The position numbers and the translations under genes are program-made. From Gibbula magus (Eukaryota; Mollusca; Gastropoda; Trochida; Trochidae), in assembly GCA_936450465.1 (NCBI GenBank), contig OW388303.1, forward strand, positions 3,121,693 to 3,185,692: 64,000 nucleotides of DNA, in the 5' to 3' direction. The notes beneath the pieces are model-generated. The model worked only from the letters and a program-made list of their open reading frames with translations. It did no database searches and was not told the DNA's origin. This document shows, piece by piece, positions 1 through 64,000 of this stretch (position 1 is its first letter; each line of letters starts with the position of its first letter).

Positions 1-2
1 TA

Positions 3-278
3 CGGGATGTTCTCAGCCGTTATGACGAGGAATCTACAGAACCTTTTCGCATTCCGGAAGATATATTATTTTGCAAATTCTTTAGACTTTCAGATTTCTG
101 TCAATTCTGTTTGGAACAGGTGGAACAAATCATTATTTTCTGCAGAACAGGGAGGGAGACTCACTACTATTTGATTGAACTTATTCTGTATCAGTTTGAG
201 ATATTTATTGTTAAAGATATAGACATTCTACATACCCTCATTCAGAGGTTCATGCCGAAATCGATGCCTTCAGGATAA
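3..278 (+). CDS. open frame entering from the left edge, unrecognised
   Basis: A 91-codon frame is open from the window edge to a TAA at 276-278. It has no ATG near its start, so it would have to be an exon or the 3' end of a frame beginning outside the window. It begins with Arg-Asp-Val-Leu-Ser-Arg-Tyr-Asp-Glu-Glu and is mixed charged and hydrophobic. The opening vaguely recalls the N-terminal RYDEE-FR region of Harbinger-type transposases, but nothing after residue 25 supports that. I do not recognise the family, and a chance frame of this length is possible in 64 kb. Confidence 0.15.
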   Translation, partial: RDVLSRYDEESTEPFRIPEDILFCKFFRLSDFCQFCLEQVEQIIIFCRTGRETHYYLIELILYQFEIFIVKDIDILHTLIQRFMPKSMPSG

Positions 279-1240
279 TATTTGTGACATAATATGGTAG
301 TCCCTTGTATCATTGATCTGAATGACAATTTTTTTTATGTACTTATATATAACATATTTTCATTTTTACAGAGAAATTATAAATTCGTCAACATGTCCGT
401 GCAGTCACGTCCATTGTCCATGTACAGATATAGCAATCGTGATACAGTGACATGATTTCATCTTAAAGTAAGAACACCATAGAGCCACACAACTTATTGA
501 GTGTTTTATCTTTTTCTACAATACATCATGAGGACCTGAGACTCGAGTGAAGTGTACAAGATGTCGGGGAGACAGGCCGTCCACTACTCACGTTATCTAA
601 GGCTGGGAACACGTCATTAGGTTACGCGATTTCCCCAGGGAGGCAACCTGAAATAGTTCTCGATTCCTTCGACGGTGTATAATGTCCATTACATCTTGGT
701 GTCACGATGTGTTATTTCACTCGTCTAAAGAGGCCATGTAAGAGAACACTTAGTCTTTCCATAAAAGAAACACTGTTTGCAAGTACAATTCGCATTGCAT
801 TACGAGAAGAAAGTGGATACATTCTACCTGTCACGCAACCAACGGACCATGGGCATGGGTTTTGATGTATATAGAATAGATATTACGGAATATGACAATT
901 ATAAAGGCGCAGTTTTTTTTTGTGAGAGTAAAATTCGAAGAAACCATTCCACTGGTGTATACATGTAAGTTCTAGTATGTTTTTAATGCATGACTAATGA
1001 CCGGCGACTATTTGTCGCATATTATTGGAGATGTTAGTCCGATGAATTCAGATGAATCCTGCTGTCCCTAATCTGAAGGTGCCTATCCATAACCTGTCAG
1101 AGTCTCGTTGCACAAATCACTAATTAACCTTTAGTCACTACGGTAGCATTAGTTCATTGTAAAAGGATAACACTAAGGTTAACCTTTGTGTTAAAGTTGT
1201 TTTGTGCAACGGCACATCTCACCTCGTAAGTTATGTTCTT
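279..1240. other. intergenic, nothing recognised
   Basis: AT-rich sequence with short unsupported open frames only. I see no splice-flanked exon, transposon end or RNA gene. Confidence 0.5.
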
Positions 1241-1244
1241 ATTT

Positions 1245-2070
1245 CAACCTTTCCTTTTGAAAAGGCGTGCAAACTAGTATATTGCCGGTTTAAAATAAGT
1301 ATCATTAACATTGATATTAAACTATAGTATGTATATAAAACAGTTTACGGTGACTCTTCCTACCGAAGCATTTCGGATGTATATCAAAGAAAATATTTTT
1401 GTAAATGTGAAAATTGAATTCCAAACCATTTCTTTTGCAAAAAGGCATGATAACCGGTGTTACCATTACACACTTATCATTTAAAGTCAGCTTCACCGTG
1501 AACGTTTGCTTAACTACTTATAACAGCTGACTTTCAAATAAAGTACTTCAAATAAGATTATAACTTTAAAATTTTCTTATATTTACCATTGCAAGGAAAA
1601 GTTAACCTTCACAGATGCTTGTTAAGACATTTTTAAATATTACAAATTAAAGTATCTACCTGTGACATGGTCAGTACATCTTCACGGCATACGTATAACG
1701 TATGAAATGCGATTGCAACATACCCTTAGGCACCTTTCAATGATCAATTATCTATTGAAATCAGAAAAATCTTTAACCACATGTATCAATATTTCCTATT
1801 GCAAAAAGGCACACCAAGCAGTTAGTTTTCAATGTTCCATTTTCTTTCAACACAACCATTCTTATTTACAGTGGTGATATCGCCAGAAGGCATGCACATC
1901 GTCATCAGGGATTATAAGACAACACAGCAGAAATACTTTAAATTTAATCTTCCAAAAACTGTTTGGTTGTGTTACTTTTCAATAATCAGATGTCTATCAA
2001 AGCACCTCCCTCAAACTAAGTTTGTAACTTTAAGTTTCATGTTAAACCTTCCCCTGTGCAAGAAGGCATG
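1245..2070 (+). repeat. degenerate tandem repeat, unit about 170-250 bp
   Basis: A motif of the form TTGCAAAAAGGCAYG recurs near 1,250, 1,436, 1,800 and 2,052, each time after a T/C-rich stretch and followed by similar AT-rich text, with a weaker copy near 1,600. The spacing varies and the copies are diverged, so this looks like an old tandem duplication. The small open frames over this block are by-products of the repeat. Confidence 0.4.
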
Positions 2071-4306
2071 AAAAACGTCTGTCAGTATCATTACGGATAG
2101 ATTGTGTTTTGTCGATCGACTATCTCATTTGAGAAGTGAAGTTGGCAATTGATACTCAACCAAGTGGCTTTTGCGTTAGCTCAATTCTTCTCACTTCCTT
2201 CTGTTTGGGTTGGGTAAATAAACATTCCTGGTCGAACTGTAATTCTACCGTTTGTGTGCTTTTCTAAAAAAGACTTGTCTTTATCTCCAATCACGAACAC
2301 ATGCCTCGTCGATGGAGATTAAATTTAACAACTTTTAATGAACTTATATTTTCATGTGAATCATGGTATTTCTAAAATGAAAGTTTTAACATAGTATTTG
2401 TATGTGGAACGCCGTATATCAATGTGAAACATATACATAATGGTTTCCTTAAATTAATATGTAAACTCAATTAAAGAATGAATTGCGTGAACCATTAAAA
2501 TATATCATATGTTATAAGGATTTCAGAGACGATGAATTAACTAATGCATCGTATCTATCATATATATGGTTTCAGTAAAGTAATAGGTACACTCTATGGT
2601 GCTACAACGAACAATGACATAATCAAACATAGATATATCAAATTAATATCCTGTTTTAGCATATCGACATCAGAATTATGTGTCTGGTTGTACTAAGAGC
2701 ACCGCGTTTAACATGACCTGTTTTTAATGCAGCCAATAGAATTTACTTTGAGAAATTTGATTTATACCGGTAAATGTATCTTCTATAATTGGAAACTGAA
2801 ACGTAATTGATATGATATGATTGAGACTGATATTGTATTGGGAATCTCAACTGATGTTGTTTTGTGATTTGCAATATAATATTGCTCAATCAGTTCTGCA
2901 ACATGGCGTTTTTCTATGAAATAATACACCATCGTCAACAGATTACTGAGAGTATGTTTTCGCATTACCCTGACCTGGGGGAGAGCAAAACCTGCCTGAA
3001 ACTGACTATTTGCTAATACTGATCATGAAGAAATTGATACAACGCACATATCCACACCGACAGCGTGCTAATGGAGCTCTCTGTATTGCTACTTTGGTTT
3101 AACCGAAGCGCCCAATCCCAGCGCTCAAAGACCACCTCCAACACAACCATTACCAGGTACCCACGTTTACTGCGCGGTGGACAGAGGCAAATGTTTAAAT
3201 AAAATCTCTTGCAAAAGATGACATTCTAAGTCACTAAACTAATGAAGGGAGTCACCCTTCAACTTATTATCCAAGTTTTAAATGCGCCCATCGCTACCAA
3301 CTTCAATAACGACTGAGGAGTTACTACAACATGTTACCATAACGCTGTGCGACCCTTTGTTTTATCCTACTGTTACCTTGGTGGGTAATATTGACTTGGG
3401 CTTTTTCCAGCGAGATCCAGATATGTATACTATGCTCCATGCCCATAACATGGATACATCAGCCTGATCTACACCAGAGATGATATGGTTGTCAAGTCCA
3501 TGTTCTGGAATCCATATGGAAGGCAGTAGGCTTCTACCCTTATAATAAGATGTCATACTATATTGATGTAGATATTGATTACTTGTTCAACTTTCACAAA
3601 GTACTGGTTCGATTCCCCAACCTGCCAAATTCAGATTGACTGTGTAAACCTAAATATAAGATTTCGAACATTCTATCCTTGTGACATTAGGTCATACTGC
3701 CGACCTCGGGAATTTAGAATAAGGTATTGAATACTGCTTTTGCATTTAAATGTTTGGTATATAATCCGCTTCTCTGAAGTTGATCATTATACCCATACAG
3801 CTATAGACCCAATACTTAACATTATCTTTAATATATAAGTATCAATCTATTGTTTTATTTTGTATTGGTATAAAAGGCTAAATAACCTTAAATGTTAAGT
3901 GTACCTACATCGGTTTTAACACTAGAATAAACATGTAATATTCATCGGCTAGAATTCGTTAATTGCAATAATAATCACCTATTTACGAGATTGCCCTCAT
4001 TTAGTCGCTATGAAAACATTTTTTCGAAAATTACTGAAATTTCAATTTTGAAAAATTGACCCCTTCTGTCTATTTCACTATACCAAATTTCACAACATGC
4101 ACCACAGGCAGGTTACGTTTTGAAATTATTATTGTACTCGCAATCATGTGATTAGTCCTTGCCATTGTATGTAAATGCAATCTGTTGCCGTGTCAATGAT
4201 AAAATGTAGGTGAACACACTTTTGGTATGCTGTACATCATATGATAAGTGGATACGACTTTGATGTTCTCAAAATGTGACTAAAGATGATTACTACAAGT
4301 CGTGCC
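2071..4306. other. intergenic with SINE-like scraps
   Basis: No coding exon is supported. Around 3,085-3,200 there is a more GC-rich stretch containing GGTACC and GCGCTGGGATTGGGCG on the minus strand, possibly a worn SINE. At about 3,606-3,618 a GGTTCGATTCCCC string matches a tRNA B-box, but no A-box is visible upstream. Confidence 0.3.
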
Positions 4307-4310
4307 TCAA

Positions 4311-4662
4311 AGGAGCAGTAGCACGTTTTAGCAAATTTTATTTTTTCAAATTTCCCATTTATAATGATAGTTTATCTCATTTAAATTGACTTTAGAGGGT
4401 AGTACATCTTATCACACAAACCAGTCATCCGAAGTGGTAATAGCGGTGTTACGTATAAAGCAAAAATTGCATGGCGGCCATTTTATTGTGAACACATTTT
4501 ACTAATGTCGAATTAAAAAAATATTCCCATGCCTTTACGGAACCATGTACACTACTTTTTAACTTGAATTTCCGAAGAGAGAAGGGTGTTTTATTATTGG
4601 TAACATAATTTTTCAAATACATTTCATCGACTTTTTCCACCGAAATACGTGCTACTTCCCCT
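4311..4662. mobile_element. TTAA-flanked MITE, copy a (352 bp)
   Basis: This is the most diverged of three copies of one family. The left terminal repeat reads AGGAGCAGTAGCACGTTTT and the right end is its worn inverse before a TTAA at 4,663-4,666. The left flank is TCAA, one change from TTAA. The core includes GCATGGCGGCCATTTTATTG, shared with the other two copies. TTAA target sites are known for piggyBac and Kolobok elements. There is no transposase, so the element is non-autonomous. Confidence 0.75.
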
Positions 4663-4689
4663 TTAAGAGCGAACTTAAAGCAATGCATC

Positions 4690-5040
4690 AAATCAGTTGA
4701 TATGCAATAACATCACATACACAATTGAGGATGTGACACTAAAACACTGTGATATCAGTACTATAATGTACTATGTACTGTATACTGGAAATCTCTTGAA
4801 TCAGTTTATTACCATATATATATCTGCAATAGAGGTTGTGACACAGTACGATGATTCTGTAGTGTAAGTATTGTGGAACAATCAAATAAGTTAATATGCA
4901 GTAGCGCAACAGATGCATTTAATACTGTTGTACTTGAGCATGTAGATAATGTAGTGTAAGTAATTGCGTAATCTCCGAAATCAATTGATATGCAATATCA
5001 CCACGGATTCTTCAGATGTTGTGGCACATAAGCGCTTTGC
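4690..5040 (+). repeat. degenerate tandem repeat
   Basis: A TTGATATGCAATAACATCAC-like string occurs near 4,694, 4,890 and 4,981. Text resembling GTAGTGTAAGTAATTG and GATGTGRCAC recurs between them. The copies are too diverged to fix a period. Confidence 0.3.
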
Positions 5041-8000
5041 ACCGGCCTTGTGACAAATTGCTAGACTGCTTTATACTTTAGGACTCTATTATAGACAGTA
5101 CAGACGTTATAAACTCTTCATAAAGGACTGGCGAAAGCCATAAACAAGTGCTCAGAACCGATTGCTCGAATAATGTCATAAGCTATCTGCCCTCGCGCGC
5201 CAGTAAGAATACTAAAACACAGATTATTCTGCAATCTCAAGATTAAGTGTATATGCCTGAGATGATTGCTTTAAGCTAAATCTAGACTTTAGAATATATC
5301 CCCGGGGTCATCTTTTCTGCTGTGGAAGGACAGAGCGTGTATATTGAATACTACCAATAGTACAGGATCTTAAAAGCATAAAATCAAGAACATACCAGTA
5401 TTTTGATAATTGCTGTGAATATTATGAAACGTTGTCATGACATTTACAAGAAAACCAGTAGATGCTGTCTGAGATTAGTTTTTGCTACTCAAGCCTTTGT
5501 GGTCACTTTGTCTTTGGCAAAATCAAAGTGTTTTTGTCAAAGATGTCAAACGTGACATTTCAATGTTCTCATGAACTCTATTTCTACAGTGGAATGCGAT
5601 TTATACAGCCTCTACTGGACATGAGTATATGTACTAAAACAGTCTAATTGGAGTTCGTCCAATTTAAATATATAGTCTTATTACCATGGTTTGACCACAA
5701 ATCGTCACAAAGCCATTACACTTAACCGCTTTTACCCAGAACGAATTGCGTATGATCTGTTTTTATGACTTCACTTTTTGTTTTAAATTTTAAGCAAGAC
5801 TTTGAATTTCATCGTAAACATATAAAACAAAGGCTTCATATTGGTCCACCTACCTTATAGCAATGACAATCATTCGTTAATTTCCCTAGAGATGTGGAAT
5901 ATAATAACGTTCTGCGACGTAATCTGTAATGGCTGAGGGAAGTTTGAACATTTACAAAGGACGGAATGGCGTTGACTTTAATTAATTTCGCCGAGAAATT
6001 TAAGCTGACAGGAATATGGCGTGAAACGTTATAAGCAAACGTGCTGAGACGATGGAGCATGATTTGTATTGTTTTGCAATTAGTCCACCAGTGCTTGATG
6101 TGATGTAAGCGTCGATGCGTAACGTTTGCCTTCTGTTTCTTACATTGTCCTCAAAGTTATGGTCTGTAGTGCTAATTGATAGCTATACGTGTCAACAAGT
6201 ACAATAGTTATGCTTCTGTTATGAACTACCACCGTGAAGAGTGATGATGCTGCTGCCGGTGAGGTGATAACATGTCATCTTAATGACGATTAAAGTTTTT
6301 CAGTCAATCAACAACTTCATACGATGTTTCGCAGTCAGTTTTCCGTAAAACTGATCAAGCAGAAGAAGGTGCAAAATGAATTAGAAAATTATGGACGTCA
6401 GGTGCTCAGGAATCTGGTGGACATGTGCTGCCTTACCGATAGCGCTCGTCATTACCGAATATTCATGAGAAGTAGTTTGTCATTTGAAAGACACTCAACA
6501 ATGAAGTGACGTGTAGGCATCACGCATATAACTGCACACTCCATTGTATTTGATAGTGCTTCTGAATATGCTCAGAGGTGAATTCGTTGATAGAAAATTA
6601 AAAATTTAAACCATTTTAATGAACTATCAAAAATACCATTCTAATCAACACATACCTTGTTCACGCCACAAGACGTTACAAAGAACAAAAACGAGAATTT
6701 ATCTTTGCCCAGAGGGAAAATAAATTGCAAACCCGATTCCCCAAATGATGTTCGTTATCCAGCTTATAAAGCAGAATCCCCCGTATCAAACACGGCATAA
6801 TAGGCACCAAAGGTGATCAGAATTTCCTGAAACTCTATGCCGCTGGAACTTTACAAATAAGGAATCGAAACAGTCATTTTAAATTTAATGGGATGGAGAT
6901 TACGGGTTAAGTGTTCGTTAGAGGCGACAAACTATGTTTGATCCGCCAAATTCCCCTGTGAAATATCTAAGCTGTTGAGGGAGCCCCCTTAGCTGTTATT
7001 ACTGACTTTTTAATGTTTATTATTATTGGATTTTCTGCAAATGAAACGCAATGATAAAGATATTTTGTTTCATGTATAGAATCATGTTTAGGCGTATTTC
7101 AATGAACGTGTTTTCCTCATTTGGTAAAAGACATCAAAATGTTTCTTAGAAAAACAACCGAAATCCATTTCATTTTGTTAAAGCGCGTCAACATGCTCCT
7201 AATTGAAACCACAGAGATTCCTTATTCTTTATTGTCTCTTGTTAAAGCGCATTTTTAAAAAATATGTTTTTCTTATATATAAAAGCGGATGCAGACTACA
7301 TGTTTTGAAAGACAAATCAATTCTTCTACTTGTTGGAGTCATGTTAAAGCGCATTTAAAGTTAATTTTTGTATCATTAAAACACCATTTTCCGCTGGCTG
7401 TGAATGACACCGAAATTTTTCACATACTAATGTTCTCATTTTAAAAACTGTTTACAGACGAAAAACTTCGACTATTTTGTACTTTGTGGTTATAAGAGGG
7501 GGCTGGCTAGTTAAGTGTCCCCCGAAGTAGCATGTCAGGCAGTTCCTCAAAAGTACAGTAAATGTAACATAACTGCTCTCATGTCAGGAGCCATCAGCTG
7601 TAAGGCCACAACTTTAATTACGGAGGTGACAAACACATGCATAAACGTCAACCATACCACACTGAAACGATGGCATTGCAAGAAAAAAGAGATTCGAAGC
7701 ACGCGAGGTGCGACCACATGGTCCCAGGAATCAGTTTCTATTCCGTGACAGATTTTCTAGTAATTTGACTAGCATCCATAACACCCAATTTAGCTTTTAT
7801 TGCTAGTATGTCATTGTCTCCATCAACACGAGACGTGCTTTAGTGTTCACAACACGTTCTCGGAAGCATTTCATTGAGTGGTGAGCAAAACTCCTCAATA
7901 GATTTATAGAGAAACCTAGAGGAGATCGATATGCAGGTAGGTGTTTCTTGGTCACGGCAGGTAGGCGCTCTTGATGATCCATACCTGATGATGGTATGTG

Positions 8001-8498
8001 AGAGAATGGAATAGACTGTTGATATATGTTTCCGTGTCAATTGAATAATTATGCATTTGATGCCATGGTGTTCGGAAAGAAAATACATTAAAACTACATG
8101 TACAAGATCTTGTGAAAACAGATTTTCATACCTACGATGGCAATAATATCGGGGTTCATATTTTTCATACGATGCCTTTGGGCAAAACATGCCTTTGCCA
8201 TGGTCACGTGTCGTCATAAACAGTGGTATGATGCCACGCTTCGTCTATGACGTTGCGTTCTAATTGCGGGTCGCCAGCGTATGGTTTAATGTTTTTTAGC
8301 GTATTTTCATTAATAACCCGACTTCAGTAATAAACAGAATATTATATTTGTATCTATGTCATATTATATTATATATATTTATAGACACTCGTGGCTGAAT
8401 ATAGGTATATCAGTCGCTCTCGCTCATGACATACTTATATCCAGGCACTATTGTTGTTAACACAGTATTACATAGACACTCATACACACTCTCTCTAT

Positions 8499-8504
<6 letters not shown>
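5041..8504. other. intergenic, three short direct repeats
   Basis: No exon or element end is supported. TGTTAAAGCGC occurs exactly at 7,176-7,186, 7,240-7,250 and 7,342-7,352 in otherwise AT-rich text. A minus-strand frame of 125 codons at 7,840-8,217 has no recognisable motif and no splice or regulatory support. Confidence 0.4.

Positions 8505-8506
<2 letters not shown>

Positions 8507-8552
<46 letters not shown>
8507..8552. repeat. (TA)n microsatellite
   Basis: About 46 bp of uninterrupted TA dinucleotides. Confidence 0.95.
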
Positions 8553-8554
<2 letters not shown>

Positions 8555-8579
8555 CATTGAGTAATCTTTTTCTGAATGG

Positions 8580-8680
8580 GACATGGTGAACATGGTTAGA
8601 ATTGGTGCCACAAGTTTACTATGAAACAGCACTGTAGGACTGACTCTGAGGATGTGAGTTCGAATCCGATGTGTTCTATT
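8580..8680 (+). mobile_element. tRNA-like SINE remnant
   Basis: A strong B-box, TGAGTTCGAATCC, lies at 8,655-8,667. Upstream, TGGTTAGAATTGGTGCC could be a worn A-box. No cloverleaf can be drawn, so this is a decayed tRNA-derived SINE head at best. Confidence 0.35.
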
Positions 8681-9090
8681 GTAGACAGAATGATCCCCAA
8701 CAAACGGTGTTACATTTGATCACAATCTAAATTAAATGCAGTTCGATTCACGGTACTATTTGATGAAATGAAACATTTTGCAACAGTCCAAACTCTTGGA
8801 AGAAAACACTCATATTATTAGTTGTGAATTGTAAAGTGGCAAAACATAAAGAGAGTGAGTGAGTTATCGTCACTAGGGAAATATCGCAGCCGGTCAAAAA
8901 AATAATTGCAGGAAAAAATGCAATGGCATACGTATGCCGTAAAGATATCAGCAAATACACAGACTGTATGTTGTGACATAAATACTTAAATGAAATAACG
9001 TACACAAGACTTTACATCAGTTCTGTATCGAAATCCAGAGATAATCATGCTTTATCGCAAATAATATATTAAGTGAACACAAAGGCCTGT

Positions 9091-10009
9091 CCTCGTATCG
9101 CCTACACCCCATATTGCCTACACTACTATAAAAACAAATTTATGGATGAGTGCACATCAACTTTTCCAACAAGATAACAAAGACAAAATAACTAAAGAAC
9201 AAGGGGCCTAAATCTATGTAAACTGACGTTATCATATGTATAATTTTCAATGTCAAATTTCCCAACTTTCGACGTCGTATTCAAAAACTTAATAGTTTGG
9301 GAATTTGGTCGAAAATTAAATAAGTCAAAGAATACTTCTACGTGTTTTTAAAAAAAAAATTAAATTTAAAATTCAAAATTCCCCCAAAACTAATGTTGAT
9401 AAAACGCAACTGTTCATCAACATATAACACATACTCTGTGTGAAAATCAATAAATGTTTTACCCCTGTCTACTTTAAATAATCATATTTTAGTTAGAAAA
9501 GTTACAACAGTCACCAATTAAGTCATTTAAACTACTGTCGAAAGTTGTTATTGTTTCGTGCCATAATCAAATGCATCTCATTTCTTTAAAATATTGGATT
9601 AATCGAAGACAAGTGAATGTCATACATCTTTTTCTTTTGCCCGTTAGTTTAGTTATGGGCCGATGACCTACACTTCAGTAATAAAGACTTGAATTGAATA
9701 AACTAAAGAACAAATGACGTTAATTTCCCTTTGATTTTCACAATGATGATAATGTATGTTCATAGCATATGCAATTTATGGATGATGGCAATGTAATGAT
9801 GGCACCGTAAATCGTAATGAACACTAACAATGTAATGATTTAATTTCACTTTGATTTACATAATGATGACAATGCAATAATAACATTAATGGCCTAGTGG
9901 ACTGTACCATACTACACAATAGGGGTAAAGAAGTGACACTCTGCATTTGATGTAGGCTATACGAGGTGTTTTTTAGGTGTGGGCAATATGGGGTGTAGGC
10001 GATACGAGG
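9091..10009. mobile_element. 919-bp element with inverted terminal repeats
   Basis: The ends carry inverted repeats that are identical for 28 bp (starting CCTCGTATCGCCTACACC) and similar for another 15-20 bp. I cannot find a convincing target-site duplication in the flanks, so the exact ends and superfamily are uncertain. There is no transposase frame. Inside, at about 9,630-9,700, sits a short LINE-like 3' end, and an imperfect direct repeat of about 122 bp begins at 9,713 and again at 9,835. Confidence 0.6.
9630..9702 (+). mobile_element. LINE 3'-end fragment
   Basis: The text GGGCCGATGACCTACACTTC followed by AATAAAGACTTGAATTGAAT has the look of a LINE 3' terminus with a short (TTGAA)n-type tail. 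No coding remnant is left upstream. It lies inside the 919-bp inverted-repeat element. Confidence 0.4.
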
Positions 10010-11490
10010 GAAAGTCACCAACAAATGCTAAAACGTTTTACAATTATAATCTGGTCTGGGTGTACTTTCATTGTCAGTGAGTACTTTCATTAAATATCGC
10101 GAATTTCACGAAATCCGATATCCTATATAAATCATCGTTTTTGATATTAAATGCATTAACACGTGTGCTACAATACAAATATCAATACATATCCATGTAT
10201 TAAAGTTTCCCTGCGTGATGGTTGTAGACAGCGGAACCGTGATAATAGTCACTTCATATCCGCAATCTTATTTCCTGAATACCATACTTGAGAAAAAAAC
10301 ATATATTGACGATATTGGATGAAGATGATGCCGGGGGAAGAGATACGCATGTTCCGCAAAGAAAATCAATTAAACATGCTGTGATTGTAGGTCTGAGGTG
10401 TATTAGATAACAACACTTCAGAAAAATACCTATTCTCATGAGCATGTGCCTTGCCCTTCTATCCGGTTTAAGTAAATATGCACTCTGCAGATACAACACT
10501 AAAATTTCAATATAGCAGCCTGTAGTGTATATACAACGTACGTGTAATTCCACTGTAATGCCCTGTGAGTGTGAAATTAATCACCCGCAACATGTGCACT
10601 TCACAAGTGATTAGCAAGCCGCGATAAACTATTTATAAAGCTCCTCCTTTGGTGGTGTAAAGAGCTAGTCACACAACGACTCCTATCAATCGAGTTTGCA
10701 GTCTTTTTCATCCAACACGATTGTGAACGTTGATATACGTTAATGGTGGTTTTGGTGTAAAATGTATACGCCACGAGTACATGCACCTGTGAATTGAGGG
10801 TTTAAACAACTGTTCAACGTTTGCCAACGTGTAACCATGAGGCAATTTTTCCTTGTCCTTATTTACTGCAAAATTATTCCACGAAAATTTGACAGCGTGA
10901 CACCAGCGTTATTGCACTATTGTTAGAAAAAAATCACTTTTTATATGCATAGATACATTATTATAAATTATTATAAATGTATGGTCGTTATAAGTGCGCT
11001 GGATGAACGAACAATAATCGTATGCTACCACTGAGCTACACGTATGTCATTGTGTTTGTGGTAACCGTCGCACATATAATGCAAACGTTATGTAAACGTC
11101 AAGTCAATGCAGGCACTTTTTACAGCGCTTTTCAAAAAGTGTGCGTTATGTGAACGTCAAAGTGTGACAAGGCCCTAAAGCGCAGAGGAGGACCCAGGAA
11201 GAAGTAAACAGATTTTGAGAAGTCTGCAGAAGGTTAGGCACAGACGTATGCTGCAATACGTACACACAGACGATGGATAAATATTGATAATCGAAGAAGA
11301 ATTAGCCCTGGGGAGAATAGATAAGCAATGTATATACTTACTGTAGACGTTTACGTCATCGTGAGATGGGCACATTACTGTATCGCGGTTTAACATCTCC
11401 ACCAAAGGTTGTCCTTAACAGAATATAATTTTGGTAAATCTTAAGACTTGCTCAAAATGATTATGAGGTGTATGAAGTTAATTGATGTCA
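10010..11490. other. intergenic with a worn tRNA-like box
   Basis: No exon is supported. On the minus strand about 10,996-11,045 reads TGTAGCTCAGTGGTAGCAT, an A-box-like tRNA string, followed by a poor B-box (GTTCGTTCATCC). This is probably a decayed SINE head. Confidence 0.3.
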
Positions 11491-11500
11491 ATATGCAGGC

Positions 11501-12375
11501 CTCCTGGAAACCAGGGCTACTTTGTTTCGCTCGCTTCACTTTGAAACTAACCCCTGGATTCCTAGGTGGCAAAAGGCTCGACGCGCGTTAAATATAACTA
11601 CCAATCACAGAAAAGTCTATTACTTTTCTATGGATCCAATCAGCGCTTTCCTTTTATACACGCCCCTTCCCTGGGAGTTGACGTGGACAACAATGACTGC
11701 CGTTCATTATGAAACCGAGGCTTCATTTTCAGTACATTATTGCATTATTTCACCTCTTCTGTGTATATTGTTCATTGCGTATATGTATCATACATTTGTT
11801 TACAATCTATAACAACACATTATGTTGTCCAAAGTCTATCATGTTATTACGTTAATTGTATGTTTGATGATGTATTATTAATGTATGCAAATTATTTAAA
11901 ATGCGCGAATGTTTGTCATTGTCAGTACATGACAAAACATACTTCTGACATTTGAACAGTGTGAAAATCAGCTCCGATGGAAAGTGCACGTTAAATCTCA
12001 TTCCATTTGAGTGTTCTCTTTAGAACGCGTGGGCAGGAGTTAATATTAGAACTTATATGAACAAATGTCACTCGTTCAATGCCAAAAGTATAAAATACAA
12101 TTTCAGGCAATTAAGACGAAATTGGACCGTTCGTCAAGCATGTGCGACACTGACACTCGCTTCAAGGTCATTGCATGTTTAAATCATAATTTACCTCCTT
12201 ATTTGGTTACGCCAAGGAATTAAGAAAGACGGTTCGCCATTGGTGTGCTATAATTAGCAAACGGGACTTTCCATTTTTTTGTGAACCCAGCGCGTCGAGC
12301 CTTTTGCTACCTAGGAATCCAGGGGTTAGTTTCAAAGTGAAGCGAACGAAACAAAGTACACCTGGTTTCAGGATG
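11501..12375. mobile_element. Mutator-like non-autonomous element (875 bp)
   Basis: Terminal inverted repeats of about 86 bp are nearly identical at both ends (both contain TTCACTTTGAAACTAACCCC and AAAAGGCTCGACGCGC). The element is flanked by a perfect 10-bp direct repeat, ATATGCAGGC, at 11,491-11,500 and 12,376-12,385. Long inverted repeats with a 9-11 bp target duplication are the signature of Mutator-like elements. The interior has no transposase. The open frames at 11,522-11,812 and 12,207-12,404 mostly read through the inverted repeats. Confidence 0.85.
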
Positions 12376-12699
12376 ATATGCAGGCTAATGGCCAAATGAT
12401 ACACAGTTCATATAATGTAAGTGCTGCTCAGGTGATTACCACATAGCTTTAGCACAAACATTGATAATTTTATAATGAAATCCGGTTATAAGACGGTTTC
12501 TGTGTGCCTGGTGCGATATTGACTGAATACCTTGGGGATAAGGTTTACTCTTCACTTGTCATAACTATGACTGCATGTTTCTTTTATGCATATAAAGGTT
12601 TTAAATTACTAATTTTCGACATTACGTTTCATATACATTACATTTTCACTCATTACTAGATTACGTATTACATCTTAAACATTCAATTCAGTTTCAATG

Positions 12700-13075
12700 A
12701 CAATACTGTTACTGTTGTAAGTGATAAAATCACGTTTAACGCGATTAAACACCTGTTCAATCAAACGTTTTCGTTTACAGAATACAGACTACAGTTTTTT
12801 AAATACCCCACTATAGACGATCACAATATATTACTATTCAAGCGGTGTCCATCATTATTCCCTACAGTCAGATTGATTTTGACGTGTTTAAACATCTGTT
12901 CGATCAAAGGTTTTCGTTCAAGGAATACCTGAAACCAGCACAAAAGTAAGTAAAAAGCAATATAATTATACTAATTAAAGAACCGTGTACTACCGTTCAC
13001 TGCCGTCAGACAACAGAATATTTGATCGTGTTTAAACATCTGTTTTCGTACACAGAAGGAATATATTAGAAACAG
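12700..13075 (+). repeat. three imperfect tandem copies, about 143 bp
   Basis: The phrase GTTTAAACAYCTGTTCGATC with TTTTCGTTYA near it recurs at about 12,751, 12,892 and 13,036, so the period is 141-144 bp. The copies are diverged and non-coding. Confidence 0.5.
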
Positions 13076-15834
13076 TCAACAATTAGCCAATGAACGTCGA
13101 GAAACGTTATCGTTCCGGCGTCCAATTAACGTCAATTTAACGTCGAAGTCTAAAAATGTTAAGCTCTCAGTGACAAGGTTGTAGAGTACTGAAGCACGAA
13201 AGAAATACACAACACTGCGTGATTTTCCTTTGATAATAGTGACTGTGAGTGATATTTCTAATTAAGATAGATACACGAAGCCAGTGCGTAACTCTACCGT
13301 GTACCGCACAACAAAGACAATGTTGAAAGAAGCCATCAAGCTGTTGATGTACGCCACATATGTGTGTTGAGTAGAATACCATCTCTCAATACATACTCAT
13401 GGCATGAGCTTAAGGGGAATCACATTCGTATCCTGAAAGGTTTACCTATCTTGTGACTTTGATATATGTGTTTTTAAACATAGGTAATTGATAGTGTTTG
13501 CCACCTCCAACCCTGGTCCTGTCAGAACATCTCAGCTCGTCTTCAGGGGCGGTGTGAGTACAGGGAAAACATGATTTAAAACAGAGGACGATCAAATATA
13601 TATATTGTTCTTTTGTCTTGTTTAGCAATTAATGCGTTTCAACCTTACTGCTTTTCAATCTTCCAACTATTAATATGAATCGGATTTTATAATAAAGGTT
13701 TATATTCTCAAGTGTTCAACACTGAACTTCCTTTTCGTGAACTTTTAATATATGGTTAATTGGTGAGATTATGTTGTTTTATTTGTTACCTCAGTTGAGA
13801 TAACAAATCATGCAATTTGATTTCGGACCATTTTGCAGTGAATGGTACTTCGTCTTTGCGCTCAAGTGACACGAACTCACGCCTACTTGTAGCATTAGAC
13901 GTATAAAGCGTAGTCATTTCCCCCACTATTACTCGCATTCGGACTCATTATCATTAAACCCATATGTTCATATATATCTTAGAAAACGTTAACCAGAGGT
14001 ATGTTCTTTGTCAAGGGAAATACTGTTTCCTAATATTTGCTGTGGTATGCATATTGGGACCCGATTCCTTTCCAATTCCATTGACATGACTTAACGTGAA
14101 TCTAATGGTGTTTATGGCACGTTTCCTTAAGTAATCGCTCGCCGCGTGAATGCTAGGGAAAATCTGCATCGATCCTGAAAATAGTTTGGATAGGAAATGT
14201 GCGTTTCTTCACAAATACAGACCCTTGCATCTATGAAACACACACGTAACAGTTATTGGAAATGTCTGGGAAAATAGTCAACTTGGAGGCTAGAATTACA
14301 AGAAAACTAAACCTACAATAAACAAATACTTAACCGTCCGGATACCCTTTCCCCATAACTGAATCAGAGGCGCGTTGTACTGTCCAGCGGTGGCCTGACA
14401 AAACACAGCGCTGTTGCTACTGCGTAAGCCTTCATAGATCCCTCTTCGACGTTCTCTAACAAAACACGTCTCCGAACTGCTGCAAATGGATTAAACGCTG
14501 CCAAATGATACCATAGACTATGCAAATGGGATTTTATTTTTGACTGGCAGAATTATCCGGTATTATTCCTCAAAAGTAAATATCATCGGTAATTAAATTA
14601 GCCCCAAGTGTCCTTTATGAAAACAGTTCATGGTACCTCGGTAAACAGTTTTGTTACGTCAGGGTGTGTTCTGATGTCGTCTCATATTTCTGATGTGTTT
14701 ATCGTCTCGGCCACCGAGGATATTTGAAATCCGAAATCTAATATTCAAAGTTGAAGATAGTCCTTCCCTAAGGGAGCGATGACTTGTAAAAAATACATGG
14801 TATATAGAATGTGGTCTCTCCATATTCTGCAATGGTGAATGAAGGTTTTAAAATAGGAGCGCGTTGATGCTACTGCTCTCTCTAGGGAGATAGAAACATT
14901 AAAACCTTGGAAATGTTATTCGAGGATTTGAAATGACTACAGTTTTGAAAAGAACCAGAGTTAAATATTATGTCCTCAGTATGAACAAAGTAGTCCCTAG
15001 TTTGACGCAATAACTAAACTGAAATGCCGGAAATATCAATACGGAAGAGGTACTATTACAATTATTTCTGACACATTCCGTCAATATCCTTTTTCCAAAT
15101 ATCAATATTGAACACGGTTGGTTAACCAAACGAAATGTTTTAAACATTCGCTCAATGAGAAACAAAAAAACGTAGATGAAAAATACTGATATAGTTTGAC
15201 ATATCTTCACCCCATCAATGTAATGATACTTCTGAGAATAGTCTTACAAGTAGATTCATTATAGGTAATATTCCTTAGACACTCATAATGTCCACTTCAA
15301 AGACAGAGAGATGAGTTATTCAACACGGGGATCACTTTCTGAATTCATCAGACATTCTGGAACAATCTGAACGACCGTGTTGTATCAATCGGGTCGCCTC
15401 CTCCCTCCCTCCCCACAGTTGACCACTATCACTTGCTAAATACAGTCAGTATCATTACATGCCTTGTAAAGATTGTAATTTAACATGATTATATTTATTT
15501 ATTCCTTTATCAAGCATCACTGCATTCCATATGCAGATTCCGGTTCCAATGAAATGTAAATGTATATCTTTGCCAAGTACTTAATTGCGTCTTTTGCATT
15601 GCAGTTCTAGTTACACGTTGCTTATATATGAGCATAATAAATCATATATAAGCATCAATAATTGTCTTACAAATAGTACTAAATTGAACAAAGTATTAAT
15701 TAATCTTAATACTACTTACACATCAATACAAAATGCTGAAACATTCTAAAGCTAAGCACTATATTTACATTCCTATATTTATGATATATCAGAATCGAGT
15801 CTTTGTAAAGACTCTAAATACAAGTAGTATTTGT
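13076..15834. other. intergenic, nothing recognised
   Basis: AT-rich. A more GC-rich patch at 13,500-13,560 ends in a donor-like GTGAGT, but it has no convincing acceptor or conserved frame. I see no element ends. Confidence 0.4.
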
Positions 15835-16828
15835 AGACGTAGTAGTTGGTAGTAGTTAGTAGTAGTTAGTAGTAGTAGAAGTAGCAGTTAGTAGTAGTAG
15901 TAGTAGTAGTTGTAGTAGTAGTAGTAGTAAGTAGTAGTAGTAGTTGTTGTAGTAGTAGTAGTAGTTGTAGTAGTAAGTAGTAGTAGTAGTAGTAGTTGTA
16001 GTAGTAGTAGTAGTAAGTAGTAGTAGTAGTAGTAGTTGCAGTATGTAGTAGTAGTAAGTAGTAGTTGTAGTAGTAGTAGTAGTAGTAAGTAGTAGTAGTA
16101 GTAGTTGTAGTAGTAGTAAGTAGTAGTAGTTGTAGTAGTAGTAGTAGTTGTAATAATAGTAGTAGTAGTAGTAGTAGTAGTTGTAGTAGTAGTAATTGTA
16201 GTAGTAGTAAGTAGTAGTAGTAGTAGTTGTAGTAGTAATAAGTAGTAGTAGTTGTAGTAGTAGTAGTAGTAGTAGTTGTAGTAGTAGTAGTAGTTCTAGT
16301 AGTAGTAGTAAGTAGTAGTAGTAGTAGTTGTAGTAGTAGTAGTAGTAGTTGCATTATGTAGTAGTAGTAAGTAGTAGTTGTAGTAGTAGTAGTAGTAGTA
16401 AGTAGTAGTAGTAGTAGTTGTAGTAGTAGTAGTTGTAGTAGTAGTAAGTAGTAGTAGTAGTAGTTGTAGTAGTAATAAGTAGTAGTAGTTGTAGTAGTAG
16501 TAGTAGTAGTTGTAGTAGTAGTAGTAGTTGTAGTAGTAGTAAGTAGTAGTAGTAGTAGTTGTAGTAGTAGTAGTAGTAGTTGCATTATGTAATAGTAGTA
16601 AGTAGTAGTTGTAGTAGTAGTAGTAGTAGTAGTAAGTAGTAGTAGTAGTAGTAGTAGTAGTAAGTGGTAGTAGTTGTAATAGTAGTAGTAGTTGTAGTAG
16701 TAGTAGTAGTAGTAGTAGTTGTAGTAGTAGTAGTAAGTAGTAGTAGTAGTAGTAGTAGTAGTAAGTAGTAGTAGTAGTTGTAGTAGTAGTAGTAGTAGTT
16801 GCAGTATGTAGTAGTACAAGTAGTATAT
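15835..16828. repeat. AGT/TAC trinucleotide array, about 1 kb
   Basis: Nearly pure GTA repeats with regular single-base interruptions (GTT, GTAA). A marker block TTGCAKTATGTARTAGTAG recurs at about 16,036, 16,347, 16,578 and 16,797. The array therefore grew partly by copying blocks of roughly 220-310 bp, not only by slippage. The 340-codon minus-strand frame of Thr, Leu and Tyr is a by-product. Confidence 0.95.
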
Positions 16829-17352
16829 AATAATCAACATCAAGATATGTATGTTAATATATATAGATATAAACATATACATATACATTGTATACGTTTA
16901 TAAGTCCGCATCTGTTAACTTTCACTGTTATCATTGCACTATATTAAAATACATGTATATATCAAGTAATGATCTTTATACAGATTCCACGTAGCGATTC
17001 CGACATATATGAAGTAAGTTTTGTTAGGAATGCATATAGACATATATACATGTAAATCTTTAAATCATTATGTATGAAATATACATATTGTAATGGTATT
17101 CATCCCATTAAATTTAATGTTATAATCAACGAAGAAAATCTTTAGAAAAACGCTTTTAAATTACAATCGCCATACAGGTCCCGGCATCTTCCTGATTCCA
17201 AGAACAAACTTGGAGAAGCGTTGGCTTTAACCATATCTACTTCCCATGTGTCAAGTGATCAAGAATCTAGTCTTTTATTTTGTGAATTGATGCAGTCCGT
17301 CTCTGTATGATTCATTGGTACTTTGTTTCTGTATACAAGTGCTATAAATACA
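16829..17352. other. intergenic, nothing recognised
   Basis: AT-rich and rich in ATATAC strings next to the trinucleotide array. No gene or element end is visible. Confidence 0.5.
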
Positions 17353-17356
17353 TTAA

Positions 17357-17704
17357 ATGGGCAGTAGCACGTTTTTTTCAAATTTTATTATTTTCCTATT
17401 TATATTGATAGTTTAATTCATTTATATTAACTTAAGAGGGTAAAACATCTTATTACACAAACCAATTATCCGTAGTGGTAATAACTGTGTTGCGTAAAGA
17501 GCAAAAATTGCATGGCGGCCATTTTATTGTGAACACATTTTATTATTTCGAATGACAAAAACGATTCCCGTGGCTTTACGGAACCATGTACACTAATTTG
17601 TAACTTGTCTTTCCGAAGAGAGAAGGGTGTTTTACTATTGGTGACATTATTTTTCAAATACGTGTAATCGACTTATTTGAGCGAAAAAACGTGCTACAGC
17701 GCCT
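17357..17704. mobile_element. TTAA-flanked MITE, copy b (348 bp)
   Basis: Flanked by TTAA at 17,353-17,356 and 17,705-17,708. The right terminal repeat reads AAAAAACGTGCTACAGCGCC; the left end is a slightly changed inverse (GGGCAGTAGCACGTTTTTTT). The core GCATGGCGGCCATTTTATTG is shared with copies a and c. The minus-strand frame at 17,466-17,657 lies wholly inside it. Confidence 0.9.
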
Positions 17705-17776
17705 TTAATGTTCGTATCCACATGACATAGCAATGTCATTGTTATCGTTTTCGAGTTGAAGTGTTATACTTTTTAA

Positions 17777-18129
17777 AGGCGCTGTAGCACGTTTTTTTCT
17801 AATTTTATTTTTCAATTTTCTAATTTCTAATAATAGTTTATGTCATTTATATTTACTTTAGATGGTAAAACATCATATTACACACACCAATAATCCGTAG
17901 AAGTAATAACGGTGTTGCGTATAACGCAAAAATTGCATGGCGGCCATTTTATTGTGAACACAATTTATTATTTCAAATAACAAAAACGATCCCCATGGCT
18001 TTACTGAGTCATGTACACTGATTTTAAACTTGATTTTCCCAAGAGAAAAGAGCGATTTACGATTTGTGAAAATATTTTTCAAATACATTTCATCGACTTA
18101 TTTGAGCGAAAAAACGTGCTACAGCGCCT
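17777..18129. mobile_element. TTAA-flanked MITE, copy c (353 bp)
   Basis: This is the best-preserved copy. The left end is AGGCGCTGTAGCACGTTTTT and the right end is its exact inverse, with TTAA on both sides (17,773-17,776 and 18,130-18,133). It lies only 72 bp from copy b in the same orientation. It has no transposase, so it depends on an element elsewhere in the genome. Confidence 0.92.
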
Positions 18130-18133
18130 TTAA

Positions 18134-18870
18134 GTGAATATATGTGAACGTATTAAATAAAACTCATTACAATACAGTATCTGTTACAAAGTTATATTTC
18201 ATTAATAAATATCATTTAGTAGATCCATCATATCAGTAACACGCGCAGTATCGATTCGTCGATAACACATTATGATATTAAATCACCCATAAGGCTTTCT
18301 TTGCTGTATATAAAAACAACCTTTACAAATGCAAATTAATAATTATTGTACTGGTCGTGTTTGTGCATATTCGTCACATTTTAGAACTTCAAAAACATGT
18401 GTTAATTCGGTTTAACGAGGATATAACAGGTATATGTATATAAAGTAAAAGCACCTGGCGTGGTAAATTATATATTCATTTTATACCTATTTTACATAAC
18501 ACAATTAGGACATCTGTAGTTTGTGCTGGGTATGACGAGTGTATATAAATTGATCTGGATATGAATAAAAAGCAGAATATTATAAAGTTACCAAGTACAA
18601 CTGTCAATTGTAAACCTACTGATTGATGCCTATACATACCATTTCCATATTTCTACAACAATACAGCAGCCGTACGGTAATAATGATTTCACCACGGTAA
18701 GGTTCCAATTGGTGAAGATGACATGTTTATGAACGTACTATAACTCAGAAGCAATATTACAGTCAGATACTGATGTAAACACGTGATAGTCATATGTCAA
18801 CACCACTATTCTCTTCTTGTAAGCTGGTAAACGTTAGCGTTACTTCATAAAATGGCACTGAGTTACAAGA
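18134..18870. other. intergenic, nothing recognised
   Basis: AT-rich sequence without a supported exon, RNA gene or element end. Confidence 0.5.
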
Positions 18871-19595
18871 TTTTGTATTGCAGATAAGGTGGTACAAACT
18901 ATTACAGTGTTAGCTTTCTTCACTAGGTGATTCTCATTTTAACTCATTTAGACATTGCCACAGTCCCATAAGTTAAATATGTGTTATGTGGTACAACTGG
19001 GGGAATATGTTTCAGATGTTTCACACATTTTTCTTCGGTTTTGTGACTGAAGGCACTACCAGTAGGTCAGGTTATTCTAACATGCACTATATAGGTATCA
19101 TTATACCGTAAAGTCAATTCTTGATCTGGTTTGACAAATATTGAATAATTCAAGTTATCGTTTCAGATACGTTGTCGCTTTTCCGATTTTGAATCTACTG
19201 ATGCAACCGGGATAGCAGTCACATCTTATGTTTGATATGAGTTTGTATTGCAGAGAATGTGGTATAAAAGTACAGTGTTAGCTTTTTTCACTAGGTGCCT
19301 TGTATTTCAACTCATTTAGACAATGTCACAGTCCCATAACGCTAAAAAGATAAGTTTGTGTTATATGTGTTACATGTTACAGCTGGGGGAATATGTTTGA
19401 GATGTTTCGCACAGTTTGCCTCGATTTTGTGATTGAAGGCACTACCAGTAGGTTACATTACATATTTAAGTTATTTTTTTTTTATCTAGTTTGACACATA
19501 TTCGATAATTCAATTTATCGTTTCAGATACATCGTCGCTCTTCCGATCTTGCATTTACTGATACCATCGGGATACAAGTCAAATCTTAAGTAAGA
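18871..19595 (+). repeat. 370-bp tandem duplication
   Basis: Two head-to-tail copies start at TTTGTATTGCAGA near 18,871 and 19,241. They share many blocks, including CAGTGTTAGCTTTYTTCACT, GGGGGAATATGTTT, GAAGGCACTACCAGTAGGT and ATCGTTTCAGATACRTYGTC. Small indels separate them. Confidence 0.8.
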
Positions 19596-19607
19596 TAGGT
19601 ACTTTAA

Positions 19608-19718
19608 TATTTTCACACAACGTTGCTGGAACACCTGTTGCCTCCTGATGGATGGGTAAGATGTGGCTTTGTACAGTCTGGAAACAAATACGTTATCACC
19701 ACAAATTTTGACTTGCAG
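19608..19718 (+). CDS. possible coding exon, unrecognised
   Basis: After an in-frame TAA a frame runs about 36 codons, including Leu-Leu-Pro-Pro-Asp-Gly-Trp-Val-Arg-Cys-Gly-Phe-Val and ending Asn-Phe-Asp-Leu-Gln. It stops at a donor-like CAG|GTAATA at 19,718/19,719. It reads more like coding sequence than its surroundings, but I cannot find a good acceptor (an AG at 19,597-19,598 lacks a pyrimidine tract). It lies just after the 370-bp tandem repeat. I do not recognise the product. Confidence 0.2.
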
Positions 19719-22204
19719 GTAATATATGCACGTTACTTCTCGATGTCTTGTACGTTGTTACACTGAAATTGTTTTTTGTAATGTAACATCGTCTATCCGC
19801 ATTCTAACCTCTATGTCAATGTTCACGTTGTATCATATACTGTTCATATACCAGGTATTCTAGCTGATGGCAAGGTTCGTATTTGCAACGCTTATACTTC
19901 TAAACTCTCAACTTTGGTCTAACCTATTAAATAATTGGTGTTATATTACAGTATTATCCTTTGTCTATATTTCCTCCTTTAACATACTTCCAATTGTTTC
20001 TAACACGTATTCCATTTTGATTTCCTGACAACTAACCTGCTACTGATGTGCGAGGGTTATGTTGTAGTTACTTCACGCCTTGTTCAGGACAGCAGTCTAT
20101 TTTAGCCATCAACATTACACCTTACTCTTTCCATTAACCTTCGTTTGGTGACTTTTACATTATGCGTCGCCAGCATTCTGTAACAAGGTAAACACAAACA
20201 TAATTTTACAGATGACATTTTCAGCGATGTCTGCATTTTAAAATGTACGTCAAAATAAGTTTATGGAAAGGGTAATCTCGTTTTGTTTGCACGGAATAGA
20301 CACAATCGATCATATTTTGAAAAAATGTAACTGTCATCAATTTACAGATGACCTACTCAACGGTATCTGGAATCAAAACATATTCATGATTGTATAAATC
20401 GTACCTACATGTAACTCATATGTGGCATATATTGAACACACGCCATTCATCAAATCGAATACTGACAGCATGCTGGAGGAGACAGACGCCATCATAAATC
20501 AAAGATGCCTCTTTTCTGTGATTCTAGATTTTGAAATGTATGAGTTTAAAATAGCTATATGCAGCGAAAACTCATTAATAAATTGCATACATATTGCACA
20601 CATCCGATTCATTATAACAAATCTTTTATCCTGAAGATAATTTTCAAAAATTGATACCGAACGTCCAAAAGACCACAGGTATGGTAAAATAGCAAAGTTA
20701 TCAATTTGTCAACTATATTTTGTAATCTTACATTTTGATGAATACCCGCGAACTCATCATGTAGTTTGCAAAAGACATCATTTTGTATTTATCATATTTA
20801 ATATTTTAACCTGTAAAATGGTTCTATATAATGAGAAATGGAAAGGCATCTACAGCAACCGCATGCCAAAACAGACAGGTAACTACAAATACCAATATTG
20901 AAACGTTTAGCGATGTCTGGTCATAAAAGCAATGTTAAAGTCTTGTATGTTCACAATGAAAAATATGTTATCCAGATAGTATGCCTTTCTACTGAATTTC
21001 ACTGCTTAATGGCTCTCAAAAGACTTTTTACTTTACAATGGCTTTCACATAAAACACTCCATCCTTCATTTGAAACCTTGTGTTGCATAGTTATCTCAAA
21101 CGCTTGACAACAACACTTTATTATATTTCATATTAAAGATAATATGTGCACGTTTGTTTATTGGAAAGAAGAAAGTGATGGTCTTTTTAAGTAGATTTGT
21201 CAATGATTAATCGCCTTGGACATTAATAGTGTTTTGCCTGAGTGACAATTGATATTGTGCATAGCTGTCGATTTCAAATGCTTCACCTTTTTAGTTCTTC
21301 ACTGGGAAACATAATCTTGATGAACAGACGTTCTCTGTTCTCCCGTCTGTATCAATTACAGTTTTACCTGACTCAAACTTTTGAGCTGATGTTTTACACA
21401 AAGCAATGGATTTGTGCTTAGCATTTAACATTCACAACCCATAACTCACATTCATGTATTTGATATACTAACGGGTTTCGTCTAGCGATTGATGATTGTG
21501 ATAGTGCTGCTAATGTTACTTCTTATAGTGTCTTCTCAGTTCACCACAACCATTGAAATATGACTACTAAAAGTGCTTATAAAGTACCACATAACAGCAA
21601 GTAACTAATTAAGTACCAAATAAACACATAATTGACAGAACATTTTACTGTTGTCAATCAGGTATTAATATATTTGATAACACGGCTGCACTATGAACAT
21701 GACATGTTTGATTTCGTCGTGCGTATTCATAAAAAAGGAAACATTCATCCCGAAGGACAATTTGACACCCCCAACTACACTCTTGTCTGAAATAAACATC
21801 GTTCACTGAAATCTTCTTTCAAGTAAAGCATACATTTACATCTACTGTCAAGTGAATTAAGCGTGAAAACAATGCATGAATGTTGATATGGACAGAAAGA
21901 ACAAGTTTATACCAATATTCTGTCATATGTAGCATTCATTAACACGTCTGACATAATACAATTAAATCTGTTATTCCAAACTGTTAATTCAATTTAATCA
22001 CAAGAGAAACGGGATTAGTCTTATAATAATTCAAAACCCACCTAGTCATTATATACATATATACACATAGCTCTAATGTAGTCTTTAACACTTTGCTATA
22101 TTACAACTCAAAGAGAAATTACGTCCCACTGTTCAACATATTTTGTTTTATGAATTTGACAAGAAAAAGATCCTGTAACATTCTGTGATATTCATATATT
22201 CAAG
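19719..22204. other. intergenic, nothing recognised
   Basis: About 2.5 kb of AT-rich sequence with small open frames (for example 20,422-20,634 and 20,898-21,107) that carry no motif or splice support. Confidence 0.45.
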
Positions 22205-22600
22205 TATTTTACTACTTTCAGCTGCAGAACTTATGATGAGAACTAAATGTACAATCCTGGAAGAAATCACAAAATAAACGCCTACCTGTCTTTATTATTT
22301 CAAAATCCATCCCTGTTGTGTTACTTATACCATTTACATAACATTACCATTTGAACTTTTCAGAAAGCAGTTAAATGAACAACTAAGATATTGAACCCTG
22401 AAGAACATCACAAAACAAACGCCTACCTGTCTTTATTATTCAAACTCCGACCATTGTTCTGTTACTTACACGATTTACATACTACCACCAATTAAAGTAT
22501 TCTGAAAGCTTTAACATTTACATGACCAACTAACTATACCATCCTGTAGAAAATCACAAAAGAAAGGCCTACCTTTCTCTATTACTCCGGGCTCTCCAGT
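22205..22600 (-). repeat. triplicated donor-like block, period 141-146 bp
   Basis: The plus-strand text ATCACAAAAYAAACGCCTACC recurs with CCTACC at 22,281, 22,422 and 22,568. Read on the minus strand, each copy gives an AAAGRCAG|GTAGGC or AAAG|GTAGGC donor followed by the same intron-like text (TTTTGTGATTTYYTNCAGGAT). The third copy joins the open frame at 22,573-22,840. Confidence 0.6.
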
Positions 22601-22840
22601 ATCGTTATCCCCGTGCAAGTAGTCCAGTATGACCGATGCTAATGCTCCACAGTCCAAGGCGCTACTGAATCTATGAGCCACAGCAAGGCCATATGCTTTG
22701 GGAAGCGTTGAAGTTTCTCGATGGATTGAAGCAGGCGAGCGCTGGTACGGGAGGCCGGAGAATGACCCGTTGTGTGAAGGCAGGCCGAGGAGGAGGAGGG
22801 AGGGGAATCGATAGCTATTCCAATCACGGGCCTTGTTCGA
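22573..22840 (-). CDS. candidate exon with 5' splice site, unrecognised
   Basis: On the minus strand a frame is open from just after a TAA (22,841-22,843) for about 89 codons. It ends at a phase-1 donor, GAGAAAG|GTAGGC, at 22,573. The stretch is GC- and CpG-rich against an AT-rich background. Near its end it encodes Ala-Tyr-Gly-Leu-Ala-Val-Ala-His-Arg-Phe-Ser-Ser-Ala-Leu-Asp-Cys-Gly-Ala, then Tyr-Leu-His-Gly-Asp-Asn-Asp-Thr-Gly-Glu-Pro-Gly. There is a Leu-rich run early on. The 5' limit is uncertain; a CAAG|GCCC acceptor-like site lies near 22,832. No partner exon is identified, and I do not recognise a domain. It could be a real exon or a chance frame in a GC-rich patch. Confidence 0.3.
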
Positions 22841-22849
22841 TTAGAGCAA

Positions 22850-24480
22850 AACCATTTGTGACACGACTTGTGAAAATATCAGGATGTATCATGGCTCCAG
22901 TTGGTGGAGGGAAACACTAGGTTAATGAGCATGTAAATAACGCATATATTCACGAATAGTGGACTGATTTCAATATTTTACTTTATTGTTACGCCATTTA
23001 GGGAGTGTAAACTTTTAAAATGCATTTGATTGGGCGGAACTAAGCCAATGAGCATGTACGTGTAGAAACTCGTCGTTGATTTCAATAAACTTCAGAGAAT
23101 CTTATATATTTCATGTATAAGTATCGGTTGGTGAGATACACAAAGCGAAAACACTTGTAAATACTGGAAATCTATGATGTAATCGAGAGTATAATCCACT
23201 ATCTCTCTTTCATATACAGATTTTGTCGAGAATTTGTGGAAACACCGAACTGATAAAAAAAAAACTTTTTATAAACTTGACATTGAAATATATGTACGTA
23301 TATTATTGCTGTATTATTTTAACTTTTTCTGACTGTACACGTTTCGACAATGTTCTCATGAATTATTCTATATATCAACCACTAACCCTTTTAATATAGA
23401 TTAGAATGTTTAAGTTTTCTTCAAATTTCATAATCACAATCCAATTGATAAAAGGAAGTAAACAGTAAGTTTATATTCCGAAACGTCGTGTTTGTTAACA
23501 ATAAAATGTTTGTTCTTATATATTCAACATTTAAACGCCTTTCAAAGACGTTTTCGCGAATACCTGAAGACCGGCGTTGACCTATTAATATTGTCATAAA
23601 AATAATCAACGAGTTGCGAGAAAATACGGATTATCTCTCCCCAGTTAATTATTGTGATTAACTTCGAGCTTTAGCGAGCAGTTAGACATACTATTTTATA
23701 AGGAAGAGATAATTCGTAATTCCAAACAATGAGTTGGTTATCATTTTATTTAACTTTATGCGTAACATAGAAGACACGACATTATATACGATCTTAGGTT
23801 AGACTGTCAAACACAAATTGTTTTCATACGCCATTCATAAACTTTCTAACACGTTCAGTATGCGCGCAACTAAAATAGTTTGCTACTAACACTCTTTTTC
23901 CAATAATATTATTATGTAATTGTTGAACTTTATTCCCTAAAATAATTTCTGACATGATAAACAACTAGTTTAAATTCCAAATATTATCGCAGTAAAACTT
24001 GACTTACCGACATGTAGCTATCGCTCAGTTGCTCAGTCACCGTCATTTTGTCAGCTCAACCGGTCACTATTCCATGCTACTTCGCCTGGCAAATATATTA
24101 CTGTGAATACGGCCTAAGAAACATGAATTGAACATAATTCTATGTTTTTTTTAAATTACCGGGTATATATTTTACTGACGTGTGACTTCAAAATTGAAAA
24201 ATTGAAATTGTTCAACAGGGAAGCTAGACAATTCATGAATTGGCGTAAAGTGTAGTTCCGTCACGTCAACGAATCAAAACTCAAATTAAATTTTGAAAAT
24301 CTGTCATTCCCATGACCATTGCGAAAACTTCAATAGTCGGCAGATCTTTGCCCGCTGGGGTAAGAATATCTTATTATATGCTGAGCAATGTAAGACAGAG
24401 TTTTCTCAGTTTGAGAAAACATGTTCTAAACACTGCAGTTTGCTATCACTTTTTCAACACAGTGAAAATATCATAGAGGG
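22850..24480. other. intergenic, nothing recognised
   Basis: AT-rich. No supported exon, element end or RNA gene. Confidence 0.5.
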
Positions 24481-24482
24481 AA

Positions 24483-24576
24483 TGACGTCATGTGTACAAT
24501 GGTATGACGTCATGTTTACAATCAAAGCAACGTCATCGCCGTTTCTAAGTGACAGAGCAATAAAGGTATGACGTCG
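24483..24576. promoter_or_regulatory. cluster of CRE-like sites
   Basis: Full TGACGTCA palindromes occur at 24,483-24,490 and 24,505-24,512. They sit in a 22-bp tandem duplication (ATGACGTCATGTKTACAAT). An ACGTCA half-site lies near 24,530 and TGACGTCG at 24,569-24,576. The palindrome is the known binding site of CREB/ATF factors. No adjacent gene is identified, so function is inferred from the motif density only. Confidence 0.4.
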
Positions 24577-24699
24577 CCAGAACTCGCTCAATTGAGGCAG
24601 TTTTGAACGTAAAACACCATATTTCCCATCACAGAAGCATATAATATACAGAATATTTTGTGTTTTCAGTGCAATATCTTTATCTCTCATCTCGTGATG

Positions 24700-24838
24700 G
24701 GGTACTACTAGTAGTAGTAGTAGTACTACTACTTCTTTCTTTACAGTAGACCAGGTTGCCGAGCCCCTGGCGGGACTCGAATCTCAGACCTCTTGATCCG
24801 AGGTCGAACACCCGAACCACTACGCTATGGATCCCGCC
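24700..24838 (-). mobile_element. tRNA-derived SINE
   Basis: On the minus strand a 70-nt tRNA-like head runs 24,838 to 24,769. It has a 7-bp acceptor-like pair (GGCGGGA/TCCCGCC), an A-box-like TAGCGTAGTGG and a B-box GATTCGAGTCC. An ACCTC/GAGGT anticodon-like stem can be drawn, but loop position 33 is G and the T-arm does not fit, so it is not a working tRNA. A short body and a CTA/GTA-rich tail follow (24,700-24,745). Confidence 0.65.
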
Positions 24839-25844
24839 CAACAGGCAGTTTTTACATACCATAAATGTATACGTGTATTTCAACTCTTGTAGTTTCCTCA
24901 CCTTTGTTCGGCGTGTTTTCTCTGTTATGCTATACTTTTTATAAATAATACATTTTAAATAATAAGATTTGTTTGTTTTATTACAATTCTGAAATAGTAG
25001 TTTTAACATACGACATTTGGCATTTTGCCATATGTGTTGTGCGCCTTTTGCATCCCTTGTGGATTTGTTAATTTTGTTTCGTACTGATATTTAAACTGAC
25101 GCTTTAATGCGTTTTTTTTATTTCCAATTGAAATTAAAACCTTAAAAACAAAAAATACTAAGAGCTATTAAATCAAATAAGATTGAAAGGTTATTTCATT
25201 AGCATCTAATTATAATCTGTCATCTGTCAATTTTGTGCAAGTTTTCATTATTTTGTTTCTTGTCGATAAAAAAACACAAATGTTCACAATAATATATTTG
25301 TCACATACATGTTCCTTTCATATATAACCGTTTCTATTTCTTTTTACATAATGTCCGTAATTTCTAACTTCTCGTTTGTCAGAGAAGAAAGTAAATGTGA
25401 TCGTTTGCAAAAGCTATTAAATTCATTCCCTTAAGAATACAAAACATAATGAAATATAATTCAAATTCACATATAACGACACCAATGTATGTGCTTAGTT
25501 TTGTGCAGAATGAGACGGCTTCATAGAATAAAAAAAAACACCTTACATTAACCTTGTTAATAGATCAAAGGTCAAAGTCTTTTAGAATATTAGAGTCTTA
25601 GAGAATATTATAATATAGAGAATATTAGAAATTAGAGAATAACTAAATGAACCAGTTCAACATTGATTCATACGTATTTCATTCTATTTTTTAATTACAC
25701 CCCTTGCGAAGTTATTTCTTTTGTTTGAGTTGCAGGTTAACCACCATGGTCATTTATGAGATATTCAACCGACGGAAACAGATGGACTTGTAAAATTTTG
25801 GAAATTTTGTCAAATTAGAAATGAAAATTTTGTAAGTAAGGAAA
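24839..25844. other. intergenic, nothing recognised
   Basis: AT-rich, with short AGAATATTA-type repeats near 25,580-25,640. No exon or element end is supported. Confidence 0.5.
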
Positions 25845-25912
25845 GAGGGGTTCGAAACCTGAACCTCTATATCGTCGAACAGCGCCTTTACCAATGTAGC
25901 TAACGGATCCAT
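25845..25912 (-). mobile_element. tRNA-like SINE head
   Basis: On the minus strand there is an A-box-like GTTAGCTACATTGGTAAAGG and, after about 30 nt, a B-box GGTTTCGAACCCC. The acceptor ends do not pair well, so this is a SINE remnant, not a tRNA gene. Confidence 0.45.
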
Positions 25913-26181
25913 ACCGATGAGTGTTCATTCTTTTGTGTCTTGGCTGTATTTATATATTTTATAGTATTATATATACATATGTATATATGGGTACCAATTT
26001 ATGTCTACTTTGTGTATGGAATGAATGATTAAGTTTGAAACCTTCCTTTCGAGTCAGTTATGGGTGTATTGGGAATATTTCACTGATATTTTGATCATGT
26101 CGTATAAATCAACAAAATACTCCTTTAAAATCCATATATACAATTACTTTTTAAATAGAGTGTTCCGCGGGAGTGTAAGGC

Positions 26182-26287
26182 AAATACTGACCCGATTGTT
26201 TCGCGTTATGGCAATAAACTCTGCTCGGGCTGACGCCCTCGCGAGTTTATATGCCATAACCGTCCGGCACCGGGTCATTCATTATTT
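26182..26287. repeat. hairpin with GCTCGGGCTGACGCCCTCGC apex
   Basis: The inner arms are 26,205-26,221 (GTTATGGCAATAAACTC) and 26,243-26,260 (GAGTTTATATGCCATAAC), with weaker pairing out to TGACCCG near 26,188 and its inverse near 26,272. The centre at 26,223-26,242 is GCTCGGGCTGACGCCCTCGC. It can fold as GC, a TC/TC internal loop, GGGC/GCCC and a TGAC tetraloop. The same apex, one base pair shorter, caps the unrelated palindrome at 59.9 kb. The surrounding 200 bp is more GC-rich than its neighbourhood. Confidence 0.8.
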
Positions 26288-26399
26288 ACTACATGTCCAA
26301 CTCTTCAAGTTGCCTCCACACGTTCGCCGCTCGTTTAATACCGTATTCCCAAGGCATAGGCGATATCTGCAGGCGAATTATATACATGTATACATGTAG

Positions 26400-27097
26400 G
26401 TGCCTTGACATGTTTCTAGGTACAAATCTGTGTCTCGACCTTTTAACTTCATGAACTCCTGATAGCAAACATTTTCCTAATGCGAAGCCTCATGGTGAGA
26501 TCAATCACACACTTCAATTGAAGATCCGTGTTTATATTATGATTGTTTATAATTAATAAGATTGTCAGAAACCCTAGTCAATATGTCATCTGATAAACTG
26601 TAGCTACACATAAACTATATATTTTACACTTTAAATTGTTTAAATACTTAGTAGATTAAATTATGTCAACTCACAACTGATTGGACTAAGTGTGTTACCA
26701 GTAGTCCAATAGCTGTTCATTTTAGTCAGGAATATATGTTGGAGAGCCTACGTAAAGTATTGACGTGACTATGGCTTAAACATTTATATATATTTATATC
26801 AGATATCTTGCTTCTAATTGGGCACCGGAAACGTAGAATTACCTTGATATATGCAAAGTGCTACATTTCTTCTAAAATTCTATAGTTGACCTGAAAACAT
26901 AACATTCTGAATAGTTTTTATATCACAACGCGCAACCTTATCACCGTGTTCAAGCGTATGTCAATTGTCAATACGATATCAATATAGACACATATATTCA
27001 AGTGGGAGATGAACAAGTTTACTGCTAAAAATTTGAGCTCCAAGTCATGAATACACTTATATAGGCCGAGAGCATTTCAAAGTTATACACTTTACTC

Positions 27098-27099
<2 letters not shown>
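26400..27099. other. intergenic, nothing recognised
   Basis: AT-rich sequence with no supported feature. Confidence 0.5.

Positions 27100-27173
<74 letters not shown>
27100..27173. repeat. (TA)n microsatellite
   Basis: About 74 bp of uninterrupted AT dinucleotides. The Tyr-Ile frame across it is a by-product. Confidence 0.95.
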
Positions 27174-27178
<5 letters not shown>

Positions 27179-27749
27179 GTTCGAATATATAAATGCTTCC
27201 ATTATCATATGCCCTTACATATTTGCAAAGATATTCAACATAAAGCAAATTAGTTATCATTCAATCTTAATGTAATTATCTACCAAGTTCTATTTCGACC
27301 ATACAATGTACATTGTATGTCATGATCAGTTGTGCAACATGGCTGGCTTTTACGAACGTTGTTCAGGTAGTTAACTTATTACCTTAAACCCTAGATCTTA
27401 TGATTTCAATATACATTGGGCATCACGTTTGGTACCCTTGTCAAACGCACTTTCCATGTCGTACAGTATCTCCATATGTAATACAGTCCATGCTTGGACC
27501 TATATAGTAGCATTTTCACAGACAATGTAGGTGTCTTCGAACTGGCAGAAACGAAATTTAACCTGCTTCATGTGTCAGACGATTACACTGAAAACGTAAG
27601 ACAAACATTCCTCTTATACCCTCTATATCATACATGTAAATCATAGAGGTTTGCGAAAGTCATAAAACAGTCTTTATCTCTGATGATATGCCCATGAAAC
27701 GGCAGTCTTTATGTTGGACAATAATGACATGAGAACAATTAATAATAGA

Positions 27750-28020
27750 CTCTCTACTACCTGCCGGGCCATACTGAGTAGCGGTTCCCTCGGGGTTAAT
27801 TGATGAAGGGCGTCTCATGGACCCTGCGCGACGACATTGGAGGCACCAGGGGACGCCGATTTCAGCACTGAAGACAGTCGTGGCCAACCTCGGAAAACGG
27901 GTAAAACATCCACGCTAGAAGGCTATACCGCCCTACCTGATGCAGAATATACGAGTGTTCAAGAGTGTGCAGGCCATTCACTCACATCTCTATGTCATAT
28001 TGTTCTTGCAGTTTTGTGAA
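27750..28020 (+). other. GC-rich patch, possible worn coding sequence
   Basis: This stretch is clearly more GC- and CpG-rich than its surroundings. It contains a 60-codon plus-strand frame (27,837-28,019) and a donor-like ACGG|GTAAAA near 27,899. Neither strand shows a domain that I recognise. It could be an old retroelement fragment or an exon remnant. Confidence 0.25.
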
Positions 28021-30454
28021 CACTCTGAGAGTGTCGGTTCTAGTTCTAATAAAATAAATGAACTAGAATCAAAACTTGCACCCATACATTGAAAGAATCT
28101 ATCGTGGTCCTTGGGGATTGTCACGACAGAGTTCGTTCCAATAAAGATCGGTTGCTTTAGAATGATAATGAGACTGATGTTCTTCCTCTTCGTTGATTTC
28201 TATTACCTGACTTTCTCAAAGAACCTAAGGCAAGCAAAGACATAATATTTCATAGAATTGCTCTCCCCTTCCTGGAAATATGTAAACTGTGGGGCATACA
28301 CATTGTGAAAGGTAGAAACCGAGGAGATTACAGCGGGCCCGTTACTTGTATTTACTCGATAGAGATTACATACTAGTCTCAACAAAGTGTTTAATGCTAA
28401 TCTAGACATGAATGTCCAGACATGGATTATTAACGTTAATCATTGACCAGTGGAGATACAGGGCTATACGAACACATTCAATTGACGAGAAAACAATACC
28501 AATCTGATATCATTTATTGTTCGGTTGTCGATCAGAAATCACTACTTTTACCTTTATATCGTCACTATACTTAGTCTACTATCATTAAAATGGTAATTTA
28601 TGGCAACAGTTAGTATTTCTTGATACAAACAACTTTTTGTGACCCCCAAGAACAAACCGGATGCTTTTAGTGTCAATTCTGCAACTGACAAGTTGGTTGA
28701 ATTAATACGGCACGTAGGAAGTCATCTGGGTGATTATATAACATGTCTAAAGCAACTTCCTTAAACATCTTCCGGAAGTGTCGGTCTAGTGAAAACCGCA
28801 ATAGTTAAATCAATGCAATGAGTAACTTTGAAAAGGTATGGCGGGATAAATATCAAGACTATAATGTAACGAACACTGATGCGCAGTAACCACAGAGACT
28901 AGCAGAAGCGTTAATTCAAGGTAAAATCTCTTACCAGTCGTAACTGTAAACCCATTGCTAAATGGCTTACACATTTCATGTAATTTCATTTAATTATTCA
29001 TTCCTGTAATCATGTCGGCTTTTGATGAATACGCATCATGTAATTACTCTTACAAATAGTAACAATATGACTATCTTATTAGATCCAACTTGAAAAGTGA
29101 AATAGAACAGTCATCATTAAGATCATTAAGACAGAATTATCTCCAGACACTGAAGGAATATCACTTGAAGTATGATAATGTGCCATTATTCCATGCCTCA
29201 ACATTGTATTTTCTTACGTATTTCATGATAATTGGATCATCGGTCTGAACTAGGCCTTTGGATTAGAAAGGTAATAAACACGATCTTACTAATCGTATTT
29301 CATTTTTGATTATGATGAGAGAAATCCTTGAATCACGAATTCGGATCGGGAAGGAGTTACATGAGATTTTACACGAATGCCAAGCAGGAGTAGGTAGAGC
29401 TGACTATTCCTCAGTCAATAACATGTGAACTTCAATTTATACGGGAAATATTAGTAAACCAAAACGGAGAGATGATGCGGACTAAATTGATTTCTTAAAT
29501 AAACATTTTAATTTGTAAACAGAAATATGTTTTATATGCTCATCGTACTAAATATGTCCATCGTAAACATACATGTAGGTACATTGTGTGTATGATACTT
29601 TGGGAAATGAGAGGTCTGAAATATTTGATACATCATCTGGATGGTAGGCAAGGTTGAATGCCCAGACCAGTTTTATTTATGTTTAATCAATGATCAGGTG
29701 GATTAAATGGTCAGGCATATTTATCATTCATGGTTTGAGTAAGATTCTATTGCTGCTTTTTGCAGATGATGTCACCTTGGTTGATGAGTATGAAATCGGC
29801 TAACATGACTAATACAATGTTTCGAGTTTTGTTCAAAATTGAGTCAAGTGGGATCATTATTTTATTATTATGTAATTATATTCCTGTATATACCCCCATG
29901 TGTGTTTTGAAACGATTAATTACATGTATAGATTAATACGTTGATATTGTTTAAAATTATTGTATTTTTGATTAGTATAGGTGGTAAGCAGATATTACAA
30001 TATGGAGCACTACACGGTCTTCATTATGGAAATAAACTAACTCTATTGAACAATTAGGAACCTGATTCGACAGACTCAAATAGTCTTTTACAACAATGCA
30101 AACTAAAACTTCATGTACACATGCATATATCTTCAGATTATAACTTTACTCATGAGTTCGTGCGCCTGTAGAGAGAATCGTGAATCGAAGATTGAAGACT
30201 TCGATTTCCACGTTTGATTGTTAAACAGCGGTTACACGCACAGCATAAAGTTAGTTTTGCATTATTGTAATAGACTATTTAAGGCGGATCCCACCACCAT
30301 TTGTCCTGTACTGTGATAAAAGTTGTTTACATTATATACATGTATACAAGATGGTCAGAAGAGAACACAGGTAAAGGAAAAAGTTAAATAGGTGGACTAA
30401 TGAAAGATATTTGTTTCAGTATCAAATGAGTAATGTGTTAACATCAAAATCCAA
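28021..30454. other. intergenic, nothing recognised
   Basis: About 2.4 kb of AT-rich DNA without supported exons, element ends or RNA genes. Confidence 0.45.
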
Positions 30455-30475
30455 AACGCAACTTGCGGTGAACCT

Positions 30476-30520
30476 CACGTCATGGGGGCGTGGCTAAATA
30501 TGATGTGACGTCACGAAATC
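30476..30520. promoter_or_regulatory. GC-box and CRE-like sites
   Basis: GGGGGCGTGGC at about 30,484-30,494 is followed by a full TGACGTCA at 30,506-30,513. A (TA)11 tract begins 75 bp downstream. No transcript start is identified. Confidence 0.25.
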
Positions 30521-30587
30521 AAGTTTATGCATGTAAGAACTGAATGTCTATGATGGTGGTCGACGCATAACTATTGCTATTTCTTTA

Positions 30588-30609
30588 TATATATATATAT
30601 ATATATATC
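30588..30609. repeat. (TA)n microsatellite
   Basis: Eleven uninterrupted TA dinucleotides. Confidence 0.9.
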
Positions 30610-33240
30610 GTTAGTGATAGTTCCTAATGCAGTATTGCCGAGTGAATTCCCAGGGATTGTCAACTATACCACAAACAACAAAGTAAACACAACTTTACTT
30701 CAGGAGACAATACTACACGGAACTGTATCGTAAATATAATTCGTCACTAACATGCAAATATGTAATATACATATTAACATACTGTCATGTTACTGTTATT
30801 TAAATTCCACTGCATAATTATATTTCAAGCATGCATGCTTACAATGTAAATTCTTTTAAGTTCCTTTACGTAATGAAGTTGGGCTCCTAATGGAAAATGC
30901 ACCTACTGAAAGCAAAGCTTGTCCAACAAACGTTCATTGTGATGAACTAAAACCCTCAGTCTATCCAGCTGATTTATCACGGATACTATGTATTCTTTAT
31001 TGCAGACTTATAAATGTGACTGTGAAATGCTCCCCCGGACAGGAAGTTTTCTCATTCCAATACATTCTGTGACCAATTCAGCATTCAACATGTACTCTTG
31101 TGAAGCAATTTCTGGGAGCTGAAGGGGATATTTATGTAACTCAAAATCGTTATTTTTGTCTGAAATATTTCATTCAGACGTAATAATGATCTCATTTGCT
31201 ATATTACGTTGTGGGCTTCAAAACATTAAATAAATTGGAACGCTGTAATGAAAAAAAATGATGTTTGATCGTCCGTGAATTAATACAGGATCGAATGTTC
31301 TATTTACGTGACAATGTAGTGTTTGTTTACTTACCTTCATAACAAACTGTTTTCGGATGAATTAAGAACAAAATTACTAATTCATACATTCGTGCTACAA
31401 ATCGAATTATGAGGGAATAGGACAATGACGTTTTTGAGTTGACAAAGAAAAACTGTTTATCCATACCGTTCTAACATGTTATCATTAAAACCTCGTCAAT
31501 GCAAAGGTTTTGCATATGGTTACGAAATGTACACTTTTCAACTAGTGTCAAATATTTTGCCATGAAACCGAAATAGAAATGTTATTATATGAATAAACGT
31601 TGCTACTTCAAAGCATAGTCCATGGGTAAGAAACATGCTAGAATTTTTACAATTAGTTCCAAAGACATGTGCAGTGAACGCGGAATACAATCACTTGCAG
31701 AAGTTTAATTAACTCAATACCAAAGTTTAATCGTTCTGTATGCACAATTTAATCAGTGGATTCCTGTTTGTTTTCTTCGGGTCAAGAAGTCCATGGTTCG
31801 AGTTTAGGTGCAATGTTACAATGAATTTCAATACAGTACCACCCATGGTTCGCTAGTTCCACTCAGCAGGTTTCACTGCAATGCATAGTACATTGGTGCT
31901 GCGGACTTTCTTCCTGCAATGATACTACAGTCGTGATATAAGTGAAATAATATTTATAGCGCCTTTTAACACCAAATAATCGCATCTCACCTTTTGTTAT
32001 GGGGGTAAGACCAAGAGAAGCATATCTATATTCACAGCATCGAAATATTGCTTTTTATAGGGAAACGGTAAGAACGAAATTGAATTTCCAAAATAGAAAA
32101 AGTCACTAGCGCACAGCTTGAATTTTGTTTATGTACAGATTCAACAATGAATACCGTAATAGATTTTACGATATACTACGAATTTTAATCATAAGACACA
32201 GGAAGGGCAGACGAGGCTACTGTTTTTATCCCTCCGCAATGTGATACAGGGAGCATAAAAACACCAATACGACAACCTGCCTATTTTATTTATCTGGAAT
32301 ACTATCCATCCTTTATTCCAGACATGTAAACTTGATTATGAAATGCTATAACAGTCAGCTAGCTATCTCTTTTGCATTAGTTTTGTCTGAGACCAACACG
32401 ACCTTTAGTTATTTGAAGTACTACCCAAGAGTGAAAGAGTACAACGATCTTACATAAAGACGTTAATTGTGTCTCACAATGATATTTTGTGAATATTACT
32501 TTAAAAAAACGATAAAACATATTGAACATTGGTACTATCTATTTCAATATTTATAGAAAGCGCGTCAGTCGTAATATTATTCACTGAATCATATTTCATG
32601 TTTTGAAATATTGACAATTCATTTAAATGTCATTGCTTTTCAAAATATCCATGCACTTTTCATGTTGAAAATAGGTTTCTACCAGACAGAAATACAATTT
32701 ACTTGAAAAATATAAACATTCATGCCCGACTATGACCGTGTTATTTAATATCTTCTAAATTTATGAGAAAACTGGCCGAGATTCTGTAAACGTGATTTCA
32801 CCTTTCTAAAGCCCTTAAATTTGAGAAGACAAATACAGTTCTTTGGGACGTCCATTTCTAATCCCGATTGACTGTATTCGTCGTTGAAGCCTTTTAAGAG
32901 CCAGTGATCCTTAAGAAGAAGTCGAACATGAGAAAAAAACTTCTGGACAGTCGTCGGACGTTAGTGCATGCGATATGCACCACACAATATGTCTCCCAGT
33001 TTTCATCATAAGCATAAACTTACAGACAACATTTACGCAATTAGTTTACATAGGTTACTTACTTTCCCAACAGTATTTTACAACATTAGTCGTTATTTGA
33101 AAATGTAAATATAGTTTGCATATTGTCTAGATAAAATCAAAAGCAGTGTCAGTTTATACAATCATAAAGCGTACATAGTTCTGAGTGTACACATGTGCTT
33201 GACTTCACTGGAAAACAAGTATTGTTCACTTCGATTACAG

Positions 33241-33331
33241 CTCAATCATATCCGAAATAGAGGCAACGGGTGAGACCACAAGTAAACTGCAAGAAGCAGA
33301 CAACCGCAGTTTCCGCCTCATCCCAGACTCG
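33241..33331 (+). CDS. 91-bp exon-like block, copy 1
   Basis: A 91-bp block is flanked by a good acceptor (TTCGATTACAG, ending 33,240) and a consensus donor (GTGAGT, from 33,332). After one leading base the frame is open throughout and encodes 30 residues, including Glu-Ala-Thr-Gly-Glu-Thr-Thr-Ser-Lys-Leu-Gln-Glu-Ala-Asp-Asn-Arg-Ser-Phe-Arg-Leu. The same block recurs in copy 3 (54,341-54,431), where the donor G is changed to A; copy 2 has lost the region. Sharp splice borders and a hydrophilic, gap-free frame suggest an internal exon of a host gene that went into the array. I do not recognise the protein, and other exons were not found with confidence. Confidence 0.4.
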
Positions 33332-34283
33332 GTGAGTCTCCAAATCCAAATATTTCGATAGAATGCTTGTGCATCTCTTGTTGTATTCCAGTTCAGTCTG
33401 GCATTTTTACACCAGATTTTATGTTGTAAACGACATTGAATATTCCTGTCTGAATCGTTTGCTTGCAAAAGTTTAAAAAGTTGGTTCTAACATGAACCTT
33501 GTGAAAATATCATCTAAAATAGGCCTGAAGTCAATTAATGAAGGCACCATTGACCATTTCTCGAAATGTTTCATTACAATAACTTAAATTTCAACCTTTG
33601 CTTGTTAAGCCTTATCACAGCAACCAATCAGATAGATCTTTATGACAGAGTTTGCTTTATTTGGCCGCCATGTTATTCTGAAAGTGAGATATGATATAAG
33701 TGGACCACCACCGGGGGTATAACAGTACAATACAGAGATTTTGCTACACACTGCTGTGGGCAAATTGGCAACTTTATAATAAATCAGTCTGCCTTTGAAA
33801 GTACCTTCTCTACAATCTAAGTTGATAAACATTCCAAATATGAAATCTCATAGCATACTTCATAATTGACGTGCTCAATACAAGATGGGAATGTGTGTGC
33901 CAATCCGCTTATTGGCATAGACACCTTGTGTTAGCTGCTCATGATCCGTTTAACAAGGCCGTGTTCTTAAATATATCTACTGGTGTCTGGTTGCTTTTAG
34001 TGAGTTACCATTGGAAACTAAACCCAGTTGTTTGTCTATATGGAGGACAAGTTGGACAGAGGTGATTGTATATCTATTGATGTAAACTTTACACTTGATG
34101 GAACATTGCTTTGGAGAAAGGATACTTACTTTTCTGACCAGTAAAACGTATTGTGTTAATATACATTATGCATTTAAGTAACGCGGACACTTGATCAGGC
34201 AACCGTATTTTACTCGGTAATAACAGCTATCAAGCACATAACCGATAAATAGTACAGTTCTAAACTTGATCCCAGAACGCTAT

Positions 34284-35060
34284 TGATTTTTATTTTTGAA
34301 TGTGTTGAAGACCAAAGAAATGGTCATAGATTTCAGGAAAACTAGATCTATAATAAATCCTGTGACTATTGATGATAATGAAATAGAAAGAGTAACGGAA
34401 TATAAATATTTGGGTACTGTCTTAGATTGGAAACTTTCTTGGAATGAAAACACTGACAAAATTTATAAGAAAGGACAGCAACGATTGCATTTTTTGTGGA
34501 AACATTTTAAAGTAGATCAAACTATTTTGAGGTTATTTTACCAAACGTTTATTCAAAGTGTGGTAACATTTAATTTTTTGAGTTGGTACGGAAACCTGTC
34601 TGTTCAAAATAAAAATAAACTCTCTAAAATTGTTAACACCGCTTCAAAAATTATTGGACTTCTTATTGAAAGCATCGGCAGTTTTTATGATCAACAACTT
34701 TCAAAAAAAGCAAATAAAATTTTAAGTGACTCAACTCACATACTTTTTTCGGAATATTCGTCACTGCCCTCTTGACGCAGACTGCGTATGCCGACGAGTA
34801 GAACAAACAGGTTTCGTCAATCATTTGTTCTGAATAGCATGTATGCCTTTAATGGGAATGTTTTGGAATGAATATTTAATGATCAATTTACACAAGGGTA
34901 TATAATGTTTATAATATTGTTTATATGGCTGTTGTTTGTTTTTTTTGTGTGATTTTCTTTTTGTTTTTTGTTTTTTATATATATACTGGAGACTGTATTA
35001 GATGTAATGTAAATTTCCCTCGGGATAATAAAGAGTTATCTTATCTTATCTTATCTTATA
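34284..35060 (+). mobile_element. 5'-truncated CR1/Rex1-like LINE with (TTATC)n tail
   Basis: Comparison with the empty site in copy 3 (around 55,385) defines this 777-bp insertion. A frame at 34,296-34,775 encodes the end of the reverse transcriptase and the thumb-like tail (Lys-Thr-Lys-Glu-Met-Val-Ile-Asp-Phe-Arg, then Glu-Tyr-Lys-Tyr-Leu-Gly-Thr-Val). The terminal Leu-Pro-Ser-Gly-Arg-Arg motif of this clade is broken: the Gly codon is TGA at 34,773-34,775, and the family-like frame continues for about 31 codons beyond it to TGA at about 34,869. The element ends in AATAAAGAG and about four TTATC units. About 11 bp at the target are missing relative to copy 3. It is a dead copy that arose by reverse transcription. 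Confidence 0.85.
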
Positions 35061-36203
35061 AGTTCAACCCCGCCCACTGTTATCTGTAACTGGGTTGAGT
35101 TGAGCTAATCCACCCAATGTGGACTTGTAGACGTAACAATGAAATTATCCGTTATCTCTTGTTCTTCTTCATTTGGTTTGGTTAAAACTTTTCTTTTACG
35201 TCTGCTACGAACCGAAAACTCTAATGTCGCTTTGAAGTATTATTGTGGAAACAAATATACATAATGCTAAAGTATATATACACTTTAGAACAACACACAA
35301 ATAACATACAACATGTACTTATAACAAGGATACATTCACGTCTAAATGTGTGAATACTAACGATACAGATAAATACTTCTAACATGAATTTTAAATGAAT
35401 ACTTATGATTCTGTTTAATTTGTCAAAACTGAAGATACAAAATCTATAAGTAATATTTTAATGTGTTTAAAATGGATGAAAGTAAACACACCGTCTGCAT
35501 TGTTTGTCTATTAGTAAACATTTAGGAAGTAACTCAGCATACATATCTGTTAACTTAAACTGATTAGTTGTAATTGAGCATAACTGATTATCGCTTTTGA
35601 CATTGACATACTTACAGAAGTAGATTTCCTTTGTCTAAACAATGACGTATTAATCCCCTCGCTGTCTCTGGCTATTTACATTTCTGCATCTGACTATATA
35701 ATCGCAAAGACACAGGTGTGCGGGAAATAGGACAGGGGATTCATAATTAAGTTTAATCGTCTGGACTAAAAGATGAGGATCTTTATAATATGATATGTGA
35801 ACAGGAAATATAGACAAAACGTGTCACGTGCGTCTACAAACGACAACTGTTTGCACCTGATCTCAAAGTGTTTAAACTATAGAATATGACATGCACATTT
35901 TCGTATAAAATAATTAGACTGTGCACAGGTTATTCTGGGAGTTTGGTCTCAAAGAACAAATTTAGCAACACTGAGAAATAAATAAAAATAACTCTCTGTT
36001 TTTGTAACGTTACTAAATGTAAGTAAGTGTTACTTTTACGGGTGAATATATCATATATATCTTCAATTATACCAACTACACAGCAAAGGCTATAACTTTA
36101 AACTATAGTAACAATAACGATTACACCATGCCTCTAGAAGCCAACGAAACTCATTCGTATTTTGGAAGTATAATCCTGTTATTTATCTGGAAAACAAATG
36201 TTT

Positions 36204-36605
36204 TTAAAAGCGTTGTTTCGGAATTTCTTTAATCAGGCGAGATAGAAAGTGCAATATTGAGTTTTGCTTGTTTGATGACGCCCCGCAGTAACTATACGTC
36301 GACAAATTTAATTCCAAGAACATACATGATGGGGACAACACCTTGTAAAGATGTACATACTTTTCATATTCCATAAAATGTTTACTTAACTTCAAAAATT
36401 TAGGTCCAGAAAACCCTTTGTGTGTTTGAACTGATATAAACAAAATAAGTAGCATACCCATAATTTTGTACATGTATATCCTTTCACGAGATGTATCCTC
36501 ATCAGAAATATTTAAAATTGAGGCACCAGACACAATATTGTAAACTTGACTTTGTTGAGAAAAATATATTTTGCCACTTAGTTTATGTCTATAATAATTA
36601 ACCAA
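36204..36605 (-). CDS. frame kept between copies 1 and 2, unrecognised
   Basis: This minus-strand frame of up to 133 codons has a counterpart in copy 2 (47,288-47,557), where a stop interrupts it after the matching Cys-Gly-Ala-Ser. In the shared 80 or so residues there are about ten substitutions and no frameshift. It includes a hydrophobic run (Ile-Met-Gly-Met-Leu-Leu-Ile-Leu-Phe-Ile) that could be one membrane segment. Copy 3 has lost most of it. High identity of recent duplicates alone can explain the shared frame, so coding function is doubtful. Confidence 0.15.
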   Translation of the reverse strand: MVNYYRHKLSGKIYFSQQSQVYNIVSGASILNISDEDTSRERIYMYKIMGMLLILFISVQTHKGFSGPKFLKLSKHFMEYEKYVHLYKVLSPSCMFLELNLSTYSYCGASSNKQNSILHFLSRLIKEIPKQRF

Positions 36606-38468
36606 TTATTGTTCCAAACTAGGACTGTCTCAGGGCAATACTTATGTCTTCAAGATTTCTGCTTGACCTTGAGCTCAATGTTTGACTTTCATCCTCTTTA
36701 ATAGATCGGCTTTTCTTCTTTAAATCCTCAATCAATCATGTCTTTATCTTCGAATAACATCGGATGGAATCGAATTAATTAGATTGCTTGCATCAATAAG
36801 TTGTTATGTTCTTCTATATAGTTTTGGGAAGCCCAGAAGACGTTGTCGATGTGCGACTTTATATGGACAGGTTCAACAAACATGTCATTGTCCTAGAAAT
36901 TGTACACAGTAATTTGATGGAAATAAAAACTTAAATAGCATATTCAAATAAGCAGTTGGATCTTTTGAACTTTAACAATGTTTAAAAAATCCCATTTTTC
37001 AATTACCTCCGTTCATTTTTTAATTCAATTTCATTCAATGTTCACATGTACAATGTAGAGTAAAGGAGATGAATGCTCGAAAATAAATGTCCGTAATGAA
37101 ACGATATATCTGCTTTAACATGATTTATCAACCATTTTGGTATCTTATATGTTATAAAACAACACTTCTCTAAAGGATATGCCCTTCGAAACGTTTCAAA
37201 ATCACGACATTTAAATTTGTGTTGTAAATGTCCGAATTGTGCCTTAAGTTTCAGCTTTTATGTGCTATTGATCTTAAGGGAAACTGTTACAACTGTCTCT
37301 CATAGCTGAAAAGTTAAAGCAAATCAGCCCAGTCATTACTGCAGATAAGTCTGGACAAAAACATTTCATACAATAATAATAATGGAAAACTAGGATTGAC
37401 GCGGCAATACTTAGTTCTTCAAGACGTCTGCGGACCTTGAACTCGATGTTAGACTCTCGGTTATTCATCAGTTTCTCTGCTTTAAAATGAGCTTTTAAAC
37501 ATGTCTCTATCTTCAGTAGATTTTGTTAAAAAAAGACAAATACCCTCTGAAAATGGAGCTTTACAATGAGCAACTGCATAATGCTGTATGTATCGCCGTT
37601 ATTTACAAGAAGATTTTTGAAGACACATGCCATCAAAACCGCGAAAGTTCACCAGATTTTAAGTTTTTCGAATTGCAAAAAATCTATTATTACGACCGAA
37701 AACCGTACTAGACCTTATCGATGGGGAATGTTGTTGCCCAAATTTTGGTGGAGGTTTTGTGAAATTATCCTGAATAGTTTTTTTGGCTATTGAGGTTTGA
37801 AGTTTAAACTTCAAGGGGATATAACCCAAGAAAGAAGTGGAAAATCAAAAATCGGACTCCGTTATGATCTAATTTGTTTCACAGAGTATTAGCCCTGGAA
37901 GTTTCCGGAAAATCGGTCCAGCCATTACTTCAAAACTCGTTGGACAAAATCGGTCAAAAAGGCCATAGTAATTTCAGGAAATCAGGATAAAAACAATAGG
38001 TCAAGACATTCTTGAAGACCTAATAACAATGGAAGACCTAATGATAGTAAGCACCCATGTTAACTGATTTGATTTAAACATATTTTATTCAATGAAGAAA
38101 GGGATTAGGGACAAGTTATTCAACTTCGGTAACCTTCTCCCATGTATTTACAAAATGATAGAATTATAACAACATACATGTAATAAGAAAACAATATAAA
38201 ACAGAAATGGTAGAAAGATATTTACAGAGAAATGAAGAGACATGCATCAGTCAAGAGAAACGTTTACTATTGGTTATAAATTGCTGAACTGCTTTAAAAA
38301 TTGCCTGTTTTTTTCGAATATGATAGTTTTTTCGTTGCCACTTAACAGGAAATCTAAATTTATATCATCTTCATGTACATGTAATGTTAAAATGTTAAAC
38401 ATGTTTTTTCTGTGTACATAATAAAAACAGCATTTAAACATGAAGTGAAACACATTTTCACATAAATA

Positions 38469-38970
38469 AATTCAGACTTTGCATTTTAAGCGATATGCTC
38501 TCTGCTGATTGGTTTAAACAAGGTCATGTGAACGGTATACATTCTCATAAACGCAAGATTGACAGCTGAAAAGGATAACCTTCTAACTCTGACGTTTACA
38601 AAAAATAACCTGCGGTACTACTTTATCACTATACCATTGCGCAATTATGAAACTGCTATCACATGCTCTTTCCTTGATTAAACTTTTTACAAACCTTACA
38701 ACGTGAATTCTAATTGTAGTTTGATTGAAACTTTGATTAAAACAGCATGTTAGAACCAAACATTAAATACTATAATCATATTTCCTGTGAACTACGTTTT
38801 GCGCGTGGTGACTCATACGTGATGCGGTATTATTGTGGGCGGATCTAAGTGCCTCATCTAAGACGATATTAAACATGTGTTTTATCATGCACTGTACATT
38901 TTTGCAGATAGTTTTATATTCAAAAGATTATTTACTGATTAGAAATCGCTTAAATTGCAAAGTTTGAATT
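38469..38970. mobile_element. 502-bp MITE with TA flanks
   Basis: The inverted ends are AATTCAGACTTTGCATTTTA and its near-perfect inverse (38,951-38,970), with TA on both sides (38,467-38,468 and 38,971-38,972). A TA target is typical of Tc1/mariner-type elements. There is no transposase frame. It sits where copy 2 has LINE sequence. Confidence 0.7.
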
Positions 38971-39013
38971 TATAAGAAATAGATTTAATAATGTGTTTGC
39001 TCACTGGCTTATA

Positions 39014-39104
39014 AACGGTTTGAAAGTTCAAGTTAATCTGTAGTATAAATAGTGTCGACAAGCTCCGGTATTTATACCAGTTTAACTTGCACCTTTCAAA
39101 CCGT
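39014..39104. repeat. palindrome ending at the LINE junction
   Basis: The left arm (about 39,014-39,051) and right arm (39,069-39,104) pair over about 37 positions with a few mismatches (AACGGTTTGAAAG against CTTTCAAACCGTG at the outside, TATAAATA against TATTTATA at the inside). The 17-nt apex is GTGTCGACAAGCTCCGG, unlike the apex at 26.2 and 59.9 kb. The right arm stops where LINE sequence resumes. Confidence 0.7.
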
Positions 39105-40915
39105 GTTCATCTACGTTTCTGACCAAAATACAAGGTTATGTTATAAAAAAAATTTCTAAGCGTGAACTTTATAGCTTCAGTTTTATTTGGATTATATCTA
39201 ATCAACCAACGCTTTCCCCAGCAGCTGAGTTCATGTAGGTTTGAGTTTAAAGTTTGATGTCACGAAACACAAGCATTAGTGGTCACGCTGCAAAGCCAAA
39301 TCCTGATAAATACGTTTGATCAGTTACTTCAGACACAGAGGCGTGTATCACTTGGAAATGGCGTTTGGAGGACAGAAATCCCTGCTTATGCCTTACTCCT
39401 ATCCTCGTACATAGTAATAAGAAAGCTATAAAGACATAACTGTCTTTCTTATGCAAGTTTAAAGCGATGCACGCCCCTTTACATCTAAGCTTAATTTATG
39501 GAAGCAGTAGCATCCATAATTAAGGTGTTTAACTGAAAGTTTAACATAGAAGTAATAATTAATGTGAAAAAACAAAAGCCTACCTTTTTGCAATTATTTG
39601 CATTCCAAGAAAAAACTTTGATACGAAATATCTTATTGACAAAAACACACAGACTGCTATAAGAAATGTTTGAATAACAAGATTTTCCACGCAGTCCTTC
39701 ACTGATGTCTTACTTAAAATATTTCGCAAGTGACCATTGTATTGTTTACGCCAATGTTGTGCACACAATACAAACATAAATTCTCAGATTGCTTTAAAAT
39801 GTATTACGTCTAGACCTTTGAAACAGATTTGAAGAGAAAATGTACTTAACGATTAATTGGTTTCCTACAACTGTTCATTGTGATTGACTCATGAATATTG
39901 TTCCCAGAAACTGAACAGGTAATATACGTCCAATACTATTCATCTTTTGTTCTATACTTGTAAATAAGAATGTCAAATCCTGTAACAGTCAGGCATTATT
40001 CCATTACGTTGTTTCTAGGACCATGTCAAGCTTTCAGAATAAAAAAAGTATACTTATATCAGACAAAGTTGTTTTTTAATCTTATACGAGTTATGTTTGC
40101 AATATTTTATTGGCAATTATTTTGGTAAAATAGAAATAATTTGTATTTTGCAAAGGCAATAGCTTAACATATTCACAATTACATTCAATAGGATAATCTG
40201 TTGGTATTTATATGCATGAGGTGAGACTTTTTCAAAATGTTTTTTTGGCCAGAAGGTGTGGTATCTAAGTTTTAAAAGATGTGATGTGGACATTTAATGA
40301 ATAAAAAAATATCTATGTAAATTGGCTTTTTGGACTTTTATTATTTGACAAATCATTATTGTAGGATGTCATACAATACATGTGGTAACCATCCTATCTA
40401 TCCTTAGTAAGGAGATTTCGTAACGATGTTGGCATAACAGAAACATGCGCAGATAATGTTTCAAAATTTATTTAGAATACCTGCAGACAAAATGGATCTC
40501 TCTTTCAGTCGTATTTACGGAAACCTTTTTTTCTTGAACAAATTGTGTCTATGGATACAGTTACCTACATTGTATGTCAATTGATACACACATGTACAAT
40601 GTACATAAATGTACAGGTATTTAGAATGTAGCTTGGAGAAAGACAAGAGTGAAATGATATAACGTTTGGTTTTGGTTCGTATTAACCATTTATTCATTTA
40701 ACCTGTTCATGACGTAAGGTTCTTAAAAAAGCATGCATAAATCATGTTTGAAACAAGACACGACTTATGGGTTGTTGTTTATAAGCACTTGAAGGAGCAT
40801 CTGCAAAGTGCATGAGTAGAGCATAAAATCTTAAACACCTGTCAAAACACCTACTTGAATCAAGTGGCTGGGAAATGTTCAGAGGCCAATAATGATTTAC
40901 CATCTACCTGGCTGT

Positions 40916-43594
40916 GCTTAACAGCTTTACAGCCTATCAAAACATCTTGTAACAAGAAGTATGCTCAAGACGCTTGCTGTATCAGCTTCAGGGCCCCTGT
41001 CCTCCTCTGTATTCAACACTTTCATAAGTAATTCGCTGGATTGTTATCATTGATAATGATCATTCGATTTGTCCGAAGGTTCATAACCTGCGAGAGGCTC
41101 GGCAATGTTGACTGCTTTAGACAATTGTTCTACATGTATCGTAGTAAAAGTAATGTTCCAGGGTAATGTTTTACTTAATTTCAAGGCAGAACCTTACTAC
41201 ACGAAATACACTTGATAGCTATTTTGAAACTTTAATGACTTCAACCCTTACTTCACTTTCTTGTCCTAAATACATAACTTCATTGCAAGCAGAGTGTACA
41301 TGTCACTCGGCGCCAGAGTGCAGTGTGATTGTATGCGTTGCTCTGTTGTATAATACTTTGCCATTTTCCAATCAGATTAATTTCCAGTTAAGAAATATAT
41401 GCTTTATGCAATATCGGTATGAATTGATGGTGCCTTTGAAAAAAAGATAATTCCATATCCATGTGGTTAACATTTGAGTTTAAAGTTTGCGAAACTCATT
41501 AATTCTTTCCAACTATAAGGTTTCAATTCAAAGGGTGGTTTACATGCCGTCATTACAAGATGTTATAGGATTTTTCTTGATATAGGACATGTTTTGTGTG
41601 TTTCGTCAGGACGATGGAAGACTGTTTTCAATAACTTAACAGGGTTAAATGAATTAGAAAGATAATATTGAGAGGTAACACTTCACAAGTTTAATTATAA
41701 AGGAGCGAACACAAAGCTACATTGACACCAGATGCTTAACAGGAATACATCAATTTCATCTGTTGCTAAAACAAATCTTCTTGAAGTAAAGTTCAGTATG
41801 CACAATAAAACAATGAAAACATAAAATAGCAAAATGCACTGTTTCACAATATAATAAACGAATACCTGTTAGTTTCAGCAATATTACCATCAAAGTACAT
41901 TATTAAAAACAAATTGTCCAAATATCGTATAATACTGTTGAAATAGCAACGTATGAATTTAGTGGAATACTCTAAATAACAAAAAAGTTCATGTAAAATT
42001 TCAGGAATGATTGCCTAATGATTTCAGAGATATAGATTGGATTAGTATGTATAATATGTGGTGGCACGTGATCCTGTGTATTGCTCATTTAAGTTCAGCA
42101 AGAATCGGCGCGGCACGCCGAATCGATGGGTGACCCACTTCATCGATGGATAAACTAAGACTTCAAAGGGCTGATTCTCTGTCCACACAGAGACATAAGT
42201 TATGAGGATGTGTTGTGTTAGCTTGGGCAAATGATTTCATTCAAACCGTGTCACTGTTCATTCAGGATGGAACTGAAGCCAGTGTGAGAGATAAACCAAA
42301 AAAATGCATTAATTTAAAGCTAGGTTGTATACTTCCAGTGAGTTGAGAATAAAAATAAGGAACGATGTTTTTTCCATAAATCAGGTAAATACTGTGTGTG
42401 AGCCTTGAGCATGTCCCTTTGTTTTGTGCGGTATACGTAGCCTCATTATCATTATTAATATGTGAAGAACCTACAAATTATCTTTATTACCAATGAACAA
42501 TAAATCAAATTTGTTAAAAATCAATGAACTCATTGGAATTCCTCAATTACAATAGGAGTGTGTTTTATGTGTATGCAAAGCTTCATGAAGGCATAACATT
42601 ACATGTTCTATGTTCAATACAACAGACAGACATAACTAAACGAAAATAAATATGAGAGCTAGCTGACATAATTTCTAAACATGATGGTTGATGTGAATAT
42701 GTAGTAGTCATATTTATTTGTTGGGTCTATTCTTTCAAGTTCATTTTTTGGCAGAAATCAATCAAATGATTCTAGTATTGTAGTTCCAACCGTTTTGAGT
42801 ATAACATCAAATACATTAGTTTCTTTCTCAGTCAATCAAACTTTTAGCGTAATGTTTATGTCATTGTCGTTGATAAACTGTAACTAATCTTGTTTAAAAG
42901 TGGTTTTGAAACTGTCCAGGTATTAAATATCAGGGCTGTTTGGACGAAACAGTCCTGATATCGATCATGAACAGGAGACTTTTATGAATGGTTTATGAAG
43001 TGGGATGTAAGAATGTATGAAACAAGTGTATGTAACAACTGTCACATAAATAATCAACAACAGTACATTGAATCCAAATGCCTTAATTTAACTGCATCAA
43101 TTGATTTATTTGCATGTTTCTGCCTGTAAGGCAGTTTCGATGAAGCATAACAACATTGACATGACAAAGGTGAAGTCTCATCTTAGCCACTTACAGTTAA
43201 CTACGCTGACTTCTAATGCATTATCAAAGTTCGCTAGTTTCATCGACTGAGTTAACCTCCATTAAAAGCATTAACATCCCAAATCGAGTACACAACTGAT
43301 ATGCTCTGCCCGATTCTCATTTAGGATATGTTTGTACATCAAACTAGCATGTATGTTTCGAAATCTCTCACACTAATTTGTTTATCTAAAGTATCTATAG
43401 TGTAATGTCGAGAACAACCTGACAAACAAACTAGATAACATATATTCGCAAGCGACAATGTTGCTGAGTAAGTATAACATACGCGTGTAAAAAGCAACCA
43501 ATGCTGATTTCAATTTGCAAACTTTTCTTTTACTAAAAAGTCAGTAATTGATTACAACACTTTTTGTGATTGAATTAATTTTCAACAATAAGTA
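40916..43594. other. spacer between copies 1 and 2
   Basis: This sequence has no counterpart elsewhere in the window; it may belong to the unit, since copy 3 leaves the window at the matching point. An ORF at 41,166-41,450 and a minus-strand frame at 42,042-42,230 carry no recognisable motif. A short perfect-looking hairpin lies at 42,927-42,961. Confidence 0.4.
42927..42961. repeat. short hairpin
   Basis: ATATCAGGGCTGTTT pairs with AAACAGTCCTGATAT around a GGACG loop, with one mismatch in 15 pairs. Confidence 0.7.
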
Positions 43595-44659
43595 AGTTGC
43601 ACTTAATTCAGGAAACAATTTGCATTGTCACAAAGCAGGCTCGCATACAATTCGTCATTGACATGCAAATAAGAAATATACGTAAACTTAAATCAACTTT
43701 TCACATTATAAGCAATTATGCTTATATTCCTCAAAGCTATATTACGTCATGGAGTAGGAGTCCTGATGGCAAAATGCACTTACTCAGAACAAAGTTTGTC
43801 CTACAAACCTTCATTGTGATTAACTAAAACCCTCAGCCCATCAAGCTGATATACCTAGAATACTATATATTCTTTATTGCAGACTTATAAATGTGATTGT
43901 GAAATGCTCCAGTAGTTTGCTGTGATTTCAATTCAGCACACATACATGTATAGTCTTGTGAAGTAATTTCTGGTAGCTGAAGGGGGTATCAAAATCGTTA
44001 TTTTTGGCTGGAATGTTTCCTAGCATTTGACATTGTAATTATGATCTTATTTGCGATATTACGCTGCGCACTTCAAGACACTTAAATAAGTTTGAACGCT
44101 GTAATGAAAACACTTGATGTTTGATCGTCCTTGAATTAATACCCGACCAAATGTTCTATTTACGTTAGAATGTGGTGTTTGTTTACTTACCTTCATGACA
44201 AACTTTTCGGATGTATTAAAAACATGAATACAAATTACTGCACTGTTACAAGTGGAATTATAAGGAAATAAGACAATTACTATTTTGAGTTGAAAAAGAT
44301 AAACCTATTATACATATGATTCTAATCTCGATATTCATTGAAATCTCGTCAAGGCAAATGCCATGCTTAAGGTTACAAAATGGACACTTTCCCAGCAGTC
44401 TCAAACTATACTTCTTCCATGAAACCGAAATAGAAATTTCATTGTATGAATAAACGTTGCTACTTCAAAGCATTGTCCATGGGTAGGAAACATGCTAGAA
44501 TTTATAAAAATTAGATTCACAGACGTGTTCAGTAAACGCGAAATAAAATCACTTGCAGAAGTTTAATTAACTCAATACCAAATGGCACCATTAAACATTT
44601 TAATCGTTCTGAATGCACAGTTTAATCAGTCGATTTCTTTTTGTTTTCTTTGGACCAAG

Positions 44660-44700
44660 ATGTTGATGGTTCGAATCCCGTCATGGACTCGGCAACGTTG
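44660..44700 (+). mobile_element. tRNA B-box remnant
   Basis: GATGGTTCGAATCCCGTC at about 44,668 matches a B-box, and the homologous places in copies 1 and 3 (about 31,792 and 52,938) keep only GGTTCGAGTTTAGG. It is probably the last trace of a SINE. Confidence 0.3.
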
Positions 44701-47700
44701 CTAAAGAGAACTGTTCGACTTGCAGTAAGGTTTGGGTACAATACTACATTGAATTTCAGTGCAGTACTACCCATGGTTTGCTAGTTCCACTTAGACTCAA
44801 AACATTTTGTAATGTCTTTACTGGCTGATTTTTGTTTTACAGAAACTTATTTATATAAATAAAGTACAAACCCTCTTAAATATGTGTTACTATTCCAAAT
44901 GGCCAATAATCTCACCCCGACATGGTTCCTGAGGCTAAAGAATTAGAGTAATCTGCCCTTTTCCTTTGTTAAAACCTAGAAAAAAAGACGATTGGCGAGG
45001 CTTTGAAACTGATGCGGATGGAAACCAGAAACACTTTTTTATGTTGCCTTAGCAGATTTCTTTGCAATGCATAGTCACTTGGTGCTGCAGACTTTCTTGC
45101 TGCAATGGTACTTCAGTCATGATATAAGTGAAATTATCTTAAAGCAGTGTTTAATTCCCAATCACCTCACCTCACCTTTTTGTTATGGGGATCAGGCCCA
45201 GAAAAACACATTTATATTCACAACATTGAAATAAGGCTTTGTCTAGGGAAGCCGTAATATCGAAATTGAATTTACAAAATAGAAAAAGTCACTGGCGCAC
45301 AGCTTGAACTTTGTTTATGTGCAGATTCAATAATGAATACCTTTTACGATATACTACGAATTTTGATTATTAGACAAAGGAAGGGCAGACGAGGCTACAT
45401 CCCACCGCAATGTAATACATGGAGCATAAAAACACCAATACGACAACCTGCCTATTTTATTTATCTGGAATACTATCCATCCTTTATTCCAGACATGTAA
45501 ACTTGATTATGAAATGCTATAACAGTCAGCTAGCTATCTCTTCCAATTGTTTCTGTTTGAGACCAACACGACCTGTAGTTATTTGAAGTACTTCCCAAGA
45601 GTGACAGAGTACAAAGATCTTACATGAAAAACATTAATTTTGTCTCGCAATGATATTTTGTGAATATTATCTTGAAAAAACGATAAAATAAAGTGAACAT
45701 TGGTACTATCTATTTCAATATTTATAGAAAGCGCGTCAGTCGTAATATTATTCACTGAATCATATTTCATGTTTCGAAATATTGACAATTCATTTAAATT
45801 TCATTGCTTTTCAAAATATACCTGCACTTTTCATGTTGAAATAGTTTTCTTCCAGACAGAAAAACAATTTACTTGAACATTGTATAAACATTCATGCCCG
45901 ACTGTGACCGTGTTATGTAATATCTTCTAAATATATGAGAACGCTTGCCGAGATTCTGTACATAAGATTTCACCTTTCTAAAGCCCTTAGATTTGAGAAG
46001 ACAATTACAGTTCTTTGGGACGCCATTTCTAATCCGATTGACTGTATTCGTCGTTGTAGCCTTTTAGAGCCAGTGATCCTTAAGAAGAAGTCGAACATGA
46101 GAAAACTTCTGGACAGTCGTCGGACGTTAGAGCATGCGATATGCACCACACAGTATGTCTCCCAGTTTTCTTCATATGCATCAACTTACAGACAATATTT
46201 ACTCAATTAGTTCACAGAGGTATTTGATACGAACCGAAAACTCTAATGTCGCTTTGAAGTATTATTTTTGAAAAAAATATACATAATGCTAAAGCATACA
46301 CTTTACAACAACACACAAATAACATACAACATGTAGTTATATCAAGGATACATTCACGTCTAAATCTGTGAATACTAACGATACAGATAAATACTTCTAA
46401 CATGACTTTTTAATGAATACTTATGATTCATTCAAATTTGTTTAAACTGAAGACACAAAATGTATAAGTAATATTTTAATGTGTTTAAAATGGATGAAAG
46501 TAAACACACCGTCTGCATTGTCCGTTTGTCTATAAGTAAACATTTAGGAAGTAACTCGGCATACTAATCTGTTAAATTAAACTGATTAGTTGTAATTGAG
46601 CATAACTGATTATCGCTTTTGACATTGACATACTTACAGAAGTATATTTCCTTTGTCTAAACAATGAGGTGTTAATCCCCTCGCTGTCTCTGGCTATTTA
46701 CATTTCTGCATCTGACTATATAATCGCAAAGACACAGGTGTGCGGAAAATAGGATAGGGGAATCATAATTAAGTTTAATCATCTGGACTAAAAGAAGAGG
46801 ATCTTTGCAATATGATATGTGAACAGGAAATATAGACAAAACGTGTCACATGCAACGACAACTGTTTGCACCTAATCTCAAAGTGTTTAAACTATAGAAT
46901 ATGACATGCACATTTTCGTAACAAATAAATAGACTGTGCACAGGTTATTCTGGTAGTTTGGTCTCAAAGAACAAATTTAGCTACACTGAGAAATAAATAA
47001 AACTAACTTTCTGTTTTTGTAACGTTACTAAATGTAAGTAAGTGTTACTTTTACGGGTGAATATATCATATATATCTTCAATTATACCAAATACACAGCA
47101 AAGGCTATAACTTTAAACTATAGTAACAATAACGATTACACCATGCCTCTAGAAGCCAACGAAACTTATTCGTATTTTGGAAGTATACTCCTGTTATTTA
47201 TCTGGAAAACAAATGTTTTTAAAAGGGTTGTTTCGGAGTTTCCTTAATCAGGCGAGATAGAAAGTGCAATATTGAGTTTTGCTTGTTTTATGACGCCCCA
47301 CAGTAACTATACGTCGACGAATTTAATTCCAAGAACATACATGATGGGGACAACACCTTGTAAAGATGTACATATTTTTCATATTTCATAAAATGTTTAC
47401 TGAACTTCAAAAATTTAGGTCCAGAAAACCCTTTGTGTGTTTGAACTGATATAAATAAAATAAGTATCATACCCATAATTTTGTACATGTATACCCTTTC
47501 AGGAGATATATCCTCATCACAAATATTCAAAATTGAGGCACCAGCCTCAATATTCAATTTTCAATTCAATTTTAATTAAATTTCATTCAATGTTCACACG
47601 TACAATGTAGAGTTAAGGAGATGAATGCTCGAAAATAAGTGTCCGTAATGAAACGATATATCTGCTTTAAAATGATTTATCAACCATTTGTTATATCTTA

Positions 47701-48624
47701 TATGCTATAGAATAATACTTATCTAAAGGATATGCCCTTCGAAACGTTTCAAAATCACGACATTCAAATTTGTGTTGTAAATGTCCAAGTTGTGCCTTAA
47801 CTTTCAGCTGTTATGGGATATTGATCTAAAGGGAAACTGTTAAAGCTGTTTTGGGGATCACACTACAATAAATAGTTAGGGAAATAAGTCTATCATACTG
47901 AACATTTTAAGCAAATCAGCTCAGCCATTACTGCAGATAAGTCTGGACAAAAACAGTTCATACAATAATAATAATGGAAAACTAGGATTGATGCGTCAAT
48001 ACTTAGTTCTTCAAGACTTCTGCGGACCTCGAACTCAATGTTAGACTCTCGGTTATTCATCAGTTTCTCTGCTTTAAAATGAGCTTTTAAACATGTCTCT
48101 ATCTTCAGTAGATTGTGTAAAAAAAGACAATGACCCTCTGAAAATGGAGCTTCCCAATGAGCTATTGCATGATGCTGTATGTATCGCCGTTATTTACAAA
48201 AATATTTTTGAAGACACGTACCATCAAAACCGCGAAAGTTCACCAAATTTTCAGTTTTTCGACTTGCAAAAAAATCTATTATTACGGCCAAAAACCGTTA
48301 TAGGCCTAATCGGTGGGGAATGTTGTTGCCCACATTTTGGTGGAGGTTGTGTGAACTTATCTTGAACGGTTTTTTGGCTATTGAGGTTTGAAGTTTCAAC
48401 TTCAAGGGGATATAACCCAAGAAAGAATTGGAAAATAAAAAATCGAGCTCCGTTATGATCTTATTTGGGTCACAGAGTTTTAGCCCTGGAAGTTTCAGAA
48501 AAATCGTTCAAGCCATTACTTCAGAACTCGTTGGGCAAAATCGGTCAGGATAAAAACAATAGGTCTTCAGACATTCCTAATAACAATGGAATACCTAATG
48601 ATAGTAGGCGCCTAGTTTGACTGA

Positions 48625-50281
48625 TTTGATTTAAACATATTTTATTCAATGAAGAAAGGGATTAGGAACACGTTATCCAACTTAGGTAACCTTCTCCCAT
48701 GTATTTACAAAATGATAGAATTATAACAACATACATGTAATAAGAAAACAATATAATACAGAAATGGTAGAAAGATATTTACAGAGAAATGAAGAAACAT
48801 GCATCAGTCAAGAGAAACGTTTACTATTGGTTATAAATTGCTGAACTGCTTTAAAAATTGCCCGGTTTTTCGAATATGACAGTTATTTTGTTGCCACTTA
48901 ACAGTAAATCTAAATTTATGTCATATTCATGTAATTGTAATTTTAAAATGTTAAATAATGTTTTTTCTGTGTACATCATATTAACAGCATTTAAACATGA
49001 AGTGAAACACATTTTCACATAAATAACCACATTCATATGTTGAATCTGACTTGATGCCAATGTTGAATAAATCATAATTAAGCTCGCTTTCATGATATTG
49101 TAAACGAATATGTTGAATATTCACTCTGCGGATACCTGTGGAAAAGTAGGATGGTGCCATAATAATTGATTTCTTTAAGTATGATTTAAACTTTTCTGTT
49201 GATTGTAGCATTCGTTTTTCCAATGGAACATTATTCCACAATACTGTGGTTGAAGGGATAAAAGACAGGCATGAATGTTTCAGTCTACATGATGGAATTA
49301 CTAAGTTTACAGAATTTCTAAGTTCATAAGTACTGGAGTCACCAACGGTCTTAGGGAGTAAATCTATTAGATAAAAGGGTGCATTACCACGTTGTATTTT
49401 ATGGTATAGTGTTAATGTCCTCCTTTCCCTGCGTTCTGACAGTGTTTCCCACCCAGTTTCAAAATAAAGATATTTAACTGGTGTGTATTTTGGTCATCCT
49501 CGGTTACCCAGGGTTTTATATATGCTCCGTTACTCTCCACTATACCACCCATGGGAAACTTCATCAGATAAATTTTTACTCAAATTACCCGCCGTTGGCC
49601 GGCGAGAGCCAATCAAACCGCTACGCAGCTTGGACCTGCGAGCCAATGACAATTCATATCACTTCGTTGCAAAGCATGCGAGGTCATTTTGTTAGCCATC
49701 CGTCACCGGTTATCTCCCTTGACCATTTCCGTCTTATCGTATTGAGTATTTTCTTTGGTTACTGACTTTGTCACGCCAGCCAAGGGCGGGTTATTTTAGT
49801 ACAGATTTCGCTGACAGAGTTTCCCATGTGTGATATAGTAGAGAGAAACGGAGCATATATTATACTCTGGGTAACCGAGGATGATTTGGTAGACCAGTAA
49901 CAATACGAGCTGCTATAAGTTAAAGTTTTTCTAGTCGCAATGATTGTTTTATATTACAGCCTTCCCAAACCTCGCATGCATATTCAAAATGTGGTCTAAT
50001 AAACATAACATTAATTTCGTTCAAGATTTGCCTGCTTAATATAAATTTTAGTTTACGCATGGAGTTAATCATCATAGAAATTGATAGTTCTAAGTTGTTG
50101 ATATGCTTATTCCATTTGCCATGTCCGAAAACGTCACACCTAAATGTTTATGTTCATCTACGTTTCTGATTGGACATCCATCAAAATACAAGGTTATGTT
50201 ATCGATTTGGTTTCTGAGCGTGAATATTATAGCTTCAGTTTTATTTGGATTATATCTAAGCAACCAACGCTTTCCCCAGTT
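48625..50281 (-). mobile_element. LINE remnant A, copy 2
   Basis: The most complete copy of a 5'-truncated CR1/L2-like LINE. Reading on the minus strand, it starts in the late reverse transcriptase (Asn-Pro-Asn-Lys-Thr-Glu-Ala-Ile, then His-Leu-Gly-Val-Thr-Phe-Ser). It passes a hAT-like MITE inserted at Gly-Leu-Pro-Lys, continues with Trp-Asn-Asn-Val-Pro-Leu-Glu-Lys-Arg, and ends with the Cys/His motif (Cys-Gly-Tyr-Leu-Cys-Glu-Asn-Val-Phe-His-Phe). The 3' end is AATAAAATATGTTTAAATC. Frameshifts and stops make it non-functional. The same insertion is present in all three units, so it predates the tandem duplication. Confidence 0.85.
49495..49883. mobile_element. hAT-like MITE in LINE A, copy 2 (389 bp)
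   Basis: The ends are CATCCTCGGTTACCCAG and its exact inverse, with inverted similarity running about 95 bp inward. The left flank is ATTTTGGT and the right flank ATTTGGT, an 8-bp target duplication with one T lost. Removing the element and one flank restores a continuous LINE reading frame. The GC-rich centre holds short frames (49,481-49,765 and 49,483-49,695) that are not genes. Confidence 0.88.
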
Positions 50282-51635
50282 TATGTAGGTGTGAGTTTAA
50301 AGTTTGACGTCACGAAACTCACCAGCAATAGTGGACAAGCTACAAAGCCAAATCCTGATAAATACGTTTGATCAGTTACTTCAGACACAGAGGCGTGTAT
50401 CACTTGGAAATGGCGTTATGAGGACAGAAAACCCTGCTTATGCTTTACTGCTATCCTTTTACATAGTAATAAGAAAGCTATAAAGACATAAATGTCTTTC
50501 TAATGCAAGTTTAAAGCGATACACGACCCTTTAAATATAAGCTTAATTTATGGAAGCAGTATCCATAATTTTTCAGTCACCTGATGACGTATTTAAATTA
50601 CAGATCTGTAAGGTTTGTAAGGTTTTTAACTGAAAGTGTAACATAGAAGTAAAAATGTGACACGAAATATATTATTGACAAAAACACACAGACTGCTATA
50701 AGAAATGTTTGAAAAACAAGATTTTCCACGCAGTCCTTCACTGATGTTTACTTAAAATATATCGCAAGTGATCATTGTATTGTTTACGCCAATGGTGTGC
50801 ACACAATACAAACATACATTCTCAGATTGCTTTAAAATGTATTACGTCTAGACCTTTGAAACAGATATAAGAGAAGATGAACTTAGCGACGAAAAAAAAA
50901 TTGTTTTCCTACAACTGTTCATTGTGATTGACTAATGAACATTGTTCCCAGAAACTGTCTAGGTAATATACGTCCAATACTATTCATCTTTTGTTCTATA
51001 CTTGTAAATAAGGATGTCAAATCCTGTAACAGTCAGACATTATTCCATTGATTTCTGTCTAGGACCATGACAAGTCTCAAGAATAAAAAAGTATACTTAT
51101 ATCAGACAAAGGTTGCTTTTTTTTTATCTTTTAAGAGTTATTTTTGCAATATTTTATTGACAATTATTTTGGTAAAATAGAAATATTTTGATTTTGCAAA
51201 GGCAATAGCTTAACATATTCACAATTACATTAAAAAGGGTAAGCTGCTGGTATTGATATGCATGAGGTGAGACTTTTTTTAAATGTTTTTTGGCCAGAAA
51301 GTGTGGTATCTAAGTTTTAAAAGATGTAATGTGGACATTTAATGAATAAAAAAAATGATCTATGTAAATTGGCTTTTTTTACTTTTATTATTTGACAAAT
51401 CATTATTGTTGGATGTCATACAAGGTCTTGTTGTAAACATCTCATCTCTCCTTGTTTAGGAGATTTCGTAACAATGTTGGCATAGCAGAAACTTGCTAAT
51501 AATGTTTCAAAATTTATTTAGAATACCTGCAGACAAAATTGGTCTCTCTTTTACAGTCGTATTTACGGAAACCTTTTTTCTTGAACAAAGTGTGTCTATG
51601 GATACAGTTACTTAATTGTATGTCAATGGATACAC

Positions 51636-51848
51636 CAACTTCCCAATGCAAGGCATAACTCTTGCCAGTCTCCATTACTGGCTGATTTAGGCCTTGCAGT
51701 ATAAATCTGTTCTTAGAAATCCAGGCCCACTATGCATTTCTGGTGCAATGATTCACTATCTAGGCACAAAAAAGCGAGAGAATACCGCAAGGCTTAAATC
51801 AGGCAGTAATGCAGACTTGAAAGAGTTATGCCTTGCGTTTGGAAGTTG
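51636..51848. mobile_element. 213-bp MITE with 9-bp target duplication
   Basis: TGGATACAC occurs at 51,627-51,635 and again at 51,849-51,857. Between them is a 213-bp element with inverted ends (CAACTTCC...GGAAGTTG) and further inverted pairing through GCAAGGCATAACTCTT. Copies 1 and 3 keep the uninterrupted target, TTGATACAC. A 9-bp duplication fits Mutator-like or Merlin-type elements. The 63-codon frame inside is not a gene. Confidence 0.88.
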
Positions 51849-52299
51849 TGGATACACTCATGTACATACATGTACAGTTATCTAGACTACAGCTTTGAGA
51901 AAGACAAGAGTGCATGGAGATAACATCAAAATCATTCTGACTTCAGGGAACATTTTGGTTGAAGAGACTGTTTCAACTCACAACTTCATTACTCATATGA
52001 CCTCAATGACGTCACAGTAGATGGTCCAACGATTCATTGAACTGTACACATGAGACTTTTTATGTCATACTTCCACTTCATATTCAGTCAGATTAAGAAC
52101 GATGACATTACACATCTTAGATAAGAAATAGTACGCATTATTTTATAAAGAAGACGAGAGTCCTAAGGTGTAACTCGACCCCATTTACAAAATAATTCCA
52201 GGTACTATCGTTTAATAAATATAAATATTAAACATATCAAATTTCATTTTTTTCAATAAAGGAGCCTCTTATCGGACAGCATATATCCACATTACCAGA

Positions 52300-52502
52300 A
52301 AACTGTGGCTGGAATCTATAAGCAGCAAACCGGGCCCTTGGGCCTGTGATAGCTTATTTCAATACTATGGGACGTCTAAGTCATAATGTGTTTACCAAAC
52401 TGTTTGATACTTATGTTCAACCAGTGTTAAACTATAGTGCCTGTGTTTGGGGTCTGAATACATGTAAAGAAATTAATAATGTTCAAAATAAAGCCTGTCG
52501 TT
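52300..52502 (+). pseudogene. LINE B fragment, copy 2
   Basis: This encodes the reverse-transcriptase tail Phe-Asn-Thr-Met-Gly-Arg-Leu-Ser, then Phe-Asp-Thr-Tyr-Val-Gln-Pro-Val-Leu-Asn-Tyr-Ser, and stops abruptly after AAGCCTGTCG. The matching copy-3 sequence continues for about 1.5 kb, so copy 2 has a deletion of the rest of the element. Confidence 0.8.
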
Positions 52503-54340
52503 AAAGTTCGTATTAACCATTCTTTAAAAAAAGCTGTTCATGACGTAACGCTCTTCAAAAAAGCATGTATAAATCGTGTTTCAAACAAGACACGACTTAT
52601 GGGTTGTTGTTTATAAGTACTTGAAGGAGCACATGCAAAGTGCATGAGTAGAGCATTAAATCTTTAACACCTGTCAAAACACCTACTTGAATCAAATATT
52701 TTGCTATGAAACCGAAATAGAAATGTTATTATATGAATAAACGTTGCTACTTCAAAGCATAGTCCATGGGTAGGAAACAGGCTAGAATTTATACAATTAG
52801 TTTCAAAGACATGTGCAGTGAACGCGGAATAAAATCACTTGCAGAAGTTTAATTAACTCAATACCAAAGTTGAATCGTTCTGTATGCACAATTTAATCAG
52901 TGGATTCCTTTTTGTTTTCTTCGGGTCAAGAAGTCCGTGGTTCGAGTTTAGGTGCAATGTTACAATGAATTTCAGTTCAGTACCATGGTACGCTACTTCC
53001 ACTCAGCAGGTTTCACTGCAATGCATAGCAAATTGGTGCTGCGGACTTTCTTCCTGCAATGATACTACAGTCGTGATATAAGTGATATAATATTTAAAGC
53101 GCCGTTTAACCAAAATAACTGCATCTCACCTTTTGTTATGGTGATGAGACCAAGAGAAGCATATCTATATTCACAACATCGAAATTTTGCTTTTTATAGG
53201 GAAACAGTAAGATCGAAATTGAATTTCCAAAATAGAAAAAAGTCACTAGCGCACAGCTTGAATTTTGTTTATGTACAGATTCAACAATGAATACCGTAAT
53301 AGATTTTCCGATAAACTACGAACTTTAATTATTAGACACAGGAAGGGCAGACGAGGCTACTGTTTTTATCCCTCCGCAATGTAATACAGGGAGCATAAAA
53401 ACACCAATACGACAACCTGCCTATTTTATTTATCTGGAATACAATCCATCCTTTATTCCAGACATATAAACTTGATTATGAAATGCTATAACAGTCAGCT
53501 AGCTATCTCTTTTGAATTAGTTTTGTCTGAGACCAATACGACCTTAAGTTATTTGAGCTACTTCCCAAGAGTGACAGAGTACAATGATCTTACATAAAGA
53601 CATTAATTGTGTCTCACAATGATATTTTGTGAAAATTACTTTAAAAAACATTGGTATTATCTATTCCAATATTTATAGAAAGCGCGTCAGTCGTAATATT
53701 ATTCACTGAAACATATTTCATGTTTTGAAATATTGACAATTCATTTAAATTTCATTGCTTTTCAAAATATTTTTCTTCGAGACAGAAATACAATTTACTT
53801 GAACATTGTATAAACATCCATGCCCGAATATGACCGTGTTATGTAATATCTTCTAAATTTATGAGATAACTGGCCAAGATTCTGTACACATGATTTCACC
53901 TTTCTAAAGCCCTTAGATTTGAGAAGACGGCAAATACAGTTCTTTTGGACGTCCATTTCTAATCCCGATTGACTGTATTCGTCGTTGAAGCCTTTTAAGG
54001 GCCAGTGATCCTTAAGAAGAAGTCGAACATGAGAAAAAAACTTCTGAACAGTCGTCGGACGTTAGTGCATGCGATATGCACCACACAATATGTCTCCCAG
54101 TTTTCTTCATAAGCATAAACTTACAGACAACATTTACTCAATTAGTTCACAGGGGTTGCTTACTTTCCCAACAGTACTTCACAACATTAGTCGTTATTTG
54201 AAAATGTAAATATAGTTTGCATATTGTCTAGATAAAATCAAAAGCAGTGTCAGTTAATACAATCATAAAGCTTACATAGTTCTGAGTGTACACATGTGCT
54301 TGACTTCACTGGAAAACAAGTATTGTTCACTTCCTTACAG

Positions 54341-54431
54341 CTCAATCCTATCCGAAAAAGAGGCAACGGGTGAGACCACAAGTAAACTGCAAGAAGCAGA
54401 CAACCGTAGTTTCCGCCTCATCCCAGACTCG
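54341..54431 (+). pseudogene. 91-bp exon-like block, copy 3, donor lost
   Basis: Same block as 33,241-33,331, with acceptor CCTTACAG intact and the frame still open. The donor has changed from GTGAGT to ATGAGT at 54,432, so splicing at this border should fail. By read-through the frame continues to a TGA at about 54,503. Within the 91 bp I count three substitutions, two of them changing a residue (Ile to Leu, Ile to Lys). Confidence 0.4.
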
Positions 54432-57051
54432 ATGAGTCAGGCTGAGTTTCCAGATCCAAATATTTCATCGATAGAATGCTTATGCATCTCTTTTTGTATT
54501 TGAGTCTGGCATTTTTACACCAGATTTTATTTTGTAAACGATATTGAATATTCCTCTGTCTGAATCGTTTGCTTGCAAAAGTTTAAAAAGTTGGTTCTAA
54601 CATGAACCTTGTGAAAATATCATCTAAAATAGGCCTGAAGTCAATTAATGAAGGCACCATTCACCATTTCTCCAAATGTTTCAGTACAATAACTTAAATT
54701 TCAACCTTTGTTTGTTAAGCCTTATCACAGCAACCAATCAGATAGATCTTTATAACAGAGTTTGCTTTATTTGGCCGCCATGTTATTCTGAAAGTGAGAT
54801 ATGATTTAAGAGGACCACCACCGGGGGTATAACAGTACAATACAGAGATTTTGCTACACACTGCTGTGGGCAAATCGGCAACTTTATAATAAATCAGTCT
54901 GCCTTTGAAAGTACCTTCTCTACAATCCAAGTTGATAAACATTCCAAATATGAAATCTCATAGCATACTTCATAATTGACGTGCTCAATACAAGATGGGA
55001 ATGTGTGTGCCAACCCGCTTATTGGCATAGACACCTTGTGTTAGCTGCTCATGGTCCGTTTAACAAGGCCATGTTCTTAAATATATCTACTGGTGTCTGG
55101 TTGCTCTTGGTGAGTTACCATTGAAAACTAAACCCAGTTGTTTGTCTATATGGAGGACAAGTTGGACAGAGGTGATTGTATATCTATTGATGTAAACTTT
55201 ACACTTGACGGAACATTGCTTTGGAGAAAGGATACTTACTTTGCAATACATTATGCACTTAAGTAACGCAGACACTTGATCAGGCAACCGTATGTTACTC
55301 GGTAATAACAGTTATCAAGCACATAACCGATAAATAGTACGCATCGTCAGTTGCAGACAGTTCTAAACTTGATCCCAGAACGCTATAGAAGGGAGCAGTT
55401 CAACCCCGTCCACTGTTATCTGTAACTTGGTTGAGTTGAGCTAATCCACCCAATGTGGAGTTGTAGATGTAACAATGATCTTATCCGTTATCTCTTGTTC
55501 TTCTCTATTTGGTTTGGTTCAAACTCCAATGTCGCTTTGAAGTATTATTTTTGAAAAAAATATACATAATGCTAAAGCATACATTTTACAACAACACACA
55601 AATAACATACAACATGTAGCTATATCAAGGATACATTCACGTCTAATTCTATGAATACTAACGATAAAGATACATACTGCAAACATGAATTTTAAATGAA
55701 TACTAATGATTCATTTAAATTTGTTTAAACTGAAGACACGAAATGATTAAGTAATATTTTAATGTGTTTAAAATGGATGAAAGTTAACACACCGTCTGCA
55801 TTGTCCGTTTGTCTATAAGTAAACATTTAGGAAGTAACTCGGCATACTAATCTGTTAATTTAAATTGATTAGTTGTAATTGAGCATAACTGATTATCGCT
55901 TTTGACATTGACATGCTTAAAGAAGTAGATTACCTTGTCCAAACAATGAGGTATTAATCCCCTCTCTGTCACTGGCTATTTACATTTCTGCATCTGACTA
56001 TATAATCGCAAAGACACAGGTGTGCGGGAAATAGGATAGGGGAATCATAATTAAGTTTAATCGTCTGGACTAAAAGAAGAGGATCTTTGTAATATGATAT
56101 ATGAACAGGAAATATAGACAAAACGTGTCACTTGCGTCTACCAACGACAACTGTGTCAACAAATGTTTAAACTATAGAATTTGACAAGTACATTAACAAA
56201 TAATTAGACTTTGCACAGTTTATTCTGGTAGTTTGGTCTCTAGGAACATATTTAACTCGTTGAGAAATAAAAATACCTTTAATTTTGTAACGTTACTAAT
56301 GTAAGTACGTGTTACTTTTACCGGTGAATATATCATATATACCATCAATTATACAAACTATACGCAGCAAAGGCTATAACTATAAACTATAGTAACAACG
56401 AAACTAATTCATATTTTTGGAAGCATTATCCTGTTATTTTTCTGACAAATATGCTTTTAAAATCGTCGTTTCGGAGTTTATGGGAAGGTTCAACAAACAA
56501 TCCATTGTCCTAGAAATTGTACATAGTAAGTAGATGGAAATAACAACTAAAATAGCATATTCAAATAAGCAGTTGGATCTTTTGAACTTTCACAATGTTT
56601 AAAAAATGCCATTTTTCAATTACCCCCATTCAATTTTTAATTCAATTTTATTCAATGTTCACCCGTACAATGTAGAGTAAAGGAGATGAATGCTCGAAAA
56701 TAAGTGTCCGTAATGAAACGATATGTCTGCTTTAAAATGATTTATCAACAATTTTGGTATCTTATCGGCTATAGAACAATACTTATCTAAAGGATATGTC
56801 CTCCGAAACGTTTCAAAATCACGACATTGAAATTTGTGTTGTAAATGTCCAAAGTGTGCCTTAAAATGTTTTTCAGTTTTTCGAAATGCAAAAAATCTGT
56901 TAATACAGCCGAAAACCGTTATAGGCCTAATCAATGGGGAATGTTGATGCCCACATTTTGGTGGAGGTTTTGTGAAATTATCATGAATAATTTTTTTTGG
57001 CTATTGAGGTTTGAAGTTTCAACTTGTAGGGGAGTAACCCAAGAAAGAAGT

Positions 57052-57080
57052 GGGGGGGGGGGGGGGGGGGGGGGGGGGGG
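57052..57080 (+). repeat. poly-G run of 29
   Basis: Twenty-nine consecutive G residues. Copies 1 and 2 have ordinary mixed sequence here (AAAATCAAAAATCGGACTCC and similar), so the run replaced about 25 bp or the flanks were lost. Confidence 0.9.
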
Positions 57081-58106
57081 TCATGATCTAATTTGGGTAA
57101 CAGAGTATTAGCCCTGGAAGTTTTAAAAAAATCTGCCAGCCATTACTTCAGAACTCGTTAGGCAAAATCGGTCAGGATAAAAACGATAGGTCTTCAGACA
57201 TTCCTAATAACAATGGAAGGAAGACCTAGTGATAATAAGCGCCTAGTTTGACTGATTTGATTTAAAATATTTTATTCAATGAAGAAAGGGATTAGGAACA
57301 CGTTATCCAACTTAGGTAACCTTCTCCCATGTATTTACAAATGATAGAATTATAACAACATACATGTAATAAGAAAACAATATAATACAGAAATGGTAGA
57401 AAGATATTTACAGAGAAATGAAGAGACATGCATCAGTCAAGAGAAACGTTTACTATTGGTTATAAATTGCTGAACTGCTTTAAAAATCGCCTGGTTTTTT
57501 CGAATATGATAGTTTTTTCGTTGCCACTTAACAGTAAATCTAAATTTATGTCATATTCATGTAATTGTAATTTTAAAATGTAAAACATTTTTTTTCTGTT
57601 TACATCATATAAACATCATTTAAACATGAAGTGAAACACATTTTCACATAAAAAACCATATTCACGTGTTAAATCTGACTTGATGCCAATATTGAATAAA
57701 TAATAATTAAGCTCGCTTTCATGATATTGTAAACGAGTATGATGAATATTCACTCTGCGGATACCTGTGGAAAAGTAGGATAGTGCCATAATAATTGATT
57801 TCTTTAAGTATGATTTAAACTTTTCTGTTGATTGTAGCATTCGTTTTTCCAATGGAACATTATTCCACAATACTGTGGTTGAAGGGATAAAAGACAGGCA
57901 TGAATGTTTCAGTCTACATCATGGAATTTCTAAGTTCATAAGTAGTGGAGTCACCAACGGTCTTAGGGAGTAAATCTATTAGATAAGAGGGTGCATTACC
58001 ACGTTGCATTTTATGGTATAGTGTTAATGTCCTCCTTTCCCTGCGTTCTGACAGGGTTTCCCACCCAGTTTCAAAATAAAGATATTTAATAGGTGTGTAT
58101 TTTGGT

Positions 58107-58476
58107 CATCCTCGGTTACTCAGGGTTTTATATATGCTCCGTCACTCTCCACTATACCACCCATGGGAAACTTCATCAGATAAATTTTTACTCAAATTAC
58201 CCGCCGTTGGCCGGCGAGAGCCAATCAAACCGCTACGCAGCTTGGACCTGCGAGCCAATGACAATTCATATCACTTTCGTTTTGTTAGCCATCCGTTACC
58301 GGTTATCTCCCTTGACCATTTCCTGCTTATCGTATTGAGTATTTTCTTTGGTTACTGACTTCGTCACGCCAGCCAAGGGCGGGTAATTTTAGTACATATT
58401 TCGCTGACAGAGTTTCCCATGGGTGATATAGTGGAGAGAAACGGAGCATATATTAAACTCTGGGTAACCGAGGATG
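58107..58476. mobile_element. hAT-like MITE in LINE A, copy 3 (370 bp)
   Basis: Same element and same site as 49,495-49,883, with a perfect 8-bp target duplication, ATTTTGGT, at 58,099-58,106 and 58,477-58,484. It is about 19 bp shorter in the centre than the copy-2 version. The insertion predates the split of copies 2 and 3. Confidence 0.9.
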
Positions 58477-58761
58477 ATTTTGGTAGGCCAGTAACAATAC
58501 GAGCTGCTTGAAGTTAAAGTTTTTCTAGTCGCAATGATTGTTCTATATTACAGCCATCCCAAACCTCGCATGCATATTCAAAATGTGGTCTAATAAACAT
58601 AACTTAGAACAAATTAAAGTCAAATGCTTTCGTCCAATCATATGATTGTATTGTGGTCACGTGGAGTACATTTATATCCCGATAGATGTACGGTTGTCTG
58701 GTTGCGTTCGGGTATCATGCTCAGACTTCCATAAAAACAACAAACAATGTCAACTGATTGT

Positions 58762-58767
58762 TTTATT
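58762..58767 (-). terminator. poly(A) signal overlapping the stop codon
   Basis: AATAAA on the minus strand overlaps the TAA of the gene model (58,763-58,765). T/G-rich text (TTTGTTGTTTTTATGG) follows 25-40 nt downstream, as expected of a cleavage region. The 3' UTR would be very short. Confidence 0.4.
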
Positions 58768-59531
58768 TATGTGGATAATACACAATTAAACACTTATTAC
58801 ATTGACAAATGATTTCCTGTGTTCCCTTTCCGAAAGGAAAAAGTCGCTTCCGTCGATGGGGGTCTTCTATGTCAAGGAGCTTGATATTCCTAAAAGAAGA
58901 ATAACATCATGTAACTAAAGCAAGTAATGTTAGGACAATTGGGAATTTTCAAGTGTATTTCATTTATATCACGAGTAAGTGAAACAACGACAAGTATCAA
59001 ACCATGTTACCAATGTTTTATATATTTTCAACCACGACATTAAAAAAAATTGCAGACGTTATATAGAACGAGATAAAAAATGAGAAGAAAGTGATATAAA
59101 AGTACCTTCCTGGGGTGTTAGAGGATGGAGACTGCATTGTCGTCTCACTGAAACCCTGTATTGTCACACAGCGTCCGAGCGATGTCCAGTACGACGTTAC
59201 ATTAGTTCCCATAGACAGCTCGAGTATAATTTCGTTGCTGCAGTAACCTGAAATAATTCATATGCAATATAGACGGGATGCACAATAGCATATGCAACAA
59301 TAGATATTACAACTCGCATATTGATAAATACAGCTCAACAAACAAACAAAAACATTTGAAATACAAAAAACAATAACTTTTATTAAATCAACCAATTTAA
59401 TGAAATTTACTTTGAATTTAAAAAATAACACTTTAAAAAGTAAGGAGCAAAAAAGTAAAGTTACCTTTCCTAAATGTATTTATCCTTGGACTGTCAATGA
59501 TGAAGCCAGTGTGTGATATAGGCAATGACAT
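58763..59531 (-). CDS. three-exon gene model, small Cys-containing protein
   Basis: Exons on the minus strand are 59,531-59,465 (ATG, 67 nt), 59,247-59,106 (142 nt) and 58,889-58,763 (127 nt, TAA). Introns of 217 and 216 bp have clean borders: AAAG|GTAACT...TTATTTCAG|GTTAC and GGAAG|GTACTT...CTTCTTTTAG|GAATA. Phases 1 and 2 match across both junctions, giving 111 residues. An in-frame TAA lies two codons before the ATG. The middle exon has two Cys (Gly-Tyr-Cys-Ser-Asn and Leu-Gly-Arg-Cys-Val-Thr). The last exon has Asp-Ile-Glu-Asp-Pro-His-Arg, a basic stretch Arg-Arg-Lys-Arg, and Cys-Gln-Cys-Asn-Lys-Cys near the C-terminus. DPxR followed by CxCxxC recalls interleukin-17-type cystine knots, but the second half of that domain and a signal peptide are missing, so this is only a suggestion. 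Confidence 0.45.
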
Positions 59532-59626
59532 GCATTACTGCTCAATGTTACTGAATAAAAACGTGGTTAAATCATGCATGTTCGTGATTCAAGCACAACA
59601 CTTATGCTGTAGCACGACTCGTACGC

Positions 59627-59636
59627 TTTATATAAA
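59627..59636 (-). promoter_or_regulatory. TATA-like box upstream of the gene model
   Basis: TTTATATAAA (palindromic; TATATAAAG on the minus strand) lies about 96 bp before the proposed ATG, a suitable place for a short 5' UTR. Confidence 0.3.
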
Positions 59637-59855
59637 ATGTACGCCTCATGCACCTCGGACAATTTAAGAAATTCAGTACTCACAGTGCTGATGATGACGT
59701 CAATGTCCCGAACATTTGCATTTGAAAATGAAAAATGTCAATGTTTTTCATGTTGTGTTCGAGAGAATGTTTCCCAAATTTGTTGACAATTCATTTGAAA
59801 TATATTCATTTTAAGACATTTTCTTGACGACTCAAGAATTTGACTGTGCTCTAAG

Positions 59856-59999
59856 ATAGATAGAGAACTCGCAGCAGTACATTATCGGGATATAAATGTA
59901 CGGGTTTGAGAGGGTTAGGCTCGGCTGACGCCTCGCCCAACCCTCTCAAACCCGTACATTTATATCCCGATAATGTACTGCTACTCGTCCTCTATCTAT
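59856..59999. repeat. 144-bp palindrome with GCTCGGCTGACGCCTCGC apex
   Basis: The arms 59,856-59,916 and 59,939-59,999 match at 57 of 61 positions by my count. The inner 36 bp (from ATTATCGGGATATAAATG to GAGAGGGTT) are identical and all four mismatches lie near the outer end. The 22-nt centre contains GCTCGGCTGACGCCTCGC, which can fold as GC, a TC/TC internal loop, GGC/GCC and a TGAC tetraloop. The right arm stops one base before the junction with the LINE. Confidence 0.92.
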
Positions 60000-62900
60000 T
60001 ACATAAATTTTGTTCAAGATTTGCCTGCTTAATATAAATTTTAGTTTATGCATGGAGTTTATCATCTTAGAAATTGATAGTACTAAGTTGTTGATATGCT
60101 TATTCCATTTGCCTTCGTCTGAAAACGTCACACCTAAATGTTTATGTCCATCTACGTTTCTGATTGTGCATCCATCAAAATACAAGGTTATGTTATCGAT
60201 TTGATTTTTAAGCGTGAACATTATAGCTTCAGTTTTATTTGGATTATATCTATTCAACCAACGCTTTCCCCAGGAGCGAAGTTTATGTAGGTGTGAGTTT
60301 GACGTCACGAAACTCACAAGCATTAGTGGACAAGCTACAAAGCCAAATCCTGATAAATACGTTTGATCAGTTACTTCAGACACAGAGGCGTGTATCACTT
60401 GGAAATGGCGTTAGGAGGACAGAAAACCCTGCTTATGCTTTACTCCTATCCTTTTACATAGTAATAAGAAAGCTATAAAGACATAAATGTCTTTCTCATG
60501 CAAGTTTAAAGCGATACACGCCCCTTTACAGTTAAGCTTAATTTATGGATGCAGTTGGTGCATCCATAATTTTTCAGTCACTTGATGACGTATTTCAATT
60601 ACAGATCTGTAAGGTTTGTATTGTTTTTAACTGAAAGTGTAACATAGAAGTAATTATTAATGTGACAAAACACAAACTTTTTGCAAGTATTTGCATTCCA
60701 AGAAAATACTTTGATACGAAATATCTTATTGACAAAAACACACAGACTGCTATAAGAAATGTCAGAATATCAAGATTTGCCACGCAGTCCTTCACTGATA
60801 TTTTACTTAAAATATATCGCAAGTGAGCATTTTATTGTTTACGCCAATGGTGTGCACACAATACAAACATACATTCTCAGAATGCTTTAAAATGTATTAC
60901 GTCTAGACCTTTGAAACAGATATGAAGAGAAGATGTACTTAGCGATTAATTGTTTTCCTACGACTGTTCATTGTGATTGACTAATGAATATTGTTCCCAG
61001 AAACTGTCTAGGTAATATACGTCAAATACTATTCATCTTTTGTTCTATACTTGTAAATAAGGATGTCAAATCCTGTAACAGTCAGGCATTATTCCATTGC
61101 GTTGTGTCTAGGATCATGTCAAGGCTCAAGAAGTCACAAACGCATTCGCCTTGAATAAAAAAGTACACTTATATCAGACAAAGTTATATATTTTTTTATC
61201 TTTTAAGAGTTATGTTTGCAATATAATATTGACAATTATTGTATTGTATTTTGCAAAGGCAATAGCTTAACATATTCACAAATACATTCAATAGGGTAAG
61301 CTGCTGGTATTTATATGCATGAGGTGTTAAACCCACTTTTTCAAAATGTTTTTTTGGCCAGAAGGTGTGCTATGTAAGACGTAAAAGATGTGAATAATAA
61401 ATGAAAAAAAAGATCTATGTAAATTGGCTTTTTGGACTTTTATTATTTGACAAATCATTATTGTAGGATGTCATGCAAGGGTCGTGTTGTAACCATCCCA
61501 TCTATCTTGTTAAGGAGATTTCGTAACGATGTTGGCATAACAGAAACATGCGCAGATACAATTTATTTAGAATACCTGCAGACACAATGGATCTCTCTTT
61601 CAGTCGTATTTACGGAAACCTTCTTTCTTGAAGTGTGTCTATGGATACAGTTACCTATATTGTATATCAATTGATACACACCTGTACATAAATGTACAGG
61701 TATTTAGATTGGAGCTTGAGGAAAGACAAGAGTGAAATGATATAACATTTGTTTTTGGTTTGAAGAGACAGTTTCACCTCACAACTTCATTAGTCATATG
61801 ACCTTAATGACGTTTTGTATTTTGTCACACGTGATGGTCCAACGAATCATTGAACTGTACACATGGTACTTTTTATGTCATACTTACACTTCAGAGTCAG
61901 TCAGATTAAGAACGATGACATTAGAAGACGAAAGTCCTATGGTGTAACTCGACCCCATTTACAAAATAATCCCAGGTACTATCGTTTAATTAATATAAAT
62001 AATAAACATATCAAATTTCATTTTTTCAATAAAGGAGTCTCTTATCGGAGATCATATATCAACATTACAAGAAAACTGTGGCTGAAATCTGTAAAGCAGC
62101 AAACTGGGCCCTTGGGGCTGTGATAGCTAAGTTCAATACTATGGGACGTCTAAGTCACAATGTGTTTACCAAACTGTTTGATACTTATGTTCAACCAGTG
62201 TTAAACTATAGTGCCTTTGTTTGCGGTCTGAATAAGAAATTAATAATGTTCAAAATAAAGCCTGTCGATTCTTCCTGGGCGTCCGGAAAAACAGTTCGAA
62301 CATCGCTGTACGAGGCGACATAGGCTGGAGGAACCAAGAGACCAAGATACAAATTGAATTGTTCAGATATTTCGATAAAACTGTAACTTTGGATCCAAAC
62401 TCAGTTCCAGGAATCATTCACAGGCTGTTAGTGAGGAGGAAATCATCATGGGACTACAGGGTAATTAATGGACATGGTCAAGAAGCTTATCATCACTAGT
62501 GATCAGAGTGTTTATGATTATTGTAATAATAATAACAGGCCAGTGTTCCTGGACCAAGTGTTACAGGACTTAGATAAAAGAGACAAAGAGAAGTGGTATT
62601 CAGATCTTTTTAATGATAAGAACAACATAAATGGAAATAAATTAAAAACATATAGACTGTTAAAACAAGAATTGATACATGCCAATATGTCAAGATGTCT
62701 CTACCCAGACAGTACAGAAGTATAATCGCCTCCTTGCGCTGTGGTAGCCTGCCTATTAACATTGAACGTGGAAGATATACCAAGCCAGTCACACCTCTAC
62801 CTGACTGTGCACTCTCTGTGATAAGAAATGTATAGAAGATGAATTTCATTTTGCCGTTGAATGCAGTTTCTTTGATGACTCAAGACAGCCGATGTATAAT

Positions 62901-63423
62901 GTTGCTAAACTACAAGAACCTAATTTCCATAATTTTTCAAATTTTGAAAAGTTTATCTGGCTTTTTAAAACTGATAAAATGCAGTATCACTTGTCAAAGT
63001 GTCTCCATTATATGTACAGTAAAAGGCGTTTGTGCATATCATAAACTTTCAGCTAAAAATATCCCTATTTTTAAGTCCCTTTTTTAAAAGTTGTATGACT
63101 TTGCATTATGTGAGCTGATTCACCTTGTTAATTTGTGAAAGTGAGTGTTTCAGGTTGGGGGATTTTTGTTTGGAAAATGGTGACTTGGTGAAAACAGAGG
63201 ATGCCTGCAGACTGAATGGATGAGAATGGGTGAAAAGAAAGCTAGTGAGTTTAAGTGAGTGAAATTGGAGAAGGTGGAAATGTGTGTAAGTAAATACGTT
63301 GAGGTATTATGACCTATGGATGCATTTGTATGTATGTTGGAGAGTTTGGTTGGTAGGGATGGGCGCGGTAAATATGTACATTGGAGGTGTGTTGTTTATG
63401 TGTGGGTTGGGAGGTGTGTGTGT

Positions 63424-63455
<32 letters not shown>
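63424..63455 (+). repeat. poly-G run of 32
   Basis: Thirty-two consecutive G residues inside a G/T-rich stretch of the LINE B 3' region (63,360-63,540). The Gly-rich and Pro-rich frames that cross it are by-products. Confidence 0.9.
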
Positions 63456-63456
<1 letters not shown>

Positions 63457-63707
63457 CTGTACAGGTGAGGGTGTTTGCATGTATGCTATGGAGGTGTGGG
63501 GATGTATGTGGGTATGTATGCGTATGCATGTAGGTTGATATGTACGTGTGCATTTGTATATGAGTAATCTTTTTATCAATATTTTATGGTATTTTATTTG
63601 TAATATATATAAGGTGTCATTTCGGTCTCATGAGGCCTGAGTTTTTGAATATTCATCATTTTATGAATGTTTTTAATGAATGTAACACATGACACTGTAA
63701 TAAACTA

Positions 63708-63708
<1 letters not shown>

Positions 63709-63740
<32 letters not shown>

Positions 63741-63741
63741 C
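63709..63741 (+). repeat. (TTA)n LINE tail
   Basis: About ten TTA units directly after AATAAACTATA close LINE B. Unit sequence (TTTCTTTAAAGTTCGTATTAACC) resumes within about 20-30 bp. Confidence 0.85.
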
Positions 63742-64000
63742 ATTATGTTGATGATGTATTTTCTTTAAAGTTCGTATTAACCATTCTTTCAAAAAAGCTG
63801 TTCATGACGTAACGCTCTTCAAAAAGCATGTATAAATCGTGTTTGAAACAAGACACGACTTATTGGTTCTTTTTTATAAGTACTTGAAGGAGCATCTGCA
63901 AAGTGCATGAGTAGAGCATACAATCTTTAACACCTGTCAAAACACCTACTTGAATCAAGTGGCTGGGAAATGTTCAGAGGCCAATAATGTTTTACCAGCT

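What the first reader, a model, noticed from the sequence alone, without database searches (positions are those of the whole stretch)
26182..26287. Two hairpins with unrelated arms share the same 18-20 nt apex
The hairpin at 26.2 kb is capped by GCTCGGGCTGACGCCCTCGC. The 144-bp palindrome at 59,856-59,999 is capped by GCTCGGCTGACGCCTCGC, the same string with one G-C pair fewer. The stems do not resemble each other. Both apices can fold as a GC clamp, a symmetric TC/TC internal loop, a short G-C stem and a TGAC tetraloop. Ordinary repeat families keep their arms and vary their centre; here the cap is conserved and the arms look like arbitrary local DNA copied in inverted orientation. One model is a mobile or enzyme-recognised cap that primes snap-back synthesis, or joins the two strands at a break, and leaves an inverted duplication of its flank.
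Basis: partly seen in the sequence, partly recalled or inferred. Interest (0 to 1): 0.75.

Follow-up and report, generated by a model that had tools for sequence, protein, structure and literature searches.

The report
Shared hairpin cap on element ends
The two odd hairpins are the end structures of two different families of parasitic DNA elements that share one unusual hairpin tip, which suggests that the same enzyme reads that tip when it moves them.

Summary
In detail: two hairpins with different stems carry the same 18/20-nt tip, the best-matching tip pair of the window. The genome (1.47 Gb, unnamed) holds 477 matches of the tip pattern, against 0 for its backwards control. The proposed origin of the arms is wrong. 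The first 100 places listed were fetched, and they fall into three families with shared arms: 75 like the 59.9-kb hairpin, 20 like the 26.2-kb one, 5 of a third kind. The hairpin is the right end of a longer element of about 1.4, 0.63 or 0.19 kb. The window holds one element of each of the first two families, at 58604-60002 and 25695-26292. A paralogous copy, empty at 50009/50010, shows a precise insertion without target-site duplication. No systematic duplications were found in 28 and 19 copies. The right flank prefers WTA. Families 1 and 2 mostly repeat the tip's CTCG:CTCG mismatch lower in the stem. Best reading: non-autonomous elements moved by a shared single-strand (HUH-like) transposase that reads the capped hairpin. 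The transposase search did not complete.

The parts
25695..26292 (+). Family-2 non-autonomous element (598 bp): 5' TTACACCCC..., 3' ...ATTATTTACTAC, capped hairpin at the right end
   Evidence: Both ends found in 19 of 20 family-2 genomic copies; window coordinates
26182..26287 (+). Right-terminal hairpin of the family-2 element (the finding)
   Evidence: the same arms in 20 of the 100 fetched cap copies
26223..26242 (+). 20-nt cap GCTCGGGCTGACGCCCTCGC
   Evidence: 20-nt forms are 25 of 100 fetched copies, 23 of this sequence and 2 with one changed base
58604..60002 (+). Family-1 non-autonomous element (1399 bp), full length, no target-site duplication
   Evidence: Aligned from position 15 of 1396 to its right end with 30 of 35 matching loci at 85-92% identity, three of those places fetched twice; empty paralogue
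59856..59999 (+). Right-terminal 144-nt hairpin of the family-1 element
   Evidence: the same arms in 75 of 100 fetched copies
59919..59936 (+). 18-nt cap GCTCGGCTGACGCCTCGC
59868..59871 (+). Outer CTCG, 5' side of the second CTCG:CTCG mismatch of the stem
   Evidence: Sequence; both sides present in 64 of 75 family-1 copies and 19 of 20 family-2 copies. The window's own family-2 copy has lost it
59984..59987 (+). Outer CTCG, 3' side of the second mismatch
   Evidence: Sequence
58666..58691 (+). Subterminal copy of the arm motif, GTACATTTATATCCCGATAGATGTAC, near the element's left end
   Evidence: 96% over 26 bp to both arms of the hairpin, E 3e-6; sequences printed
58635..58648 (.). 14-nt perfect palindrome near the left end
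   Evidence: one of 14 such four-letter palindromes in the window, so weak evidence by itself
50009..50010 (.). Junction in paralogous copy B that is the empty site of the family-1 element
   Evidence: AAACATAAC|ATTAATTT against filled AAACATAAC|element|ATAAATTT; flanks 285/300 and 273/310 identical

Best explanation
Both hairpins are terminal structures of non-autonomous mobile elements. Shown: element families with different bodies and arms end on the right in a hairpin with the same cap; ends are sharp; there is no systematic target-site duplication; the bases just right of the element are usually WTA; no conserved coding frame was found in family 1. Inferred: the families are moved in trans by one transposase that recognises the hairpin as single-stranded DNA, mainly through the CTCG:CTCG mismatch and the TGAC loop, and cuts next to it. 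Read on the minus strand the layout is flank YTAW, then GTA, then the mismatched hairpin, then the body, then the far end in CTAA or GTAA. That resembles HUH (rolling-circle or IS200/IS605-REP) ends, where the target resembles the element's own far end (recalled from general knowledge). The arms may drift as long as they pair; the cap may not.
For: 477 matches of the cap pattern, 0 backwards controls. Arms shared within families: 75, 20 and 5 of the 100 fetched. In pairwise comparison, right-hand homology stops 60-80 bp after the cap in 5404 of 5550 family-1 pairs and 40-60 bp in 372 of 380 family-2 and 18 of 20 family-3 pairs, while left-hand homology runs to the edge of the fetched sequence (780 bp or more) in 3702 of 5550 family-1 pairs and 540-600 bp in 342 of 380 family-2 pairs. 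28 distinct full-length family-1 copies of 1249-1462 bp; flanking repeats of 4 bp or more in 0 of 28 and 1 of 19 family-2 copies. Empty site. DTA right flank in 48 of 70 family-1 copies against 8.2% of window positions, and in 15 of the 19 family-2 flanks printed. Second CTCG:CTCG module in 64 of 75 and 19 of 20 copies; in the two copies examined, L511 and L487, CTCG is the only 4-mer repeated at mirrored places that is not its own reverse complement. RAYT cleavage is reported to need a GTAG tag and unpaired residues at the loop edge (PMC3733652, passages).
Against: No transposase or autonomous partner was found; the intended search of the genome did not complete. The GTAG tag is exact only in family 2 (GTAG, GTAA and GTAT in families 2, 1 and 3). 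Family 3 lacks the second CTCG module (0 of 5), and so does the window's own family-2 copy. Family 3 resembles family 2 at the left end and in part of the 5' arm (by eye), so the number of independent families may be two. Repeats of 3 bp flank 3 of 28 family-1 copies against 1.4 expected, and 2 of 19 family-2 copies share a 5-mer near both ends against 0.65. The window's family-2 copy is followed by ATG, not WTA. Three of 35 family-1 loci lack the left end with the hairpin side kept (L602, L603, L608; L608 also lacks the last bases of the right end), which a retrotransposition model also explains. Single-strand use of the hairpin is not shown.
Confidence: 0.6

Rival explanations
1. SINE-like elements copied by a LINE reverse transcriptase that recognises the 3' hairpin in RNA; left-truncated copies are 5' truncations.
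For: Three of 35 aligned family-1 loci lack the left end with the hairpin side kept (L602, L603, L608); one of them, L602/L505, is little more than the hairpin.
Against: No flanking repeats of 4 bp or more in 28 family-1 copies and only 1 of 19 in family 2; no A-rich or repeat tail, the 3' end is a fixed TAC; left ends are precise in full copies. Two other loci with short alignments keep the left end: L607 and, by its TTAGAGCA junction, L612.
Confidence: 0.14
2. Helentron/Helitron2-type rolling-circle elements (HINEs): a specific case of the best explanation, with a RepHel partner.
For: No systematic target-site duplication, hairpins or palindromes at both ends, subterminal copies of an arm motif. 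Eleven HINEs are described in an oyster (PMC7492417, passages), and Helentron families less than 70% identical can share nearly identical subTIRs (PMC4067079, passages).
Against: Target is WTA at the right flank, not TT or oligo-T; ends are TTA...TAC; the stems of families 1 and 2 are far longer than the 11-12 bp subTIR with 7-12 bp IR reported for oyster HINEs.
Confidence: 0.3
3. Ordinary MITE families moved by cut-and-paste, whose centres happen to be alike.
For: Multi-copy palindromes with shared arms.
Against: The palindrome is at one end, not the whole element; no terminal inverted repeats of the whole element were seen; no systematic target-site duplication, whereas a MITE in the same array (51627-51848) shows an 8-bp one and is absent from both sister copies.
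Confidence: 0.04
4. A mobile cap that primes snap-back synthesis or joins strands at a break and leaves an inverted copy of its flank.
For: Cap conserved, arms differ between families; one family-3 copy (L554) differs from L581 in both arms (18/21 and 13/21 identical) yet its own arms match 19/21, and its cap is unchanged.
Against: Arms are shared by 75, 20 and 5 copies; the empty site has no arm sequence.
Confidence: 0.03

Closest known systems
HINE / Helentron (Helitron2 group) non-autonomous elements
   Same: No systematic target-site duplication, hairpin or palindrome near ends, subterminal copy of the hairpin arm, similar ends on different bodies
   Different: Right-flank WTA instead of TT, ends TTA...TAC, long capped stems in families 1 and 2, tip shared across families; RepHel partner not tested
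Bacterial REP elements with RAYT, and IS200/IS605 ends
   Same: Terminal mismatched hairpin next to a GTA(G) tag, no systematic target-site duplication; mismatch near the loop reported to matter for RAYT cleavage (PMC3733652, passages)
   Different: Eukaryote-like 1.47-Gb genome, much longer stems, elements of 0.19-1.46 kb, enzyme unknown
Replitrons
   Same: Eukaryotic HUH transposons without terminal inverted repeats
   Different: Replitrons are described with short direct terminal repeats and 2-8 bp target-site duplications (PMC10741241, passages); neither is seen here. The original paper was not held
Palindromic MITEs
   Same: Short multi-copy elements with palindromes
   Different: The palindrome is one terminal part; no systematic target-site duplication

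Membership tests
HINE / Helentron | No target-site duplication | tested here: met
   4 bp or more in 0 of 28 (family 1) and 1 of 19 (family 2); 3 bp in 3 of 28 against 1.4 expected; empty site
HINE / Helentron | Insertion in TT or oligo-T | tested here: not met
   Right flank DTA in 48 of 70; left flank AT-rich without a fixed T run in 38 family-1 flanks; family-2 left flanks end in two or more T in most copies, which are counted here as the element's TTACACC start
HINE / Helentron | Subterminal inverted repeats and a palindrome near the 3' end | tested here: inconclusive
   The 26-bp subterminal motif matches both arms of the hairpin, so it is direct to one and inverted to the other; terminal palindromes present
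HINE / Helentron | RepHel partner with the same ends | not tested
   Search with PF14214 in the genome did not complete
Canonical Helitron | 5' TC, 3' CTRR, insertion between A and T | tested here: not met
   Ends TTA...TAC; on the minus strand GTA...CTAA (family 1) or GTAA (families 2, 3): CTRR fits family 1 only, 5' TC none
MITE (cut-and-paste) | Terminal inverted repeats of the whole element plus fixed-length target-site duplication | tested here: not met
IS200/IS605, REP/RAYT | Subterminal mismatched hairpin beside a GTAG-like tag | tested here: inconclusive
   GTAG, GTAA and GTAT in families 2, 1 and 3, minus strand; CTCG:CTCG mismatch
IS200/IS605, REP/RAYT | Y1 HUH transposase | not tested
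   Not searched: the genome search machine did not answer the family query that came first
Replitron | Direct terminal repeats and 2-8 bp target-site duplication | tested here: not met
   No systematic target-site duplication; ends TTA and TAC share no direct repeat
SINE / LINE-mobilised element | Target-site duplication and 3' tail | tested here: not met

The most novel reading that the evidence does not exclude
A so far unrecognised superfamily of eukaryotic single-strand transposons, working like REP/RAYT or IS200/IS605, whose transposase reads a mismatch-capped hairpin (CTCG:CTCG plus a TNNC loop), so that one enzyme moves families with different bodies and freely drifting arms.
Probability: 0.2. 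Interest if true: 0.8.

Novelty: new variant of a known kind. Interest (0 to 1): 0.52.

Why it matters
Non-autonomous elements without target-site duplications are hard to classify and their enzymes hard to find. If the enzyme is HUH-like, it would bring REP-like hairpin recognition into a eukaryote genome.

Tried and rejected
Mobile cap with local arms: rejected. A three-exon gene inside the 59.9-kb element, scanned as a 111-aa spliced protein: no Pfam match better than E 0.18, no homologue, and the only solved-structure match was a galectin at E 0.33. It was rejected when none of the 28 other full-length copies kept frame and start (a stop at the third codon in 28 of 28). Parvovirus-type terminal hairpin and adaptor artefact: considered from general knowledge and dropped once families and an empty site appeared. 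Protein-level search for translated hairpins: nothing. A scan of 130 of 194 open frames of the window against Pfam gave one strong match, ALKBH8_N, and two weak ones (E about 0.009). Sequence upstream of a hairpin-only copy (L615) showed no transposase that I recognised by eye; no family scan was made of it. L613 and L614 were fetched but not analysed.

No overall excess of pairs across the cap over control places: 10 or more pairs in 25 of 54 exact caps against 131 of 251 control places in prokaryotes, and 26 of 46 against 144 of 243 in viral contigs. A stricter count is slightly higher for exact caps: four or more perfect outer pairs in 5 of 51 against 1 of 67 other variants in prokaryotes, and 1 of 37 against 0 of 52 in viral contigs. 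TC/TC is 2 of 91 tandem mismatches in hairpins of those loci (its reversed control is uninformative because palindromes survive reversal). Arm patterns in viral contigs: 7 chance-like matches without inverted flanks (by eye), 0 and 0. Letter strings of caps and arms: 6 unrelated papers in one listing, none in two. Dating from arm differences was dropped because arm mismatches are fixed in the families. Families were assigned by cap form (family 1), by arm words (family 2) and by remainder (family 3), and checked by eye.

Odds changed on re-checking: the SINE-like rival went from 0.17 to 0.14, because two of five loci first taken as left-truncated (L607, L612) keep the left end.

Not done: a wider cap pattern in the genome (asked, never answered), and the search for an autonomous partner.

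Full report
Observation. They fold with the described tip, far better than shuffles, although the isolated tips do not. They are the two most stable hairpins found in a 120-nt sliding scan of the window. The tip pair ranks first of 77,562 apex comparisons, 32 of them dropped for homologous flanks, with score 14 against 12 for the next. Of seven CTCG...CTCG places in the window only these two have inverted flanks, by eye. The shared tip is therefore not chance.

A local empty site. The window contains diverged copies of a unit of about 10 kb. Copy B at 50.0 kb runs through a reverse-transcriptase-like frame that copy C breaks at 60 kb with a 1.4-kb insertion. The 144-nt hairpin is the right end of that insertion, which ends three bases after the hairpin. 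The junction reads AAACATAAC|TTAG...TTAC|ATAAATTT against AAACATAACATTAATTT in the empty copy: no duplication and nothing lost, allowing for one substitution in the flank. The longest word of the hairpin in copy B is 10 nt and lies elsewhere, so the arms came with the insertion. A 26-bp piece of the arm, GTACATTTATATCCCGATA(G)ATGTAC, recurs near the insertion's left end.

Genome. When the genome search answered, the cap pattern gave 477 matches in 1.47 Gb and none for the backwards control. I fetched the first 100 listed places with about 800 bp on each side. All 100 carry the cap at the centre: 75 of the 18-nt form, 23 of the 20-nt form and 2 of the 20-nt form with one changed base. They fall into three arm families of 75, 20 and 5. 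The 59.9-kb hairpin belongs to family 1 and the 26.2-kb hairpin to family 2 (89-93% identity over the main aligned segment of the copies printed). A search by arms with any centre gave 329 places; among the first 30, which were fetched, 24 had the standard cap and six carried one or two changes. Within a family the cap is not clearly better kept than the arms; the argument for the cap rests on the comparison between families.

Element anatomy. In pairwise comparison homology stops just after the right arm but continues to the left (counts under evidence). Family 1 runs from TTAGAGCAC to CTATCTATTAC; 28 distinct full-length copies are 1249-1462 bp. Family 2 runs from TTACACCCC to TTTACTAC, 614-644 bp in 19 of 20 copies; the window copy is 598 bp. 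Family 3 runs from TTACACCAC to TATAC, 188-193 bp in the 4 of 5 copies with both ends found, and consists of little more than two hairpins. Families 2 and 3 have similar left ends and part of the 5' arm in common, by eye. Flanking repeats of 4 bp or more occur in 0 of 28 family-1 copies and 1 of 19 family-2 copies; 3-bp repeats in 3 of 28 against 1.4 by shuffling, and near-end 5-mers in 2 of 19 against 0.65. The right flank is DTA in 48 of 70 family-1 copies against 8.2% of window positions, and in 15 of 19 family-2 flanks. Seventy of 75 family-1 copies keep the right end, by a slightly tolerant pattern. Of 35 longer loci, 30 align from the left end on; three (L602, L603, L608) lack it, L607 has an internal deletion, and L612 seems to keep only its first bases.

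What is conserved. Between families 1 and 2 the arms are different, but the tip is identical apart from one G-C pair. Both families repeat the same mismatch module, CTCG facing CTCG, once more lower in the stem: 64 of 75 and 19 of 20 copies. In one copy of each (L511, L487), CTCG is the only 4-mer repeated directly at mirrored places that is not its own reverse complement. Family 3 lacks the second module (0 of 5), and the window's own family-2 copy has lost it. One family-3 copy (L554) differs from L581 in both arms (18/21 and 13/21 identical) yet its own arms match 19/21, with the cap unchanged. This is what one expects if the tip is read in sequence and the arms only have to pair.

Mechanism, inferred. 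Precise ends, no systematic duplication, a hairpin at the end, a short target preference beside the hairpin end, and a far end (CTAA or GTAA on the minus strand) that resembles the target (YTAW) fit single-strand transposition by an HUH enzyme. Helentron-type and REP/IS200-type variants both remain possible. For REP elements, a RAYT enzyme is reported to need the GTAG tag and unpaired residues at the loop edge (PMC3733652, passages read); the TC/TC mismatch would play that part here. For Helentron/HINE definitions I read passages of PMC7492417, PMC5139131, PMC4067079 and PMC5148889, and for Replitrons a passage of PMC10741241. The target and end sequences here do not match those, so I do not file the elements as HINEs or Replitrons. 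Retrotransposition by a LINE is a rival because of three left-truncated loci, but the missing duplications speak against it.

Limits. The genome search machine answered two of my requests only. That I found nothing in print rests only on string and term searches in the held library, seen as listings.

Noticed in passing
31548-40905, 43742-52695, 52692-64000: Three diverged copies (about 78-94% identical in pieces) of a unit of roughly 10 kb that includes reverse-transcriptase-like fragments; differences between them give empty and filled sites for several insertions.
   Followed up: partly
51627-51848: Ordinary MITE with terminal inverted repeats and an 8-bp target-site duplication TGGATACA (read by eye), present in copy B only and absent from the sister copies.
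   Followed up: partly
49494-49884 and 58106-58477: Paired inverted repeats (114-nt arms about 150 nt apart) in the same place of two unit copies, next to a reverse-transcriptase-like frame.
   Followed up: no
L214, L161, L168: In Olsenella and Thermophilibacter the string CTCGGCTGACGCCTCG lies in a similar apical segment on top of long GC-rich arms that differ between the three records: a bacterial look-alike of conserved tip and variable arms.
   Followed up: partly
L178, L167, L222, L225: Haloarchaeal hairpin repeat CCCCACCCT...AGGGTGGG with the exact 20-nt tip GCTCGGGCTGACGCCCTCGC at its apex.
   Followed up: no
L113, L118, L148, L155: In Caulobacter-type genomes the 16-nt string CTCGGCTGACGCCTCG is the centre of a repeated GTTCGAGACG...CTCCTCACCATGA element.
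   Followed up: no
17681-17800: Another strong hairpin (minus strand) with ACGTGCTACAGCGCCTTTAA arms and an unrelated centre of about 60 nt, probably a different MITE.
   Followed up: no
34287-34775: Open frame matching Pfam ALKBH8_N (2e-9); the stretch present in this unit copy only ends before a TAAAGAGTTATCTTATCTTAT run.
   Followed up: no
L505, L602: A hairpin-only family-1 copy (one place fetched twice), cut inside the left arm but with an intact right end.
   Followed up: partly
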